NCBI RefSeq assembly: GCF_000003195.3
Contig: NC_012879.2
Span: 27,747,564-27,811,563, forward strand
Direction: 5' to 3'
DNA from: Sorghum bicolor
Lineage: Eukaryota; Streptophyta; Magnoliopsida; Poales; Poaceae
Length of the DNA stretch: 64,000 nucleotides
The position numbers and the translations under genes were made by a program. Under the pieces are notes generated by a model. It was not told the DNA's origin. It did no database searches and was given only the letters and a program-made list of their open reading frames with translations. Below are positions 1-64,000 of this stretch, one piece after another. Numbering within the stretch: the stretch's first letter is position 1; every line of letters begins with the position of its first letter.

Positions 1-555
1 GTTGTTATAAGAGAACTCGGCTAACGTTAACCACTTTACCTAAGAACCCTTTGAAGAGAGAGCACATGCTCTCAACATGTCTTCCAGGATTTGGTTAACA
101 CGTTCAGTTTGGCCGGCTATTTGGGGACGATATGCAGAGCTACGAACCAAGTGAGTACCAATCTGCTCATGAAGACACTCCCAAAAGCGGGCAGTTAACT
201 GCGGTCCGCGATCTGATTTGATAGTCCAAGGCACACCATACTGACGAACAATGTGCTCAAAGTACAACTCTACATACTGATGTGGATGATAGTCAGTTCG
301 GACTGGAATAAAGCGAGCGACCTTGGTCAAGCGATCCACAATCACCCAGATAGAGTCATAACCCTTAACAGAGGTTGGGAGTCTAGAGATAAAGTCCATA
401 CTCACTTCTTCCCATTTCCAACCAGGGATGGACAAGGGTTGAAGCAAGCCTGCTTTTATGTGAACTACATTCACACGACAACAGTTATCACAACGAGCAA
501 CAAAAGCAGCAATCTCCTTTTTCATCTTTGTCCACCAAAATAAGGTTTTAGATCC
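1..555 (-). pseudogene. CHR1 integrase domain, partial
   Basis: Integrase inserts element cDNA into host DNA. Reading leftward, the zinc-binding region ends in an AxCDxC-type motif (CDNC), followed by the catalytic core with the first Asp in SMDFISRLP and the second in KSDRGPQ; the Glu lies in QTERVNQ. The frame ends in the window near 40, beyond which the sequence still resembles integrase. The C-terminal part and chromodomain would lie left of the window. The protein matches the CHR3 integrase closely. Whether it was ever functional in this copy cannot be told, because the rest of its polyprotein is broken. Confidence 0.8.
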
Positions 556-2639
556 CGATACATCTTACTACTACCAAGATGGATAGACAACTTAGACGAA
601 TGAGCTTCAGATAGGATCTGGTCTCAGAGCTCTCGGTCCTTTGGCACAACAAGCCGATCCTTGAACCATAGAATTCCGTTCTCATCGACCCAGAAGTGCT
701 TGGTTTCTTCTTCTTTCATTTTCCTCTTTATATGGTGGATACCTACATCAGTTCGCTGCAATTCGATGACTCGATTTCAAAGAGAACTTTCCAGAGCAAT
801 CTGGTGAAGCACTAGCGGGTGCATAAGACGTGACAATGATGGATCTTCAATCTGAACTGAATGATAGTGCGATTTCTGGCTCAAGGCATCCGCAACCACG
901 TTTTGCCTTGCCCGGATGGTAGTGCACTTGAAGATTATAATCTTTAATCAACTCAAGCCACCTTCACTGGCGCATGTTCAATTCAGGTTGGGTGAAGATG
1001 TACTTGAGACTCTTATGATCAGTGTAAATATTGCACAGATTACCCAACAAATAGTGCCTCCAGATCTTCAAAGCATGAACAACTGCAGCCAATTCTAAAT
1101 CATGAGTAGGGTAATTGACCTCATGTTTTCGAAGTTGGCGTGAGGCATACGCGATAACACGACCTTCTTGCATCAACACACAGCCCAGACCGATACCAGA
1201 TGCATCACAAAAGACATCGAAAGGCTTCTCTATATCGGGTTGAGCTAGGACAGGAGCTGATGTCAGCAATGTCCTCAATTTGTGGAATGCCTCTTCACAC
1301 TCAGGCGTCCACACAAACTTCTCATCTTTCTGAAGTAGGCGAGTCATAGGCTTGGATATTTTTGAAAATTCCGGAATGAAACGACGATAATACCCAGCCA
1401 AACCCAGAAAACTCCGAACCTCATCCACCGAAGTCAGAACCTTCCAATCCAGCATTTCTTGCACCTTAACCGGATCCACCGATATGCCTTCTTCAGATAA
1501 GACATGGCCCAAGAAAGGTACTTTCTCATGCAAACGAGTTAACACTACACGTAGATGCTCTCCATGTTCTTCTTCATTGCAAGAATATACCAAGATATCA
1601 TCAATGAAAACCACCACAAACTTGTCCAATTCAGGCATGAAGACCGAATTCATAAGATACATGAAGTGAGCAAGTGCATTCGTAAGACCGAAGGACATGA
1701 CGAGATACTCATACAACCCATACCTCATCGAGAAAGCGGTTTTAGGTACATCTTTAGGACGGATCTTGATCTGATGGTACCCAGACCGCAAATCAATCTT
1801 GGAGAATACCTTAGCTTTAGACAACTGATCAAATAGGATGTCAATGCGAAGAAGAGGACACTTATTCTTGATGGTCACCGCATTTAGGGGACGATAGTCC
1901 ACACACATGCGCAAAGACTGATCTTTCTTCTTCACAAAGATAGCTAGACAACCCTAATGAGAAGAACTAGGATGGATAAGACCCTTTTCAACAATTCATT
2001 CAACTGGGTTTTAAGCTCAGCTAGCTCATTTGGCGGCATTCTATATGGTCTTCTAGAGATAGGAGTAGTACCTGGAAGTAATTCAATTTTGAACTCCACA
2101 TCCCTGTCTGGAGGAAGCCTGGGCAAATCATCAGGGAATACATCCGGAAACTCACACACCACCGGAATATCCTCAATGGCCCTAGATGTAACTGCATTCA
2201 TCGTGCTATGGATATGGATATCCCAAGGAAGTTGCACAAAGAACGCCTCCTTAGTATTCGGGTCTCTCAGCATCACTACGCGAGTAGTGTTGTCGATAAG
2301 AACTCCATTACCACTCATCCACTTCATTTCTAGAATTACATCTATACCCACACCGGGTAGAACAACCAGATCAGCAAGAAACTGATGGTCTCCTATTTCT
2401 AGAGTTGCCCCCAAAACCACTTGATTTGTAGAAATATTATTTCCAGCGGCACTAATGCAATAGCTGCCTTTATCAAGCGTAACTGCCTTGAGATTATGCT
2501 TAGACACAAAGTCTAAACTCACAAAGGAATGCAATGCTCCTAAATCAAAAAGCACAAGGGCATCACATTGGTTAACCAAAAACTTACCAGCCGTAACTAC
2601 CTCACCAGCAGGGATAGCTTCCATAGTTGTATAGTCAAC
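556..2639 (-). pseudogene. CHR1 protease-RT-RNase H region, broken
   Basis: The protease (about 2250-2639) carries FDLGALHSF where CHR3 has FDSGSSHSL, so the D-S/T-G signature is altered. RT follows with [25 protein letters not shown] and the catalytic FIDDILVYS. RNase H follows with CDASGIGLG and [10 protein letters not shown]. Between RTRLHE and KVPFLGH in the RT thumb region 16 residues present in CHR3 are missing in frame; CHR2 has the same gap. A frame disruption near 1944-1975 separates protease from RT, at a shortened T-run relative to CHR2. The segment 556-963 between RNase H and integrase also carries stops. Confidence 0.85.
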
Positions 2640-3670
2640 ATGCCCCCGACGGACGTTCCCTTAGTTGCCCTTCTTTGGCGGGTAAGGGCAGTTGCTTTGC
2701 CCATGCCCTGTTTGATTATAGTTCCAGCACGGACGGTTGGCAGGTGGAGTCTTAGCATAGCTGGGCCCAGTGTTCCACCTAGGAAGAGCAATGGAGTACC
2801 CCTTGCGGAACCCCGTCTTCGCCTGATTCTTCTTTGCTGTAGGGTGGTATCGCATGTTGGGGGTTGGAGCACGATACTGGGGCCTAGCTGTCACTGGAGC
2901 CTTGGACTGAGATGCCCCTACCCCGGCCTCAAAAGCTCACTTGCGAGTCTTGGTCGTAGTGTACACAGTATTGTAATTCTCTTGGGTAAGAGCATCACTG
3001 ACCAACTCACTGAAAGTGGCACACTTATTGCGGCCCATAGTCTTCAGCAGCTTGGGGCCAAGACCCCTCTTGAAGCTAGCAATCTTCTTCGACTCAGTGC
3101 TCACAAACTCAGGAGCATACCTCGATAGATGATTGAAAGCATGCAAGTACTCCTTCAGAGTTTTGTTGCCCTGAGTTAACTGCATGAACTCAGTATGCTT
3201 CATTTCCATGACCCCAGGAGGTATGAAATGCCCCTTGAAAGCTTCACGGAAGAGATTCTAGTCAACCATAGTTTGTCAGGAAGAGCCTTCCTATACTGAT
3301 TCCACTAGATGCCCGCTGGACCCTACAGTTGATGAGCTACATACTCCGCTTTCAGACTATCAGTCAGCCAAAGTAAGGGGAACTTTTGTTCCACCGTGTT
3401 CAGCCATTCCTCTGCCTGGAGGGGTTCTTCAGCATCTGTGAAAGATGGGGGCTTGGTATCCATGAAATCCTTGAAACTGCTGTACTGATTAGGTGTTGGC
3501 CCATGTTGTGCATTCCGACCACCCTGGTTTGCCATCTGGTTAATGGTCTCAGTGAGCAGCCTCTGACTTTCCACCATCATTTGCATCAGCTCAGCTGGAT
3601 TCGGTGGTGGAGGAGGAGGGGGTGGATTCATGTTCGAATGATTTTCCGCACCTCGAGTGCCACAAAACAT
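2640..3670 (-). pseudogene. CHR1 gag, broken
   Basis: Gag forms the virus-like particle. The start is taken at 3670 (MFCGTRGAEN; MSRGTRGAEN in CHR2). A proline run of about eight residues follows, then the capsid region (WLNTVEQKF, LKEYLHAFNHLSRYAPEFV) and a C-terminal zinc knuckle reading [14 protein letters not shown]. The CX2CX4HX4C pattern of CHR3 ([14 protein letters not shown]) has lost its second Cys to Tyr. At least one in-frame stop and frame changes lie near 3230-3330. The same knuckle change in CHR2 shows the loss predates the separation of the two copies. Confidence 0.8.
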
Positions 3671-4038
3671 CTGTAAAGACACAGTCAGTGAGTATTGATG
3701 ATGACAAGAATTGCCACAGAAGAACTTATAATCATGTCTGAGAGTATTCGAGAGAATAACTTTACAGGTAAGAGGCACATTAATTCAATTCCACAAAACA
3801 ACATCACCAATTCCAACACATGACACATATATCCGTAAAATGCATGACAATGGAAAGTATCATCATAGCCATTCAAACATGATAAAGTCATAGAACATCG
3901 GGTCCATGAAGTTGTTACATCACCATAGTATAGGCACAAATCTAAGATCAAGGTTTGGGATTACAACACGATTACAAAACCACGACTACCAAAGGTCACT
4001 CTACAAAAGAGCCTCACGGGGCGACTACCAACTACCCA
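3671..4038 (-). other. CHR1 spacer between leader ORF and gag
   Basis: This is about 370 bases of non-coding sequence between the stop of the leader ORF and the gag start, nearly identical to 33748-34115 in CHR2. I see no convincing frame, promoter or repeat in it. Confidence 0.5.
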
Positions 4039-5101
4039 CTACACTCCAGGCTCGTCGTCCGAGTCAGCGTTGAAGATCGCCTCTCCGTCCTCGTCGCTAA
4101 CCGGCTCAAGCTCCTCGTCCTCCACGTCCTCGTGCAAAGGTGCTGTAGCCGTAGCCGGTCCATCTCCCTCCATACCATCACCATTTACCTCCGGGTACAC
4201 TGGTACAGGGCGAGGAATAAGGTGTAGCAAGTTGTTGAGATGGTGAATCTCCACAAGACCAGCCTCAATCTGATCCTGCAGATAGTTCTCCCGCTCAGCC
4301 GACTGGATACGGTGCATCTCCCATGTCCGACGCCTGTTCTCTGACACACGGAGTGCAGAATCCCTCTCACAAGTGATCTGCACCAAGCTCTCCTGTATGG
4401 TCTCCATCTCCCTAGCCAACTGACTCATGTAGTCCTGCTTATGATCTCTCTCTAATGGCCTTCACCCACTGCTGCCCACGATACTCCGCAATGTCCTCCC
4501 AGTCATTGCGGTCCTTCCAAGCTTGCTCTAGAAGTCTAGCTTGCTTGCGGAACTTGCGAGCACGCTTTTTGGCCTTCTGTTGCATCTCCTGAGCCTGGCA
4601 AACAGCCACCATCACCTGGGCATAGGTGTCCTCTCGCTGTGTGAACAGCTTGAGCACAGCCATCATAGCACTCATAGCAGGACTAGAGCTCTCAGCTCGC
4701 TCTTCTCGACCTCGGACCAACGCACACCCATCAGCCTGCTTCCACTCCGCCGTTGCTGGGTCAGCATGGGGAATGGAGGTTGCTGGCCCTCCTGTCAGCT
4801 CCTCACCAAACCTCTAACAGATATTGAGCAGCATAGCATGGGCCCCAACCTAAGCTGCCTCCCATGCGGTCTGCCCATCTGAGTTGTAGGTCCACCCGGT
4901 CCATGCAGGCCTACCCTCGTGTGGTGGGACAACACCCTGCATAGCGAACCACTGCAAGTCTCCTGTCATGTCCACCTCCCACCAGGAGTACTGAGGTGGC
5001 TCAGTATACCCCACTGACTGCAGCACCCTCCAAAGCAGAGTAGGAGTGACAAACTCGCTCAGAAAGGTGTCGCTAGGGAGAGGTGAGGCGGGCATGTCCA
5101 T
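4039..5101 (-). pseudogene. CHR1 leader ORF upstream of gag (coiled-coil protein), broken
   Basis: An extra reading frame of about 350 codons lies upstream of gag on the sense strand. It starts at 5101 (MDMPASPLPSD). The N-terminal part is rich in Trp (SWWEVDMTGDLQW, WTGWTYNSDG). The middle is strongly charged and probably coiled coil (QEMQQKAKKRARKFRKQARL). The C-terminal part is acidic (EDVEDEELEPVSDEDGE). TAG codons at about 4850 and 4815 and a frame change near 4430 break it. CHR2 retains the same frame with partly different breaks, so the ORF was real in the ancestor. I do not recognise its function; similar hypothetical proteins of grass elements come to mind, unverified. Confidence 0.6.
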
Positions 5102-5174
5102 CTGTGGAAAGGAATAACTATGGGTGAGAGAGGAATAACTATAGGTGAGAGAGGAGAGGCGGGCATGTCCATCT
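5085..5174. repeat. Filler DNA with short local duplications at the CHR1/ATH1 junction
   Basis: The string GAGGCGGGCATGTCCATCT occurs at 5085-5103 and again at 5156-5174. Between them GAATAACTATRGGTGAGAGAG is present twice in tandem (about 5112-5153). Just after the second copy the sequence switches to Athila-like RT. CHR2 has each string only once. Copies of nearby sequence at a junction are typical of end joining with templated insertion. Confidence 0.75.
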
Positions 5175-6876
5175 ATGCACATCCGCCACCCTGTGACGGT
5201 GCGTTGTGGAATTAGCTCGTTCTTTTCATTCATAATAACAGTCATGCCTCCCTTTTTAGGAACAACTTGAACTGGGCTTACCCACTCACTGTGCGGCACA
5301 GGATATATAATCCCTGCATGCAGCAACTTTATAACTTCCTTTTTAACTACCTCTCTCATCGTGTTGTTAAGTCTACGTTGGGGTTCTCAAGAAGGTGAAA
5401 CAGAAGAATATGTTGGAATACGATGAGTACAAATCATACGACTGATTCCTGTAAGATCTTGGAGTGAGTAGCCAAAAACTGAGTGATGTTTCTCAAGAAT
5501 GGTCATTAATCGCAGAGTTCGCTCCTGAGTGAGTTTATCACTAATGATCACAGGAAACTCTGGATTATTGTTTATGAAAGCATAGATAAGACCGGGTGGT
5601 AAAGTTTTAAGCTCTATGGGAGGTCTAGGTGTTTCTGCAAACTCATCTAAGGGTTCAGGTTCAGAAGGTTCAGCTTCTTCTTCTGTGAAGAAAGGAGCTT
5701 CGTCTTCTAAGTCTGATTCATCTAAAAGCTCTAGAGATGCAGCCTTTACCTCCTCCATAGGATCAGGCAAAAGATATGACTCGGCCTTATTATTTAAGTA
5801 GTGTGAAATTGTTATTGGAAATTTAAAAGTTTTTCCAAAAGAAATGTGTAGCTTTCCAAAAGTTTTTCATAAAGGAGTCTTCTAAAAGGTTGTCCTATCA
5901 ACAGGTCGAAGTCCCATGTATCAAAGATATAGAAGTTCAAATGAACCATGGAGCCTTCTACCGTAAGAGGTATGACATTAATAATTCCAAGGCTGGGGAC
6001 TAATCGATCCGAAGATTCCTTTATGACCTTCGTTGTGGGGGTTAAGACCAAATTTTTAAATAGTTTAAGTGCAAAAGATTCAGACATGATGTTCATCCCC
6101 ATAATAGGATTATAGAGAGCATCAAATTGATGCGAATCATAAGCACAGCATATAGTTATAGAGGGTGTGTCCAAACAGATCACATCAGAGGAAAGCTCTG
6201 ATTCCTCCAACCACTGCCTACTCATGACTGAGATTAGCTCTCTCAATTGATGTTCACTTGGTAAACAAATGCTAAACTAGCCATTTTGGGGTTTGTTAAT
6301 AGAATGGTAGTTTGAAATGTTTCCAAAATCCTCAAAAAGATCAGATTCTATATCCAGCATGAAGTCTGGTGGTGGAATTTCTTTCTTTTGTGGCTCAGAA
6401 CTTGGGATAGCTAAAGTAGATGGAGAATTTGGCAGAGTGTCTACTTCGGCATTTGTTTATGATCTTTTTGAAGACCTCGAAAAAAGTGAAATAAAAGAAC
6501 AGGGTCTTCAAGATTAAGGTTTGGACCAGATTCTAAAAGATCAGAAAAACGTTTCCAGGATTTTCCCAAAGTTTCATTATCCTTTTGTTTAAAAGATAGG
6601 ACTTCGAGTCTAAGGTCGCTGATACGATCGTGGGAATAAAAATCTAGACAAAAGTTGGCTCGTAAAACTCCCCATTCACCTCGTTGTTAACTTACCTTCT
6701 GATTATACCATTGTCTAGCTTCTCCCCTAAAAGAAAAAGGAAAAAGCTTCCAATGTAAAGTTTTATCAGAAATGCCTTCAATGTGAAGACAATCACATGT
6801 TTGCTCAAAATCTCTAATATGAAGGTAAGGGTTTTCGTCTTCCTTTCCTGAAAAAGATAGGTTTTGAATCATGGAA
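5173..6876 (-). pseudogene. ATH1 gag-protease-RT fragment, heavily broken
   Basis: Pieces of the ATH4-type polyprotein are recognisable. They are the gag segment [20 protein letters not shown], the degenerate protease (FDALYNPIMGMNIMS, where ATH4 has [15 protein letters not shown]), the acidic linker ([12 protein letters not shown]) and the start of RT ([21 protein letters not shown]). RT stops at the 5173 junction. Frameshifts lie near 6290 and 5812, and part of gag corresponding to ATH4 42360-42480 is absent. The replacement of the catalytic protease Asp by Asn-Pro is shared with ATH4 and is therefore a family trait. Confidence 0.85.
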
Positions 6877-6879
6877 ATC

Positions 6880-7835
6880 CAGAGTATCGTATTTATTTTT
6901 TTACCACTAGGAGAAAGAGTGCATCTGACTAACCCAATCTATTACTACTAACCTTTAGGCTACAAAGAATGTTTCTCGATGTGAGTGATATATAGAGAAG
7001 ACTACAACCATAATCTCTGTCTAACCTTGGTAAGGATGATCTACTGTTCTATTGGGGAGGCTCACAGATTCTAGACACCACAAAGGATATTCAACCCGCA
7101 CCTATAAACCCTATCCTTCCTGCTAACGAGATATGGTTTGCAAAGGTAACTCGGAAATGTCACGTTCCTCGCTACTACCACGGTCCAGCTAGTCATTGAA
7201 TATCTATGAGTATCCTATCCTAAACACCACGTCTACGCTAGAGATGATTACTCTAAACTCTACGCGAAGAGATTAAAGTAAACTCATAAACCAAAGAACA
7301 ATAAAACAAGAACTTACTAGAATTTAGAAGTCGAAATACTAAAGAATCCTAGGAACAAGCTTCGGGTTTGGAGAACTTGATCCGGCAGGTACAACCTCGG
7401 TGTAGACACCGACAGGCCGGGCTTCCTCCAATCTACACCTCCACTCTATCTCTCTCAATCTAGTAGAAACTAGAAGATCTAATTCTACTCACATTGGATG
7501 CTAAGCCCTAAGTCTATTTAGAGGAGAGGTATTCCTTCGAGGGCTCCTCTCAACTCTATGATGAACTTGTCTCCTCCAGGGGCCAGGGGGTCTGGTTTTA
7601 TAGTCCCCTCAAGTGAACGTGAGTCGTCGGATCAAACCGACATTGATTGAACGGTTATCCTTGATCCTTTAGGTCAGTGGAGCTTGGTCCGCGAAAAGAA
7701 TTCTGATTGGAGTCCAAAGGGGGGCGGGCACCCTGGTCCCTAGGGCGGGCGCCCTGGGCCAGGCCCCGTTCGGACTCCGCTTCGTTCCTGTGGCTTCTGG
7801 AGTCTTCTAGATGGTAGAAAATTGTGCGGTGCATT
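6880..7835 (-). repeat. ATH1 5' LTR, first part
   Basis: The segment matches ATH4 LTR 43240-44197. The U3 promoter is visible on the minus strand as GC-rich GGGCGGGCGCCC-type boxes (about 7724-7760) and a TATA box (CTATAAAA at about 7594-7603). It ends at 7835, where ATH2 begins. Confidence 0.85.
7831..7835 (+). repeat. Left target-site duplication of ATH2 (GCATT)
   Basis: GCATT directly precedes the 5' LTR of ATH2. The partner after the 3' LTR is GCGTT (16094-16098), a 5-bp duplication with one later change. The uninterrupted site is seen in the LTR of ATH4 near 44195. Confidence 0.85.
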
Positions 7836-9456
7836 TGTTGACGGTCCTTAAGTATCAAATTTAATTATCAAATAAATAAAGAAAAGGATCCAAATGAAAT
7901 CAATATCTAGACTTAGGGTTTTATCTGACAGAATTCCATGAGTTTTGGTGTTTGTCTATTACTGCAGGGGGTTATCACGAAATACGGAAGAAAGGGTGTC
8001 GTGCAATTATCTTACATCTAGAAGACTCCAGAAGCCACGAGACCGAAGCGGAGGCGAAACGGGGCCTGACCCTGGGCGCCCGCCCAGGTGATCAGGGCGC
8101 CCGCCCACCTCCTGAGTCCAATCAGGACTCTGCTTCGCGGGAGATCTCCACCGACCTAAAGGATGAATCTAAACCATACAATCTATGTCGGTTTGATCCA
8201 ATGGCCCATATTCACTTGAAGGGACTATAAAACCAGACACCCTTGACCCTGGAGGAGAGAGCCTCTCAACCCTAATTCATTATTCTCAAGGGAGAAGAAG
8301 CCTCTGATCAAGATTAGAGCCACCACATCAATTAGATATCTAGATTAGCATAGCTACATAGGATTAGAACTAGAAGGAGTCAATCTTCGATTGGTTTCTG
8401 GATCTGTCTAGAGGATTCTTGGTAATTCTCTAATTGTGCTTCTAATTGCTTTCTAATTATCTTTGTTCTTCAATATTATGAATATGACTTTGTTCTATTT
8501 CAATATATTGCTTATGACTTTGCTCTACTTGCTTATATTCAAGATTATATTGTTCTTAGTTTATCATAGTTATGTACTTGGCTTAGTTAGATTGGATCTA
8601 TATACATGCTTAGGATCGTATAGCGTTTATCCATCGGATCCATGGGTAAATGATAGATATTGTGTAGGCGTGGTGCTTATACCGTATTTATCTGCGATTG
8701 TACCCAATATGCCAGATCGTGGGGTAGTTCGTGATAGTGACAGCTTCATTGATTCTTATATAGTCCCCCTCTCATGTATTGGGCTGGCAGAGCAACATTA
8801 TTACAGGGGAGTGATTGCTATGTTTCTCATATTCCTTGCTAATATCACTATGCATGGGTGTAGTCTTGTCTCACAATGATTGCTAAGTATGCTTGCACTA
8901 ACTATGATAATGCTAGACTATATAGTTGAGAATAACTTAGGGAATATTCTTGTAGTTCGTTCTAATACCGTGCTAATGACTTTGTAGAGTATCTAATTGA
9001 GGTGCTTATCATATTTATTATGTGGCTAGATCAAATTAGTTATCCTTGTCACTATTATTATTTCATATATCTTTTATGTGACACTTATCCCTGTATGAAG
9101 AGTTAGATATAATGTTCTCAATTATACATGCAATGATAGATGCTCAATCTCATATTCTATTCTGTAATCAATATTGATGATTGCTAATCCCTTCCCAGTG
9201 GTAAAAATATAAATAACGATACCTGGAATACTTCCCGGTTAAAATGCTACATCGGTATTAATCTGTGCGCTTGCAGATCCCATTCATTATTTATTTAGAA
9301 GAGCAATTGCATATTTCAATACCGCGTCTCTCATGTCATGCTAGGGATGACAACTTGGCTTAAGTGGTGTGAGGGATAGGTTTGGCATTTTTGGCACCGT
9401 TACTAGATTTAGAGAACTTAGTCTACTTTTGGTAATGATGTTAAGAATACCCAACA
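7836..9456 (+). repeat. ATH2 5' LTR (1621 bp)
   Basis: It begins TGTTGACGGTCC and ends ACCCAACA. Relative to the 3' LTR it lacks about 32 bases near 7998 (present at 14600-14633), a change after insertion. The U3 promoter lies at 8074-8232. A 138-codon open frame (8463-8879) lies in the downstream part and is also present in the 3' LTR. Confidence 0.95.
8074..8232 (+). promoter_or_regulatory. ATH2 LTR promoter: two GC boxes, CCAAT and TATA
   Basis: GGGCGCCCGCCC occurs at 8074-8085 and 8095-8106, CCAAT at 8118-8122 and TATAAAA at 8226-8232. This is the order of a plant RNA polymerase II promoter. The same GC boxes occur in the LTRs of ATH1, ATH3 and ATH4 and ahead of ORF-1 in ATH3. Initiation about 30 bases after the TATA box is inferred. 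Confidence 0.75.
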
Positions 9457-9464
9457 AGCATTTT

Positions 9465-9481
9465 TGGCGCCGTTGCCGGGG
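9465..9481 (+). promoter_or_regulatory. ATH2 primer binding site, tRNA-Asp
   Basis: TGGCGCCGTTGCCGGGG lies 8 bases after the 5' LTR. It is the exact complement of the 3' end of plant tRNA-Asp(GUC), from established tRNA sequence. tRNA-Asp priming is typical of Athila elements. Confidence 0.93.
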
Positions 9482-9616
9482 CAGGTTGATTACTAATCAG
9501 GAATGGAATAAAAGATTTTGAGTTATCATTCACATCACTAATATGATTGAGCTTATCTATTCTCTCATACAGTTTTACCCTAATATTTTTCTATTTTATC
9601 TTATGCAGGGGAATGT

Positions 9617-11353
9617 ATGAATAGAAGACATCTTCCAGGAAATTTTGTTGACAATCTCGAAGCATTATTCAAGAAGACGAGAGCCAAGCTCAAGAAGAGA
9701 TCATCACCACTTCAGCAAGAAGCTTCATCCAATCAAGAAGATCACCGGAACTTGTCTTCAGAGTTCGAAGCCATGGTGAACAAATCAATCCGCGAGTTCT
9801 CAGCTCCCACTACGGACAACATCCGCACTGGACCTGCTGCAGAGATCGATGGCAACTTTGAGCTCAAGCCTGGACTTATCAACATGGTGCAATCTAACCA
9901 GTTCTATGGTAAGGCACACGAAGATGCTAGTGCTCATTTGCAACACTTCCTGGAGATTTGCAACAGATTCACCATATCAGGAGTTTCCAAAGATGCTATA
10001 CTACTTCGCCTCTTCCCATTCTCACTTTTAGGAAGAGCGAAGCAGTGGTTCTACGCTACAAAGAAGAAGAATACTACGTGGGCACTCTGCTCAACATACT
10101 TCCTGGCAAAGTTCTTTCCCATGAGCAAGACCAATGCTCTCCGTGGGAAGATTACAAGTTTTCAGCAACAAAATGATGAATCTGTTCCAGAAGCATGGGA
10201 GTGCTTTCAAGACTACATCCTAGAATGTCCCCATCATGGAATGGAGAGTTGGCTATTGATGCAGACGTTTTATCATGGGCTCGGCAACAGTGCCCGAGAA
10301 ACCATGGATGCTGCAGCTGGAGGAGCATTCTTATCACTTACTATACCACAAGCCACAGCTCTTGTGGAGAAGATGGCGTCCAATCAAAGCTGGAATGAAG
10401 AGAGGACACAGACACGCAAGAGAGGTGGAGGTATGCATCATCTCAAGGAGGTAGACATGCTGTCTGCAAAGCTAGACCTACTCATGAAGAAGCTCGATGA
10501 TAGAGCTGGAGACAAGAAAGAAGTTATGCACATCTACGACTCTCACATGACTTGTGAGGAGTGTGGAGACACTGGACACTCAGGCAACCACTGCCCTGAG
10601 ATGCTTGAGGATGTGAACTACATCAACAACAACAACAACTACTACAACTGTCCTCAACAAAATCAAGGTTGGAATCAACAAAGGCCTAACTACTCAGGTA
10701 ATTATCAAGGTAACAATTCTTACAACAATAATAATAATTTTCCACCTTTGAGAGAGTTAGTGTCTAATCAAGGAAAGCTAATGGATAACCTATCTAAGAA
10801 ATTGGCATCTAATGATAAAATGCTAGAAAATATAAATAATAGAATGGATAATTTCTCTACTGCCATCAAGAATCAAATTAGCTTTAATAAAATGATTGAA
10901 TCTCAGTTAAATCAAATAGCTGCTGCTGTTCCTACTACTAACCCCGGTATACCATCACAACCGGAAGGATTAGAATCTGCAAATCTTGTAGACATGTTTG
11001 ATGCAGGTAATAATTGGAGTAACCCCGTCACTGAATTCTCTATTGACCTTCTGCCGGTCAAGAGAGGCGATCCAGGACGCCCCGTCATCCCGATCTCCAT
11101 CGGCATGGTGGACGTTCTAGAAGCACTCTACGACTTTGGCTCTAGCGTCAACATTATACCCAGGGTACTCTATGAAAAATTCTTTACATATCCTTTATTA
11201 GAGACAACCATGTGTTTGCAGTTTGCAGATCAGACGATAACTTTTCCAAAAGGAATATTGAAGAACCTTTGTGTCCGAGTTGGTACCTTGTATGCCCCAG
11301 CAGACTTCGTAGTGGTAGAGACCGGAAATGATGAGAGAGCACCTTCATCTTAG
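9617..11353 (+). CDS. gag: ATH2 Gag with zinc knuckle and first protease domain
   Basis: The protein has 578 residues, starting at the first ATG after the leader. Residues about 75-230 match Athila capsid (FYGKAHEDASAHLQHFLEIC, LFPFSLLGRAKQWF). A zinc knuckle CEECGDTGHSGNHC (CX2CX4HX4C) lies near residue 315, followed by an Asn-rich stretch and a coiled region. A retropepsin-like domain starts near residue 475 (RGDPGRPVIP, then LYDFGSSVNIIP), with DFG in place of D-T/S-G. The frame stops at 11351-11353, just before the ILGRPFL flap motif, which continues in another frame from about 11350. A single-base frameshift therefore cuts this domain from the next. Capsid and RNA packaging roles are inferred from the family. 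Confidence 0.88.
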   Translation: MNRRHLPGNFVDNLEALFKKTRAKLKKRSSPLQQEASSNQEDHRNLSSEFEAMVNKSIREFSAPTTDNIRTGPAAEIDGNFELKPGLINMVQSNQFYGKAHEDASAHLQHFLEICNRFTISGVSKDAILLRLFPFSLLGRAKQWFYATKKKNTTWALCSTYFLAKFFPMSKTNALRGKITSFQQQNDESVPEAWECFQDYILECPHHGMESWLLMQTFYHGLGNSARETMDAAAGGAFLSLTIPQATALVEKMASNQSWNEERTQTRKRGGGMHHLKEVDMLSAKLDLLMKKLDDRAGDKKEVMHIYDSHMTCEECGDTGHSGNHCPEMLEDVNYINNNNNYYNCPQQNQGWNQQRPNYSGNYQGNNSYNNNNNFPPLRELVSNQGKLMDNLSKKLASNDKMLENINNRMDNFSTAIKNQISFNKMIESQLNQIAAAVPTTNPGIPSQPEGLESANLVDMFDAGNNWSNPVTEFSIDLLPVKRGDPGRPVIPISIGMVDVLEALYDFGSSVNIIPRVLYEKFFTYPLLETTMCLQFADQTITFPKGILKNLCVRVGTLYAPADFVVVETGNDERAPSS

Positions 11354-12264
11354 GGAGGCCATTCTTAAACACCACGGGAGCTATCATCTACGCTAGTGCT
11401 GCCAAGATCAGTTTCTACGTCAGAGGAATGAAGGAGACATTTTTCTTCAAGAACAAGACTACACAAATCCCAGATCAATCCAGACGTGAATCAAGGAAGA
11501 GGACCAACAGGAGGAACAGGAACAAGCAAGTGTGGACCGAGTCAGCTAAGATGGTCACTGTAGTTCATGGAGGCCAAGATCACCAACTTAAGTCACCGTT
11601 TTTGACCAAGAAGGACGACCCAGGAACGCCAAGCATCTATTGCTCCATAAATGGATACAACTTCTACAAGACGACTTGCGACACCGGATCGGGCGTCAAC
11701 ATAATGGCCGCAGTCACCTATCGGCTCTTGTTCGGAACCATGCCCCTAAAACCAACATACATTCAGCTCCATATGGCAGATCAGACATTTCGAGAAGTTA
11801 AAGGAATAGTAACTGATGTCCCAGTCAAAATAGACGATCACTTGGTCTACACAGACTTTCAAGTTATTGACATGGGAGAAGACGAGTATGATCCACCCAT
11901 CATCCTTGGAAGACCGTTCCTCAGCACCGTTAAAGCAATTATCTACATTGGAATCGGAGAAGTCCATATGCACTTCCCCTCAGAGAAGGTACGCCGTTAT
12001 TTTACTGACCCTAACTATATCGTTGAAGAATCTAAGCAGGTCAGAAAGCGACGCAACCACAACCAGAGGAGGCAAATCATCAAGGACGGATGGGCAGATT
12101 ACGAAAGAGAAGTTATAAGGTCAGAAGATGTAGAGTTTAAACAGAATTATCCAGAGAAGACTGAAGCACCAAGTCAGGTGTGGAAAATGAAGATAACTAT
12201 ACATGAAGAGGAGGCGCTGCCGGAAGTACCGACTACGCCACCCAACGAACCTCACGACAATTGA
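11354..12264 (+). CDS. ATH2 second protease domain and C-terminal tail
   Basis: The open frame entered after the frameshift begins with the flap region of the first protease (ILGRPFL), then a basic linker rich in Arg and Asn. A second full retropepsin-like domain follows: KKDDPGTPSIY, the catalytic-type TTCDTGSGVNIM, LHMADQTF and PPIILGRPFLSTV. The DTGSG signature is intact here, unlike DFGSS in the first copy. The tail is basic then acidic and ends EPHDN at TGA 12262-12264. Nothing resembling RT follows. The first ATG is at 11428, but translation was probably continuous with gag before the frameshift. A protein of this shape would mature Gag; this is inferred. Confidence 0.85.
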
Positions 12265-12274
12265 AAAAATGGAG

Positions 12275-12292
12275 AGTCCCGTTCGGAGGACT
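12275..12292 (+). other. Hairpin just after the ATH2 gag-pro stop codon
   Basis: AGTCC (12275-12279) can pair with GGACT (12288-12292) across eight bases, 10 bases after the stop. ATH3 has the equivalent at 17130-17149 with AGGTCC/GGACCT, so the sequence changed while pairing was kept. Confidence 0.45.
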
Positions 12293-14425
12293 TTAAAATA
12301 CCGAACGCCTTGCCAAGAGGTAAACTTGGTAGTTATCCTTACCCTTTCAATTATGTCAACTAGTTTACTTAGTTAATTAAATTCATACTATCCTAAAAAG
12401 GAAATAAAAATGTTAAAAAAAACAGTAAGCCCAATGTGAGTATACGAGTGGCATAAAACCCATAAGTACATTCACTGTGGTGGCATAAAAATAAAATAAA
12501 CATATCTTTTCTGTTTTATAAAATGAAAATATAAAAACAGGGAGTAATAATTATTAAGGAGTCTCGACATGATAAAGGCTAGATATTTATGCTAACACTT
12601 AATCAGTTCCACAAGCTTTGTTGTCTATTTGAGCTCCACAGAATTTTAGAATGTAAGAAGACTAGCAGACGGAGGACATTCTAACTGCTGTCAGAATGCT
12701 GCTGACTTTCAAATACACCTCTGCCACCTGCTAGCTACATCAAGGGAAATTACGTCAAAATTCAGCTTGGGGGAGAGCACCCCCATTTATCTCGATAAGT
12801 ATTTCTATCTATCTTTATACTTATATTATTTTAGAATATAAATATACATAACTATAGAAAAATCAAATAAGGATTTTATGCTTATATATATATCTTTTGC
12901 TTAGTGTGTTTAATAAATAAATAAAGTAGCTATGCTAATCTGTATCTAAATAAAACTTAAGCATGGATATGATGAATAGTTGCTCTGCCTAATTTGCACA
13001 TTTTAAGTTCTCTCTCAAGTTTAGACATAACTGTTATAATTTAAAGCTTGCTCTAGACCTAAACTTGTGGGATGAAAACTTGATCTGAAATCTAAGTTGT
13101 TAACGGATATGATATGAGAAGGTTGAGCTGCTGTTTATCTATTCCTAGAGATGCTAGAATTCTGGAGTATTTTATCTTTGAAAATCTTTAAAATGTTGCA
13201 TGATGAGTTCCTGTATGATGAGAGTTTAAATTCCTACCACAGCCATATATACATGCTTGCTAGACTTTGAGCCACACATTTACTATTTACTGCTTATGAG
13301 CATTGAGTGTGGTCAAGCTGTGTAGACCCTTAGGAGCTTGTCATGTGGTTAAATCAAGATTTCACTTGCACGTTCACTCATATATGCTACTTCTACTCTG
13401 GAAGTACCATTCACATATATCCATCCATTTCCATCTCCAGAATCACCCAAAAATATTCTACTCCTAATTCGGGAGAGAATAACCAAAAATATTTCTGTTT
13501 TCCCCCATGAAATAAATGCTCAAGTTATTTTGTTACTACCACTTGCTATATTATCTCAAGCGATGAGTGCTCTAAAAAAAGAGAAAAAAAAATAAATACG
13601 AGGAAATAAAAAGGAGCAAGTGCTCGGAACCTCGAAAGAAAAGAAAGAGTGAGACGAGAGGTAAAAATGGACAAGTGTCCGACAGTAGAATTAGGGGTAC
13701 AAGATACCCACCTGAGAGAAAATAAAAAGAAGAGCATCTCATTCTCCTCAAAAAGTTTCAAAAAGCAAGGAAGGTATGTATCCCCTCAAAAGAGCAAAAG
13801 TAGAATTAGACTTCCGCCATTGTTATCACCATTATCACCATACACCATTCATTCGCCACACATGCACATCTTGATTAAACTTATTGATTTGTTTCTTTGG
13901 ATCCATGGTTTGACTATACAATAAATGTCTTGTAAGTATTTATATTTTATCTCCCACCAATGAGCTCCAGATATTAAAGCCTTATTAGAAGTAGGGTGAG
14001 AGATAAGATAATATCACTATGCTTCATACCACAAATACTACATATCTTGAGAGAAGGCATATACCATCACTGCCTTGGTAAGGATCCAGAAATACCACAA
14101 AAGAGAGATATGAGAGAATGATACAAGGAATCTCTGAGTTTTATTTGAAAATCTGAAAAAACCCCAGAGCTATAGCTGATCAAGAATAAGAGACATGGCA
14201 CTTGACTAGACTGTTCTATCTTTTAACCTCTTAAGACAGAAGTGACGGTTACAAGTCCCATGGTGAAGGTAAAGTAAGTAAGTAAGTTTTAAGTCTTGAC
14301 AGTTTACTCTAACTCAGAGATGAGATCTTATTTAAAAAAGCATGTGTACCATCAATTTTTTAAAATATTGCAACAACTTATGATCCATAGCTGAGTCTAT
14401 CCTTGCTCAGGGACGAGCAAGAGGT
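12293..14425 (+). other. ATH2 non-coding region between gag-pro and the purine tract
   Basis: About 2.1 kb, AT-rich, with no supported coding sequence. The first 270 bases match the ATH3 spacer after its gag-pro stop. In ATH3 the ORF-1 gene follows at this point; here it is absent. A second purine tract (AGCTTGGGGGAG, 12764-12775) marks where the sequence becomes comparable to ATH3 19574 onward. Further on come two palindromes (13614-13625 and 13669-13680). Confidence 0.7.
13614..13680 (+). promoter_or_regulatory. Paired palindromes in the ATH2 3' region
   Basis: GAGCAAGTGCTC (13614-13625) and GGACAAGTGTCC (13669-13680) are inverted repeats around the shared core CAAGTG. Both are conserved in ATH3 and ATH4; the first reads GGGCAAGTGCCC in ATH3, a compensating pair change. 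The second is followed by GTAGAATTAGGGGTA in all three. They may bind a protein as DNA or fold as small RNA hairpins. Confidence 0.6.
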
Positions 14426-14440
14426 AAGCTTGGGGGAGTT
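14426..14440 (+). promoter_or_regulatory. ATH2 polypurine tract
   Basis: AAGCTTGGGGGAGTT directly abuts the 3' LTR start TGTTGACGG. It primes plus-strand DNA synthesis. An upstream GGGACGAGCAAG context is shared with ATH3. Confidence 0.88.
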
Positions 14441-16093
14441 TGTTGACGGTCCTTAAGTATCAAATTTAATTATCAAATAAATAAAGAAAAGGATCCACAT
14501 GAAATCAATATCTAGACTTAGGGTTTTATCTGACAGAATTCCACGATTTTTGGTGTTTGTCTATTTCTGCAGGGGGTTATCAGGAAATACGGAAGAAAGG
14601 CCCACACGTCAGGATTACATAGAGATATTAACATGCCGCGCAATTATCTTACATCTAGAAGACTCCAGAAGTCACGAGACCGAAGCGGAGGCGAAACGGG
14701 GCCTGACCCTGAGCGCCCGCCCAGGTGATCAGGGCGCCCGCCCACCTCTTGAGTCCAATCAGGACTCTGCTTCGCGGGAGATCTCCACCGACCTAAAGGA
14801 TGAATCTAAACCATACAATCTATGTCGGTTTGATCCAATGGCCCATATTCACTTGAAGGGAATATAAAACCAGACCCCCTGGCCCTTAGAGGAGAGAGCC
14901 TCTCAACCCTAATTCATTATTCTCAAGGGAGAAGAAGCCTCTGATCAAGATTGGAGCCACCACATCAATTAGATATCTAGATTAGCATAGCTACATAGTA
15001 TTAGAACTAGAAGGAGTCAATCTTCGATTGGTTTCCGGATCTGTCAAGAGGATTCTTGGTAATTCTCTAATTGTGCTTCTAATTGCTTTCTAATTATATT
15101 TGTTCTTCAATATTATGAATATGACTTTGTTTTATTTCAATATATTGCTTATGACTTTGCTCTACTTGCTTATATTCAAGATTATATTGTTCTTAGTTTA
15201 TCATAGTTATGTACTTGGCTTAGTTAGATTGGATCTATATACATGCTTAGGATCGTATAGCGTTTATCCATCGGATCCATGGGTAAATGATAGATATTGT
15301 GTAGACGTGGTGCTTATACCGTATTTATCTGCGATTGTACCCAATATGCCAGATCGTGGGGTAGTTCGTGATAGTGACAGCTTCATTGATTCTTATATAG
15401 TCCCCCTCTCGTGTATTGGGCTGGCAGAGCAACATTATTACAGGGGAGTGATTGCTATGTTTCTCATATTCCTTGCTAATATCACTATGCATGGGCGTAG
15501 TCTTGTCTCACAGTGATTGCTAAGTATGCTTGCACTAACTATGATAATGCTAGACTATATAGTTGAGAATAACTTAGGGAATATTCTTGTAGTTCGTTCT
15601 AATACCATGCTAATGACTTTCTAGAGTATCTAATTGAGGTGCTTATCATATTTATTATGTGGCTAGATCAGATTAGTTATCCTTGTCACTATTATTATTT
15701 CATATATCTTTTATGTGACACTTATCCCTGTATGAAGAGTTAGATATAATGTTCTCAATTATACATGCAATGATAGATGCTCAATCTCATATTCTATTCT
15801 GTAATCAATATTGATGATTGCTAATCCCTTCCCAGTGGTAAAAATATAAATAACGATACCTGGAATACTTCCCGGTTAAAATGCTACATCGGTATTAATT
15901 TGTGCGCTTGCAGATCCCATTCATTATTTATTTAGAAGAGCAATTGCATATTTCAATACCGCGTCTCTCATGTCATGCTGGGGATGACAACTTGGCTTAA
16001 GTGGTGTGAGGGATAGGTTTGGCATTTTTGGCACCGTTACTAGATTTAGAGAACTTAGTCTACTTTTGGTAATGATGTTAAGAATACCCAACA
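14441..16093 (+). repeat. ATH2 3' LTR (1653 bp)
   Basis: Same ends as the 5' LTR, and it retains the 32 bases lost there. It carries the same promoter boxes (about 14711-14743 and a TATA box near 14864) and the same 138-codon frame at 15100-15516. Confidence 0.95.
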
Positions 16094-16287
16094 GCGTTGA
16101 TATCTCTATGTAATCCCGACATGTGGGCCTTTCTTCCTTATTTCCTGGTAACCCCCTGCAGAAACAGATAAACAATAAAACTCGTGGAATTCTGTCAGAT
16201 CAAACCCTAATTCTAGGTGTTGTTTGCATATTGGTCCTTTCTCTTGTTTGTTTGATAATTAAAATTGATACTTAAGAACCGTCAACA
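16094..16287 (-). repeat. ATH1 5' LTR, remainder beyond ATH2
   Basis: The sequence continues the ATH1 LTR exactly where ATH2 interrupted it and matches ATH4 LTR 44195-44390. It ends at CCGTCAACA. The first five bases, GCGTT, are the right target duplication of ATH2. Confidence 0.9.
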
Positions 16288-16993
16288 ACGGAGCTTGCGG
16301 CGGCGTTGGGTCAATGCTCATCTCTTACTGCTGCGAGGAGTGTCGGGACGAGCTCCTCGTACCAATGTTCTTGAGGGCCTTCCCTGCATTCTTTACCTTC
16401 TTGAACATCCTGTAGACAAAAGTTGACACACACACAACTAGCGGAAAATGTGAGAGAAAATGTTAGTGGTGAACTGTCCGAAATGTCAGTAGTCCAAGGG
16501 TTAGTCGTTCAAGACAAGTTTTTATTTTGGCAGCACCTCCCCCTAAACAACTTTTACTTCCACTTTGGACAGCGGGATCACTACTTACTAGGTGAATCTC
16601 ACTCTCTCACTCAAAGACTACCAACCTCCATTTCACTCTTCTCTTCCTCTCTAATCTCTTTCTTACTTCACTACAAGAGCTCCTTCTCTGGAAACTGAAA
16701 CTTTCGTGGTTTTTAGGAATGCTTGTGTGAAGAAGACAGAGGCAGGAGGTGGCAATTTATAGGAGGAAGAGGGGATAGGGCGGGCGTCCTCTATAGGTGG
16801 GCGGGCGCCCACCTTTGGTGCCCATCCTGGCTGCCTTTTTTCCACTCCCTCCTTTTCTTAATCTTTAAGCCAAAAAATAATTCAATGGTGGTGGTTGGTC
16901 GGTGGAAAAGTGCTGGTGAGTGGAGTTATGTTGGTGGATCAAATAATGTGATGGGATGTGTGTGAGGTGTGGTGTATGACATGTGGGACCCAA
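16288..16993 (-). repeat. Inverted-repeat arm 1: ORF-1 promoter fragment of an Athila-like element
   Basis: About 706 bp matching 17440-18120 in reverse orientation, at perhaps 85-90%. On the minus strand it holds the same GC boxes, TATA box, leader-intron signals and start of ORF-1 (MFKKVKNAGKALKN type). The mismatch level shows it comes from another element copy, not from recent inversion of the neighbouring one. ATH1 ends exactly at its left side, so it may be the ATH1 target. The right side is a breakpoint with ATH3. Confidence 0.75.
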
Positions 16994-17121
16994 CATAAAT
17001 GGACAAGAAGAACACTTCACATTCAAGCCCAGACCAGAGAGAGACTCTACAGTGAAGGAAGTTCATGCAGAAGAACCACTGGAGACACCATCTCTGGAGG
17101 AAGATAATTCAGAAGATTAAA
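16994..17121 (+). pseudogene. ATH3 gag-pro C-terminal remnant
   Basis: An open frame reads EEHFTFKPRPERDSTVKE and ends in an acidic tail at TAA 17119-17121. It is alignable with the end of the ATH2 gag-pro protein, which also stops soon after the second protease. The family of ATH3 therefore probably also ended gag-pro without RT. The N-terminal side is lost at the 16993 breakpoint. Confidence 0.65.
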
Positions 17122-17439
17122 AGAATTGGAGGTCCAGCTTGGGGGACCTAAAAATCCCAAACCCTCGCCGGGAGGTAAATCGGTATTTATCCACATTGTT
17201 TAAATTCTTGCATAGTTAATTCTTGCATTAGGCATATTTATTCATAGCATTATAATAATAATAATAATAAAAAGCCCCATATAAATAATATTTATGGTGT
17301 GTGACAACCCATATTTATTAATTATTGTGGAGGCACAAAAATATTTTTCCATGATCATTTTTAATAAGTTTCAATTCTCATAGATTTTCCTGCATTATAT
17401 TTAAATATAACAACATTCTAGAAGCATGACCCACACTCC
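17122..17439 (+). other. ATH3 spacer between gag-pro and the ORF-1 promoter
   Basis: About 320 AT-rich bases similar to ATH2 12265-12560. They hold a hairpin after the stop (AGGTCC/GGACCT, 17130-17149) around a purine tract CAGCTTGGGGGA, and a short (ATA)n run near 17250. There is no coding sequence. Confidence 0.6.
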
Positions 17440-17597
17440 TTGGGTCCCACATGTCATACACCACACCTCACACACATCCCATCACATTATTTGATCCACC
17501 AACATATCTCCACTCACCAGCACTTTTCCACCGACCAACCACCACCATTGGCAAAGAAGGGAGTGGAGAAAAAGCAGCCAGGATGGGCACCAAAGGT

Positions 17598-17654
17598 GGG
17601 CGCCCGCCCACCTATAGAGGGCGCCCGCCCTATCCCCTCTTCCTCCTATAAATT
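17598..17654 (+). promoter_or_regulatory. Internal promoter ahead of ATH3 ORF-1
   Basis: GGGCGCCCGCCC occurs at 17598-17609 and 17619-17630, and TATAAATT at 17647-17654. These are the same GC boxes as in the LTR promoters of this lineage, though the flanking sequence differs. Arm 1 keeps the same layout. It would give ORF-1 its own transcript. Confidence 0.65.
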
Positions 17655-17741
17655 GCCACCTCCTGCCTCCATCTTCTTCACACAAGCATTCCAGAAAACC
17701 ATGCAAGTTTCAGTTTCCAGAGAAGGAGCTCTTGTAGTAAA

Positions 17742-17998
17742 GTAAGAAGAGAGTAGAGAGGAAGAGAAGAGTGGGAAAGAAGTTGATAGTTTCTGAGTGA
17801 GAGAGTAAGGTTCACCTAGTAAGTAGTGATCCCACTGTCCTGAGCAGAAGTAAAAGTTGTTTAGGGGGAGGTGCTGCCAAAATATAAACTTGTCTTGAAC
17901 GACTAACCCATGGACTACTGACATTTCGGACAGCTGACCACTAACATTTTTCTCTCATATTTTCCACTAGTTGTGTGTGTGTCAACTTTTGTTTGCAG
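17742..17998 (+). other. Predicted leader intron of ATH3 ORF-1
   Basis: A GTAAGA donor at 17742 and a polypyrimidine-like TTTTGTTTGCAG acceptor ending at 17998 flank 257 bases. The ORF-1 ATG follows two bases after the acceptor. Arm 1 keeps both signals (GTAAGA and CTACAG). Splicing is inferred. Confidence 0.45.
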
Positions 17999-17999
17999 G

Positions 18000-19556
18000 A
18001 TGTTCAAGAAGGTGAAGAATGCTGGGAAGGCCCTCAAGAACATAGGTACAAGGAATTCATCCCGACACTCCTTGCGCCCATCAGAGATGAGCGTCGACCC
18101 AACGCCCACGCAAGCGTCGTCATCTTCATCTGATCAGCAAGTCAAGGTCCTCCTCAAGATAAGAGATCTTGGACTGAAGACCCGAAGGGAAAAGGAAGTT
18201 TACCAATAGCTAAAGAACAAAGATTTCATTCACACCCCTACTCTTGATCCAATCTTGCTACAAGAAATAGGTATGGATAATGAATTCGACTTAATTTTCT
18301 AGATGTTAGGTTGGACAAATTTTTGGAACATAACTGAGCTGGGTTCCCGTCTTCTCACCCTTGAATGTCTTTGTACTTTACAATATTATGAGGGGGGAAT
18401 TGTTTTTCGGATGTTCAAACAGGAGATTATGTTGTCTTGGAGAGAATTGAGTGACCATCTCGGTTTCTCTTCAAGATGCATCCTGAACATTGACTCCGAC
18501 TTACCTAATTTTGAGAGACACCAGTTCTGGAGAGAGATATCTTGAGATAATTTTTATAGTCAAGCCCGAACTAGTGACATGGAACACCCCACTCTTAGGA
18601 TGTTCCACAAATGGCTTGGGTACAATCTTTTCCATCGTGATGATATTAGAAAAGTGAGAGTAGGAGATTTACAACTTCTATATGCTGCTATAAATAAAGT
18701 ACCCACTTCACCTGTTACACTTTTGGTTTCTCATTGGCTTAGTATACCTAGTCTTTAGGGACCTGTAGGATGTACTTCACTTATCACTCATCTAGCCTGT
18801 AGTCTTCATTTGCTAGAAAACTCATCATTGGAATTCATAGATGAGTTACGAATTTATCATGGCTATGACACTTTTAGACAAGCTCAGATGTTAAAGAAAG
18901 AGGGGAACATAATGTATATGCTATATGACAATAAAGGCAAGATTCGGTTACCTAACCCGAACCTTGGCCTCTATGTTCTTCAATTCTTTTTTATTGAGAT
19001 TGCAGTGACACCGATAAACCAGAGAGCTCCACAACGAGTGGCATCTGAAAGGATGATCACCCATCAAGAACGCACCTGGTATGGAGCTGATCCCGGGCCA
19101 GAAGAAGCAGTGCACCTGCATTATTGTGACTACAACCCCCGAGTCCTTCGAGACCCATGGGTTCGACATGCACAACCACAAGAACCAACAGAGGAGACAT
19201 TGCCGGAGAGCCAAGATCACCAGTGGACAAACCCGCCTTTCCATACAGGCAGGTACTCCACTGATCCATATGGAGCTTCAGGATCCAGACCTCCGCCCCA
19301 ATTCGATGCAGGACGATACTCCGATGCCTCTTATGCTTTCACGAACGACTACTACCAAGAGGCCGGCGCTTTCTTCACCCATACCGACAACACTCCCCTC
19401 GACATCCAGAATACGCAAGCAGAACATGGACGACTACTAGAACAACAACAAAAATGGAACCAGGACCACGCCACTGCAGTACAAGAACTGAGACAAGACA
19501 CGATGACAATGAACGATAACATCACCACCATGATGCGATTCTGGAACATTGGGTAA
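18000..19556 (+). pseudogene. ATH3 ORF-1 (ATHILA ORF-1-like protein), four in-frame stops
   Basis: One frame of about 518 codons runs from ATG 18000 to TAA 19554-19556, interrupted only by nonsense codons near 18207, 18300, 18543 and 18756 and with no frameshift. The N-terminus is basic (MFKKVKNAGKALKNIG). The middle carries WTNFWNITELGSRLLTLECL, FKQEIMLSWRELSDHLGF and LLENSSLEFIDELRIYHG, which I recognise as resembling the ATHILA ORF-1 family. The C-terminal part is Gln, Pro and Tyr rich. It lies in the position of the env-like gene of other Athila elements, but I see no clear membrane segment. Its function is unknown. Confidence 0.7.
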
Positions 19557-21070
19557 GATCGATAACCACATCCAGTTTGGGGGAGTTCATCCCTGTTTTA
19601 TCACGTAAGTTTTTATTTGCTTGTCTTATTTATTCTTTTCTATTTTAGTATTTTATCTTAAAGAGAAAAACTTAGAAAACCCAACAAATTTTTTCTTGCT
19701 TTAAATTACTGCATTTTATAAACATGAAAAACAAAATAAAAAGAGTGTGTAGATAAGTGTGCTTTATTTATCTGCTAAGTGTTAATTTCTAAAAAAATAA
19801 AAGACCAAAAAAATGCATGATGGAAATGATGAATAGTTGCTCTGTTTGCTTACTTTCAAGTACATAGCTTTTATATTAGAGTTCTTCCAGGAATTACTAA
19901 AACTGAAATTACTATCTATGAGAAACCTAAAACTAAAGTCTAGGTAAGAGAAAGGCATAATATAAAGTTTGAGCTACTATTTATCTTGTTTCTACTACAC
20001 TAAGTTCTGGAGATTTATTTTGAAAACATACAAATCACATGATGAGTTCCTAGCATAACAAACTTCCTACCACAGCCATACTTGCTATAACATATTTTAC
20101 TATATTCACATTGAGTTTGATCGAGCTGTGTAGACCCTTAGGAGCTTTTCATGTGGTTAAATTAAGATATTCACTTGCACATATCCACTACACCATCCAT
20201 CACCATTCATTAAAATTACTAAAAATATTATTATCACTCACTGTCCTAAATGTTGTTATTCTCTCTCTCTAAAAAAGATTCAATGCAGAAGAGGCATGGG
20301 TTATGCAAAAATATGCGAGGAAATAAAAAGGGGCAAGTGCCCGGAACTTCGGAAAAGAAAGAAAAAGTGTGAGACGAGAGGTAAAAATGGACAAGTGTCC
20401 GGAGTAGAATTAGGGGTACAAAGATGCCCACTTGAGCGGAAAAAAAGGACAAGTGTCCGACAGTAGAATTAGGGGTATCTACTACCCACCTGAAAAAAAA
20501 TAGAAAAAAATAGCCCATGTTCTCCCAAAGCAAAGATCAAAGAAGAGGATAGATAGCAATATGAGGAGCAATGAGAAGTAGGTTTTGTCATCACTTATAC
20601 ATTTTTACCATCACTATCATTTACTCCACCACACATGCACATCTTGATTTAAGTATATGCTGAGTTCCTTTGGATCCAAGGCTCGATTAGACAACATATG
20701 TATGAGCTATTTTTCACTCCTATGAGCTCCACTTAAATATTCCATTAGCTATAGGTAAGTGATATTTTGGTAAGGATCCACAAATACCACATATAGAGAG
20801 AATCATTGCTGGGAACTCTGAGTTTTATTTTAAAAACTTATGCAAAACCTCGGAACAAAGGAGAAGTATAGACAGGAGGAATAGTGCTTGACTTAATTAT
20901 TTTGTCTTTCGATTACTTAAGACTTAAGTGCAGGTATTAAGCTCCATGACACTTCACTCTAATCTGGAAGAATTTTTATGTGAAAGTAAGTGTGCCTGTC
21001 AGGAAAGAAAACATCGAAGCAACTCTTGATCCATCTGAGTTTAGCTGTTTGCTCAGGGACGAGCAAAGGG
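19557..21070 (+). other. ATH3 3' non-coding region
   Basis: AT-rich sequence with no supported gene. A purine tract AGTTTGGGGGAG (19574-19585) follows the ORF-1 stop by 17 bases. The palindromes are at 20331-20342, 20389-20400 and 20447-20458. The last has the trailing GTAGAATTAGGGGTA duplicated with it, so ATH3 has one extra repeat unit. Confidence 0.65.
20331..20458 (+). promoter_or_regulatory. Palindrome cluster in the ATH3 3' region
   Basis: GGGCAAGTGCCC (20331-20342) is followed by GGACAAGTGTCC at 20389-20400 and 20447-20458. The first differs from its ATH2 and ATH4 equivalents at two symmetric positions, so the inverted symmetry is kept. Confidence 0.6.
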
Positions 21071-21071
21071 T

Positions 21072-21086
21072 AAGCTTGGGGGAGTT
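21072..21086 (+). promoter_or_regulatory. ATH3 polypurine tract
   Basis: AAGCTTGGGGGAGTT precedes the LTR. The first LTR bases are shortened (TGACGG instead of TGTTGACGG). Confidence 0.8.
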
Positions 21087-22597
21087 TGACGGTCTTTAAG
21101 TACTAAATTTAACCATCAACTAAACATGAAAGGGATCAATATGCACCAAACATCTAGAATTAGGGTTTTATCTGACAGAATACCACAAGCTTTGGTGTTT
21201 ATCTATTTTTGCAGGGGGTTATCAGAAAATATGGAGAGAAGGCCCACATGTCATGTTTACAACGAGATAATTACGTGCCGCGCAATTTTTCTCAATCTAG
21301 AAGAGTCCAGAAGCCACGGGAACGAACGGGAAGGCGATCGGGCTCGGGAGCAGGGCGGCACCCTCCCCCTTGGGCGCCCGCCCTGAGTTGGAGTCCAATC
21401 AGGACCGGTCTTGCGGATTACGCTCCACCGACCTAAAGGATCAAGGAAAACTGTGCGATCAATGTCGGTTTGATCCGACAGCCCAAATTCACTTGAAAGG
21501 ACTATATAATCAAGGCCTCTCCACCCCTGGGGGAGAGAAGAGAAGAGGAGAAATCATTATTCAGAGGTAGCCATCAAAGTTAGGGTTTAGACTTCTCTCC
21601 CATAGAGAATTAGAATTAGCTACTCCCTAAAATCCTTCAAGTTTAGAGGATTGATTAGATAGGAATTAGAGAAGTAGAGCACTACGCTTTGGATTCGGAT
21701 CTTCGGTAATAAAGATTGGTATTATTTCATATCTTTCTCTAATACTTTGTTCTAATTGCATTATGTCTCTATTTATTATGTTCTTAGTTTGCTCTAGTTC
21801 TATATTTGATATAGTTATGATTGATAATGAGTTTATGTATGAGTTTGCAAAGCGCTTAGCTCTTGACACGTGGGAGTTAAGTGGTAGATCATATGTAGGC
21901 CTGGTGCTTAGATATTATTTACCTACAAATGTATCCTATTGGGCGGGTTGTGCGGTAGTTCGCGATAGTGACAGCTTCGTTGATTCTTATATAGTCCACC
22001 CTCCGTTGATATGACTGGCAGAATTTGTATTGCGGAGTAAGTCTTGCGATGCTCTGATTTACTTTAGCAATGTTCCTTATACATGAATGAAGAGTCTTTT
22101 ATACTATATATGATCCTGTAGATAACTAGGGTAGATTATGACTTAGTAGATAGTAGATAACTTAGAATCCATTCTCTAGCTAATCCCGTCACCTTACATA
22201 TATGAGGAGTAGTCTATTTTCTAATCGCTGTGTTAATTACCCATGAGCTTATATTTCATTATCATTATTATTATGGCTTACCCCCTGCCAAAGTAAGTGA
22301 CTGTGTGACGAGTTTCTCATTAGTAATCGTGTTCTTGTAAGTTTATCTCTAGTCTATGCTTTCATAGATTTATCCTTATCTTCATTTAATCCTTTTTTCT
22401 CCTGAGCAAAATTATAAATAACGATACCTGGAATACTTACGTGGTGAAATGCTACAATGAGGTGTTTTATCTATGCGCTTGCGGATAGAATAGATTATTT
22501 TCTAGAGAGCCTCCATATTTATAAATACCTTTGTACACCCTGGCACCATGCTGGGGATGACAACCTAGTATCTAAGTGGTGTTAGCTAGTGTCAACA
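21087..22597 (+). repeat. ATH3 3' LTR
   Basis: It is homologous to the ATH2 and ATH4 LTRs. It contains a GC-rich block (about 21354-21382), CCAAT (about 21393), a TATA box (CTATATAA near 21505) and an end TGTCAACA. The next bases, CAAGT, would be the right target duplication within CHR3 gag; the left partner is lost. Confidence 0.85.
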
Positions 22598-25500
22598 CAA
22601 GTCACGTAAGAGGGCTTTTGAAGTCGGATCGTCTCAGTCCAAGGCACCAGTGGCAGGACGTCAGCAATACCGTCCTCCTACCCCAGGTGCTAGGTTCTGA
22701 CCTCCGCAGAAACGGAACACAGGACACCGAACGCAGCAGAAACCGTACAAGGTAGCAGTGGCTTCAACAAAGCCAAGGGCGAATCAAGCTGCGACACCTG
22801 CTGCCAATACCATGACCAAGGGGCCATGCTACAACTGCCACAAGATGGGACACTTTGCTAAAGAATGTCCCTACCCTAAGAAGCAGAAGACGACCTACCC
22901 AGCTCGTGTGCACCACACCTCGATAGAGGAGATCTCGGAAGGAGAACCGGTAATAGCTGGTATGTTCCCTATCAACCAACATCTTGCAGTTGTTTTGTTT
23001 GATTCTGGATCATCGCATTCACTCATGAGCCAAGCATTTGCACAAAAGTATGACCAAGCAGTTACAGAACTGGGTTATCGCTATCGCATCAGCTCAGAAG
23101 GGGCAGATGTGTTAACAAATAGAGTGGTCCGAGGGGCAGCCCTAGATATAAGTAACCGTGTGTTCCAAGAAAATCTGGTGGTCATGCCTAGGTTAGTTTT
23201 GGATGTTATCATGGGCACGAACTGGATGAAGGAGTGGGATGCTGTTATAGACACCGGGAAAAGGGTGTTATCTTTTCAAGTACCTCTGCCTTGTCGGTTT
23301 GACTTTGCTAGCATCTCTTGTGCTACACAAGTGGTTCCTTTGCCCCAAATTCTAGTGGTCTGTGAGTTTCCTGATGTTTTTCCGGAAGAACTGCCAGGAC
23401 ATCCCCCAGATAGGGAAGTAGAGTTTGCTATAGAGTTGATACTAGGTACAGCACCCATCTCTAGAAGGCCGTACCAGATGCCGCCTAACGAGCTCGCTGA
23501 ATTGAAGACTCAGCTAAAGGACTTGCTGGATAAAGGTTTCATCCGGTCGAGTTCGTCTGAATGGGGTTGTCCAGCGTTGTTTGTGAAAAAGAAGGACCAA
23601 TCTTTGCGCATGTGCGTGGACTATCGTCCACTCAATGCGGTAGCGATTAAGAATAAGTATCCCTTGCCACGGATTGATATCCTATTTACTCAGTTGTCCA
23701 AGGCAAAAGTGTTCTCCAAGATAGATTTGAGGTCCGGGTATCACCAAATCAAGATCCACCCACAAGATATACCAAAGACTGCTTTTCCTACCAGATATGG
23801 GTTGTATGAGTATCTTGTCATGTCCTTTGGTTTACGAATGCTCCTGCCTACTTTATGTATCTAATGAACTCAGTCTTTATGCCAGAGTTAGACAAGTTTG
23901 TTGTGTTGTTCATTGAGGACATTCTGGTCTATTCAGAGAATGTGCAAGATCATGCCGAGCATCTGAGAGTCGTGCTGACACGACTGCGAGAACATCAGTT
24001 ATATGCGAAGTTCAGCAAGTGTGAGTTCTGGCTGAAGAAAGTTCCTTTCTTAGGGCACATTCTGTTAGAAGAAGGAATCATTGTGGATCCATCAAAGGTA
24101 CAGGAAGTTATGGACTGAAAGACGCCAACTTCTGTCTTGGAAGTTCGAAGCTTTCTTGGTTTGGACGGGTGTTATCGTCGTTTCATCCCCGACTTCTCCA
24201 AGATTGCTAAGCCAATGACCAGTTTACTACAAAAGGATCATAAGTTCGCCTGGACAGAGGGGTGTGAAGTAGCCTTTCGCACCTTGCGAAAGCTACTGAC
24301 CACTGCTCCTGTTCTAGCACAACCGAATATCGAGAAGCCTTTTGATGTGTTTTGCGACGCATCGAAAAGTGGTTTGGGATGTGTGCTGATGCAAGAAGGT
24401 AGAGTTATAGCTTATGCTTCACGGCAGTTGAGAAAACATGAAGTCAACTATCCAGCTCAGGACCTTGAACTAGCAGCTGTTGTGCATGCTCTAAAGATCT
24501 GGAGGCATTATCTTCCTGGGAACAAGTTTCATATTTATATGGATCATAAAAGCCTCAAGTACATCTTCACTCAATCTGAGCTGAATATGAGGCAGCGAAG
24601 ATAGTTAGAGTTGATCAAGGATTACAAACTTGAGGTCCACTACCACCCAGGCAAGGCTAATATTGTAGCAGATGCTTTAAGTCGTAAACCACACTATCAA
24701 GTGATCCAGCCTTTGTTTGAAGATGGTTTCAATCTCATGCATCCTAAGGTTCTGTGTCACATATAGCTCAGTTGTTCACTTGAGAGCCAAGTCATTGAAG
24801 GTCACAAAACAGACAAGGGCATTTCTCATATCAAAGAAAAGATCAAGGATGACCCCAAGACTCAATTTTGAGTAGACGAGAAAGGAGTATTGTGGTTTCA
24901 GCATCGGCTGCTAGTTCCGAAGAATCAAGAGCTAAAGAATCAAATCATGGACGAAGCACATCTTTCAAAGCTTTCTATCCATCCTGGAAGTAGTAAGATG
25001 TATCAAGATCTGAAGTCTCCCTTTTGGTGGACCAAAATGAAGAAAGAGATAGCGGCATATGTGGCCCGATGCGACACGTGTTGCCGAGTTAAAGCTATAC
25101 ACATGAAACCCGCAGGGTTGCTGCAACCGTTGTCAGTTCCAGAATGGATGTGGGAAGAGGTCAGCATGGACTTCATCACGGGTCTGCCGACTACGCGAAA
25201 ACGGAATGACTCGATTTGGGTAATCGTAGATCGCTTGACCAAGTCGGCTCATTTCATCCCAGTTAAGACTCGTTACAGACCTCCCAAGTATGCTGATTTG
25301 TATCTGGCTGAAATTGTCAAGCTGCATGGTATTCCCAAGACCATCATATTAGATAGAGGTTCGTAGTTCACCGCTCACTTTTGGGAGCGAATGCATAAGG
25401 GTTTGGGGACTAGTCTAGTGAGAAGCACCGCGTATCATCTTCAAACCTCCGGCCAAACAGAAAGACTCAATCAAGTGCTTGAAGATATGCTGAGAGCTTG

Positions 25501-26245
25501 TGTGTTGTCTTCGAAAGGATCTTGGGAATCATGGTTACCTTTGGCTGAATTCTCTTAGAACAATAGCTATCAAGAGAGTATCAAGATGGCTCCGTTTGAA
25601 GCATTGTATGGTCGAAAATGCAGGACTCCGTTAAACTGGGTTGAACCTGGTGAAAGGAGATACTATGGTATCTACTTTGTGAACGATGCTGAGAAGAAAG
25701 TGCAAATCATACAACAACACATGAGAGCCGCACAGTCACGCCAAAAAAGCTATGCCGGCAAGAGAAGAAGGCTGCTCGAGTTTAATGTGGGTGACTATGT
25801 ATACCTCAAGGTTACACCAATGAAGAAAGTTCAGCGCTTCCGAGTTCGAAGCAAGCTTGCACCTAGATACGTGGGACCATATCAGATAATAGAACGGAAA
25901 GGCCCTATGGCCTACAAGATTCAGTTGCCTAAAGAGTTGAGCTCGATCTTTCCAGTCTTCTATGTATCCCAGCTGAGGAAGTGTTTGAAGGTACCCGAGT
26001 AGAGGGTTGAACCTCAGGGAATCAAGTTAAAGGCAGATTTGGAATATAAAGAGCAACTAGTGGGTATCGTGGATACTAAGGAGTGGGTAACCAGGAATAG
26101 AGTTGTCAAAACCTACAAGGTGGTGTGGAGTCATCACAATGATAGAGACGCCACCTGGGAAACAGAGGATTACCTAAAAATAGTTTATCCAAAATTTCAT
26201 AAGAAATGGTTAGTAACCCAAAATCTCAGGATGATATTTCTCTAA
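22598..26245 (+). pseudogene. CHR3 gag-pol, broken by about eight nonsense codons and one frameshift
   Basis: Domains in order: a gag tail with an intact zinc knuckle [14 protein letters not shown] (about 22830); retropepsin with [13 protein letters not shown] with FIEDILVYS at the catalytic site, where FIDDILVYS is usual; RNase H with [10 protein letters not shown]; integrase with CDTCCRVK, SMDFITGLP and LDRGS; the GPY region (APRYVGPYQIIERK); and a chromodomain (VTRNRVVKTYKVVWSHHND). Breaks are a base loss near 23834 and stops near 22697, 24116, 24602, 24763, 24870, 25364, 25557 and 26000. Several are TGG or CAG codons turned to stops, as expected from cytosine deamination in methylated DNA. 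Confidence 0.88.
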
Positions 26246-26256
26246 GGGGGGAAGGG
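26244..26256 (+). promoter_or_regulatory. CHR3 polypurine tract
   Basis: AAGGGGGGAAGGG is followed by one base and then the LTR start TGTAACACCC. Confidence 0.85.
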
Positions 26257-28883
26257 CTGTAACACCCTAGGTGATAAGCATGCACTTGGTCTCATAAACC
26301 CTCTCATAAGCATTCTCATCAAGCATAGCATGAGCATAGCATCACATAAGCATAGTAGCAATTTAAGTGTGATTTTATGTGCTTAATTTAAATGAATTAA
26401 ATATGATAAAAATTGTATGCTTGCTTTGAAATTTCTTGTAATGACCAAAATAAGTTGGAATATGTTTTAGAAGAATTAAGAACAATTTTATGAAATTTTT
26501 GGAGCTCTAGAATTTGAGAAATGGATTTTATACAAAAATCCCCAAAATGAATTTATTTAAAAACCTAGAACTAGTTTTAATTTGTAATTCAAATTTTCTT
26601 TGAAATTTGAACTTGCATCTTAAAGCAAAGTTGTAGAGAACTTTGTGGGGGACATTTCTTCTTTTTACACCAACATCCAAAAAGGTTTGCAAGGGCTTCA
26701 AAAATCTCATTTAAGCTTTTTGGGAAAAAGAATTTGAAAAAAAATTGGGAGAGGGGGGTTGTTCACTAGCGGGCCGGCGCCAACCAACCGGCCCAGCCAG
26801 CGAAGCCGGCCCGGCGTCCCCCACACCCGCGTCCACCTCCCTCCCCCTCCCCATGCTCGGACACGGCCGCGCCACGCACGCCCGACCGTATCCGGCCAGC
26901 GACGCCGCGTGGCCGGCATGCGCGCTCACCGACGCCACGACCACCCCCTCCGCCCGTGGACAGCGCCAGCGCACTCGCCACTCTCGCCTCCACTCCGTGC
27001 GCACCTCCCCGCTTTCTCTCTCGCTCTCCTGCTTCCGCTCCATGCACATCGCACCGCCGCCCGCCATCGGAGCTACCCGAGCTCCCTTCGCCTTGTTCCC
27101 GATGTCTCGCCGCATCCCAGTGCCTTCTTCCACCTCTCCGAGCTCCGCATTTGCTTCCGCACGCTCGGACGAGATTTCTTCGCGCAGGTGAGCCTTCCTA
27201 GGGGCCAAGTCGCTCACCGGAGAGTGCGCGGCCTCGCCGGAGCTCACCGCGGCATCGGTGTCCCTGGATCTCCCTTTTTCGGCCTTCTCTTGCCTCGCTA
27301 CCGCGCGCATCTTGGTTGCCGTAACTCCCTGAGTCGCGAGTAGTAACTCCGTCACGCTCTACCGGCATGTGGTGGCCGGCACCACTGCGGCAGCACCGCC
27401 AGTCCGCCATTGCCGGTGGCCAGCTCGCTGTGTTTGGTCTTAGGGCGCATAGCGAGGTGGAATCGAGTCGCAAGGGGGAGACGAACGCGTTGGTGCCCTT
27501 GGTTTCGGCCAGGAGGCCTCACTGGTGACAAGCCGTCGACGGGGACCTTTTCCCCTCTCGTCGCTCTGGCCAGCGGGCCTGGCTGGCAGGCGGGTCCGGC
27601 TCGTCAGCGACCGCGGGTGCACTGCACCGGGTGCACCTAGCCGGATCCTAGGGTGGATTTGAAAAAGAATTTCAGAAAATGATTTCTTAGAAATGTTTTA
27701 AAACATGTAAAATTTATATCTTGTGATCTATGGCTCCAAAAATGATGAAATAAAATGTGATGTGCTCCATAAATCTAGATCTACAGTTTGGTGTAATTGC
27801 ATGTCATATTTGTACAACTTTTCTATGTAACTAAAATTATTCCATTTTTTGTTGATAATTAGAAAATGCATAGTAATTAGAATATAACTTAGAAAAATGT
27901 GATTCTTGCTTTGTTAGCTTTGCATGGATATTTAGTCTCTGGGAAAAGTATGTCACACAATAGTTGCTGTATAAATTAATTTATGATGATTGAAATGCTT
28001 GCATGACAGTGGTTTATGATTTTTAATAAATAATTGGATCATGCAATTAATCTGGAAATTTTTTTGGGTATTTCTTATGTTAGTAAGTAATTTATAAAAA
28101 TATGAAATCTGTTGTTTGACACTTTATCACCAGGGGGTTACTTACACTTAATTATATTGAGTGAACTTGTGATTTTGTGTAGGCCAAACTATCTGTCCAA
28201 ATATTGTGAAAAATTGTTGGTAGACTTTATATTTGACCAGTGACCTACTATAATTTTTGTGGAATTTATTGATGATCAGAAGTACATGCTACTGTTGTAG
28301 GCCTAATAATGGTTAAATAAATTAAACCTTGTTGTACATAAGATACATAAAATAAATAGTGTGTGGTGTATCTTTGAAGCATCATGTTAGTTTGCTGGTT
28401 CATAATGATAACAACTTGTAGAAGATAATGCAATAGATGCTTAATTTGGTTACATATTCTTGGATGATGTTGACTACCTTTTAGAAATAGTTTCTTGTCT
28501 CATCCATACACTATGTTATGATCATTTGGTATTCACTTGCATAAGCATTGCACCCCAGGCATCTCGCACTCCACTCATAAGCACACATGCATCATATAGG
28601 CTCGCAGGAGAACGAGGTGGGACTCGAGGAGCAGGAGGAGACCCAGGAGCAGGAACTTCCGGGAGGACCAGAGCCGGAAGGAGAGCTGCAGGAGTGCCCA
28701 GACCACAGGCCTAGCACGTTCGAGAAAGGCAAGCCCCGGAGCATTCTAAGTCTCCCTATTCTCGCTAACTTAATTTGATATATTATGATTGTTCTACTAT
28801 GCTGCATTAAGTGATAGGAATTGCTTGATACCGTTGATGCATATTTACTCCTTGACATCACCACCAGTTTATCTACCTTGTCC

Positions 28884-28890
28884 TATATAG
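28884..28890 (+). promoter_or_regulatory. Candidate TATA box in the CHR3 LTR
   Basis: TATATAG lies in a TCCTATATAGATAGG context about 1.3 kb before the LTR end. Assignment as the LTR promoter is tentative. Confidence 0.4.
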
Positions 28891-29757
28891 ATAGGCTCGG
28901 AGTCTATGCTTAGCTTGCTTAGTACGGTAGAAGTTGGGTGATTTCCTGTCACCTGCGAGATACAGGTGGATACCTGAATGTTAGCTGTCAATGCTATGAT
29001 GAAAAGTAACCAAGTGTGGAAATGAATTTGAGACCGGGTAGGGTCTTATGGTGGTGTTGACCGTAGTGCCCCTACCTGCATCGATTAAGGACCGATCGTT
29101 GACGGCCCTCTTGTCATGTTGAACGCATGCCCCGCACTTCGCTGGAAGGATAAGTCATTCCGACCGCGAAGCCTGAACACTATCCGGGCCGAGAGTCGAG
29201 CCGCCATGCGCTGTATTGGTGATGGTTGAGGAGAACGATGAGGGCACGGCGCGCAACTTTGGTGTACCTTGGATACCTCAGTCACCGGAACGGTCCTCGG
29301 GTACTAGCGGTGCCTGCCGAACCAGCGATTTGGTCCTGTATAGTGTAATATGGTGATCTGTAGCTCACTTGATCAGTGAGTGTGGTTTGTGTGGGGAATA
29401 ACTCTCCAGCTAGTCAGAAATTGATTCGAATCGCCATCGCTCCTGGATAGTGAGCACTTGACATGAGCCCTGTCCTCGTAGTATGGACTATGAAACACAT
29501 GGGTTATGATAAGTAATGAATTGTGAATGCTATGATAAGGTACTATCATATCACAACACTGTTTACAATTGTACAGATGCAAATCTAGATGATAGGTAAT
29601 GATAATACTTAACTTGAGCTAAATAAAAGAAAGGAGGATATCAGATTATACCTCTAAGATAGGTAACGCTTTTATGCAAAGGTCTCAGGTACCCCACTAT
29701 ACAGCCTTCATGATCCTTGAAGAGTGTTTTATTTTGGTTTATGACAAGTAAGTCTAG

Positions 29758-29779
29758 CTGAGTACATTCTCGTACTCAG
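29758..29779 (+). other. Perfect hairpin in the CHR3 LTR
   Basis: CTGAGTAC (29758-29765) pairs with GTACTCAG (29772-29779) across a six-base loop. It lies near the 3' side of the LTR, where a role in RNA 3'-end formation or strand transfer is possible. Confidence 0.55.
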
Positions 29780-30228
29780 GGTTCTATTCCCATGTTGTTT
29801 TGCAGATGGTCAGATGTACTATGGGTATTGCATTCACTGCTTGTACCCAGCAATGGGTGATGACTAGACCTAGGGCGATGGTCGCTCTACCTCCTCTTTT
29901 GCTGTTGTGGGAATGATCAAACTATGGCACTATATCAGACTAACTGTGTGTGTTATTTTAAAACTATGATGCTTCCGCTACTCTTGAACTTGGGTTGTAA
30001 AAACTTTAAGTGAACTCCGATGTAATCGCTGAATGTTGTGAATTGAATGTAGCTGTGGTTGGTGATTGCTGGACTTATTACAATCTTGGCTGTATGTATG
30101 CTTTGTGGTTTGAAATCCTTCGAGATTTCATGGACTACCGGGATTATATGGGTTTAAGCTTGATGGTTCGACTGTGCAACTGGTCGCTATTAGGCTTAAT
30201 CTCTTATAATTTGGGTGGTTCTGTTACA

Positions 30229-30672
30229 CTCCCCACGTACAAAAATCTCGTCCCGATATTTGAAAGCTTACTGATTTTCAAAGAAGGTTTTATAAACTTC
30301 TTTGAAATAGTCCTCTGTTTCCCAAGTGGCATCTTCCTCCCCGTGGTTACTCCACAACACCTCTTAGATCTTAACCACACGATTACGAGTCACCCGCTCC
30401 TTGCAGTCAACAACCGCTACAGGCTTCTCTTCATACACCAAGTCAGATTTCAACTTGATATCCCGAACTTCCACTCTTTCTTTCGGAACACGAAGGCATT
30501 TCTTCAACTGTGATACATGAAAGATAGGAAAAATAGCTCAGAGCTGAACCAGTAGCTGAACCTTATAAGCTACGTTCCCTTTTTTCTCAATAATCCGATA
30601 GGGTCCTACATAACGGGGTGCAAGCTTGCACTTGACTCCGAACCTTTGTACACCTTTGATCGGAGACACCTT
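30229..30672 (-). pseudogene. CHR2 integrase C-terminus with chromodomain
   Basis: The minus strand reads a GPY-type region (KLAPRYVGPYRIIEKKG) and a chromodomain-like segment (ERVTRNRVVK, DATWETEDYFKEVY). Chromodomains of this kind steer integration toward marked chromatin. One stop precedes FPIFHVSQL, and another lies in the chromodomain. The join at about 30672 fuses the integrase zinc region (GSSKMY) to this C-terminal part, sharing a short ATGTAT-like microhomology. Confidence 0.8.
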
Positions 30673-33600
30673 GAGATACATCTTACTACTACCAAGATGG
30701 ATAGACAACTTAGACGAATGAGCTTCAGATAGGATCTGGTTTCAGAGCTCTCGGTCCTTTGGCACAACTAGCCGATCCTTGAACCATAGAATTCCGTTCT
30801 CATCGACCCAGAAGTGCTTGGTTTCTTCTTCTTTCATTTTCCTCTTTATCTGGTGGATACCTACATCAGTTCGCTGCAATTCGATGACTCGATTTCAAAG
30901 AGAACTTTCCAGAGCAATCTGGTGAAGCACTAGCGGGTGCATAAGACGTGACAATGATGGATCTTCAATCTGAACTGAATGATAGTGCGATTTCTGACTC
31001 AAGGCATCCGCAACCATGTTTTGCCTTGCCCGGATGGTAGTGCACTTGAAGATTATAATCTTTAATCAACTCAAGCCACCTTCACTGGCGCATGTTCAAT
31101 TCAGGTTGGGTGAAGATGTACTTGAGACTCTTATGATCAGTGTAAATATTGCACAGATTACCCAACAAATAGTGCCTCCAGATCTTCAAAGCATGAACAA
31201 CTGCAGCCAATTCTAAATCATGAGTAGGGTAATTGACCTCATGTTTTCGAAGTTGGCGCGAGGCATACGCGATAACACGACCTTCTTGCATCAACACATA
31301 GCCCAGACCGATACCAGCTGCATCACAAAAGACATCAAAAGGCTTCTCTATATCGGGTTGAGCTAGGACAGGACCTGATGTCAGCAATGTCCTCAATTTG
31401 TGGAATGCCTCTTCACACTTATGCGTCCACACAAACTTCTCATCTTTCTGAAGTAGGCGAGTCATAGGCTTGGATATTTTTGAAAATTCCAGAATGAAAC
31501 GACGATAATACTCAGCCAAACCTAGAAAACTCCGAACCTCATGCACCGAAGTCAGAACCTTCCAATCCAGCACTTCTTGCACCTTAACCGGATCCACCGA
31601 TATGCCTTCTTCAGATAAGACATGGCCCAAGAAAGGTACTTTCTCACGCAAACGAGTTAACACTACACGCAGATGCTCTCCATGTTCTTCTTCATTGCAA
31701 GAATATACCAAGATATCATCAATGAATACCACCACAAACTTGTCCAATTCAGGCATGAAGACCGAATTCATAAGATACATGAAGTGAGCAAGTGCATTCG
31801 TAAGACCGAAGGACATGACGAGATACTCATACAACCCATACCTCATCGAGAAAGCGGTTTTAGGTACATCTTTAGGACGGATCTTGATCTGATGGTACCC
31901 AGACCGCAAATCAATCTTGGAGAATACCTTAGCTTTAGACAACTGATCAAATAGGATGTCAATGCGAGGAAGAGGATACTTATTCTTGATGGTAACCGCA
32001 TTTAGGGGACGATAGTCCACACACATGCGCAAAGACTGATCTTTCTTCTTCACAAAGATAGCCGGACAACCCCAATGAGAAGAACTAGGATGGATAAGAC
32101 CCTTTTTCAACAATTCATTCAACTGGGTTTTAAGCTCAGCTAGCTCATTTGGTGGCATTCTATATGGTCTTCTAGAGATAGGAGTAGTACCTGGAAGTAA
32201 TTCAATTTTGAACTCCACATCCCTGTCTGGAGGAAGCCTAGACAAATCATCAGGGAATACATCCGGAAACTCACACACCACCGGAATATCCTTAATGGCC
32301 CTAGATGTAACTGCATTCATCGTGCTACGGATATGGATATCCCGAGGAAGTTGCACAAAGAACGCCTCCTTAGTATTCGGGTCTCTCAGCATCACTACGC
32401 GAGTAGTGTTGTCGATAAGAACTTCGTTACCACTCATCCACTTCATTCCCAGAATTACATCTATACCCACACCGGGTAGAACAACCAGATCAGCAAGAAA
32501 CTGATGGTCTCCTATTTCTAGAGTTGGCCCCAAAACCACTTGATTTGTAGAAATATTATTTCCAGCGGCACTAATGCAATAGCTGCCTTTATCAAGCGTA
32601 ACTGCCTTGAGATTATGCTTAGACACAAAGTCTAAACTCACAAAGGAATGCAATGCTCCTAAATCAAAAAGCACAAGTGCATCACATTGGTTAACCAAAA
32701 ACTTACCAGCCGTAACTACCTCACCAGCAGGGATAGCTTCCATAGTTGTATAGTCAACATGCCCCTGACGGACGTTCCCTTGGTTGCCCTTCTTTGGCGG
32801 GTAAGGGCAGTTGCTTTGCCCATGCCCTGTTTGATTATAGTTCCAGCACGGACGGTTGGCAGGTGGAGTCTTAGCATAGCTGGGCCTAGTGTTCCACCTA
32901 GGAAGAGCAATGGAGTACCCCTTGCGGAACCCCGTCTTCGCCTGATTCTTCTTTGCGGCATGGTGGTATCGCATGTTGGGGGTTGGAGCACGATACAGGG
33001 GCCTAGCTGTCACTGGAGCCTTGGACTGAGATGCCCCTGCCCCGGCCTCAAAAGCTCGCTTGCGAGTCTTGGTCGTAGTGTACACAGTGTTGTAATTCTC
33101 TTGGGTAAGAGCATCACTGACCAACTCATTGAAAGTGGCACACTTATTGCGGCCCATAGTCTTCAACAGCTAGGGGCCAAGACCCCTCTTGAAGCTAGCA
33201 ATCTTCTTCGACTCAGTGCTCACAAACTCAGGAGCATACCTCGACAGATGATTGAAAGCATGCAAGTACTCCTTCATAGTTTTGTTGCCCTGAGTTAACT
33301 GTATGAACTCAGTATGCTTCATTTCCATGACCCCAGGAGGTATGAAATGCCCCTTGAAAGCTTCACGAAAGAGATTCTAGTCAACCATAGTTTGTCCGGA
33401 AGAGCCTTCCTATACTGATTCCACCAGATGCCCGCTGGACCCTACAGTTGATGAGCTGCATACTCTGCCTTCAGACTATCAGTCAGCCAAAGTAAGTGGA
33501 ACTTTTGTTCCACCGTGTTCAGCCATTCCTTGGTATCCATGAAATCCTTGAAACTGCTATACTGATGTGGTGTTGGCCCATGTTGTGCATTCCGACCACC

Positions 33601-33747
33601 CTGGTTTGCCATCTGGTTAACGGTCTCAGTGAGCAGCCTCTGAATTTCCACCAACATTTGCATCAGCTCAGCTGGATTCGGTGGTGGAGGAGGAGGGGGT
33701 GGATTCATGTTCGAATGATTTTCCGCACCTCGAGTGCCACGAGACAT
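30673..33747 (-). pseudogene. CHR2 gag-protease-RT-RNase H, partly open
   Basis: A 694-codon open frame (31082-33166) covers the gag end, protease, RT and RNase H. It holds the altered knuckle [14 protein letters not shown], protease [21 protein letters not shown] and RNase [10 protein letters not shown] with [10 protein letters not shown]. The 16-residue RT gap after VLTRLRE matches CHR1. Upstream, gag starts at 33747 (MSRGTRGAEN). It has a further deletion of about 19 codons relative to CHR1 (after MDTK) and stops near 33172 and 33375. Even where open, the protein should be inactive because of the missing RT segment. Confidence 0.85.
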
Positions 33748-34115
33748 CTGTAAAGACACAGTTAGTGAGTATTGATGATGACAAGAATTGCCGCAGAAGA
33801 ACTTATAATCATGTCTGAGAGTATTCGAGAGAATAACTTTACAGGTAAGAGGCACAATAATTCAATTCCACAAAACAACATCACCAATTCCAACACATGA
33901 CACAGATATCCGTAAAATGCATGACAATGGAAAGTATCATCATAGCCATTCAAACATGATAAAGTCATAGAACATCAGGTCCATGAAGTTATTACATCAC
34001 CATAGTATAGGCACAAATCTAAGATCAAGGTTCGGGATTACAACACGATTACAAAACCACGACTACCAAAGGTCACTCTACAAAAGAGCCTCACGGGGCG
34101 ACTACCAACTACCCA
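33748..34115 (-). other. CHR2 spacer between leader ORF and gag
   Basis: Non-coding, nearly identical to 3671-4038 of CHR1. I see nothing further in it. Confidence 0.5.
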
Positions 34116-35181
34116 CTACACTCCAGGCTCGTCGTCCGAGTCAGCGTCGAAGATCGCCTCTCCGTCCTCGTCGCTAACCGGCTCAAGCTCCTCGTCCTCC
34201 ACGTCCTCGTGCAAAGGTGCTGCAGCCGCAGCCGGTCCATCTACCTCCATACCATCACCATTTACCTCCGGGTACACTGGTACAGGGCGAGGAATAAGGT
34301 GTAGCAAGATTTTGAGATGGTGAATCCCCACAAGACCAGCCTCAATCTGATCCTGCAGATAGTTCTCCCGCTCAGCCGACTGGATACGGTGCATCTCCCG
34401 TTCCCGACACCTGTTCTCCGACACACGGAGTGCAGAATCCCTCTCACAAGTGATCTGCACCAAGCTCTAATGTACGGTCTCCATCTCCCTAGCCAACTTG
34501 ACTCATCTGGTCCTGCTTATGATCTCTCTATCTAATGGCCTTCACCCACTGCTGCCTACGATACTCCGCAATGTCCTCCCAGTCATTGCGGTCCTTCCAA
34601 GCTTGCTCTAGAAGTCTAGCTTGCTTGCGGAACTTGTGAGCACGCTTTTTAGCCTTCTGTTGTATCTCCTGAGCCTGGCGAACAGCCACCATCACCTGGG
34701 CATAGGTGTCCTCTCGCTGTGTGAACAGCTTGAGCACAGCCATCATAGCACTCATAGCAGGACTAGAGCTCTCAGCTCGCTCTTTTCGACCTCGGACCAA
34801 CGCACACCCATCAGCCTGCTTCCACTCCGCCGTTGCTGGGTCAGCATGGGGAATGGAGGTCGCTGGCCCTCCTGTCAGCTCCTCACCAAACCTCTAACAG
34901 ATATTGAGCAGCATAGCATGGGCCCCAACCTAAGCTGCCTCCCATGCGGTCTGCCCATCTGAGTTGCAGGTCCACCCGGTCCATGCAGGCCTACCCTCGT
35001 GTGGTGGGACAACACCCTGCATAGCGAACCACTGCAAGTCTCCTGTCATGTCCACCTCCCACCAGGAGTACTGAGGTGGCTCAGTATACCCCACTGACTG
35101 CAGCACCCTCCAAAGCAGAGTAGGAGTGACAAACTCGCTCAGAAAGGTGTCGCTGGGGAGAGGTGAGGCGGGCATGTCCAT
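34116..35181 (-). pseudogene. CHR2 leader ORF, broken
   Basis: Counterpart of 4039-5101. The Trp-rich N-terminal part, a basic coiled-coil middle (QEIQQKAKKRAHKFRKQARL) and the acidic end (EDVEDEELEPVSDEDGE) are retained. TAG at about 34930 and 34895 match the CHR1 stops. A stop near 34530 and a frame change near 34470 differ from CHR1. The shared stops show that the common parent already carried a broken copy. Confidence 0.6.
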
Positions 35182-35807
35182 CTGTGGAAAGGAATAACTG
35201 TGGGTGAGAGAGGATTATTTAAGTAGCATTTATTTAAGTTAAAAGGAATGATATTGTAAGGGAAGGAGTAGACATAATGTTTGTATGAATGCGATATGAT
35301 GCATGCACGAACCGTACGTCCGCACAAACTTAGAAAATCATCATTCTAAAGGATATACGGTGGCATACATTCGTCTCTCGATACGGTAACTATCGATTTA
35401 CATGTGCGCTATTAGAGTACCTACAGAAAACTTCATTGTAGCCCAACAATTCCCAATATCTCACTCAAGAAAGTAGTAAACTAAGTGCACATTGCTTGTA
35501 CATGACCCGACATGCACAAACAATGACACCGCAGCTACTCGAGAAATTAAATACTCCCCAATTAAGTTTCTTTCATGGTGTCATGGTTTGACATGCAACC
35601 ACTCCAGAAAACCACCATGAACACTCCCCTAGACCACCGTTTGGACGATCATGCTCTCACAGCTTGCACTTACCAGAGCGTAGGTGCGATGTTGCATAAT
35701 TTTAAATCTAGCGACATATGTGGCTAATTCACATATGAAGGCTACCTCTACCATTAGACCACAGGGTAGCATAGTGCAGTCATCACACATCCATACCTGA
35801 GCACTGC
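35182..35807 (-). other. CHR2 5' leader, upstream portion
   Basis: About 625 bases upstream of the leader ORF with no supported frame. No LTR end or primer site is reached before TAT1 begins at 35808. The last five bases, ACTGC, are the candidate left target duplication of TAT1. Confidence 0.5.
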
Positions 35808-36381
35808 TGTTGATGCAAAAGCTAATCTGCAAACACAAAGGGCTAATACCAGATTTAAACGTTAAGGCGTGCCAGCCGATTTGACCTTACTATCGGCAAG
35901 GATGATAACTCGAATACTTTGGTCCCGACAACAGCGATGCGCCCGGATGCCACGGCCAAGAGGTATTCACGCGGAACTTGAGAATACGCCGAGCTTAAGT
36001 CGACGAACTCCTAAGAACTCGTAGTAAAAGGAAAAAGTATGACGAAGTCGTCGAAAAAGTAGGTACTGGAATATGAGTAAAAACTTGTGTTTGATTTATT
36101 GATTGATTCTTTCATTACAAGGCCCTAGGGTCTACATTTATACCCTGCTCAAAGAGCTACAACCAGACACGACTAGAATTCGAATTCCAAATTTAAATAG
36201 AATCCGTGTACAAAACGACTTAAATAACTAAGGAAAACATAAAACTATCCTGCCGCAACAAACTAGGACACTTCTACCGATCAATCGGCAACCTTCAGGC
36301 TCTCCTTCCGCATCATCGGCAGACCTCCTTATCGTAACCATCGGCACAAGTTAATAATGGCCATCGGCACAAACACACCGC
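35808..36381 (-). repeat. TAT1 3' LTR, first part
   Basis: It begins TGTTGATGC and matches 55568-56098 at high identity. On the minus strand a TATA box (TATAAATG) lies near 36134-36141. The last five bases, ACCGC (36377-36381), are the left target duplication of ATH4. Confidence 0.9.
36377..36381 (+). repeat. Target-site duplication of ATH4, left (ACCGC)
   Basis: ACCGC is repeated exactly at 44391-44395 on the far side of ATH4. Confidence 0.95.
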
Positions 36382-37616
36382 TGTTGATATTTGGGAACGC
36401 AATAAGGAATTGATCCGCAAGCGCACGGATATCGGTGAGCATTTCACCCGGGAAATTATCCAAAGTATCGTATTTATTTTTTTACCACTAGGAGAAAGAG
36501 TGCATCTGACTAACCGGTCTATTACTACTAACCTTTAGGCACAAAGAATGTCTTTCGATGTGAGTGATAAAAAGAGAAGACTGCAACCGTAGTCTCCTTC
36601 TAACCTTGGTAAGGATGATCTACTGTTCTAATGGGGAGGCTAACGGAATCTAGACACCACAAAGGATGTTCGACCCGCACCTATAAACCCTATCCTTCCT
36701 GCTAACGAGATGTGATCTACAAAGGTAGCTCGGAATTGTCACGTTCCTCACTACTACCACGGTCCAGCTAGTCAGGGAATATTTATGAGTACCCCAGCCT
36801 AAACACCACGTTTACGCCAGCAATGATTACTCTAAACTCTACGCAAAGAGATTAAAGTAAACTCATAAACCATAAGAACAATAAAACAAGAACATACTAG
36901 AATTTAGAAGTCGAATTACTGAATAATCCTAGGAGCAAGCTTCGGTTTAGGAGAACTTGATCCCGCAGGTACAAGCTTGGAGTAGACACCGACAGGCCGG
37001 GCTTCCTCCACTCTTCACCTCCACTCTATCTCTCTCAATCTAGTAGAAACTAGAAGATCTATTTCTACCTTACATTGATTGCTAAGCCTAAAAAGAAATC
37101 TTAATTAGAGAAGAGGTTTTCCTTCGAGGGCACCCCTCAGTCTCTATGATAATTTCTTCATGTCTTCTCCAGGGGCCAGGGGGGCCTTGCTTATATAGTC
37201 CTCCCCTTCTATGCGTTTTTGGGTCGATAGGCGAGGTGGTACTATGTTTTTCTTGATCCAATAGGTCGGTGGAATATCCCGAGCGAAAGAGTCCTAATTT
37301 GGCTCCAGCAGGGGGGCGGGCGCCCAGGCTTCCAGGGCGGGCGCCCTGGGCCTGGCCCAGTTTTGCCTCCGCTTCGGTCTCGTGGCTTCTGGAGTCTTCT
37401 AGATGAAGTAAAATTGCGCGGTGCGTTGATATCTCTATGTAATCCCGACATGTGGGCCTTTCTTCCTTATTTCCTGATAACCCCCTGCAGAAATAGATAA
37501 ACAACAAAACTCGTGGAATTCTGTCAGATCAAACCCTAATTCTAGGTGATGGTTGCATATTGGTCCATTCTCTTGTTTATTTGATAATTAAAATTGATAC
37601 TTAAGAACCGTCAACA
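36382..37616 (-). repeat. ATH4 3' LTR (1235 bp)
   Basis: On the minus strand it runs from TGTTGACGG to CAACA. GGGCGGGCGCCC boxes lie at 37314-37325 and 37335-37346, and a TATATAAG box near 37188-37195. Confidence 0.95.
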
Positions 37617-37640
37617 AATACCCCCATACTTAGGCTTTTA
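37617..37640 (-). promoter_or_regulatory. ATH4 polypurine tract
   Basis: The minus strand reads AAGTATGGGGGTATT and then the LTR start TGTTGACGG. The upstream GGACGAGTAAAAG context parallels ATH2 and ATH3. Confidence 0.8.
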
Positions 37641-38575
37641 CTCGTCCTCGAGAAAAGGATGGTTAAGAACAATATCTGGGGTAAACATTTAAAACATTCT
37701 CTTTATATAATTGTAGGGTGTTAAAATTCCACTATGTACCATAGTCAGGGAAGTTTATGATTAAGAGTAAAGATCCTTTCTTCTCGATCCTGTCACTTGG
37801 AGTTTTTGTATATTTTTGAAAGAAAGTTAGCATACCTTTTTATCCTCATAGGTTCTCTCAGATCACTCATTATCTTTTATATATATCTCACTGAGGCTGT
37901 TTTATTTTGCAAAAATTCTCAAGCATACTTACTTTGCATTTATTGCCTGATCAAAACGGAATCCGAGGAGGGGAATGTCATACTCTTAGATCAAAGACTT
38001 TGAAAATTAAAAACTTTGTCAACTCTTGCTGGCATATTGCTTATTAGAGGGACCATGGGCTATCATTTTTTTAAGTGGATACCGAGGTACCCCTAATTCT
38101 ACTACCGGACACTTGTCCATTTTTTTCTGCGAGGTTGTCGAGCACTTGCTCCTTTTTATTTCCTCGAAATATTTTTATTTTTGCATAGCCCATGCCTCTA
38201 ATGCAATAATACTTCGGAAGAGTGAATCTTACTGAAATAGTTTCTTGATCTTGGGAGCATGATAAATCTCTCAACAAGGGTCTAACTCATTTTGAACAAA
38301 CTCAATACAGAGCAGATAGCTTTTATAATCATAATTAATATTTTTATTTTTATCAGGCATATAAAACACTGAGGATGGTAGCTAGAATTTTGAATATTTT
38401 GAAATAAATTCTCCAAGCAACAATGATATCAAGAATAAGAAACTCATACTCTACCATCACATATTCCATATTGACTTAAGTAACACAGGGTTTTAAAATG
38501 ATTTTATAATAATTGTAAGTTTTCAGGGAATATCACAGATTGAGATTAATCATGATTAGAAATATTTTAATCTTT
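37641..38575 (-). other. ATH4 3' non-coding region
   Basis: About 930 AT-rich bases between the gag-pol stop and the purine tract with no supported gene. It includes the palindrome pair at 38107-38118 and 38140-38151. Confidence 0.65.
38107..38151 (-). promoter_or_regulatory. Palindrome pair in the ATH4 3' region
   Basis: On the minus strand GAGCAAGTGCTC (38140-38151) comes first and GGACAAGTGTCC (38107-38118) second, followed by TAGTAGAATTAGGGGTA. Order, cores and trailing sequence match ATH2 and ATH3. Confidence 0.6.
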
Positions 38576-40153
38576 TTATTTTATCATGTCAGAAACAGTA
38601 ATCTGCGTAATCCAAAATAAATGTATGTATGAAGTAAAGTGTGCAGAGTGTGTACCTGAATCGTGGAGTGGTGTAGTCGGAGTGTGTTTGGCATGTTGAG
38701 GGATCTCCCCCATACTTGTTTTCTTGAATAACATACCTTCGCTGTTTTGAAGTGTGATAGCTCCGTGGGATGATGAATTGATTACCTTGAATGGTCCTTC
38801 CCATTTGCTCCGGAGTTTTCCATGCCCGAAATCCTTCACCCTGGAATTAAAAAGTAATACCTTATCTCCGGGTGTGAACTCCTTCTTCTTGATTCTCTTG
38901 TCATGCCACCTCTTGACTCTTTCTTTGTAGATCTTTGAATTGTGATATGCCTTCTCTCGCCATTCTTCCAATTCTGATAATTGCATTCTTCTATAATCTC
39001 CAACAACATCTAGGTCCATATTCCATCTCTTTATTGCCCAGTGTGCTTTGAATTCTAGTTCAACAGGTAGATGGCAAGTCTTCCCGTACACCAATTGGTA
39101 TGGAGACATTCCAATTGGGGTCTTGTATGCTGTCCGGTATGCCCAGTGTGCATCGGGTAACTTGTCTTTCCACGCCGTTCCCATTTCATTTACTGTCTTC
39201 TGAAGAATATTCTTGATTTGTTTGTTGGAAGTCTCTGCTTGGCCACTTGTCTGAGGATGATAAGGGGTAGCGACGTTGTGACGGATTCCATGTCTTGATA
39301 GATATTGCTTGAAGCGTTTGTCGATGAAGTGTGCTCCTCCATCACTTATCACTACTCTGGGGACTCCAAATCTTGGAAATATAATTTCTTCAAACATCCT
39401 CTTTGAACTGACGTTGTCGGCATGCTTGCAAGGTAATGCTTCTACCCACTTGGAGACATAGTCAACCGCCACCAAAATGTACTCACACTTCTTTGATGGA
39501 GGAAATGGACCCATGTAGTCTATTCCCCAGACATCAAAGAGCTCAATCTGAAGGTTGTTGGTGAGTGACATTGCATCCCTTGTATTTATGTTTCCGTGCC
39601 TTTGACATGGCCCACATCTTCTGATATATTGCTTCGTGTCTTCATACATTGTAGGCCAATAGAATCCACACTGCCAGATCTTTGAATGTGTACAGAATGC
39701 TCCATAGTGACCTCCATATGGTGATGAATGACATCTGTCGATGATCTTCCATCCTTCCTCAGTGGTCACACATCTCCTGAGTAAGGCATCAGAGCATACT
39801 CGGAAGAGGTATGGCTCGTCCCATATATGTGAACGACTTTCTTGAATAAGCTTCTTCTTGTTTGCTCCTGGTGGTACATACCCTGAAACCATAAAATTAA
39901 CAATATCTACATACCAGGGGTCAGACCTGTTAATCCCGTAGGGCATGTCGTCCCGGAGTGAATCATTGATGGGGGTTTCCTGTGGACTCTTAAAATACAT
40001 TCTAGACAAGTGATCAGCAACAGAATTTTCTACTCCTTTTTTATCTTTTATTTCTAAGTCAAATTCTTGGAGTAATAAAATCCATCTAATCAGGCGAGGT
40101 TTAGCATCTTTTTTAGTGAGCAAATATTTTAGTGCAGCATGATCAGTGTAAAA
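38576..40153 (-). CDS. pol: ATH4 RNase H end and integrase
   Basis: The frame enters at the RNase H motif [11 protein letters not shown] and continues to the stop at 38576, about 515 codons after TTG 40123. The connection domain (VADHLSRM) is followed by the integrase zinc motif (H-H in [11 protein letters not shown] and CGPCQRHG). The core has Asp in GIDYMGPF, Asp in ISDGGAHF and Glu in QAETSNKQ, and a GPF-type C-terminal region (KWEGPFKVI). All catalytic positions are present. A single-base frameshift near 40155, in a T-run, separates it from the upstream frame. Confidence 0.92.
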
Positions 40154-43023
40154 ATTATTTTAGCTCCAACTAAATAAGATCTAAATTTATCAATGGCAAA
40201 GACAACAGCCAGAAGCTCTTTTTCAGTGGTTGCATAATTAAGTTGAGCTCCTGTCAAAGTTTTACTGGCATAAGCAATTGCATGATGCTTCTTATCTTTA
40301 GTTTGCCCCAATACTGCCCCCACAGCATAATCACTAGCATCACACATAATTTCAAAAGGCAACGACCAATCAGGGGGTTGAATGATTGGTGCAGAGATGA
40401 GTGCTTTCTTTAATAAATTGAAAGATGTTAAACATGCATCATCAAATTCGAAAGGAGCATCCTTGGCTAGCAAAAGAGTAAGTGGTCTAGCAATAAATGA
40501 AAAATCTTTTATAAATCTACGATAAAAACCAGCATGGCCAAGAAAGCTCCGAATTCCTTTTATATTCACAGGTGGAGGTAGTTGTTCAATTACTTCAATT
40601 TTAGCTTTGTCTACCTCAATCCCTCTTTCAGACACTAAGTGTCCTAGCACTATTCCTTCTCTAACCATAAAATGACATTTTTCCCAATTAAGGATTAAGT
40701 GCTTTTCTTCACATCTTTGCAAAACCTTATCTAAGTTTTCAAGACAACTATCAAAAGTTTTTCCATAAACAGAGAAATCATCCATGAAAACTTCCATAAT
40801 CTCTTCAATCATATCAGAAAATATAGACATCATGCATCTTTGAAAAGAAGCTGGTGCATTACATAACCCAAAAGACATTCTACGGTAAGCATAAGTTCCA
40901 TAAGGGCATGTAAAAGTGGTTTTGCTTTGATCATCAGGATGGATCGGGATTTGATGATACCCTGAATATCCATCTAAGAAACAGAAGAATGAATGGTTTG
41001 CTAACCGCTCTAGCATCTCATCTATAAAAGGTAAAGGAAAGTCATCTTTTCTCGTGGCTTTGTTTAGTTTTCTATAGTCTATGCACATCCGCCATCCTGT
41101 GACGGTGCGTTGCAGAATTAGCTCATTCTTTTCATTCATAATAACTGTCATGCCTCCCTTTTTGGGCACAACTTGGACTGGGCTCACCCACTCACTGTGC
41201 GGCACAGGATATATAATCCCTGCATGCAGCAACTTTATAACTTCCTTTTTAACTACCTCTCTCATAGTGTTGTTAAGTCTACGTTGGGGTTCTCGAGAGG
41301 GTGTAACAGAAGGATCTGTTGGAATACGATGGGTACAAATCATAGGACTGATTCCTGTAAGATCTTGAAGTGAGTAGCCAAATACTGAGTGATGTTTCTC
41401 AAGAATGGTCATTAATCGCAGAGTTTGATCCTGAGTGAGTTTATCGCTAATGATCACAGGGAACTCTGGATTATTGTTTAGGAAAGCATAGGTAAGACCG
41501 GGTGGTAAAGTTTTAAGTTCTATGGGGGGTCTAGGTGTTTCTGCAAACTCGTCTAAGGGTTCAGGCTCAGAAGGTTCGTCTTCTTCTTCTGTGAAGAAAG
41601 GAGTTTCGTCTTCTAAGTCTGATTCATCTAAAAGCTCTAGAGATGCAGCCTTTACTTCCTCCATAGGATCAGGCAAAAGATATGACTCGGCCTTATTATT
41701 TAAGGAGTGTGAAATTATTATTGGGAATTGAAAAGTTTTTCCAAAACAAATGTGTAGCTTTCCAGTATGACCTTCATAAAGGAGTCTTCTAAAAGGTTGT
41801 CCTATTAACAGGTCGAAGTCCCATGTATCAAAGATATAGAAGTTCAAATGAACCATGGAGCCTTCTACCGTAAGAGGTAGGACATTAATAATTCCAAGAC
41901 TCGGGATTAATCGTCCCGAAGATTCCTTTATGATCTTTGTTGTGGGGGTTAAGACAAGATTTTTAAATAGTTTAAGTGCAAAATATTCAGACATAATGTT
42001 GATCCCCACAACAGGATTATAAAGAGCATTAAATCGATCAGAATTATAAGCACAACGTATAGTTATAGAGGGTGTGTCCAAACGGATCACATCAGAGGAA
42101 AGCTCTGATTCCTCCAACCATTCGCTACTCATTACTGAGATAAGCTCTCTCAATTGATATTCACTTGGTAAATAAATGCTAAACTGGCCGTTTTGGGGTT
42201 TGTCAATAGAATGGTAGTTTGAAATATTTCCCAAATCGGCAAAAAGATCGGATTCTATATCCAACATGAAGTCCGGTGGTGGAATTTCTTCCTCTTGTGG
42301 CTCAGAACTTGGGATAGCTAAAGTAGATGAAGAATTTGGCAGAGTGTCTACTTTGGCTTCGTAGGTTTCATCATGAAGGGTAATATCCATCTCAGCTTCT
42401 AGGATTCTATCTAGGATTACTCTAGCTTCATCAGCAGGGATGCGAAAGAAAGAACCTCTAGACATTGTGTGTAGCATTTGTTTGTGATTTTTATGAAGAC
42501 CTCGAAAAAAGTGAAATAAAAGAACGGGGTCTTCAAGATTAAGGTTTGGACCAGATTCTAAAAGATCAGAAAAACGTTTCCAGGATTTTCCCAAAGTTTC
42601 ATTATCTTTTTGTTTAAAAGATAGGACTTCGAGTCTAAGGTCGGCTATACGGTCAAGGGAATAGAAATCTAGACAAAAGTTGGCTCGTAAAACTCCCCAT
42701 TCACCTTGTTGTTGACTTACCTTCTGACTGTACCATTGTCTAGCTTCTCCCCTTAAGGAAAAAGGAAAAAGCTTCCAACGTAAAGTCTTATCAGAAATGC
42801 CTTCAATGCGAAGACAATCACATGTTTGCTCAAAATCTCTAATATGAAGGTAAGGGTTTTCGTCTTCCTTTCCCGAAAAAGATAGGTTTTGAATCATAGC
42901 AATCAACCTAGAACTTAACTTATACTGGGATGTTTGGATAGGCTGTGATGATTCCCATGGTAAAAGGTCAGTTGCTAAAGGGATTGCAGACTCATGGATC
43001 GATTTAGAATTTTGGTTTTCCAT
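40129..43023 (-). CDS. gag-pol: ATH4 Gag, degenerate protease, RT and start of RNase H
   Basis: The start is set at 43023 (MENQNSKSI), 94 bases after the primer site; the frame is open for 22 further codons upstream. Gag capsid region: [18 protein letters not shown] and [14 protein letters not shown]. No CX2CX4HX4C zinc knuckle is present anywhere. The protease-like domain reads [15 protein letters not shown] and [10 protein letters not shown]: the fold is recognisable but the catalytic Asp is replaced (N-P), as in ATH1. RT is complete with [33 protein letters not shown] and the active-site FMDDFSVYG. RNase H begins [11 protein letters not shown] and ends at the frameshift near 40155. Confidence 0.92.
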
Positions 43024-43130
43024 AGGGTAAGAGTAAAGAAAATAAATAAAGGATATAAAAGATAAGAAAAGATAAAAGTATAGATACAAGCTAATAGCAA
43101 GACACAGGTTATCTCAGCAACCATCTTTCT

Positions 43131-43147
43131 CCCCGGCAACGGTGCCA
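43131..43147 (-). promoter_or_regulatory. ATH4 primer binding site, tRNA-Asp with one mismatch
   Basis: The minus strand reads TGGCACCGTTGCCGGGG, which pairs with the tRNA-Asp 3' end except for one base (GGCACC for GGCGCC). It lies 8 bases after the LTR. Confidence 0.88.
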
Positions 43148-43155
43148 GAAATGCT

Positions 43156-44390
43156 TGTTGATATTTGGGAACGCAATAAGGAATTGATCCGCAAGCGCAC
43201 GGATATCGGTGAGCATTTCACCCGGGAAATTATCCAGAGTATCGTATTTATTTTTTTACCACTAGGAGAAAGAGTGCATCTGACTAACCGGTCTATTACT
43301 ACTAACCTTTAGGCACAAAGAATGTCTTTCGATGTGAGTGATAAATAGAGAAGACTGCAACCGTAGTCTGCTTCTAACCTTGGTAAGGATGATCTACTGT
43401 TCTAATGGGGAGGCTAATGGAATCTAGACACCACAGAGGATGTTCAACCCGCACCAATAAACCCTATCCTTCCTGCTAACGAGATGTGATCTACAAAGGT
43501 AGCTCGGAATTGTCACGTTCCTCACTACTACCACGGTCCAGCTAGTCAGGGAATATTTATGAGTACCCCAGCCTAAACACCACGTTTACGCCAGCAATGA
43601 TTACTCTAAACTCTACGCGAAGAGATTAAAGTAAACTCATAAACCATAAGAACAATAAAACAAGAACTTACTAGAATTTAGAAGTCGAATTACTCAAGAA
43701 TCCTAGGAGCAAGCTTCGGTTTAGGAGAACTTGATCCCGCAGGTACAAGCTTGGAGTAGACACCGACAGGCCGAGCTTCCTCCACTCTTCACCTCCACTC
43801 TATCTCTCTCAATCTAGTAGAAACTAGAAGATCTATTTCTACCTTACATTGATTGCTAAGCCTAAAAAGAAATATTAATTAGAGAAGAGGTTTTCCTTCG
43901 AGGGCACCCCTCAGTCTCTATGATAATTTCTTCATGTCTTCTCCAGGGGCCAGGGGGGCCTTGCTTATATAGTCCTCCCCTTCTATGCGTTTTTGGGTCG
44001 ATAGGCGAGGTGGTACTATGTTTTTCTTGATCCAATAGGTCGGTGGAATATCCCGAGCGAAAGAGTCCTGATTTGGCTCCAGCAGGGGGGCGGGCGCCCA
44101 GGCTTCCAGGGCGGGCGCATTGGGCCTGGCCCAGTTTTGCCTCCGCTTCGGTCTCGTGGCTTCTGGAGTCTTCTAGATGAAGTAAAATTGCGCGGTGCGT
44201 TGATATCTCTATGTAATCCCGACATGTGGGCCTTTCTTCCTTATTTCCTGATAACCCCCTGCAGAAATAGATAAACAATAAAACTCATGGAATTCTGTCA
44301 GATCAAACCCTAATTCTAGGTGATGGTTGCATATTGGTCCATTCTCTTGTTTATTAGATAATTAAAATTGATACTTAAGAACCGTCAACA
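43156..44390 (-). repeat. ATH4 5' LTR (1235 bp)
   Basis: Same length as the 3' LTR. A GC box lies at 44088-44099, with a second, mutated one at 44109-44120 (GGGCGGGCGCAT), and a TATATAAG box at about 43964-43971. Confidence 0.95.
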
Positions 44391-44541
44391 ACCGCCACCT
44401 ATGAACTTAGCCATATTCGGCTATCCCTTCATTAGCAACCATCCTCATCGGCAACTCATCCTGTAGACCAAGCACTGCTGTCTTGTCTTGCCGACCTGCA
44501 TTCTACCGATCATGGACACGTGCCCAAAAACGGTGTCAACA
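44391..44541 (-). repeat. TAT1 3' LTR, remainder, with right TSD of ATH4
   Basis: ACCGC (44391-44395) is the second target-duplication copy. The LTR then continues to GGTGTCAACA at 44541. Confidence 0.9.
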
Positions 44542-44559
44542 CATGTCCCCCAATTTCGG
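44542..44559 (-). promoter_or_regulatory. TAT1 polypurine tract
   Basis: The minus strand reads AAATTGGGGGACATG directly before the LTR start. TAT2 has the same at 56792-56809. Confidence 0.8.
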
Positions 44560-45204
44560 AGTATGAAATCATTAATGCTCCGAAATTCTCCGCAGTAATG
44601 ATGTCTTTCCGCAATTAATTCGCCCAATTTGGTAACCGACAACCTCAATCTGAATAACCCTGATCTAATCCTTCCGCAGATTCCTCGAAATTCTCAATGT
44701 CCCAAACGGACACCTCCACTTTAATCGCTCATCGGCAATATTACCGTTATAGGAACTTGCCGATGAACTGACCAGGACGTCCATTTCAGTAATGTATCTT
44801 ATCCTCCCAAACGGCCATCTCCACTTCATTCGCCCATCGGCAATATTACTGTTACAAGGCGCTGCCGATGGACCGACCAGGATATCCCGCATAGTAAAAT
44901 ATCTCTGGATAATGACCGCTTCCCGTCAAATCTCCTGTACAATCCCATGATTACCGTGCGAACAGTTACCGTATCTACCTGAATACCCTCAGATTTCACG
45001 GATATAGCGAAGAGATAAGTCAGATTTGCCCTTGCCCGTTTTGTCCTATAAATAGTTCCTTCTCGGGTACTCCTTCCCCATCACATCATTCCACAGCTCC
45101 AACTCCACTTTCCCGGCGGCGGCACTGTTCAAGAGCTCCAAGATCTCCAACGAAGCCCCTTCTTCACCAACTCCGAAGCCCTCGATCATCCTCTTCACGA
45201 CGGG
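44560..45204 (+). promoter_or_regulatory. Promoter region of the TAT1 antisense gene
   Basis: Two tandem units of about 105 bases (from about 44701 and 44806) each begin CCCAAACGG. Each contains the inverted pair CATCGGCA...TGCCGATG (44730-44737 with 44758-44765; 44835-44842 with 44863-44870) around an ATTACYGTTA core. A TATAAATAG box lies at 45047-45055, 150 bases before the first exon ATG. TAT2 has the same layout. The region faces away from gag-pol. Confidence 0.7.
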
Positions 45205-48200
45205 ATGGCCATCAACTTCACCGTCCCTGAGGTCAGTTCATCATCCCATCTCGTGTATTTTCGCCATATCCTGATTCATCTACAATTTATTTTACTGAGC
45301 ATTTTTTCTTTTCTCTTTTTATTCTTGTTCTTCCTTTTATACCCAAAACCATTAGAATCTGTCCAACAAAATTGTCATCCCCACAGATCAACCACACCTC
45401 CAATGTCTCGGTCCGTTAGGGAATCCAGATCCCATCGACTTCATCAACGCAGAAACAAATAGAATCCCATTTAGAGCCGAGAATTTTTCTCTGGATCTGT
45501 GGAAGGATACTTTCCGTTCCTGGCCCAGTCCTACCGTGGGATGGAAGGATTGGTTCTTGAGAGTTAGCCATTCAAACGAAGTCCAATGGGGTGAGAGAAA
45601 ACTGGACCAATGCATCAGGCTATCCATTGCCGATATGCATAGAAATGAGTCACTGCTGATAGCTGCATCGTATTTTTGGTCAGACACACTCGATGCCTTT
45701 ATGTTTGGCCATGGCCCTGCCTCCCCAACACTTGCCGATGTGGTCATGCTCACTGGCTTAGATGTATCCTCTGCCGATAGTACCCATTTTTTCAACACCA
45801 AACCCAGTGCTAAGGTAGAAACTCGTTCCATCGGCGGCTGGTCAGGGTATATTCAGAAATACCGTAGGACAGGGCCCGTCATCATAAAGGAACAAACCAC
45901 CTTTCTAAACATGTGGCTAGACAAATTCGTATTCTGTGGCCGATCGGCAGGACCGACTTCTATCTATCGGCAGTAGAGAGACTGGCTAACGGTGGCTGAT
46001 TTCCCCTCGGCCGATACTTGCTTGGTGCTGCCTACCATCTCCTCCACCAGGTAACCAAGAAACTCCTACTCGGCCAGTCCATCGGCAACTTGGGGGGTCC
46101 CTAGTGGTTTATCAATATGTGGCTCAGCCTCCACATGCACAAGCGCCTTGAGTTCGACCTCTTTGCACAGCGCTTCCCCAGAGATATAGCTGAGAACCAT
46201 GAACTAGAAGAAGAGGAATCGGCAACTCGCCCTCCCCTAAACTTCGGCGAGGCTGTCATAGTTCTACCTGGTACAGGGGGTAATGCAGACCAGGTCAGCC
46301 GATTCTTCCAAACCCTGTATGAAGGCTTGACCAGAGAAGAGCGAGCATGGTTGCCGTCTGACGATCCAGATACCACGTTCCCTTTAATCTTCCACCCGTT
46401 CAACGATGCCCTCAACAAGGATCATGAAGTGATGATGGCACTGATCACTCCCAGAGTTATACTAGTAAACTTCTTTTGTAGTGGGAAAACCTCCAGCCAA
46501 ACTTATGAGTTTTACAACCCATCGGCACTAGCCTGCCAATTAGCTTTCGGCCAGCTGCCGATTGCACTCTATTACGCCGATGTGAAAACCCAGGGAAGCC
46601 ATCACTAACCTCCTTGAATGGGTTCGAGTAGCCCAACTGCCATCAAGTGCCGATACAGACGCAGATTTGTCAGAGTGGGTTCTAGCCGCCTTCATCACTC
46701 AGTCGTATAAACAATGGTGGGCAGAATGGAAGGAGCACTTGTTCTGCAGATCGGCTCTTACGTACCGTGGCATGATCGACCCCGAGTATAAAGTCCCTGA
46801 TAATACTGTAAGCCTCTTCGAACCGATGCTTTAATTCTTTCAATTTTATTTCCATCAGTAACTTACTTCTGTATCACTTTGCAGGTCGACAACACCCCTC
46901 CATCAATCAGCAGGAGTGGCAAGCCGATTGACCTGTTCCCATCAGGTCCAATCTCTTCAATCGGCAACAACGCTCCCACCCTGGCCGCCATCATGCATCG
47001 AGGTGTACGCCTTAAGAAAGTTACCACCAGGAGAACTCAAATATCTCCATCGGTAGCTGCCTCTATCTTGGCACAGGCGTTCAAGGTATACTTTCACTTT
47101 TTATACCGATATCACTCTTATGTCTGTTGCACTTGCATTCACCAATCTTGCTTTCTGTATCAGCACACCAGCGCATCGGCAAGGACCAAAAGCAAAGGTG
47201 CCGATGCCCCCCAGTCCAGCCAGCAGAAGAGAAAAGGTGCCAAGAGTACCAGAGCACAAACAAAGCGCCAGAGAGTAGCAACTCTCTCTCCCCCTCCGGT
47301 ATCTCCAATTCCGGTGGAATCCTCTCCTTCTTCTCTAGAAACACAGACACGGCAAGTACCATCTCCCCCTCAACCGCAAGAAGCACCACAAGCGGAAGAA
47401 CTCTGACCAGAAGAGCCCCAACCAGAAGTATCTCAGCCAGAAGACACATTGGCTGATATAAGTGAGCAGACGACCGATCCAGCAGGCTCAATCATAGCAT
47501 CGGTAGTTTCCTCAATCCGGACAAGCTCTACACCTCCTCAAGGTACTACATCTTTACGAAGCCATCACCGATGAATCCTACTTTCCAGTTCTCATAATTC
47601 CTTCTGCCAATTTTCAGCTAACATAGTCCCATTGGCAACCCCGGCCGATCAGCCTATAGTTCCATCGGCATCTTCCAGTCAAAGGCGAGAGATTGCCTTG
47701 AAGCAAGTAAGCCATCCAATCTCCATCAATATTAATTGTCAATGCTTGACCATGGAATGACTCATTTTATCTCTTTTTCAGGAACAGGATTCTCCTGACA
47801 GCCTATTCTCCTTCGCTATCGACATCTCTGAAGATGAAGCCGAAGAAGCAAGCTCTTCTCGGGTAGTTGGGATTACATCGGCAGAAGTCAGGGCAAAGCT
47901 GGAAGAACTATCGGCTCTCCTCCACCAAGACACAGCCCAGCTAGTCGATGATTCCGATCCGGCCTAGGCTTTATTCAAGACTCTGAGAGGCCAAATCCCC
48001 GCCGATGCCGAAGAAGTCCTCTTCCAAGCAGCACACCTGGAGAGTCGTCAACTGCAGTACCAGAGGGCTGCCCAACGCCATGCCGATAGAGCCGCTCAGA
48101 CTCGTCTTTCTGAGGAGATGATGAAAGAAAAACTTCTTACCGATGAAAAGCATAAGATCATCGGCACCTTGATGTCCTCGGGGGATACACTGAAGCACAA

Positions 48201-48477
48201 AATCTCCGATCTGTCGGCCAAAAGGGAAGCCCTGTTGGCAGAACTTAAACAAGTAGAGGATGCCCTGTCCCAAGCCAGACAAGAAGAAAGCCAACTGCCG
48301 GAGACAATCAAGCTTCTTGAGCAAGACCGAAATGTCCATGGTCGCAAAGCACTGCAGTTGAAGAAGAAGTTGAAGCCGGTAGAAGGTTCTGCCGATGAAG
48401 ACGCCAAAGAGATAGAAACAGCCAACCAAATCCGCCTGCGTGCCATATCGGCCATCCAAGCGCTGCTAAACATGTGA
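45205..48477 (+). pseudogene. TAT1 antisense plant-mobile-domain gene, six exons, broken
   Basis: It is collinear with the intact TAT2 gene. Exons: 45205-45231, 45356-46807, 46885-47085, 47164-47542, 47618-47706 and 47782-48477. Exons 1, 3 and 5 have exactly the TAT2 lengths, and splice signals and phases are kept. Exon 2 carries a 4-base loss near 45965, stops near 46043 and 46102, and a frame change near 46583. Exon 4 has TGA near 47404 and exon 6 TAG near 47965. Mobile-domain signatures remain (GPASPTLADVVMLTGLDV, LNMWLDKFVFCGRSAGPT), as does the C-terminal coiled coil (KREALLAELKQVEDALSQ). Intron 3 here has a normal GT donor. Confidence 0.88.
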
Positions 48478-48538
48478 GCCCTTCATCGGCAACATGCTCG
48501 CCTCTCTCTGCTTTCCAGCTTCCTTGATGTTTAGTCTA

Positions 48539-48619
48539 GCCGATAGGACTGTTATCGGCATCTTTTGAAACATTAAGCCCTAGACACATCTCGATCCAGC
48601 CGATAGGAGTGTTATCGGC
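48539..48619. terminator. Twin hairpins between the convergent TAT1 genes
   Basis: GCCGATAG-(5 nt)-TTATCGGC at 48539-48559 and the same stem type at 48599-48619, 60 bases apart. They lie between the end of the antisense gene (48477) and the end of pol (48630). A role in 3'-end formation from both sides is inferred only from position. Confidence 0.5.
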
Positions 48620-48629
48620 ATTTAAACTT

Positions 48630-51600
48630 TTATGCATCGACCCATATGCTTGGGTAGTATCTCTTCAGATATTTGCCATTGAATGCTCTGGGAAATTCAA
48701 CTCCTTCGAGAGTTTCTAGAATATAGGCATTACCAGGAGCCGATCGACTTATCCGATAGGGACCCTCCCAATTGGGAGACCACTTCCCAAATTTTGAACT
48801 TTTAGTCCCGATCGGCAAGTTCAATTTCCATACCAAGTCTCCATCGGCAAACTCCTGAGCCTTCACTTTCTTATCATACCATCTAGCAACTCTCTTCTTA
48901 TTTTCTTCTATACTCATTAAAGCCTTTAGCCGATGTCCTGCTAGATCATCTAACTCATCTGTCATCAAAGTAGCATAATCATCGGCAGCCAATTGATCTT
49001 GAAAAGATAGTCACCTAGATCCAGTCTTAATTTCCCAAGGTAACACAGCATCATGTCCATACACCAACTGATAAGGTGAAACCTTGGTTGATCCATGACA
49101 AGCCATCCGATGGGACCATAAAGCTTCATTCAACAATGTGTGCCACCGTTTAGGATTTTCTTCAATTTTTCTTTTGATAAGCTTGATAATTCCTTTATTA
49201 GATGCCTCGGCCTGCCCATTAGCTTGAGCATAATAAGGAGAAGAGTTTAATACTTTAATTCCCATACTGATTGCGAATTCATCAAATTCCCCCGATGTGA
49301 ACATAGTACCCTGATCGGTAGTAATTGTCTGAGGAATCCCAAATTGGTAAATAATGTGCTCTTTCGCAAAATCAATCATATTAGCCGAAGTAACTTTCTT
49401 CAAAGGAATGGCCTCAACCCATTTGGTGAAATAATCGGTGGCAACCAAGATAAACTTTTGCCCTTTGCTAGATGGTGGATAAATCTGACCGATTAAGTCA
49501 ATAGCCTATCCCCGGAACGGCCAAGGTTTGATAATAGGATTCATGGCCGATGCGGGTGCTCTTTGAATATTGCCAAATTTCTGACATCCTTGACATCCCT
49601 TGAAATATTTAAAGCAATTTTCAAGTACGGTCGGCCAATAATACCCGTTCCTCCTAATCATCCACTTCATCTTAAAAGCCGACTGATGTGCTCCACATAC
49701 CCCTTCATGGATTTCTCCCATCAAACTCTTAGCTTCATCATCACCTAAGCATCGGAGAAGAATCCCATCAATAGTTCGATAATACAATTCATCTTTGAGG
49801 AGCACATACTTGGTGGCTTGAAATCGAACCCGTCTTTCGACTCTCTTAGATGGATCCTTTAAATAATCAACGATTTCCTTTCTCCAATCATCGGCATCAA
49901 TTGTCGATATTGTATTAATCATAGGCTGATATCCCAAGGCATGCTGAGCCAACCGATTGGCTTCTTCATTATGCAATCGAGGAACATGCTCTAATCGGAA
50001 ATCTTTGAATTCCTTTAACAGTTGGAGCTTCTTCATTATGCAATCGAGAACTTCACTTCGGCATTCATAGCTTCCAGCCAATTGATTTATAACTAGCATA
50101 GAATCCTCGAAAACCTCAACAGCATCAGCATGAACTTCTCTTAATAATTCCAATCCCTTTATTAAAGCTCGATATTCAGCCTGATTGTTCGTCGACGTGG
50201 CAACAATCGGCAAGGAGAACTCATACTTCCTTCCTTGAGGGGAAATTAACACTATACCGATTCCTGCCCCCCAGTCACACGTAGATCCATCGAAGAAAAG
50301 CGTCCAAGGTACAATTTCCAAAGCCTCCACTGTGCCGCAATGTTGAGTTACAAAATCGGCCATGATCTGCCCTTTAACTGCCTTAGCCGATTCATAACGC
50401 AGATCGAACTCCGACAGCGCCAAAATCCATTTACCGTTCCTGCCACTCATAATCGGCATGGATAGCATGTACTGGACCACATCATCCTTGCAAATAACAG
50501 TGCATTCAGCCGACAACAAGTAGTGCCTTAACTTGATACAAGAGAAATATAAGCACAAGCATAGTTTCTCAATAGCCGAATACCTGGTCTCAGCATCAAT
50601 CAACCTCCTGCTTAAGTAATAAATTACACGCTCTTTCCCTTCAAATTCTTGAATTAAAGCCGAACCGATGACCATCCCATCGGTAGACAAATACAATCTG
50701 AAGGGCTTCCCTTGCTGAGGTGGAATTAGAACTGGAGGATTCACTAAATAATTCTTGATTTCATCCAGAGCCAACTGTTGTTCCTTCCGCCAAACAAACT
50801 CTTGATCGACCTTTATCTTAAGAAGAGGACTGAAAGCACGAATTTTACCAGACAAATTAGATATAAACCTTCTGATAAAATTTACCTTGCCGATCAAGGA
50901 CTGGAGCTCGGTCTTGTTGGTAGGGGCCACCATCTTATTGATGGCATCAATAGATCTTCGACTGATTTCAATCCCCCTTTGGTGCACCATGAAACCAAGA
51001 AATTGTCCTGCCGATACACCAAATGCACACTTATTGGGATTTATTTTCAAACCATGCTTCCTTGTGCACTCCAACACCTTTCGTAAATCGGCAAGATGCT
51101 TTGTGAAGTCTCCAGATTTAACCACCACATCATCAATATAAATCTCCACCAGCTTGCCGATGAACTCATGAAATATAAAATTCATGGCCCTATGATAAGT
51201 AGCGCCAGTATTCTTTAAGCCAAAGGTCATGACTATCCATTCAAACAATCCAACATGACCAGGGCACCTGAACGCGGTCTTTGGAATATCCTCTTCAGCC
51301 ATGAATATTTGATTGTATCCTGCATTGCCATCCATAAAGCTAATAATCCGATGTCCAGCCGCAGCGTCAACTAGCAGATCGGCAACTGGCATTGGGTATC
51401 CATCCATCGGTGTAGCTTTGTTAAGATTCCTAAAATCAATGCAGACCTGAAGCTTCCCGTTCTTTTTGTAGACCGGAACAACATTGGAAATCCACTCGGC
51501 ATACCGACACTGCCGAATAAACTTGGCTTCAATAAGCTTGGTTATCTTGGTCTTAATATCACGGAGAATATTAGGATTACATCGGTGAGCCGGCTGCTGA

Positions 51601-52444
51601 TGTGGCCAAAATCCAGACTTGATAGGTAACCGATGTTCAACAATTGATCGGTCCAAACCAGGCATCTCAGTATAATCCCAAGCAAAGCAATCTTTATATT
51701 CCTTTAACAAATCAGTTAACTATTGCTTACACTCCGGATTTAACTTAGCATTAATAAAAGTAGGTCTAGGCTTATCACCACTACCTATATCTACTTCTAC
51801 TAAATCATCGGCCGATGTAAACCTCTGGCCTAACTTTCCATCATCGGGGAACCTGTCCATTAGAAACCTTCATCAGAACCGACTGCTTGGATCGGTGGAA
51901 TTTCATAATCGGCAACCTTGAGAAAATCCTTCTCCCAAGCTTCTCCTGAAATACACCTAGTCTTTTCATAGGTGTCTACCTCTGCCGATGCAATAACATA
52001 TGAAGAATCTCCTGGGACAATTTCAATCTTGTCACCTACCCACTGGACCAAGCACTGGTGCATTGTAGATGGGATGCAACAATTGGCATGAATCTAATCT
52101 CTCCCCAACAGTAAATTATATGCACCCTTTCCACTGATCACGAAGAAAGTTGTCGGCAAGGTTTTGTTGTCGATGGTCGACTCAACACATACTGCCCCCT
52201 TGACCGGAGACACGTTCCCTTCGAAGTGCTTTAACATCATATCGGTCTTGGTCAAATCCTGATCTCCTTTCCCAAGTTTCCGATACACTGCATAAGGCAT
52301 GATGTTAATAGCAGCTCCACCATCAATGAGAATCTTAGTCATTGGCTGACCATCCACTCTTCCTTTGACAAATAAAGCCTTAAGATGTTGTCTTTCATTG
52401 TCAGCAGGCTTCTCGAACATGGCGGTCATTGGATCCAGAGCCAA
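48630..52444 (-). pseudogene. TAT1 pol: protease, RT, two RNase H domains, integrase; broken
   Basis: Protease (52094-52444) has ILIDGGAAINIMPY and LLLGRD; DGG at the active site is usual in Tat elements, from memory. RT (about 51710-50900) has CIDFRNLNKATPMDGYPMP, MDGNAGYNQI and IYIDDVVVKS. RNase H 1 (LYLSTDGMVIGSAL) is followed by a second RNase H (LFFDGSTCDWGAGIGIV, STNNQAEYRALI), the Tat hallmark. Integrase has CQGCQKFGN, TDYFTKWVEA, TDQGTMF and QAEASNKGI. Stops at 52094, 51860, about 51718, 49506 and 49011 and a frameshift between 51860 and 51710 break it. Several stops are TGG or CGA codons changed by C-to-T or G-to-A. Confidence 0.9.
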
Positions 52445-55400
52445 CTAAGCTATTTGGTCGGAAAACTCTAGCTCATCAACACTAGACAGCACCAAGAATT
52501 CCATCGGCAACATAAATACCATGTTGACATCTGCCGATGGACCTTCCCCCTTGGGATCTGTTTGCTGCTGATCCCCAGACTGGCCAGAATTCTCGCCTTT
52601 GCTTAGCCCTTCTCGCCTTTCACGCTGTAGTCTTCTCTTTTGTGTTCTGGTCAACCCCTCTGGACACCAGGGAGGAAGTTGCTGCTGCCTTACCGATGGG
52701 CGACGATTTTCTCCTGACTCCATTTGGTAAGTATTGGCATCTCGGCAGAAGATGAACTCATCGGGAACCCGTGCATTAGCCATATCTTCGAGTTCTTCCT
52801 GGTTCCTGGGAAAATATTGAACACGATCGCCAAGCCTATCGTGCACGCTGAGCCTGCCCCCCAGCCGATCGTGAACGGACGCTCTTCCTCTAATCGGCCC
52901 ATTAGATCGCCGATTGTCGTCGTGATAGCGCCGATCGGATCTATCATACCGATCATAACCGTTGCACTCAGGGCGATCTCTGACAGTGGGAAGCTTAATA
53001 TTCTCCTCCCAACAATGAATGAAGAACGGGCAATTCCAGTGATCTCTGTGCCGATTCCACTCTTGCCGGCGCCTTTCTTCCTCCCGATGGTATTCTTCCT
53101 GCCGGCGCTGATATCGGTCCTCACGTTGCTGCCAAGTTTCCCGAGGCCTTCTGTGAGTTATTACAATACCAGATCGGGGAGGCCTTCCCGAGTTGGCTCC
53201 TTCCTGGATTAAGCCTCTTCCCTTGGCACCGGCAGTAGTGATCTGATGCTGAGGATCCACCGATGCACTTCTTTCAGCTGCTTCCAATGTCAAGACCTTG
53301 GTCTTTCCCTTAGCATCTAGCATGTTTGTTGGGAAAGGGTGTTGATCAATTTTCATCGGCATCTGAGTTTTGGAGCTGTCAAATTTGATCCTCCCAGATT
53401 CTATAGCCGATTGCAGCTGCTGTCTAAAAACTTTACACTCATTAGTGTCGTGAGAAGTAGCATTGTGCCACTTGCAATACTTCATCCTTTTTAATTCTTT
53501 AGCCGATGGGATCACATGATTAGGTGACAGCTTGATCTGACCTTCCTGGAGCAGAAAGTCAAATATCCTATCAGCCTTGGTGGTGTCGAACGCGAACTTC
53601 TCTGGTTCTTTATGTCCAAAAGGCCAAGACATTGGCTTTTTATTTTTTACCCATTCTGCCAAGCCGATGACTGGTTCTTCATCAGAGTCCGAGCTTGCCG
53701 CTTCATCCACAAATGATACCTTTTTATTCCATGCTCTCTTGGGTTCAAACGGCTTGATGTCTTGATCAGAAATTCTCTGCACCAAATGACTTAAGCTTTC
53801 AAACTCCTGAGATGCATATTTGTCCCTTATGTGCGGCAACAAACCCTGGAAAGCCAAATCAGCTAGCTGCCGATCATCCAGAACCAAGCTATAGCATTGG
53901 TTCTTGACCTCCCGTATCCTCTGCACAAAACTTTCAACCGATTCGTCATTGCGCTGCCTCAATTTGACCAAATCGGTGATCTTCTTCTCATAGACACCAG
54001 AAAAGAAGTATTTGTGGAATTGCTTCTCTAGATCGGCCCATGTAACCACTAAGTTGGGAGGTAATGATATAAACCAGGTAAAAGCTGATCCAGATAATGA
54101 TGACGAGAATAAACGAACCCTCAATTCGTCCCTGTTAGCAGCTTCTCCGCACTGGATGATGAACCTATTGACATGCTCCATGGTTGACGTGTATCCTGCC
54201 CACAAAACTTAGTAAAATCCGGTACCTTGTACCAATTTGGAAGCGGGATCAAATCATATGCGGGAGGATATGGTGTCCGATAAGAGTAAGTGTTGACTTT
54301 GGGTTTTATCCCAAATTGGTCTCTCATTACTTCATCAATCTTATCGGCCCAATAAGCATCGGCATCTTGCGGATGAGGTGGTTGCGGATCCGGCACCTGC
54401 TGGTAAGCTTCCACGTGTCTGTGCGGCGCACGATCTGCATGAAACATTGGGTTAATCATTTGGCCCGCAATCTGCGGACGACCAAGCTGTTGCCCGCCAA
54501 TCTGCTGTCCGCCGACCTGCTGCCCAAGATTCTTTGGCTGGTTAGGCATCCCCTGATTCTGAAACCCGGGATAGATCTGGCCTTGCTAGAACCCTATAGC
54601 CTGATGACTCTGTTGGGGTGTTTGCGGAAAGACTTGCTGCCCAAGCCATCCACTATTAGCATTCATCGGCATAGGTCCTGCCCATGACTGGTAATTGGGC
54701 ATGATCGTCGAATTGACATACCCTGGTTGAGTAATAAATCTCTGTTGCATCAGCATCGAGTCTGCCGATGCGTTAGGCACCTGAAACATTGGAGCTTGAG
54801 AATTCCCAGTGTAAGGTCTTGCAGTAGTAGTCGTAGTATATTGGGGACTCTGGTTCATCGGCATATTTGGAGGTGCCGATGCCATAGGAGTCTTGCCTCT
54901 CATATCAGTTGCCTGAGATGTGCCAGGTGTCTTCAAGTATTCCGGGGGCATACCATAACCCCACCAGTTGGGAGGAGGGACCGGTCCTGACATTGCCGAT
55001 ACCAATAGATCTATAGTGAGCCTAATCTGCTCATCTGAAGTCGGTGGATTGGTCGTCATCGGCGTAGATTGTGCATTGGTGACTCCCAACGTGCTTGGAG
55101 GAACGGTAGTCTGTGTTCCCACAGCGGCTGTGGTAGCCGATGGAGCTATGACCACCGGTGACCCTGGCTGATGATGAGAGGGACCCACATAATCTGGTGG
55201 CAATTGTCCTTCCTTGAAGGTTCTGGCCACGGCATTGAAAACCGTATTGGACAGCACACCAGCTTGGTTGATTAAAGTGCGGTTGATAGCACTATCAACC
55301 ATCTCTTGAAGTTTACCAGGATTGGCTTCAAAAGTAACCTGCCGAGGCGTCGGCAGTGCATCCTTCTGGATCACTTCGCCGCTCCTGTTTATGCTAAAGG

Positions 55401-55521
55401 ATCTCAGGCACTGCTGCTTGTAATCCTCCATGGCTTTAGCAATAGCTTGCTTCTGCTCATCCTTGAGATTAGCTTCCGTCACGAGGATGACGTTCTCCTG
55501 ATCAAACTCAGTAGTCGACAT
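52445..55521 (-). pseudogene. gag: TAT1 gag, broken
   Basis: The start is at 55521 (MSTTEFDQENVILV), just inside the primer site. The N-terminal half is rich in Pro, Gln, Met and Thr. The capsid region (FTWFISLPPNLVVTWADLEKQF, VKLRQRNDESVESFVQR) lies near 54200-53800. A C-x-W-H-x-x-x-H-x-x-x-x-C-like motif (CKWHNATSHDTNEC) is followed by a long Arg/Glu/Asp-rich stretch with tandem VHDRLGGR/VHDRLGDR units. TAG at 54586, a frame change near 54200 and TAG at 52445 break the gene. It would have been one long Gag fused to protease. Confidence 0.87.
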
Positions 55522-55543
55522 GTTGATCTTGATCTTGAATCTG

Positions 55544-55560
55544 CCCCACTGTGCGTGCCA
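55544..55560 (-). promoter_or_regulatory. TAT1 primer binding site, tRNA not assigned
   Basis: The minus strand reads TGGCACGCACAGTGGGG, seven bases after the 5' LTR. The TGG start fits a tRNA CCA end. I could not assign the tRNA with confidence; it would need comparison with a full tRNA set. Confidence 0.6.
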
Positions 55561-55567
55561 AAAGATG

Positions 55568-56098
55568 TGTTGATGCAAAAGCTGATCTGCAAACACAAAG
55601 GGCTAATACCCGATTTAAACGTTAAGGCGTGCTAGCCGATTTGACCTTACTATCGACAAGGATGATAACTCGAATACTTTGGTTCGGACAACAGCTATGC
55701 GCCCGGATGCCACGGCCAAGAGGTATTCACGCGGAACTTGAGAATACGTCGAGCTTAAGTCGACGAACTCCTAAGAACTCGTATTAAAAGGAAAAAGTAT
55801 GACGAAGTCGTCGAAAAAGTAGGTACTGGAATATGAGTAAAAACTTGTGTTTGATTGATTGATCGATTCTTTCATTACAAGGCCCTAGGGTCTACATTTA
55901 TACCCTGCTCAAAGAGCTACAACCAGACACGACTAGAATTCGAATTCCAAATTTAAACAGAATCCGTGTACAAAACGACTTAAATAACTAAGGAAAACAT
56001 AAAACTATCCTGCCGCAACAAACTAGGACACTTCTACCAATCAATCGGCAACCTTCAGGCTCTCCTTCCGCATCATCGGCAGACCTCCTTATCGTAAC
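55568..56098 (-). repeat. TAT1 5' LTR, truncated by TAT2
   Basis: It matches 35808-36340 closely. A TATAAATG box lies at 55895-55902 on the minus strand. It breaks off after TATCGTAAC, where the TAT2 LTR starts. GTAAC is the candidate left target duplication; the rest of the LTR should follow TAT2 outside the window. Confidence 0.9.
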
Positions 56099-56791
56099 TG
56101 TTGATGCGAAATTGATCTGCAAACACAAAGGGCTAATACCCAATTCAAACGTTAAGGCGTGCCAGCCGATTTGACCCTACTATCGGCAAAGGTGATAACT
56201 CGAATACTTTAGTCCTGACAACAGCGATGCGCCCGGATGTCACGGCTAAGAGGTACTCACGCGGAACTCGAGAATACGCCGAGCTTAAGTCGACGAATTC
56301 CTAAGAACTCGTAATAAGAAAGAAAAAGGGTGACGAAGTCGTCGAAAAGTAAACGCTGGAATATGAGTAAAACGTATGTTTGATTGATTTCTTGATAGAT
56401 GATCTGATTACAAGGTCTTAGGGCTTATATTTATACCCTGCCCAAAGAGCTACGACCAGACACGATTAGAATTCGAATTCTAAATTACACGGAACCCGTA
56501 TACAAAACGATACGAATAACATAAGGAAACAATAAAACCATCCTTCGTGACAAACCGGAACTCCTCCACATGACAACTGGCAGCTTCCGGACTCTTCCTT
56601 TGCGTCATCGGCAATTCCCTTGCCATAGTCATCGGCAGACCCTTTTACTTGGTCATCGGCATCATATTACTGTTTGAGGACTTAGTCATACTCAACCTTT
56701 CCCTCATCGGCAACCATCCTTACCAGCAACCCGCATCGTACTGCCACCCTGTCCTGCCATCCTGGACACGTGCCCAAAAATGGTGTCAACA
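56099..56791 (-). repeat. TAT2 3' LTR (693 bp)
   Basis: It begins TGTTGATGC and ends GTGTCAACA. A minus-strand TATA box (TATAAATATAAG) lies at about 56425-56436. It contains several ATCGGC motifs. The purine tract follows at 56792-56809. Confidence 0.92.
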
Positions 56792-56809
56792 CATGCCCCC
56801 CAGTTTCGG

Positions 56810-57430
56810 AGTATAAAACTATTAATGCTCCGAAATTCTCTGCAGTAATGATGTCCTTTCCGCAATTAATGCTCCTAATCTGGTAACCGACAACCTCAAT
56901 CTGGGCAACCCTGATCCTAATCCTCCGCAGATCTCTCGAAATCCACAACTTCCCAAACGGGCATCTCTCCTAATCGTACATCGGCAACAATACCGTTACA
57001 ACAATCTGCCGATGCTCTGCCCAGGATGTCCGCAAAAACGGTCACTTCCCCTCTATCCGCCCATCGGCAAGATGACCGTTATAGAACATTACCGATGGAC
57101 CGACCAAAAGATCATACACAGTAAAATATCTTTAGATAATGACCGCTTCCCGTCAAATCACCTGCACAATCCCTGGATTATCGTGCGAACAGTTACCATA
57201 TCTACTCGAGTACCTCGGGTTTCTCGGATGTGGCAAAGAAATAAGTCAGATTTGCCCCTGTCCATCTTGCCCTATAAATAGCTCCTTCTTGGGTACTCCT
57301 TTCCCACTACACCATCCTGCCATCCAACTTTACTTTTCCAGCGGCGGCGCCCTTCTCAACCCTCAAGATCTCCGACAAGCATCCTTCTTCGTCAACTCCG
57401 GCGTCTTCCAGCGCCCACCTTCACGACAAG
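56810..57430 (+). promoter_or_regulatory. Promoter region of the TAT2 antisense gene
   Basis: The TATAAATAG box lies at 57273-57281, 150 bases before the ATG. Upstream are two tandem units containing CATCGGCA...TGCCGATG (56979-56986 with 57007-57014; 57062-57069 with a changed partner at 57090-57097) around an ACCGTTA core. The arrangement equals that of TAT1. Confidence 0.72.
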
Positions 57431-60400
57431 ATGGCCGTCGGTTTCATCGTCCCCGAGGTCAGACTTTCATCTCATCCATTGTACCTTTTTCCTGCATTCC
57501 TGTTCATCTGCAATTTACCTTACCGAATATTTTCCTTCCCCCTTTTTCTTTGTATTTTTATTCCCCAAAACACCAGGAATTATCCAACAAAATTGTCATC
57601 CCTACCGATCAACCGCATCTTCAGTGTCTCGGCCCCCTAGGGGATCCAGATCCAACCGACCTCATCAACGCAGAAACCAACAGGATTCCCTTTAGAGCTG
57701 AAAACTTTACTCTAGATCTATGGAAAGACACCTTTCGTTCTTGGCCTAGCCCTACTGTAGGATGGAAAGACTGGTTCTTGAGGGTCAGCAACTCTTATGA
57801 AATTCAATGGGGTGAGAGGAAATTAGCTCAATGCATCAGGCTGTCCATTGCCGATATGCACAGAAACGAGTCGTTGCTGATAGCCGCATCTTACTTCTGG
57901 TCAGATACTCTCAACGCTTTTGTTTTCGGCCACGGCCCTGCTTCTCCTACCCTTGCCGATGTAGCCATGCTCACTGGGTTAGACATATCTTCTGCCGATA
58001 GCACCCACTTTTTCGATACCGCCCCCAGCGCCAAAGTGGAGACTCGCGCTATCGGCGGCTGGTCAGGGTACATCCAGAAGTACCGCGGGAAAGGACCTGT
58101 CACCCTAAAGGAACAAACCACTTTTCTGAACATGTGGCTAGACAAGTTCGTATTCTGTGGTCGATCGGCAGGACCGACTTCTGTCTACCTATCGGCAGCA
58201 GAAAGGTTGGCTAGCGGTGGTCAATTTCCTCTCGGCCGCTATCTGCTCGGCGCTGTTTATCACCTCCTTCATCAGGTAGCCCAAAAACTCCTACTCGGCC
58301 AACCTATCGGCAACTTGGGAGGTCCTTGGTGGTTTATCAATATGTGGCTCAATCTGCACCTGCACAAACGCCTTGATCTCAACTTGTTCTCTCAGCATTT
58401 CCCAAGAGATATAGCCGAGAACCATGTGTTGGGCGAAGAGGAATCGGCAACACGTGCCCCCCTGAACTTCGGCGAAGCCGTTATAGTTTTACCCGGTTCA
58501 GGGAACGCTCCGGATCAGATCGGCCGATTCTTCGAAACGCTGTATGAGGGTCTGGCCAGAGATGAACGACCGTGGCTAGCTTATGACGACCCAGACAGCA
58601 TGCTCCCTCTGACCTTCAATCCATTCGACGACGCTCTTGATAGGGACAATGAGGTGATGATGGCAATCGTGACTCCCAGAGCCATACCAGTGAACTTCTT
58701 CGGCAGCACAAAAACCTCTCCCCAAACCTATGAATTCTACAACCCATCGGCATTAGCTCGCCAGCTGGCTTTCGGCCAATTGCCGATCGCACTTCCTTAT
58801 GCCGATGTAATAAAGCCCAGAGAACCCATTGCTAACCTCCTCGAGTGGACCCGAGTAGCCCAGTTACCACCAAATGCCGATACAGATGTAGATCTATCAG
58901 AATGGGTTCCAGCTGCCTTTATCACTCAAGCATACAAGCTATGGTGGGCAGAATGGAAGGAGAATTTATTCTGCAGATCGGCTCTCTCATACCGCGGCAT
59001 GATCGACTCCGAATATGAAGTTCCTGACGACATTGTAAGTGCTTTGAACCGATGTCTCATTTTCCAATACTATTCTCATTGATAATTTACCCCCGTATTC
59101 TTTTTGCAGATTGATAACATCCCCCCATCGGTCAGCAGGAGTGGCAAGCCGATCGACTTATTCCCATCAGGCCCGATCTCCTCAATCGGCCACAATGCTC
59201 CCACTCTGGCCTCCATCGTACATCGGGGTGCGCGTCTCAAGAAGGTTACTACCAGGAAAACTCAGACATCTCCACCGGTAACTGCTTCCACTCTGGCGCA
59301 AGCTTTCAAGGCAATCTGTTTAAAACCCCTTTTTATTTATGCTGACTTATCTTTATATCGGTTGTCTGTGCTTATAAACTCTTTATTGTTGTTGCAGCAA
59401 ACTGGTACATCGGCAAAAGCCAAACGTCAAGGTGCCGATCTCCCCCAGTCTAGCCAGCCAAAGAGGAAAGGCGTCCAAGGCGTCAAGACTGGACCAAAGC
59501 GTCAGAAAGTGGCAACTTCTCCTCCTCCTCCGGTGTTTCCAACCCCGGTGGGATCTTCTCCTTCCCCTCCAGGAGCCCAAGCACAGCAAGGAACATCTCC
59601 TCAATCAATACAGGAAGCACTACAGACCGAAGAACCTCAGCAAGAAGTACCTCGAACAGCAGGCGCATTATCTGACGTAGGCGAACAAACAACTGGCCCG
59701 GCAGGTCCAGTTATATCATCGGCGGTCTCCTCAATCCAAACAACTGTTGTTCCAATTCCGGGTAACATATCCCAACAATACTCCTACCGATAAACTTATC
59801 TTCATTTCTTCTTATAACCCTTCCTGTCTTCTTTCAGGCGATATCATTCTATCGGCAACATCCGCCGATCAACCTGCAGCTCTATCGGCCTCTCTGAGTC
59901 AAAGGCAGGAAATTGCCCTGAAGCAAGTAAGTCATCCACCTTTCAATCGGTATCATCCGCTGATGTCTTGACCATAAAATTGACTTATTTCATCTTCAGG
60001 AACAAGATTCTCCCGACAGCTTATTTTCCTTCGCCATTGATATCTTTGAAGAAGAGGGCGAGGAAGCAAGCTCTTCTCAGGCAGTTGGAATCGTATCGGC
60101 AGAAACCAAAGCTAGGCTGGAGGAGTTGTCGGCCATACTTCATCAAGACACAACCCAACTGGTCGATGATTCCGACCCAGCCAAAGCTCTGTTCAAGACC
60201 CTTAGAGGCCAAATCCCTGCCGATGCCGAGGAAGCACTCTTCCACGCCGCACATCTAGAAAGCCGGCAGTTACAGTACCAGAGAGCTACCCGGCGCCTTG
60301 CCGACAGAGCTGCTCAAGTCCAACTTTCTGAGGAGATGGCAAAAGAAAAACTCTTAGCCGATGAGAAACATAAGAGCATCGGCATCTTAAAGTCCTCAGG

Positions 60401-60695
60401 TGACGCACTGAAGCAGAAAATGTCCGATCTATCGGCCAAAAGAGAAGCTCTGCTGGCTGAACTCAAGCAAGTGGAAGACGCCCTGTCCCAAGCCCAACAG
60501 GAAGATAGTCAGCTGCCGGAGGCCATCAAGCATCTTGAACAGGAACGAAACATCCATGGTCGTAAAGCGCTGCAACTGAAGAGGAAGCTGAAGCCAATTG
60601 AAGGTTCTGCCGACGATGATATCAAAGAGATAGAGACAGCCAATCAGATCCGGCTGCGCGCCATATCGGCAATCCAAGCGCTGCTGAACATCTGA
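57431..60695 (+). CDS. TAT2 antisense plant-mobile-domain and coiled-coil protein, six exons, intact
   Basis: Predicted exons 57431-57457, 57577-59034, 59110-59310, 59398-59761, 59838-59926 and 60000-60695 give 2835 bases, or 944 residues, without a stop. Introns are 73-119 bases. All have GT-AG ends except intron 3, which starts GC. Residues about 20-430 resemble the aminotransferase-like plant mobile domain (GPASPTLADVAMLTGLDI, WLDKFVFCGRSAGPT, WWFINMWLNLHL). Residues about 582-600 are a bipartite-type nuclear signal (PKRKGVQGVKTGPKRQK), followed by a Pro/Gln-rich stretch. Residues about 730-930 are a long coiled coil (KREALLAELKQVEDALSQ). The gene runs against gag-pol, so its introns are not removed from the element's RNA genome. 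Extra antisense ORFs are known in Tat elements; the function here is unknown. Confidence 0.85.
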
Positions 60696-60746
60696 AGCTT
60701 TTATCGGCAACACACCTTTTTCTTCCTGCTTTTGGCTTTTAGTCTA

Positions 60747-60830
60747 GCCGATAAGACTGTTATCGGCGTTTTTTGAAACATTAAGTCTGCCCTCAAACAT
60801 TTAAATCCAGCCGATAGGAGTGTTATCGGC
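60747..60830. terminator. Twin hairpins between the convergent TAT2 genes
   Basis: GCCGATAA-(5 nt)-TTATCGGC at 60747-60767 is a perfect 8-bp stem. GCCGATA-(7 nt)-TATCGGC lies at 60810-60830. They lie 52 bases after the antisense gene and 10 bases before the pol stop. TAT1 has the same pair. Confidence 0.5.
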
Positions 60831-60839
60831 ACTTAACTT

Positions 60840-63800
60840 TTATGCATCGATCCATATGCTGGGGTAGTACTTTTTTAAATATTTGCCATTCAATGCTCTG
60901 GGAAATTCAACTCCTTCGAGAGTTTCTAGAATATAGGCGTTGCCAGGAGCCGAGTGCCTTATCCGATAAGGACCTTCCCAATTAGGAGACCACTTCCCAA
61001 ACTTTGAACTTTTAGTCCCGACTGGCAAAATCAACTTCCATACCAAATCCCCATCGGCAAACTCCTTAGCCTTCACCTTTTTATCATACCATCTGGCAAC
61101 TCTCTTCTTATTCTCTTCTATACTCATTAAAGCCTTTAACCGATGCCCTGCTAAATCATCTAACTCATCGGTCATTAAAGTGGCATAATCATCGGCAGCC
61201 AATTGATCTTGAAAAGATAATCGCCTAGATCCAGCCTTAATCTCCCAAGGCAAAACTGCATCATGTCCATACACCAACTGATAAGGTGACACCTTGGTTG
61301 ATCCATGACAAGCCATCCGATAAGACCACAGTGCTTCATTTAACAATGTATGCCACCGCCTAGGATTTTCTTCAATCTTTCGTTTAATAAGCTTGATAAT
61401 TCCCTTGTTAGACGCTTCGGCCTGCCCATTGGCTTGAGCATAGTAAGGAGAAGAATTCAACACTTTAATTCCCATACTGATTGCAAATTCATCGAACTCC
61501 CCCGACGTGAACATGGTGCCCTGATCGGTAGTAATCGTTTGGGGAATCCCAAATCGGTAAACAATGTGCTCCTTCACAAAATCAATTATATTGGCCGATG
61601 TGACTTTCTTCAAAGGAATAGCTTCGACCCACTTGGTGAAATAGTCAGTGGCAACTAGAATGAATTTATGCCCTTTGCTAGACGGTGGATAAATCTGGCC
61701 GATCAGATCGATAGCCCATCCCCGGAACGGCCAGGGTTTTATTATAGGATTCATAGCCGATGCGGGTGCTCTCTGGATATTACCGAACTTTTGACAACTT
61801 TGACATCCCTTGAAATATTTAAAACAATCTTCAAGTATGGTTGGCCAAAAATATCCATTCCTTCGAATCATCCACTTCATCTTAAAAGCTGATTGATGCG
61901 CTCCACACACTCCTTCATGGATTTCCCCCATCAAACTTCTGGCTTCATCATCACCCAAGCATCGGAGAAGAATTCCGTCGATAGTCCGATAATACAATTC
62001 ATTTTCAAGGATCACATACTTGGTTGCCTGAAATCGGACCCGTCTTTCAACCTTTTTGGATGGATCTTTTAGATAATCAATAATTTCTTCCCTCCAATCA
62101 CCGGCAGTGACTGCCGATGTTGCATTAATCATTGGCTGATATCCCGAGGCATGCTGGGCTAACCGATTAGCGTCTTCATTATGCAATCGGGGAATATGCT
62201 CCAATCGGAAGTTCTTGAATTCCTTCAACAGTTGCATACTTCTCTCGAAATAGGTTATGAGAACCTCACTTCGGCACTCATAGCTTCCAGCCAATTGATT
62301 TATAACCAACATGGAATCTCCGAATACTTCAACAGCATCAGCGCGAACTTCTCTTAGCAACTCCAATCCCTTGATCAGAGCTTGATACTCAGCCTGATTA
62401 TTTGTTGATGTAGCAACAATCGGCAAGGAAAATTCATACTTCCTCCCCCTAGGAGAAACTAACACAATGCCGATTCCTGCTCCCCGATCACAAGTAGATC
62501 CATCAAAGAAGAGCGTCCAGGGTGCAACTTCCAAGGTTTCCACTAGGCCGCAATGTTGAGTCACAAAATCAGCCATAACCTGCCCTTTGACCGCCTTAAC
62601 CGATTCGTAACGCAAATCGAATTCCGACAGCGCTAAAATCCATTTACCGATCCTACCACTCATAATCGGCATAGATAGCATGTATCGGACCACGTCATCT
62701 TTGCAAACAACAGCACATTCGGCCGACAACAGATAATGTCTCAGCTTGATACATGAGAAGTATAAGCACAAGCACAGCTTCTCTATGGCCGAATACCTGG
62801 TTTCAGCATCAATCAACCTCCTGCTCAAATAATAAATTACTCTCTCCTTCCCTTCAAATTCTTGAACTAAAGCTGAACCGATAACCGATCCATCGGTAGA
62901 CAAATACAATTTGAAGGGTTTCCCTTGTTGGGGTGGAACTAAAACTGGAGGATTCACTAGATATTTTTTGATCTCATCCAGAGCCAACTGCTGTTCTTCT
63001 CCCCAAACAAACTCCTGATCGGCTTTCAATTTAAGAAGGGGACTGAAAGCACGAATCCTCCCAGATAAATTCGATATAAATCTTCTGATAAAATTCACCT
63101 TGCCAATCAAGGATTGGAGCTCAGTTTTATTGGTAGGGGCCACTATTTTATTGATGGCATCAATAGACCTTCGACTAATCTCAATACCCCTCTGATGTAC
63201 CATAAAACCAAGAAACTGCCCCGCCGATACGCCAAATGCACACTTGTTGGGATTCATCTTTAATCCATGCTTCCTGGTGCACTCCAACACTTTTCGTAAA
63301 TCGGCAAGATGCTTTGAGAAATCTCCAGACTTAATCACCACATCATCAATATAAATTTCTACGATTTTGCCGATGAACTCATGAAATATGAAGTTCATAG
63401 CCCTTTGATAAGTAGCACCAGCATTCTTTAACCCAAAAGTCATGACTATCCATTCAAACAATCCAACATGACCAGGACACCTGAATGCGGTTTTTGGAAT
63501 ATCCTCTTCTGCCATGAATATTTGATTGTAACCCGCATTACCATCCATGAAGCTGATGACCCGATGGCCAGCCGCAGCATCAACCAGTAGATCGGCGACA
63601 GGCATTGGATATCCATCCATCGGCGTAGCTTTATTGAGATTCCTGAAATCAATGCACACCCGAAGCTTCCCGTTCTTCTTGTAAACCGGGACGACATTAG
63701 AAATCCATTCGGCATATCGACATTGCCGAATAAACTTAGCTTCAATAAGTTTAGTGATTTCGGCCTTAATATCAGGTAGAATATTAGGATTACATCGGCG

Positions 63801-63998
63801 GGCTGGTTGCTGATGTGGCCGAAATCCAGACTTGATGGGTAACCGATGTTCAACAATCGATCGGTCTAAACCAGGCATCTCTGTATAATCCCAAGCAAAG
63901 CAATCTTTATATTCCTTTAACAAACTAATTAATTGCCGTTTACACTCAGGATCTAGTCTAGCGCTAATAAAAGTAGGCCTAGGCTTATCACCACTACC
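60840..63998 (-). CDS. pol: TAT2 pol: RT, two RNase H domains, integrase; open, 5' end outside window
   Basis: The frame is open for 1052 codons to the window edge. RT has CIDFRNLNKATPMDGYPMP, MDGNAGYNQI, FGLKNAGATYQRAM and the active-site IYIDDVVIKS. RNase H 1 (LYLSTDGSVIGSAL) and the second, Tat-type RNase H (LFFDGSTCDRGAGIGIV, STNNQAEYQALI, and HNEDANRLAQ) follow. Integrase has the zinc motif (H-H then CQSCQKFGN), the core Asp in WAIDLIGQIYP, Asp in TTDQGTMF and Glu in QAEASNKGI, and a C-terminal GPY-type region (NWEGPYRIRHS). All catalytic residues are present. Protease and gag lie beyond the window. Confidence 0.93.
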   Translation of the reverse strand, partial: GSGDKPRPTFISARLDPECKRQLISLLKEYKDCFAWDYTEMPGLDRSIVEHRLPIKSGFRPHQQPARRCNPNILPDIKAEITKLIEAKFIRQCRYAEWISNVVPVYKKNGKLRVCIDFRNLNKATPMDGYPMPVADLLVDAAAGHRVISFMDGNAGYNQIFMAEEDIPKTAFRCPGHVGLFEWIVMTFGLKNAGATYQRAMNFIFHEFIGKIVEIYIDDVVIKSGDFSKHLADLRKVLECTRKHGLKMNPNKCAFGVSAGQFLGFMVHQRGIEISRRSIDAINKIVAPTNKTELQSLIGKVNFIRRFISNLSGRIRAFSPLLKLKADQEFVWGEEQQLALDEIKKYLVNPPVLVPPQQGKPFKLYLSTDGSVIGSALVQEFEGKERVIYYLSRRLIDAETRYSAIEKLCLCLYFSCIKLRHYLLSAECAVVCKDDVVRYMLSMPIMSGRIGKWILALSEFDLRYESVKAVKGQVMADFVTQHCGLVETLEVAPWTLFFDGSTCDRGAGIGIVLVSPRGRKYEFSLPIVATSTNNQAEYQALIKGLELLREVRADAVEVFGDSMLVINQLAGSYECRSEVLITYFERSMQLLKEFKNFRLEHIPRLHNEDANRLAQHASGYQPMINATSAVTAGDWREEIIDYLKDPSKKVERRVRFQATKYVILENELYYRTIDGILLRCLGDDEARSLMGEIHEGVCGAHQSAFKMKWMIRRNGYFWPTILEDCFKYFKGCQSCQKFGNIQRAPASAMNPIIKPWPFRGWAIDLIGQIYPPSSKGHKFILVATDYFTKWVEAIPLKKVTSANIIDFVKEHIVYRFGIPQTITTDQGTMFTSGEFDEFAISMGIKVLNSSPYYAQANGQAEASNKGIIKLIKRKIEENPRRWHTLLNEALWSYRMACHGSTKVSPYQLVYGHDAVLPWEIKAGSRRLSFQDQLAADDYATLMTDELDDLAGHRLKALMSIEENKKRVARWYDKKVKAKEFADGDLVWKLILPVGTKSSKFGKWSPNWEGPYRIRHSAPGNAYILETLEGVEFPRALNGKYLKKYYPSIWIDA

Positions 63999-64000
63999 TA

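Follow-up and report, generated by a model that had tools for sequence, protein, structure and literature searches.

The hexamer ATCGGC saturates two Tat-lineage retrotransposons of Sorghum bicolor and may be a recognition word for an element-encoded protein

INTRODUCTION

The window analysed here is a stretch of 64,000 nt from Sorghum bicolor (NC_012879.2, positions 27,747,564-27,811,563, forward strand) that contains two related LTR retrotransposons, TAT1 and TAT2. An earlier note on this DNA claimed that both are saturated by the hexamer ATCGGC or its complement GCCGAT, and proposed as its reader an element-encoded factor analogous to VANC. In the available parts of the sources, VANDAL/VANC is described as an anti-silencing system that serves Mu-like DNA transposons in Arabidopsis (PMC5735166, PMC10398659), and its motifs are placed chiefly in tandem repeats outside coding sequence (PMC5735166). 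A search of the retrotransposon literature for ATCGGC returned no paper about the word among the matches listed. The locus raises the question of why so short a word recurs throughout a mobile element, and what reads it.

RESULTS

Layout and lineage of TAT1 and TAT2

The features of both elements are given in Table 1. The sense strand of TAT2 is the minus strand, and its 3' LTR carries six copies of the word, three of them at a 24-bp spacing. Over 531 bp, the 5' LTR of TAT1 was 97.6% identical to the first part of the other LTR of this element (35808-36338); that other LTR is interrupted by ATH4 (36382-44391). TAT1 and TAT2 exhibited 81% identity over 7.3 kb aligned. Pfam matches to RVT_1, RT_RNaseH and rve were obtained in TAT2 pol and to Retrotrans_gag in TAT1; RVT_3 (residues 498-617 of TAT2 pol) sits between RT_RNaseH (359-460) and Integrase_H2C2 (685-738). 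A further gene (PF10536, plus strand) runs opposite to pol, between pol and the 3' LTR. Judged from their sequence features, TAT1 and TAT2 are Tat-lineage Ty3/gypsy elements, i.e. gag-pol lies between LTRs, an extra RNase H-like domain is present and the antisense gene encodes a plant mobile domain (PMD).

The available parts of papers on Tat/Retand/RIRE2-type elements (PMC11963269, PMC7264820, PMC6317226) describe the same combination of Ty3/gypsy affiliation, second RNase H-like domain, long region between pol and the 3' LTR, and antisense gene, whose domain is either a PMD, as in TAT2, or TRP28. These parts call the function of the antisense ORFs unknown and mention neither an element-saturating word nor a VANC-like antisense fold. 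A first look at the genome gave 8,382 candidates, unconfirmed, for the PMD protein P0097 and 4,325 for TRP28; Tat elements seem to be very abundant in it.

Table 1. Features of TAT1 and TAT2 in the window
Feature	Position	Strand	Remarks
TAT2, visible part	56098..64000		Runs off window end; 59 copies of ATCGGC/GCCGAT
TAT2 3' LTR	56099..56791	-	Ends TGTTGATG...TGTCAACA and LTR similarity
TAT2 antisense gene, exon 1	57431..57457	+	Start codon, 9 codons; GT donor at 57458; inferred gene model, from sequence
TAT2 antisense gene, exon 2	57577..59034	+	PMD (PF10536), predicted VANC21-like fold
TAT2 antisense gene, exon 3	59110..59310	+	GC donor after; frame and splice signals
TAT2 antisense gene, exon 4	59398..59761	+	Low-complexity, Lys/Arg-rich NLS-like stretch; frame
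TAT2 antisense gene, exon 5	59838..59926	+	Frame and splice signals
TAT2 antisense gene, exon 6	60000..60695	+	C-terminus, stop 60693-60695; ORF
Two inverted GCCGAT/ATCGGC pairs	60747..60830 (60747-60767 and 60810-60830)	.	Between convergent antisense gene and pol; same layout in TAT1
TAT2 pol	60840..63998	-	RT, RNase H, second RNase H-like domain, integrase; open at window edge
TAT1, main part	44400..56097		Organised like TAT2; 84 copies of the word
TAT1 antisense gene region	45221..48480	+	Limits approximate; frames broken
TAT1 pol	48633..51785	-	tblastn 91% to TAT2 pol
TAT1 gag	52448..54208	-	13 copies as compared to 2.1 in codon-preserving null
TAT1 5' LTR	55568..56098	-	Abuts TAT2

Abundance and distribution of the word

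The earlier note had put TAT2 at about 60 copies with about 4 expected and TAT1 as equally rich, and both statements held on counting (36 ATCGGC and 23 GCCGAT in TAT2; 42 of each in TAT1). Dinucleotide frequencies predict 3.8 and 5.0 copies in TAT2 and TAT1, respectively, and a second-order Markov model, which contains the motif itself, 7.9 and 10.8. In 500 dinucleotide shuffles the means were 3.79 and 4.72 with a maximum of 13 for each element. In the actual sequences the word was the commonest hexamer of both elements. Five other stretches of the window contained 1, 2, 1, 1 and 3 copies; the three lie in the ATH4 stretch, of which two (36340 and 36363) precede the first base of ATH4, leaving this element with the single copy claimed for it. 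Among 20 random genome loci, 18 had 0-4 copies and the others, with 18 and 20, both hold Tat pieces; 16 random loci contained 32 copies in 155.7 kb (0.21/kb) as compared to 7.2-7.5/kb in Tat. The idea that Ty3/gypsy elements at large, or this region, are rich in the word was rejected, as neither the other window elements nor the control segments were enriched and three loci with less similar gypsy pol, described below, lacked such a word.

The copies were spread over LTR, spacers, antisense gene, pol and gag, as had been claimed, with densities by part of 4.7-34.7 per kb. Coding copies occurred in sense and antisense and in several frames, mainly as the Ile-Gly, Ser-Ala, Ala-Asp and Pro-Ile already listed in the note, and also as Pro-Met. 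The motif is sharp, with C-ATCGGC-A-R as a fuller form. Both strands were used equally and spacing was random.

A signal in element transcripts (packaging, splicing, export or RNA silencing) is very unlikely to explain this distribution. LTR retrotransposons do have RNA signals, and a long stem can arise from the inverted pairs that separate the convergent genes: the RNA of 60747..60830 is predicted to fold into a single stem joining both pairs, with a z of -3.0 that was matched by 1 of 200 shuffles. Orientation use was nevertheless similar even within TAT2 pol (9 and 7) and its antisense gene (17 and 12), and no pairing or spacing was preferred; an RNA signal was rejected on these grounds.

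Selection on the word

Whether codon usage, amino-acid usage or base composition could yield the word as a by-product was examined using a codon-preserving null. Over ten in-frame Tat segments 85 copies were observed as compared to 18.6 in the null (TAT2 exon 3 was left out of these sums, and the exon 2 segment used in computations, 57568-59034, is nine bases too long). Nine of the ten exceeded the null, which reached the observed count in 0-2 of 1000 shuffles, and the tenth, a 492-bp TAT1 integrase piece, had no copies with a null of 0.03. Five control segments had 2 copies as compared to 1.9. The motif excess thus stayed in the test that the earlier note had named as a potential refutation, and unrelated elements and random loci, named likewise, showed no similar enrichment. 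Ser-Ala, Ala-Asp and Ile-Gly are indeed common in homologues, in a dipeptide test that is confounded by homology. The codon-preserving and Markov nulls, the dinucleotide shuffles, the non-coding copies, the use of both strands and the lack of richness in other window elements all contradict this by-product reading, which was rejected and is hardly credible.

Synonymous sites favoured the word. In Tat coding sequence 41-68% of synonymously possible places were filled as compared to 0-14% in controls; TAT2 pol, with 16 copies, reached 43%, and six reading frames together had 68 of 139 sites occupied. Such filling of about half the possible sites is an unusually strong trace of DNA-level selection inside protein-coding genes. 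Between TAT1 and TAT2, 41 of 54 motif sites were unchanged, as compared to 29% for other CpG hexamers, and synonymous codons within the motif were kept.

It is highly improbable that the word has no function and was multiplied by a drive in mutation or recombination (slippage, template switching, biased repair or gene conversion). Some copies do lie in short repeats, sharing flanks with another instance in the same element (8 of 83 and 6 of 59 as compared to 0.8 and 0.5 expected). The flanks of the remaining instances are unrelated, and duplication was rejected as the main source. Sites that differ between TAT1 and TAT2 were mostly one substitution from the motif (12 of 13 and 11 of 12), CpG decay was much rarer within the word and synonymous codons were held, so that a drive is already largely contradicted. 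Saturation, synonymous-site filling, use of both strands, random spacing and TAT1/TAT2 conservation therefore support selection on double-stranded DNA and not on protein, codon use or RNA, in agreement with the selection or bias on DNA that the earlier note had argued for. Judged from proteins, including 115 rice-type proteins that are related to each other, the motif may be old in grasses.

Words at other loci

Loci found by the word itself (L001-L020) represent about five insertions. Three loci with less similar gypsy pol (L036, L032 and L024) had no such word. In five PMD loci of other kinds (L041-L045) the ATCGGC counts were 0, 0, 1, 0 and 1, none of these loci had a word that rose above random-locus level, and a general property of PMD-bearing loci was rejected. 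Two Tat-like or TRP28-bearing loci, L039 and L048, have CGACCA in common and are inferred to be of one lineage; blastn found no DNA stretch common to them. In L039, TATATA and ATATAT both had higher raw scores than CGACCA. In L048, which is 2.4 kb long and the only TRP28 copy chosen as such, 11 of the 15 copies lie in one 70-bp tandem array, and CGACCA fell outside the top ten hexamers when the array copies were collapsed. L026 gave CCTCGA in a TCGA-rich locus, where the word is not sharp. In these few loci the words are ATCGGC in PMD-Tat, CGACCA in L039/L048 and CCTCGA, less sharp, in L026; because L048 carries TRP28, a word alone does not point to a PMD.

These data bear on whether a host transcription or chromatin factor, exploited by the element, reads the word while the antisense protein does something else. 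We regard this as unlikely. With 8.6/kb the TAT2 LTR is rich in the word, yet not richer than the antisense gene (8.9/kb), and the VANC-like fold of the antisense protein is a prediction, which leaves room for such a factor. Filling of pol and gag would, however, not be expected of an ordinary enhancer site, few copies of the word lie outside the Tat family, and other Tat-like loci have other words.

The antisense gene and its protein

The PMD of the antisense protein is predicted to fold like VANC21 in its solved complex with target DNA, at 9% identity and a Foldseek E of only 0.034 on a predicted model. No VANC link by sequence profile was found when solved structures were searched with one protein and then with a 59-row profile. 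VANC21 was absent from a fold search with an 827-residue Miscanthus model, where its absence says little. TAT2 exon 2 matched only PMD, and neither DUF1985 nor DUF287, at E up to 10; for the other 58 profile members the domain search covers the best 25 of 39 families. The protein thus appears VANC21-like in predicted fold and not in DUF1985/DUF287 sequence. The counterpart of exon 4 in the Miscanthus homologue is modelled at low confidence and is probably disordered, and that of the exon 6 C-terminus has long coiled-coil-like helices in the predicted model. No paper joining DUF1985 and the PMD was found; the VANC21 structure paper, outside the literature covered, may already note the link. Scans of viral and genome contigs for relatives led nowhere.

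DISCUSSION

A self-recognition system as the proposed explanation

The chances appear about even that a Tat-lineage family of LTR retrotransposons has a system of self-recognition with ATCGGC as its recognition word. The antisense gene, which lies between pol and the 3' LTR, would encode a nuclear protein, whose PMD would provide a VANC-like DNA-binding fold with CATCGGCA as a candidate target sequence (exon 2) and whose C-terminus may dimerise. This protein would bind the word in double-stranded DNA along the entire element and might plausibly protect the copies of its own family against silencing by the host, the role that VANC has for VANDAL. Copies denser in the word would transpose more, and on this proposal the word therefore fills about half of the places that the element's proteins tolerate. 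That the antisense protein is the binder is fairly probable; anti-silencing as the outcome is more tentative and falls a little short of an even chance. The element-encoded reader of the earlier note gains from the predicted VANC21 fold and from the different word at two other Tat-like/TRP28 loci. Its VANC analogy is partly borne out by that fold and partly weakened, as the motif is dispersed in coding sequence and may be old, while VANC motifs diverge fast.

Several observations stand against the explanation. In the available parts of the papers, MAIN and MAIL1, the best-studied PMD proteins, promote silencing (PMC5418596, PMC7156037) and most VANC motifs are located in repeats outside coding sequence (PMC5735166), unlike ATCGGC. 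The loci L041-L045 have PMDs with neither ATCGGC enrichment nor a word of their own, and the fold match is predicted, at the identity and E-value given above, with no sequence-profile link.

Alternatively, the word may be read at the cDNA stage, with Gag, integrase or the antisense protein binding double-stranded cDNA to protect it, bring it into the nucleus or integrate it, and with family cDNA recognised as self in the manner of DNA uptake sequences. Reading of cDNA would account for the random spacing, the use of both strands, the disregard for coding sequence and the element-wide spread; it also predicts that each family has its own word, which seems to be the case. It is rather unlikely, given the predicted VANC-like fold in the antisense protein, the role of VANC on chromatin in the available descriptions, and no sign of the antisense protein entering particles.

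Sequence-specific anti-silencing, or self-recognition, could be general and ancient in Tat LTR retrotransposons, with the antisense protein of each lineage (PMD in one, probably TRP28 in another) reading its own hexamer, selected into about half of the tolerable coding positions, and with PMD and VANC forming one fold family, so that the PMD factors with which the host silences would be related to the anti-silencing factors of transposons. The balance leans slightly against this generalisation. The word and the antisense protein are a likely ligand and a likely protein, so the role of a long-unknown antisense gene becomes testable. If PMD and VANC share fold and job, host MAIN/MAIL1 and transposon anti-silencing factors would be relatives, and anti-silencing would reach beyond DNA transposons to LTR retrotransposons.

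Comparison with known systems

MAIN/MAIL1 and the 'DOWN' promoter motif resemble the Tat system, as PMD proteins are tied to transposon silencing and a DNA motif; they differ in being host proteins that support silencing, and direct DNA binding is not described in the available parts of PMC7156037 and PMC5418596. As far as the available VANDAL/VANC descriptions extend, both systems concentrate a short family-specific motif in their own copies and encode an extra protein (with a predicted VANC21 fold in Tat). Motifs differ among VANDAL families and may do so in Tat, to judge from ATCGGC, CGACCA and the less sharp CCTCGA at the few loci covered. In contrast, VANDAL is a MULE and Tat an LTR retrotransposon, known here from its sequence alone; the Tat protein is a PMD and not a DUF1985/DUF287 recognisable by sequence; and most TAT2 copies lie in genes, on both strands, with few common flanks, and not in non-coding tandem repeats. 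The CGACCA-bearing array of L048 does have this VANC-like trait.

DNA uptake sequences of Neisseria and Pasteurellaceae serve bacterial transformation. Like the Tat word they are short, occur on both strands and within coding sequence, are spread over the genome and mark self DNA; they occur about once per kb, as compared to seven per kb in Tat.

Organisation of the Tat elements

The two Tat-lineage LTR retrotransposon copies, TAT1 and TAT2, are organised alike and are 81% identical over the 7.3 kb that align. Between pol and the tabulated LTR, TAT2 carries a plus-strand antisense gene, predicted from ORFs and splice signals to comprise six exons and 944 codons, with a plant mobile domain (PMD; PF10536, 58 bits) in exon 2. 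Its third intron opens with GC, not GT (59311), and GT is apparently present at the matching position of the TAT1 frame. The TAT1 LTR stretches share 97.6% identity over 531 bp and the LTRs of ATH4, another LTR element, 98.5% over 1,236 bp.

Positions of the elements and their parts in the window
Feature	Position	Strand	Remarks
TAT2	from 56099, runs past window end	sense = minus	
TAT2 pol	60840-63998	-	RT, RNase H, second RNase H-like domain, integrase
TAT2 LTR	56099-56791		
ATH4	36382-44391		nested inside one TAT1 LTR

Abundance and form of the word

TAT2 had been claimed in an earlier note to be saturated with the hexamer ATCGGC/GCCGAT, TAT1 to be similarly rich and other elements of the window to be poor in it. 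Counts on both strands bore this out, with 59 copies in TAT2 and 84 in TAT1 as compared to 3.8 and 4.7 in dinucleotide shuffles (maximum 13 for each), and 1-3 copies in the other stretches counted. ATH4, a control from the same place, has a single copy (42235). Scarcity extended to the genome (709 Mb, 846 contigs), as 18 of 20 loci of 10 kb chosen at random (N making up 4.3 kb of one of the 20) held 0-4 copies. The remaining two (i.e. L028 and L030, with 18 and 20 copies) contain Tat pieces: all 18 copies of L028 lie at 64-2364, within a piece at 1-2437, and 19 of those in L030 at 5160-7311, within a piece at 5114-7386, the other being at 7986. Leaving out these two, L026 and L039, 16 random loci contained 32 copies in 155.7 kb. 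A spaced word pair gave 15,364 genome matches versus 40 for the reversed pattern. Among 84 five-kb windows from the random loci and the window, scored on distinct flanks only, the top ten hexamer scores were all ATCGGC in Tat DNA.

ATCGGC is a sharp double-stranded DNA word. Among its 18 one-mismatch neighbours only ATCGGT was clearly raised (46 versus 15.7), the CpG-decay products ATTGGC and ATCAGC numbering 23 versus 17.4 and 25 versus 15.4. The word is preferentially preceded by C (63/143) and followed by A (88/143), then A or G (101/143), and occurs in both orientations (78:65, P = 0.32). Gaps between words were consistent with random placement (CV 1.08 and 1.05 versus 0.98), and no preferred spacing was found in the gap analysis of both elements. 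Words sharing flanks with another in the same element numbered 8/83 and 6/59 (0.8 and 0.5 by chance). Two inverted ATCGGC pairs lie at 60747-60830, in the gap separating the convergent antisense gene from pol in TAT2, with matching pairs in TAT1 within 48470-48660; these may represent a shared transcription end or a putative paired binding site.

Selection on DNA

The word is maintained by selection acting on DNA; the earlier note had proposed selection or bias on DNA rather than on protein. Under a codon-preserving null (i.e. shuffling of synonymous codons), ten in-frame Tat segments, one lacking any word, contained 85 copies versus 18.6, and five control segments 2 versus 1.9. ATCGGC ranked first of all hexamers under this null in TAT2 (37 versus 7.7) and TAT1 (31 versus 6.7). 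Synonymous sites also favoured the word: of the places where synonymous codons could spell it without changing the amino acids, 16/37, 15/22, 6/12, 11/27, 13/27 and 7/14 are occupied in Tat frames, and 1/17, 0/9, 0/11, 0/4 and 1/7 in control frames.

Between TAT1 and TAT2, 41/54 words were intact. The proportion was lower both for the remaining NNCGNN hexamers (58/203, P = 4e-10) and for CG-containing permutations (70/154, P = 1e-4); CpGs were kept in 51/55 cases inside the word versus 124/212 elsewhere (P = 4e-7). Codons with their third base in a word were identical in 192 of 205 comparisons, which span 13 CDS-by-copy pairs and are not independent. For the 191 having the same codon outside words as a control, 179 were identical versus 120.2 expected (TAT1 alone, 59/65 versus 38.4). 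In exon 2, four copies have 19 word sites in union, 12 being common to all.

Spread through the family and possible age in grasses

The word is family-wide. ATCGGC was the top-scoring hexamer in four loci located independently of it, two found by protein (L046 and L047) and two random (L028 and L030). Four others, L009-L012, whose identity to TAT1/TAT2 is mostly 69-79%, also contain it beyond the stretch used to find them.

Comparison across species used proteins only: for each protein, all 2,080 hexamers were ranked by the number of places at which its sequence could accommodate them. ATCGGC came first for the TAT2 antisense protein, third for gag and eighth for pol; in three control proteins its ranks were 1098, 1184 and 1656. 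A Miscanthus homologue placed it second, two Panicum proteins at 1 and 4, and eight Oryza proteins at 1, 1, 2, 2, 12, 16, 39 and 52. Among scored non-rice homologues, 36/41 ranked it within 93; the elements of five outlying PMD homologues (P0110, 188; P0104, 196; P0072, 339; P0116, 358; P0113, 920) may use another word. The median rank in 115 rice-type proteins was 8 (top 20 in 85), and in their less conserved tails (89) 103 (top 20 in 16; pooled rank 6). These ranks, inflated by shared ancestry, hint that the word predates the sorghum-rice split.

Candidate words at other loci

Other Tat-like loci appear to carry other words. Random loci L039 and L026 were taken as other Tat lineages because their pol is closer to that of TAT2 (34% identity, E 1e-165; 37%, E 1e-139) than is that of other gypsy loci, and L026 has a distant relative of the ORF for TRP28, the alternative antisense-gene domain. 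Among non-ATCGGC scores in the five-kb windows L026 came first, L039 tying with several loci at about 5.7. The 6.0 kb of L039 contain 25 copies of the fairly sharp CGACCA, as compared to a background of 0.26/kb; this word ranks third in the raw list, behind a TA run, and first under the codon-preserving null (20 versus 6.9). Looked for subsequently in L048 (C1:628500-630900), a locus picked solely for its TRP28 domain and showing no similarity to L039 at the DNA level, CGACCA had 15 copies in 2.4 kb. Eleven lie in a 70-bp tandem array and four in the antisense ORF (null 1.07, reached by 15 of 1000 shuffles); the word was absent from the ten highest L048 hexamers once array copies were collapsed. 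The array (L048:1682-2074) adjoins the TRP28 ORF, nearly every unit having two opposite-strand copies. In Retand elements, too, the family-specific tandem repeats may be arrays of motifs.

CCTCGA in L026 (54 versus 19.2 expected) is less clear because of its TCGA-rich setting, and may represent a third family word in more degenerate form. This GC-rich Tat-like element (C3:40000001-40010000) also has raised GCTCGA and CGTCGA. CGACCA and CCTCGA occur at 0.1-0.6/kb in TAT1, TAT2 and ATH4.

PMD open frames were also seen in L041, L042 and L043, adjoining in the latter two an open frame that by eye resembles a MULE transposase end. L041 has a mild ACGCCG/CGCCGA excess (9 and 8 distinct-flank copies versus 1.1).

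Comparison with known systems

PMDs are described in 57% of Ogre elements (PMC6317226) and in Gypsy consensus sequences from ten plant species (PMC9289625), PMD-A clades being encoded by Gypsy only (PMC5418596). Sections of two papers present Tat antisense proteins as without known function, TRP28 as predicted to bind DNA, and the tandem repeats of the antisense region as family-specific and of unknown function (PMC11963269; PMC7264820). Any role of LTR-lineage ORFs in shaping methylation is left open in part of a 2026 sunflower paper (PMC12844716). A saturating word and a predicted VANC-like fold make it the simplest account that Tat antisense proteins are putative VANC-like readers of family-specific words. 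The outcome of such reading may be anti-silencing, recognition of cDNA or control of transcription, sequence alone being compatible with each.

VANC-DNA structures, unpublished, are mentioned as shown at a 2025 meeting (PMC12859917). Arabidopsis VANC21 is reported to bind a nine-base motif enriched in VANDAL21, with methylation loss spanning the element, and VANC6 targets to carry other motifs (PMC5735166; PMC10398659). The VANC21 motif lies mainly in non-coding tandem repeats, whereas Tat words occur throughout coding sequence.
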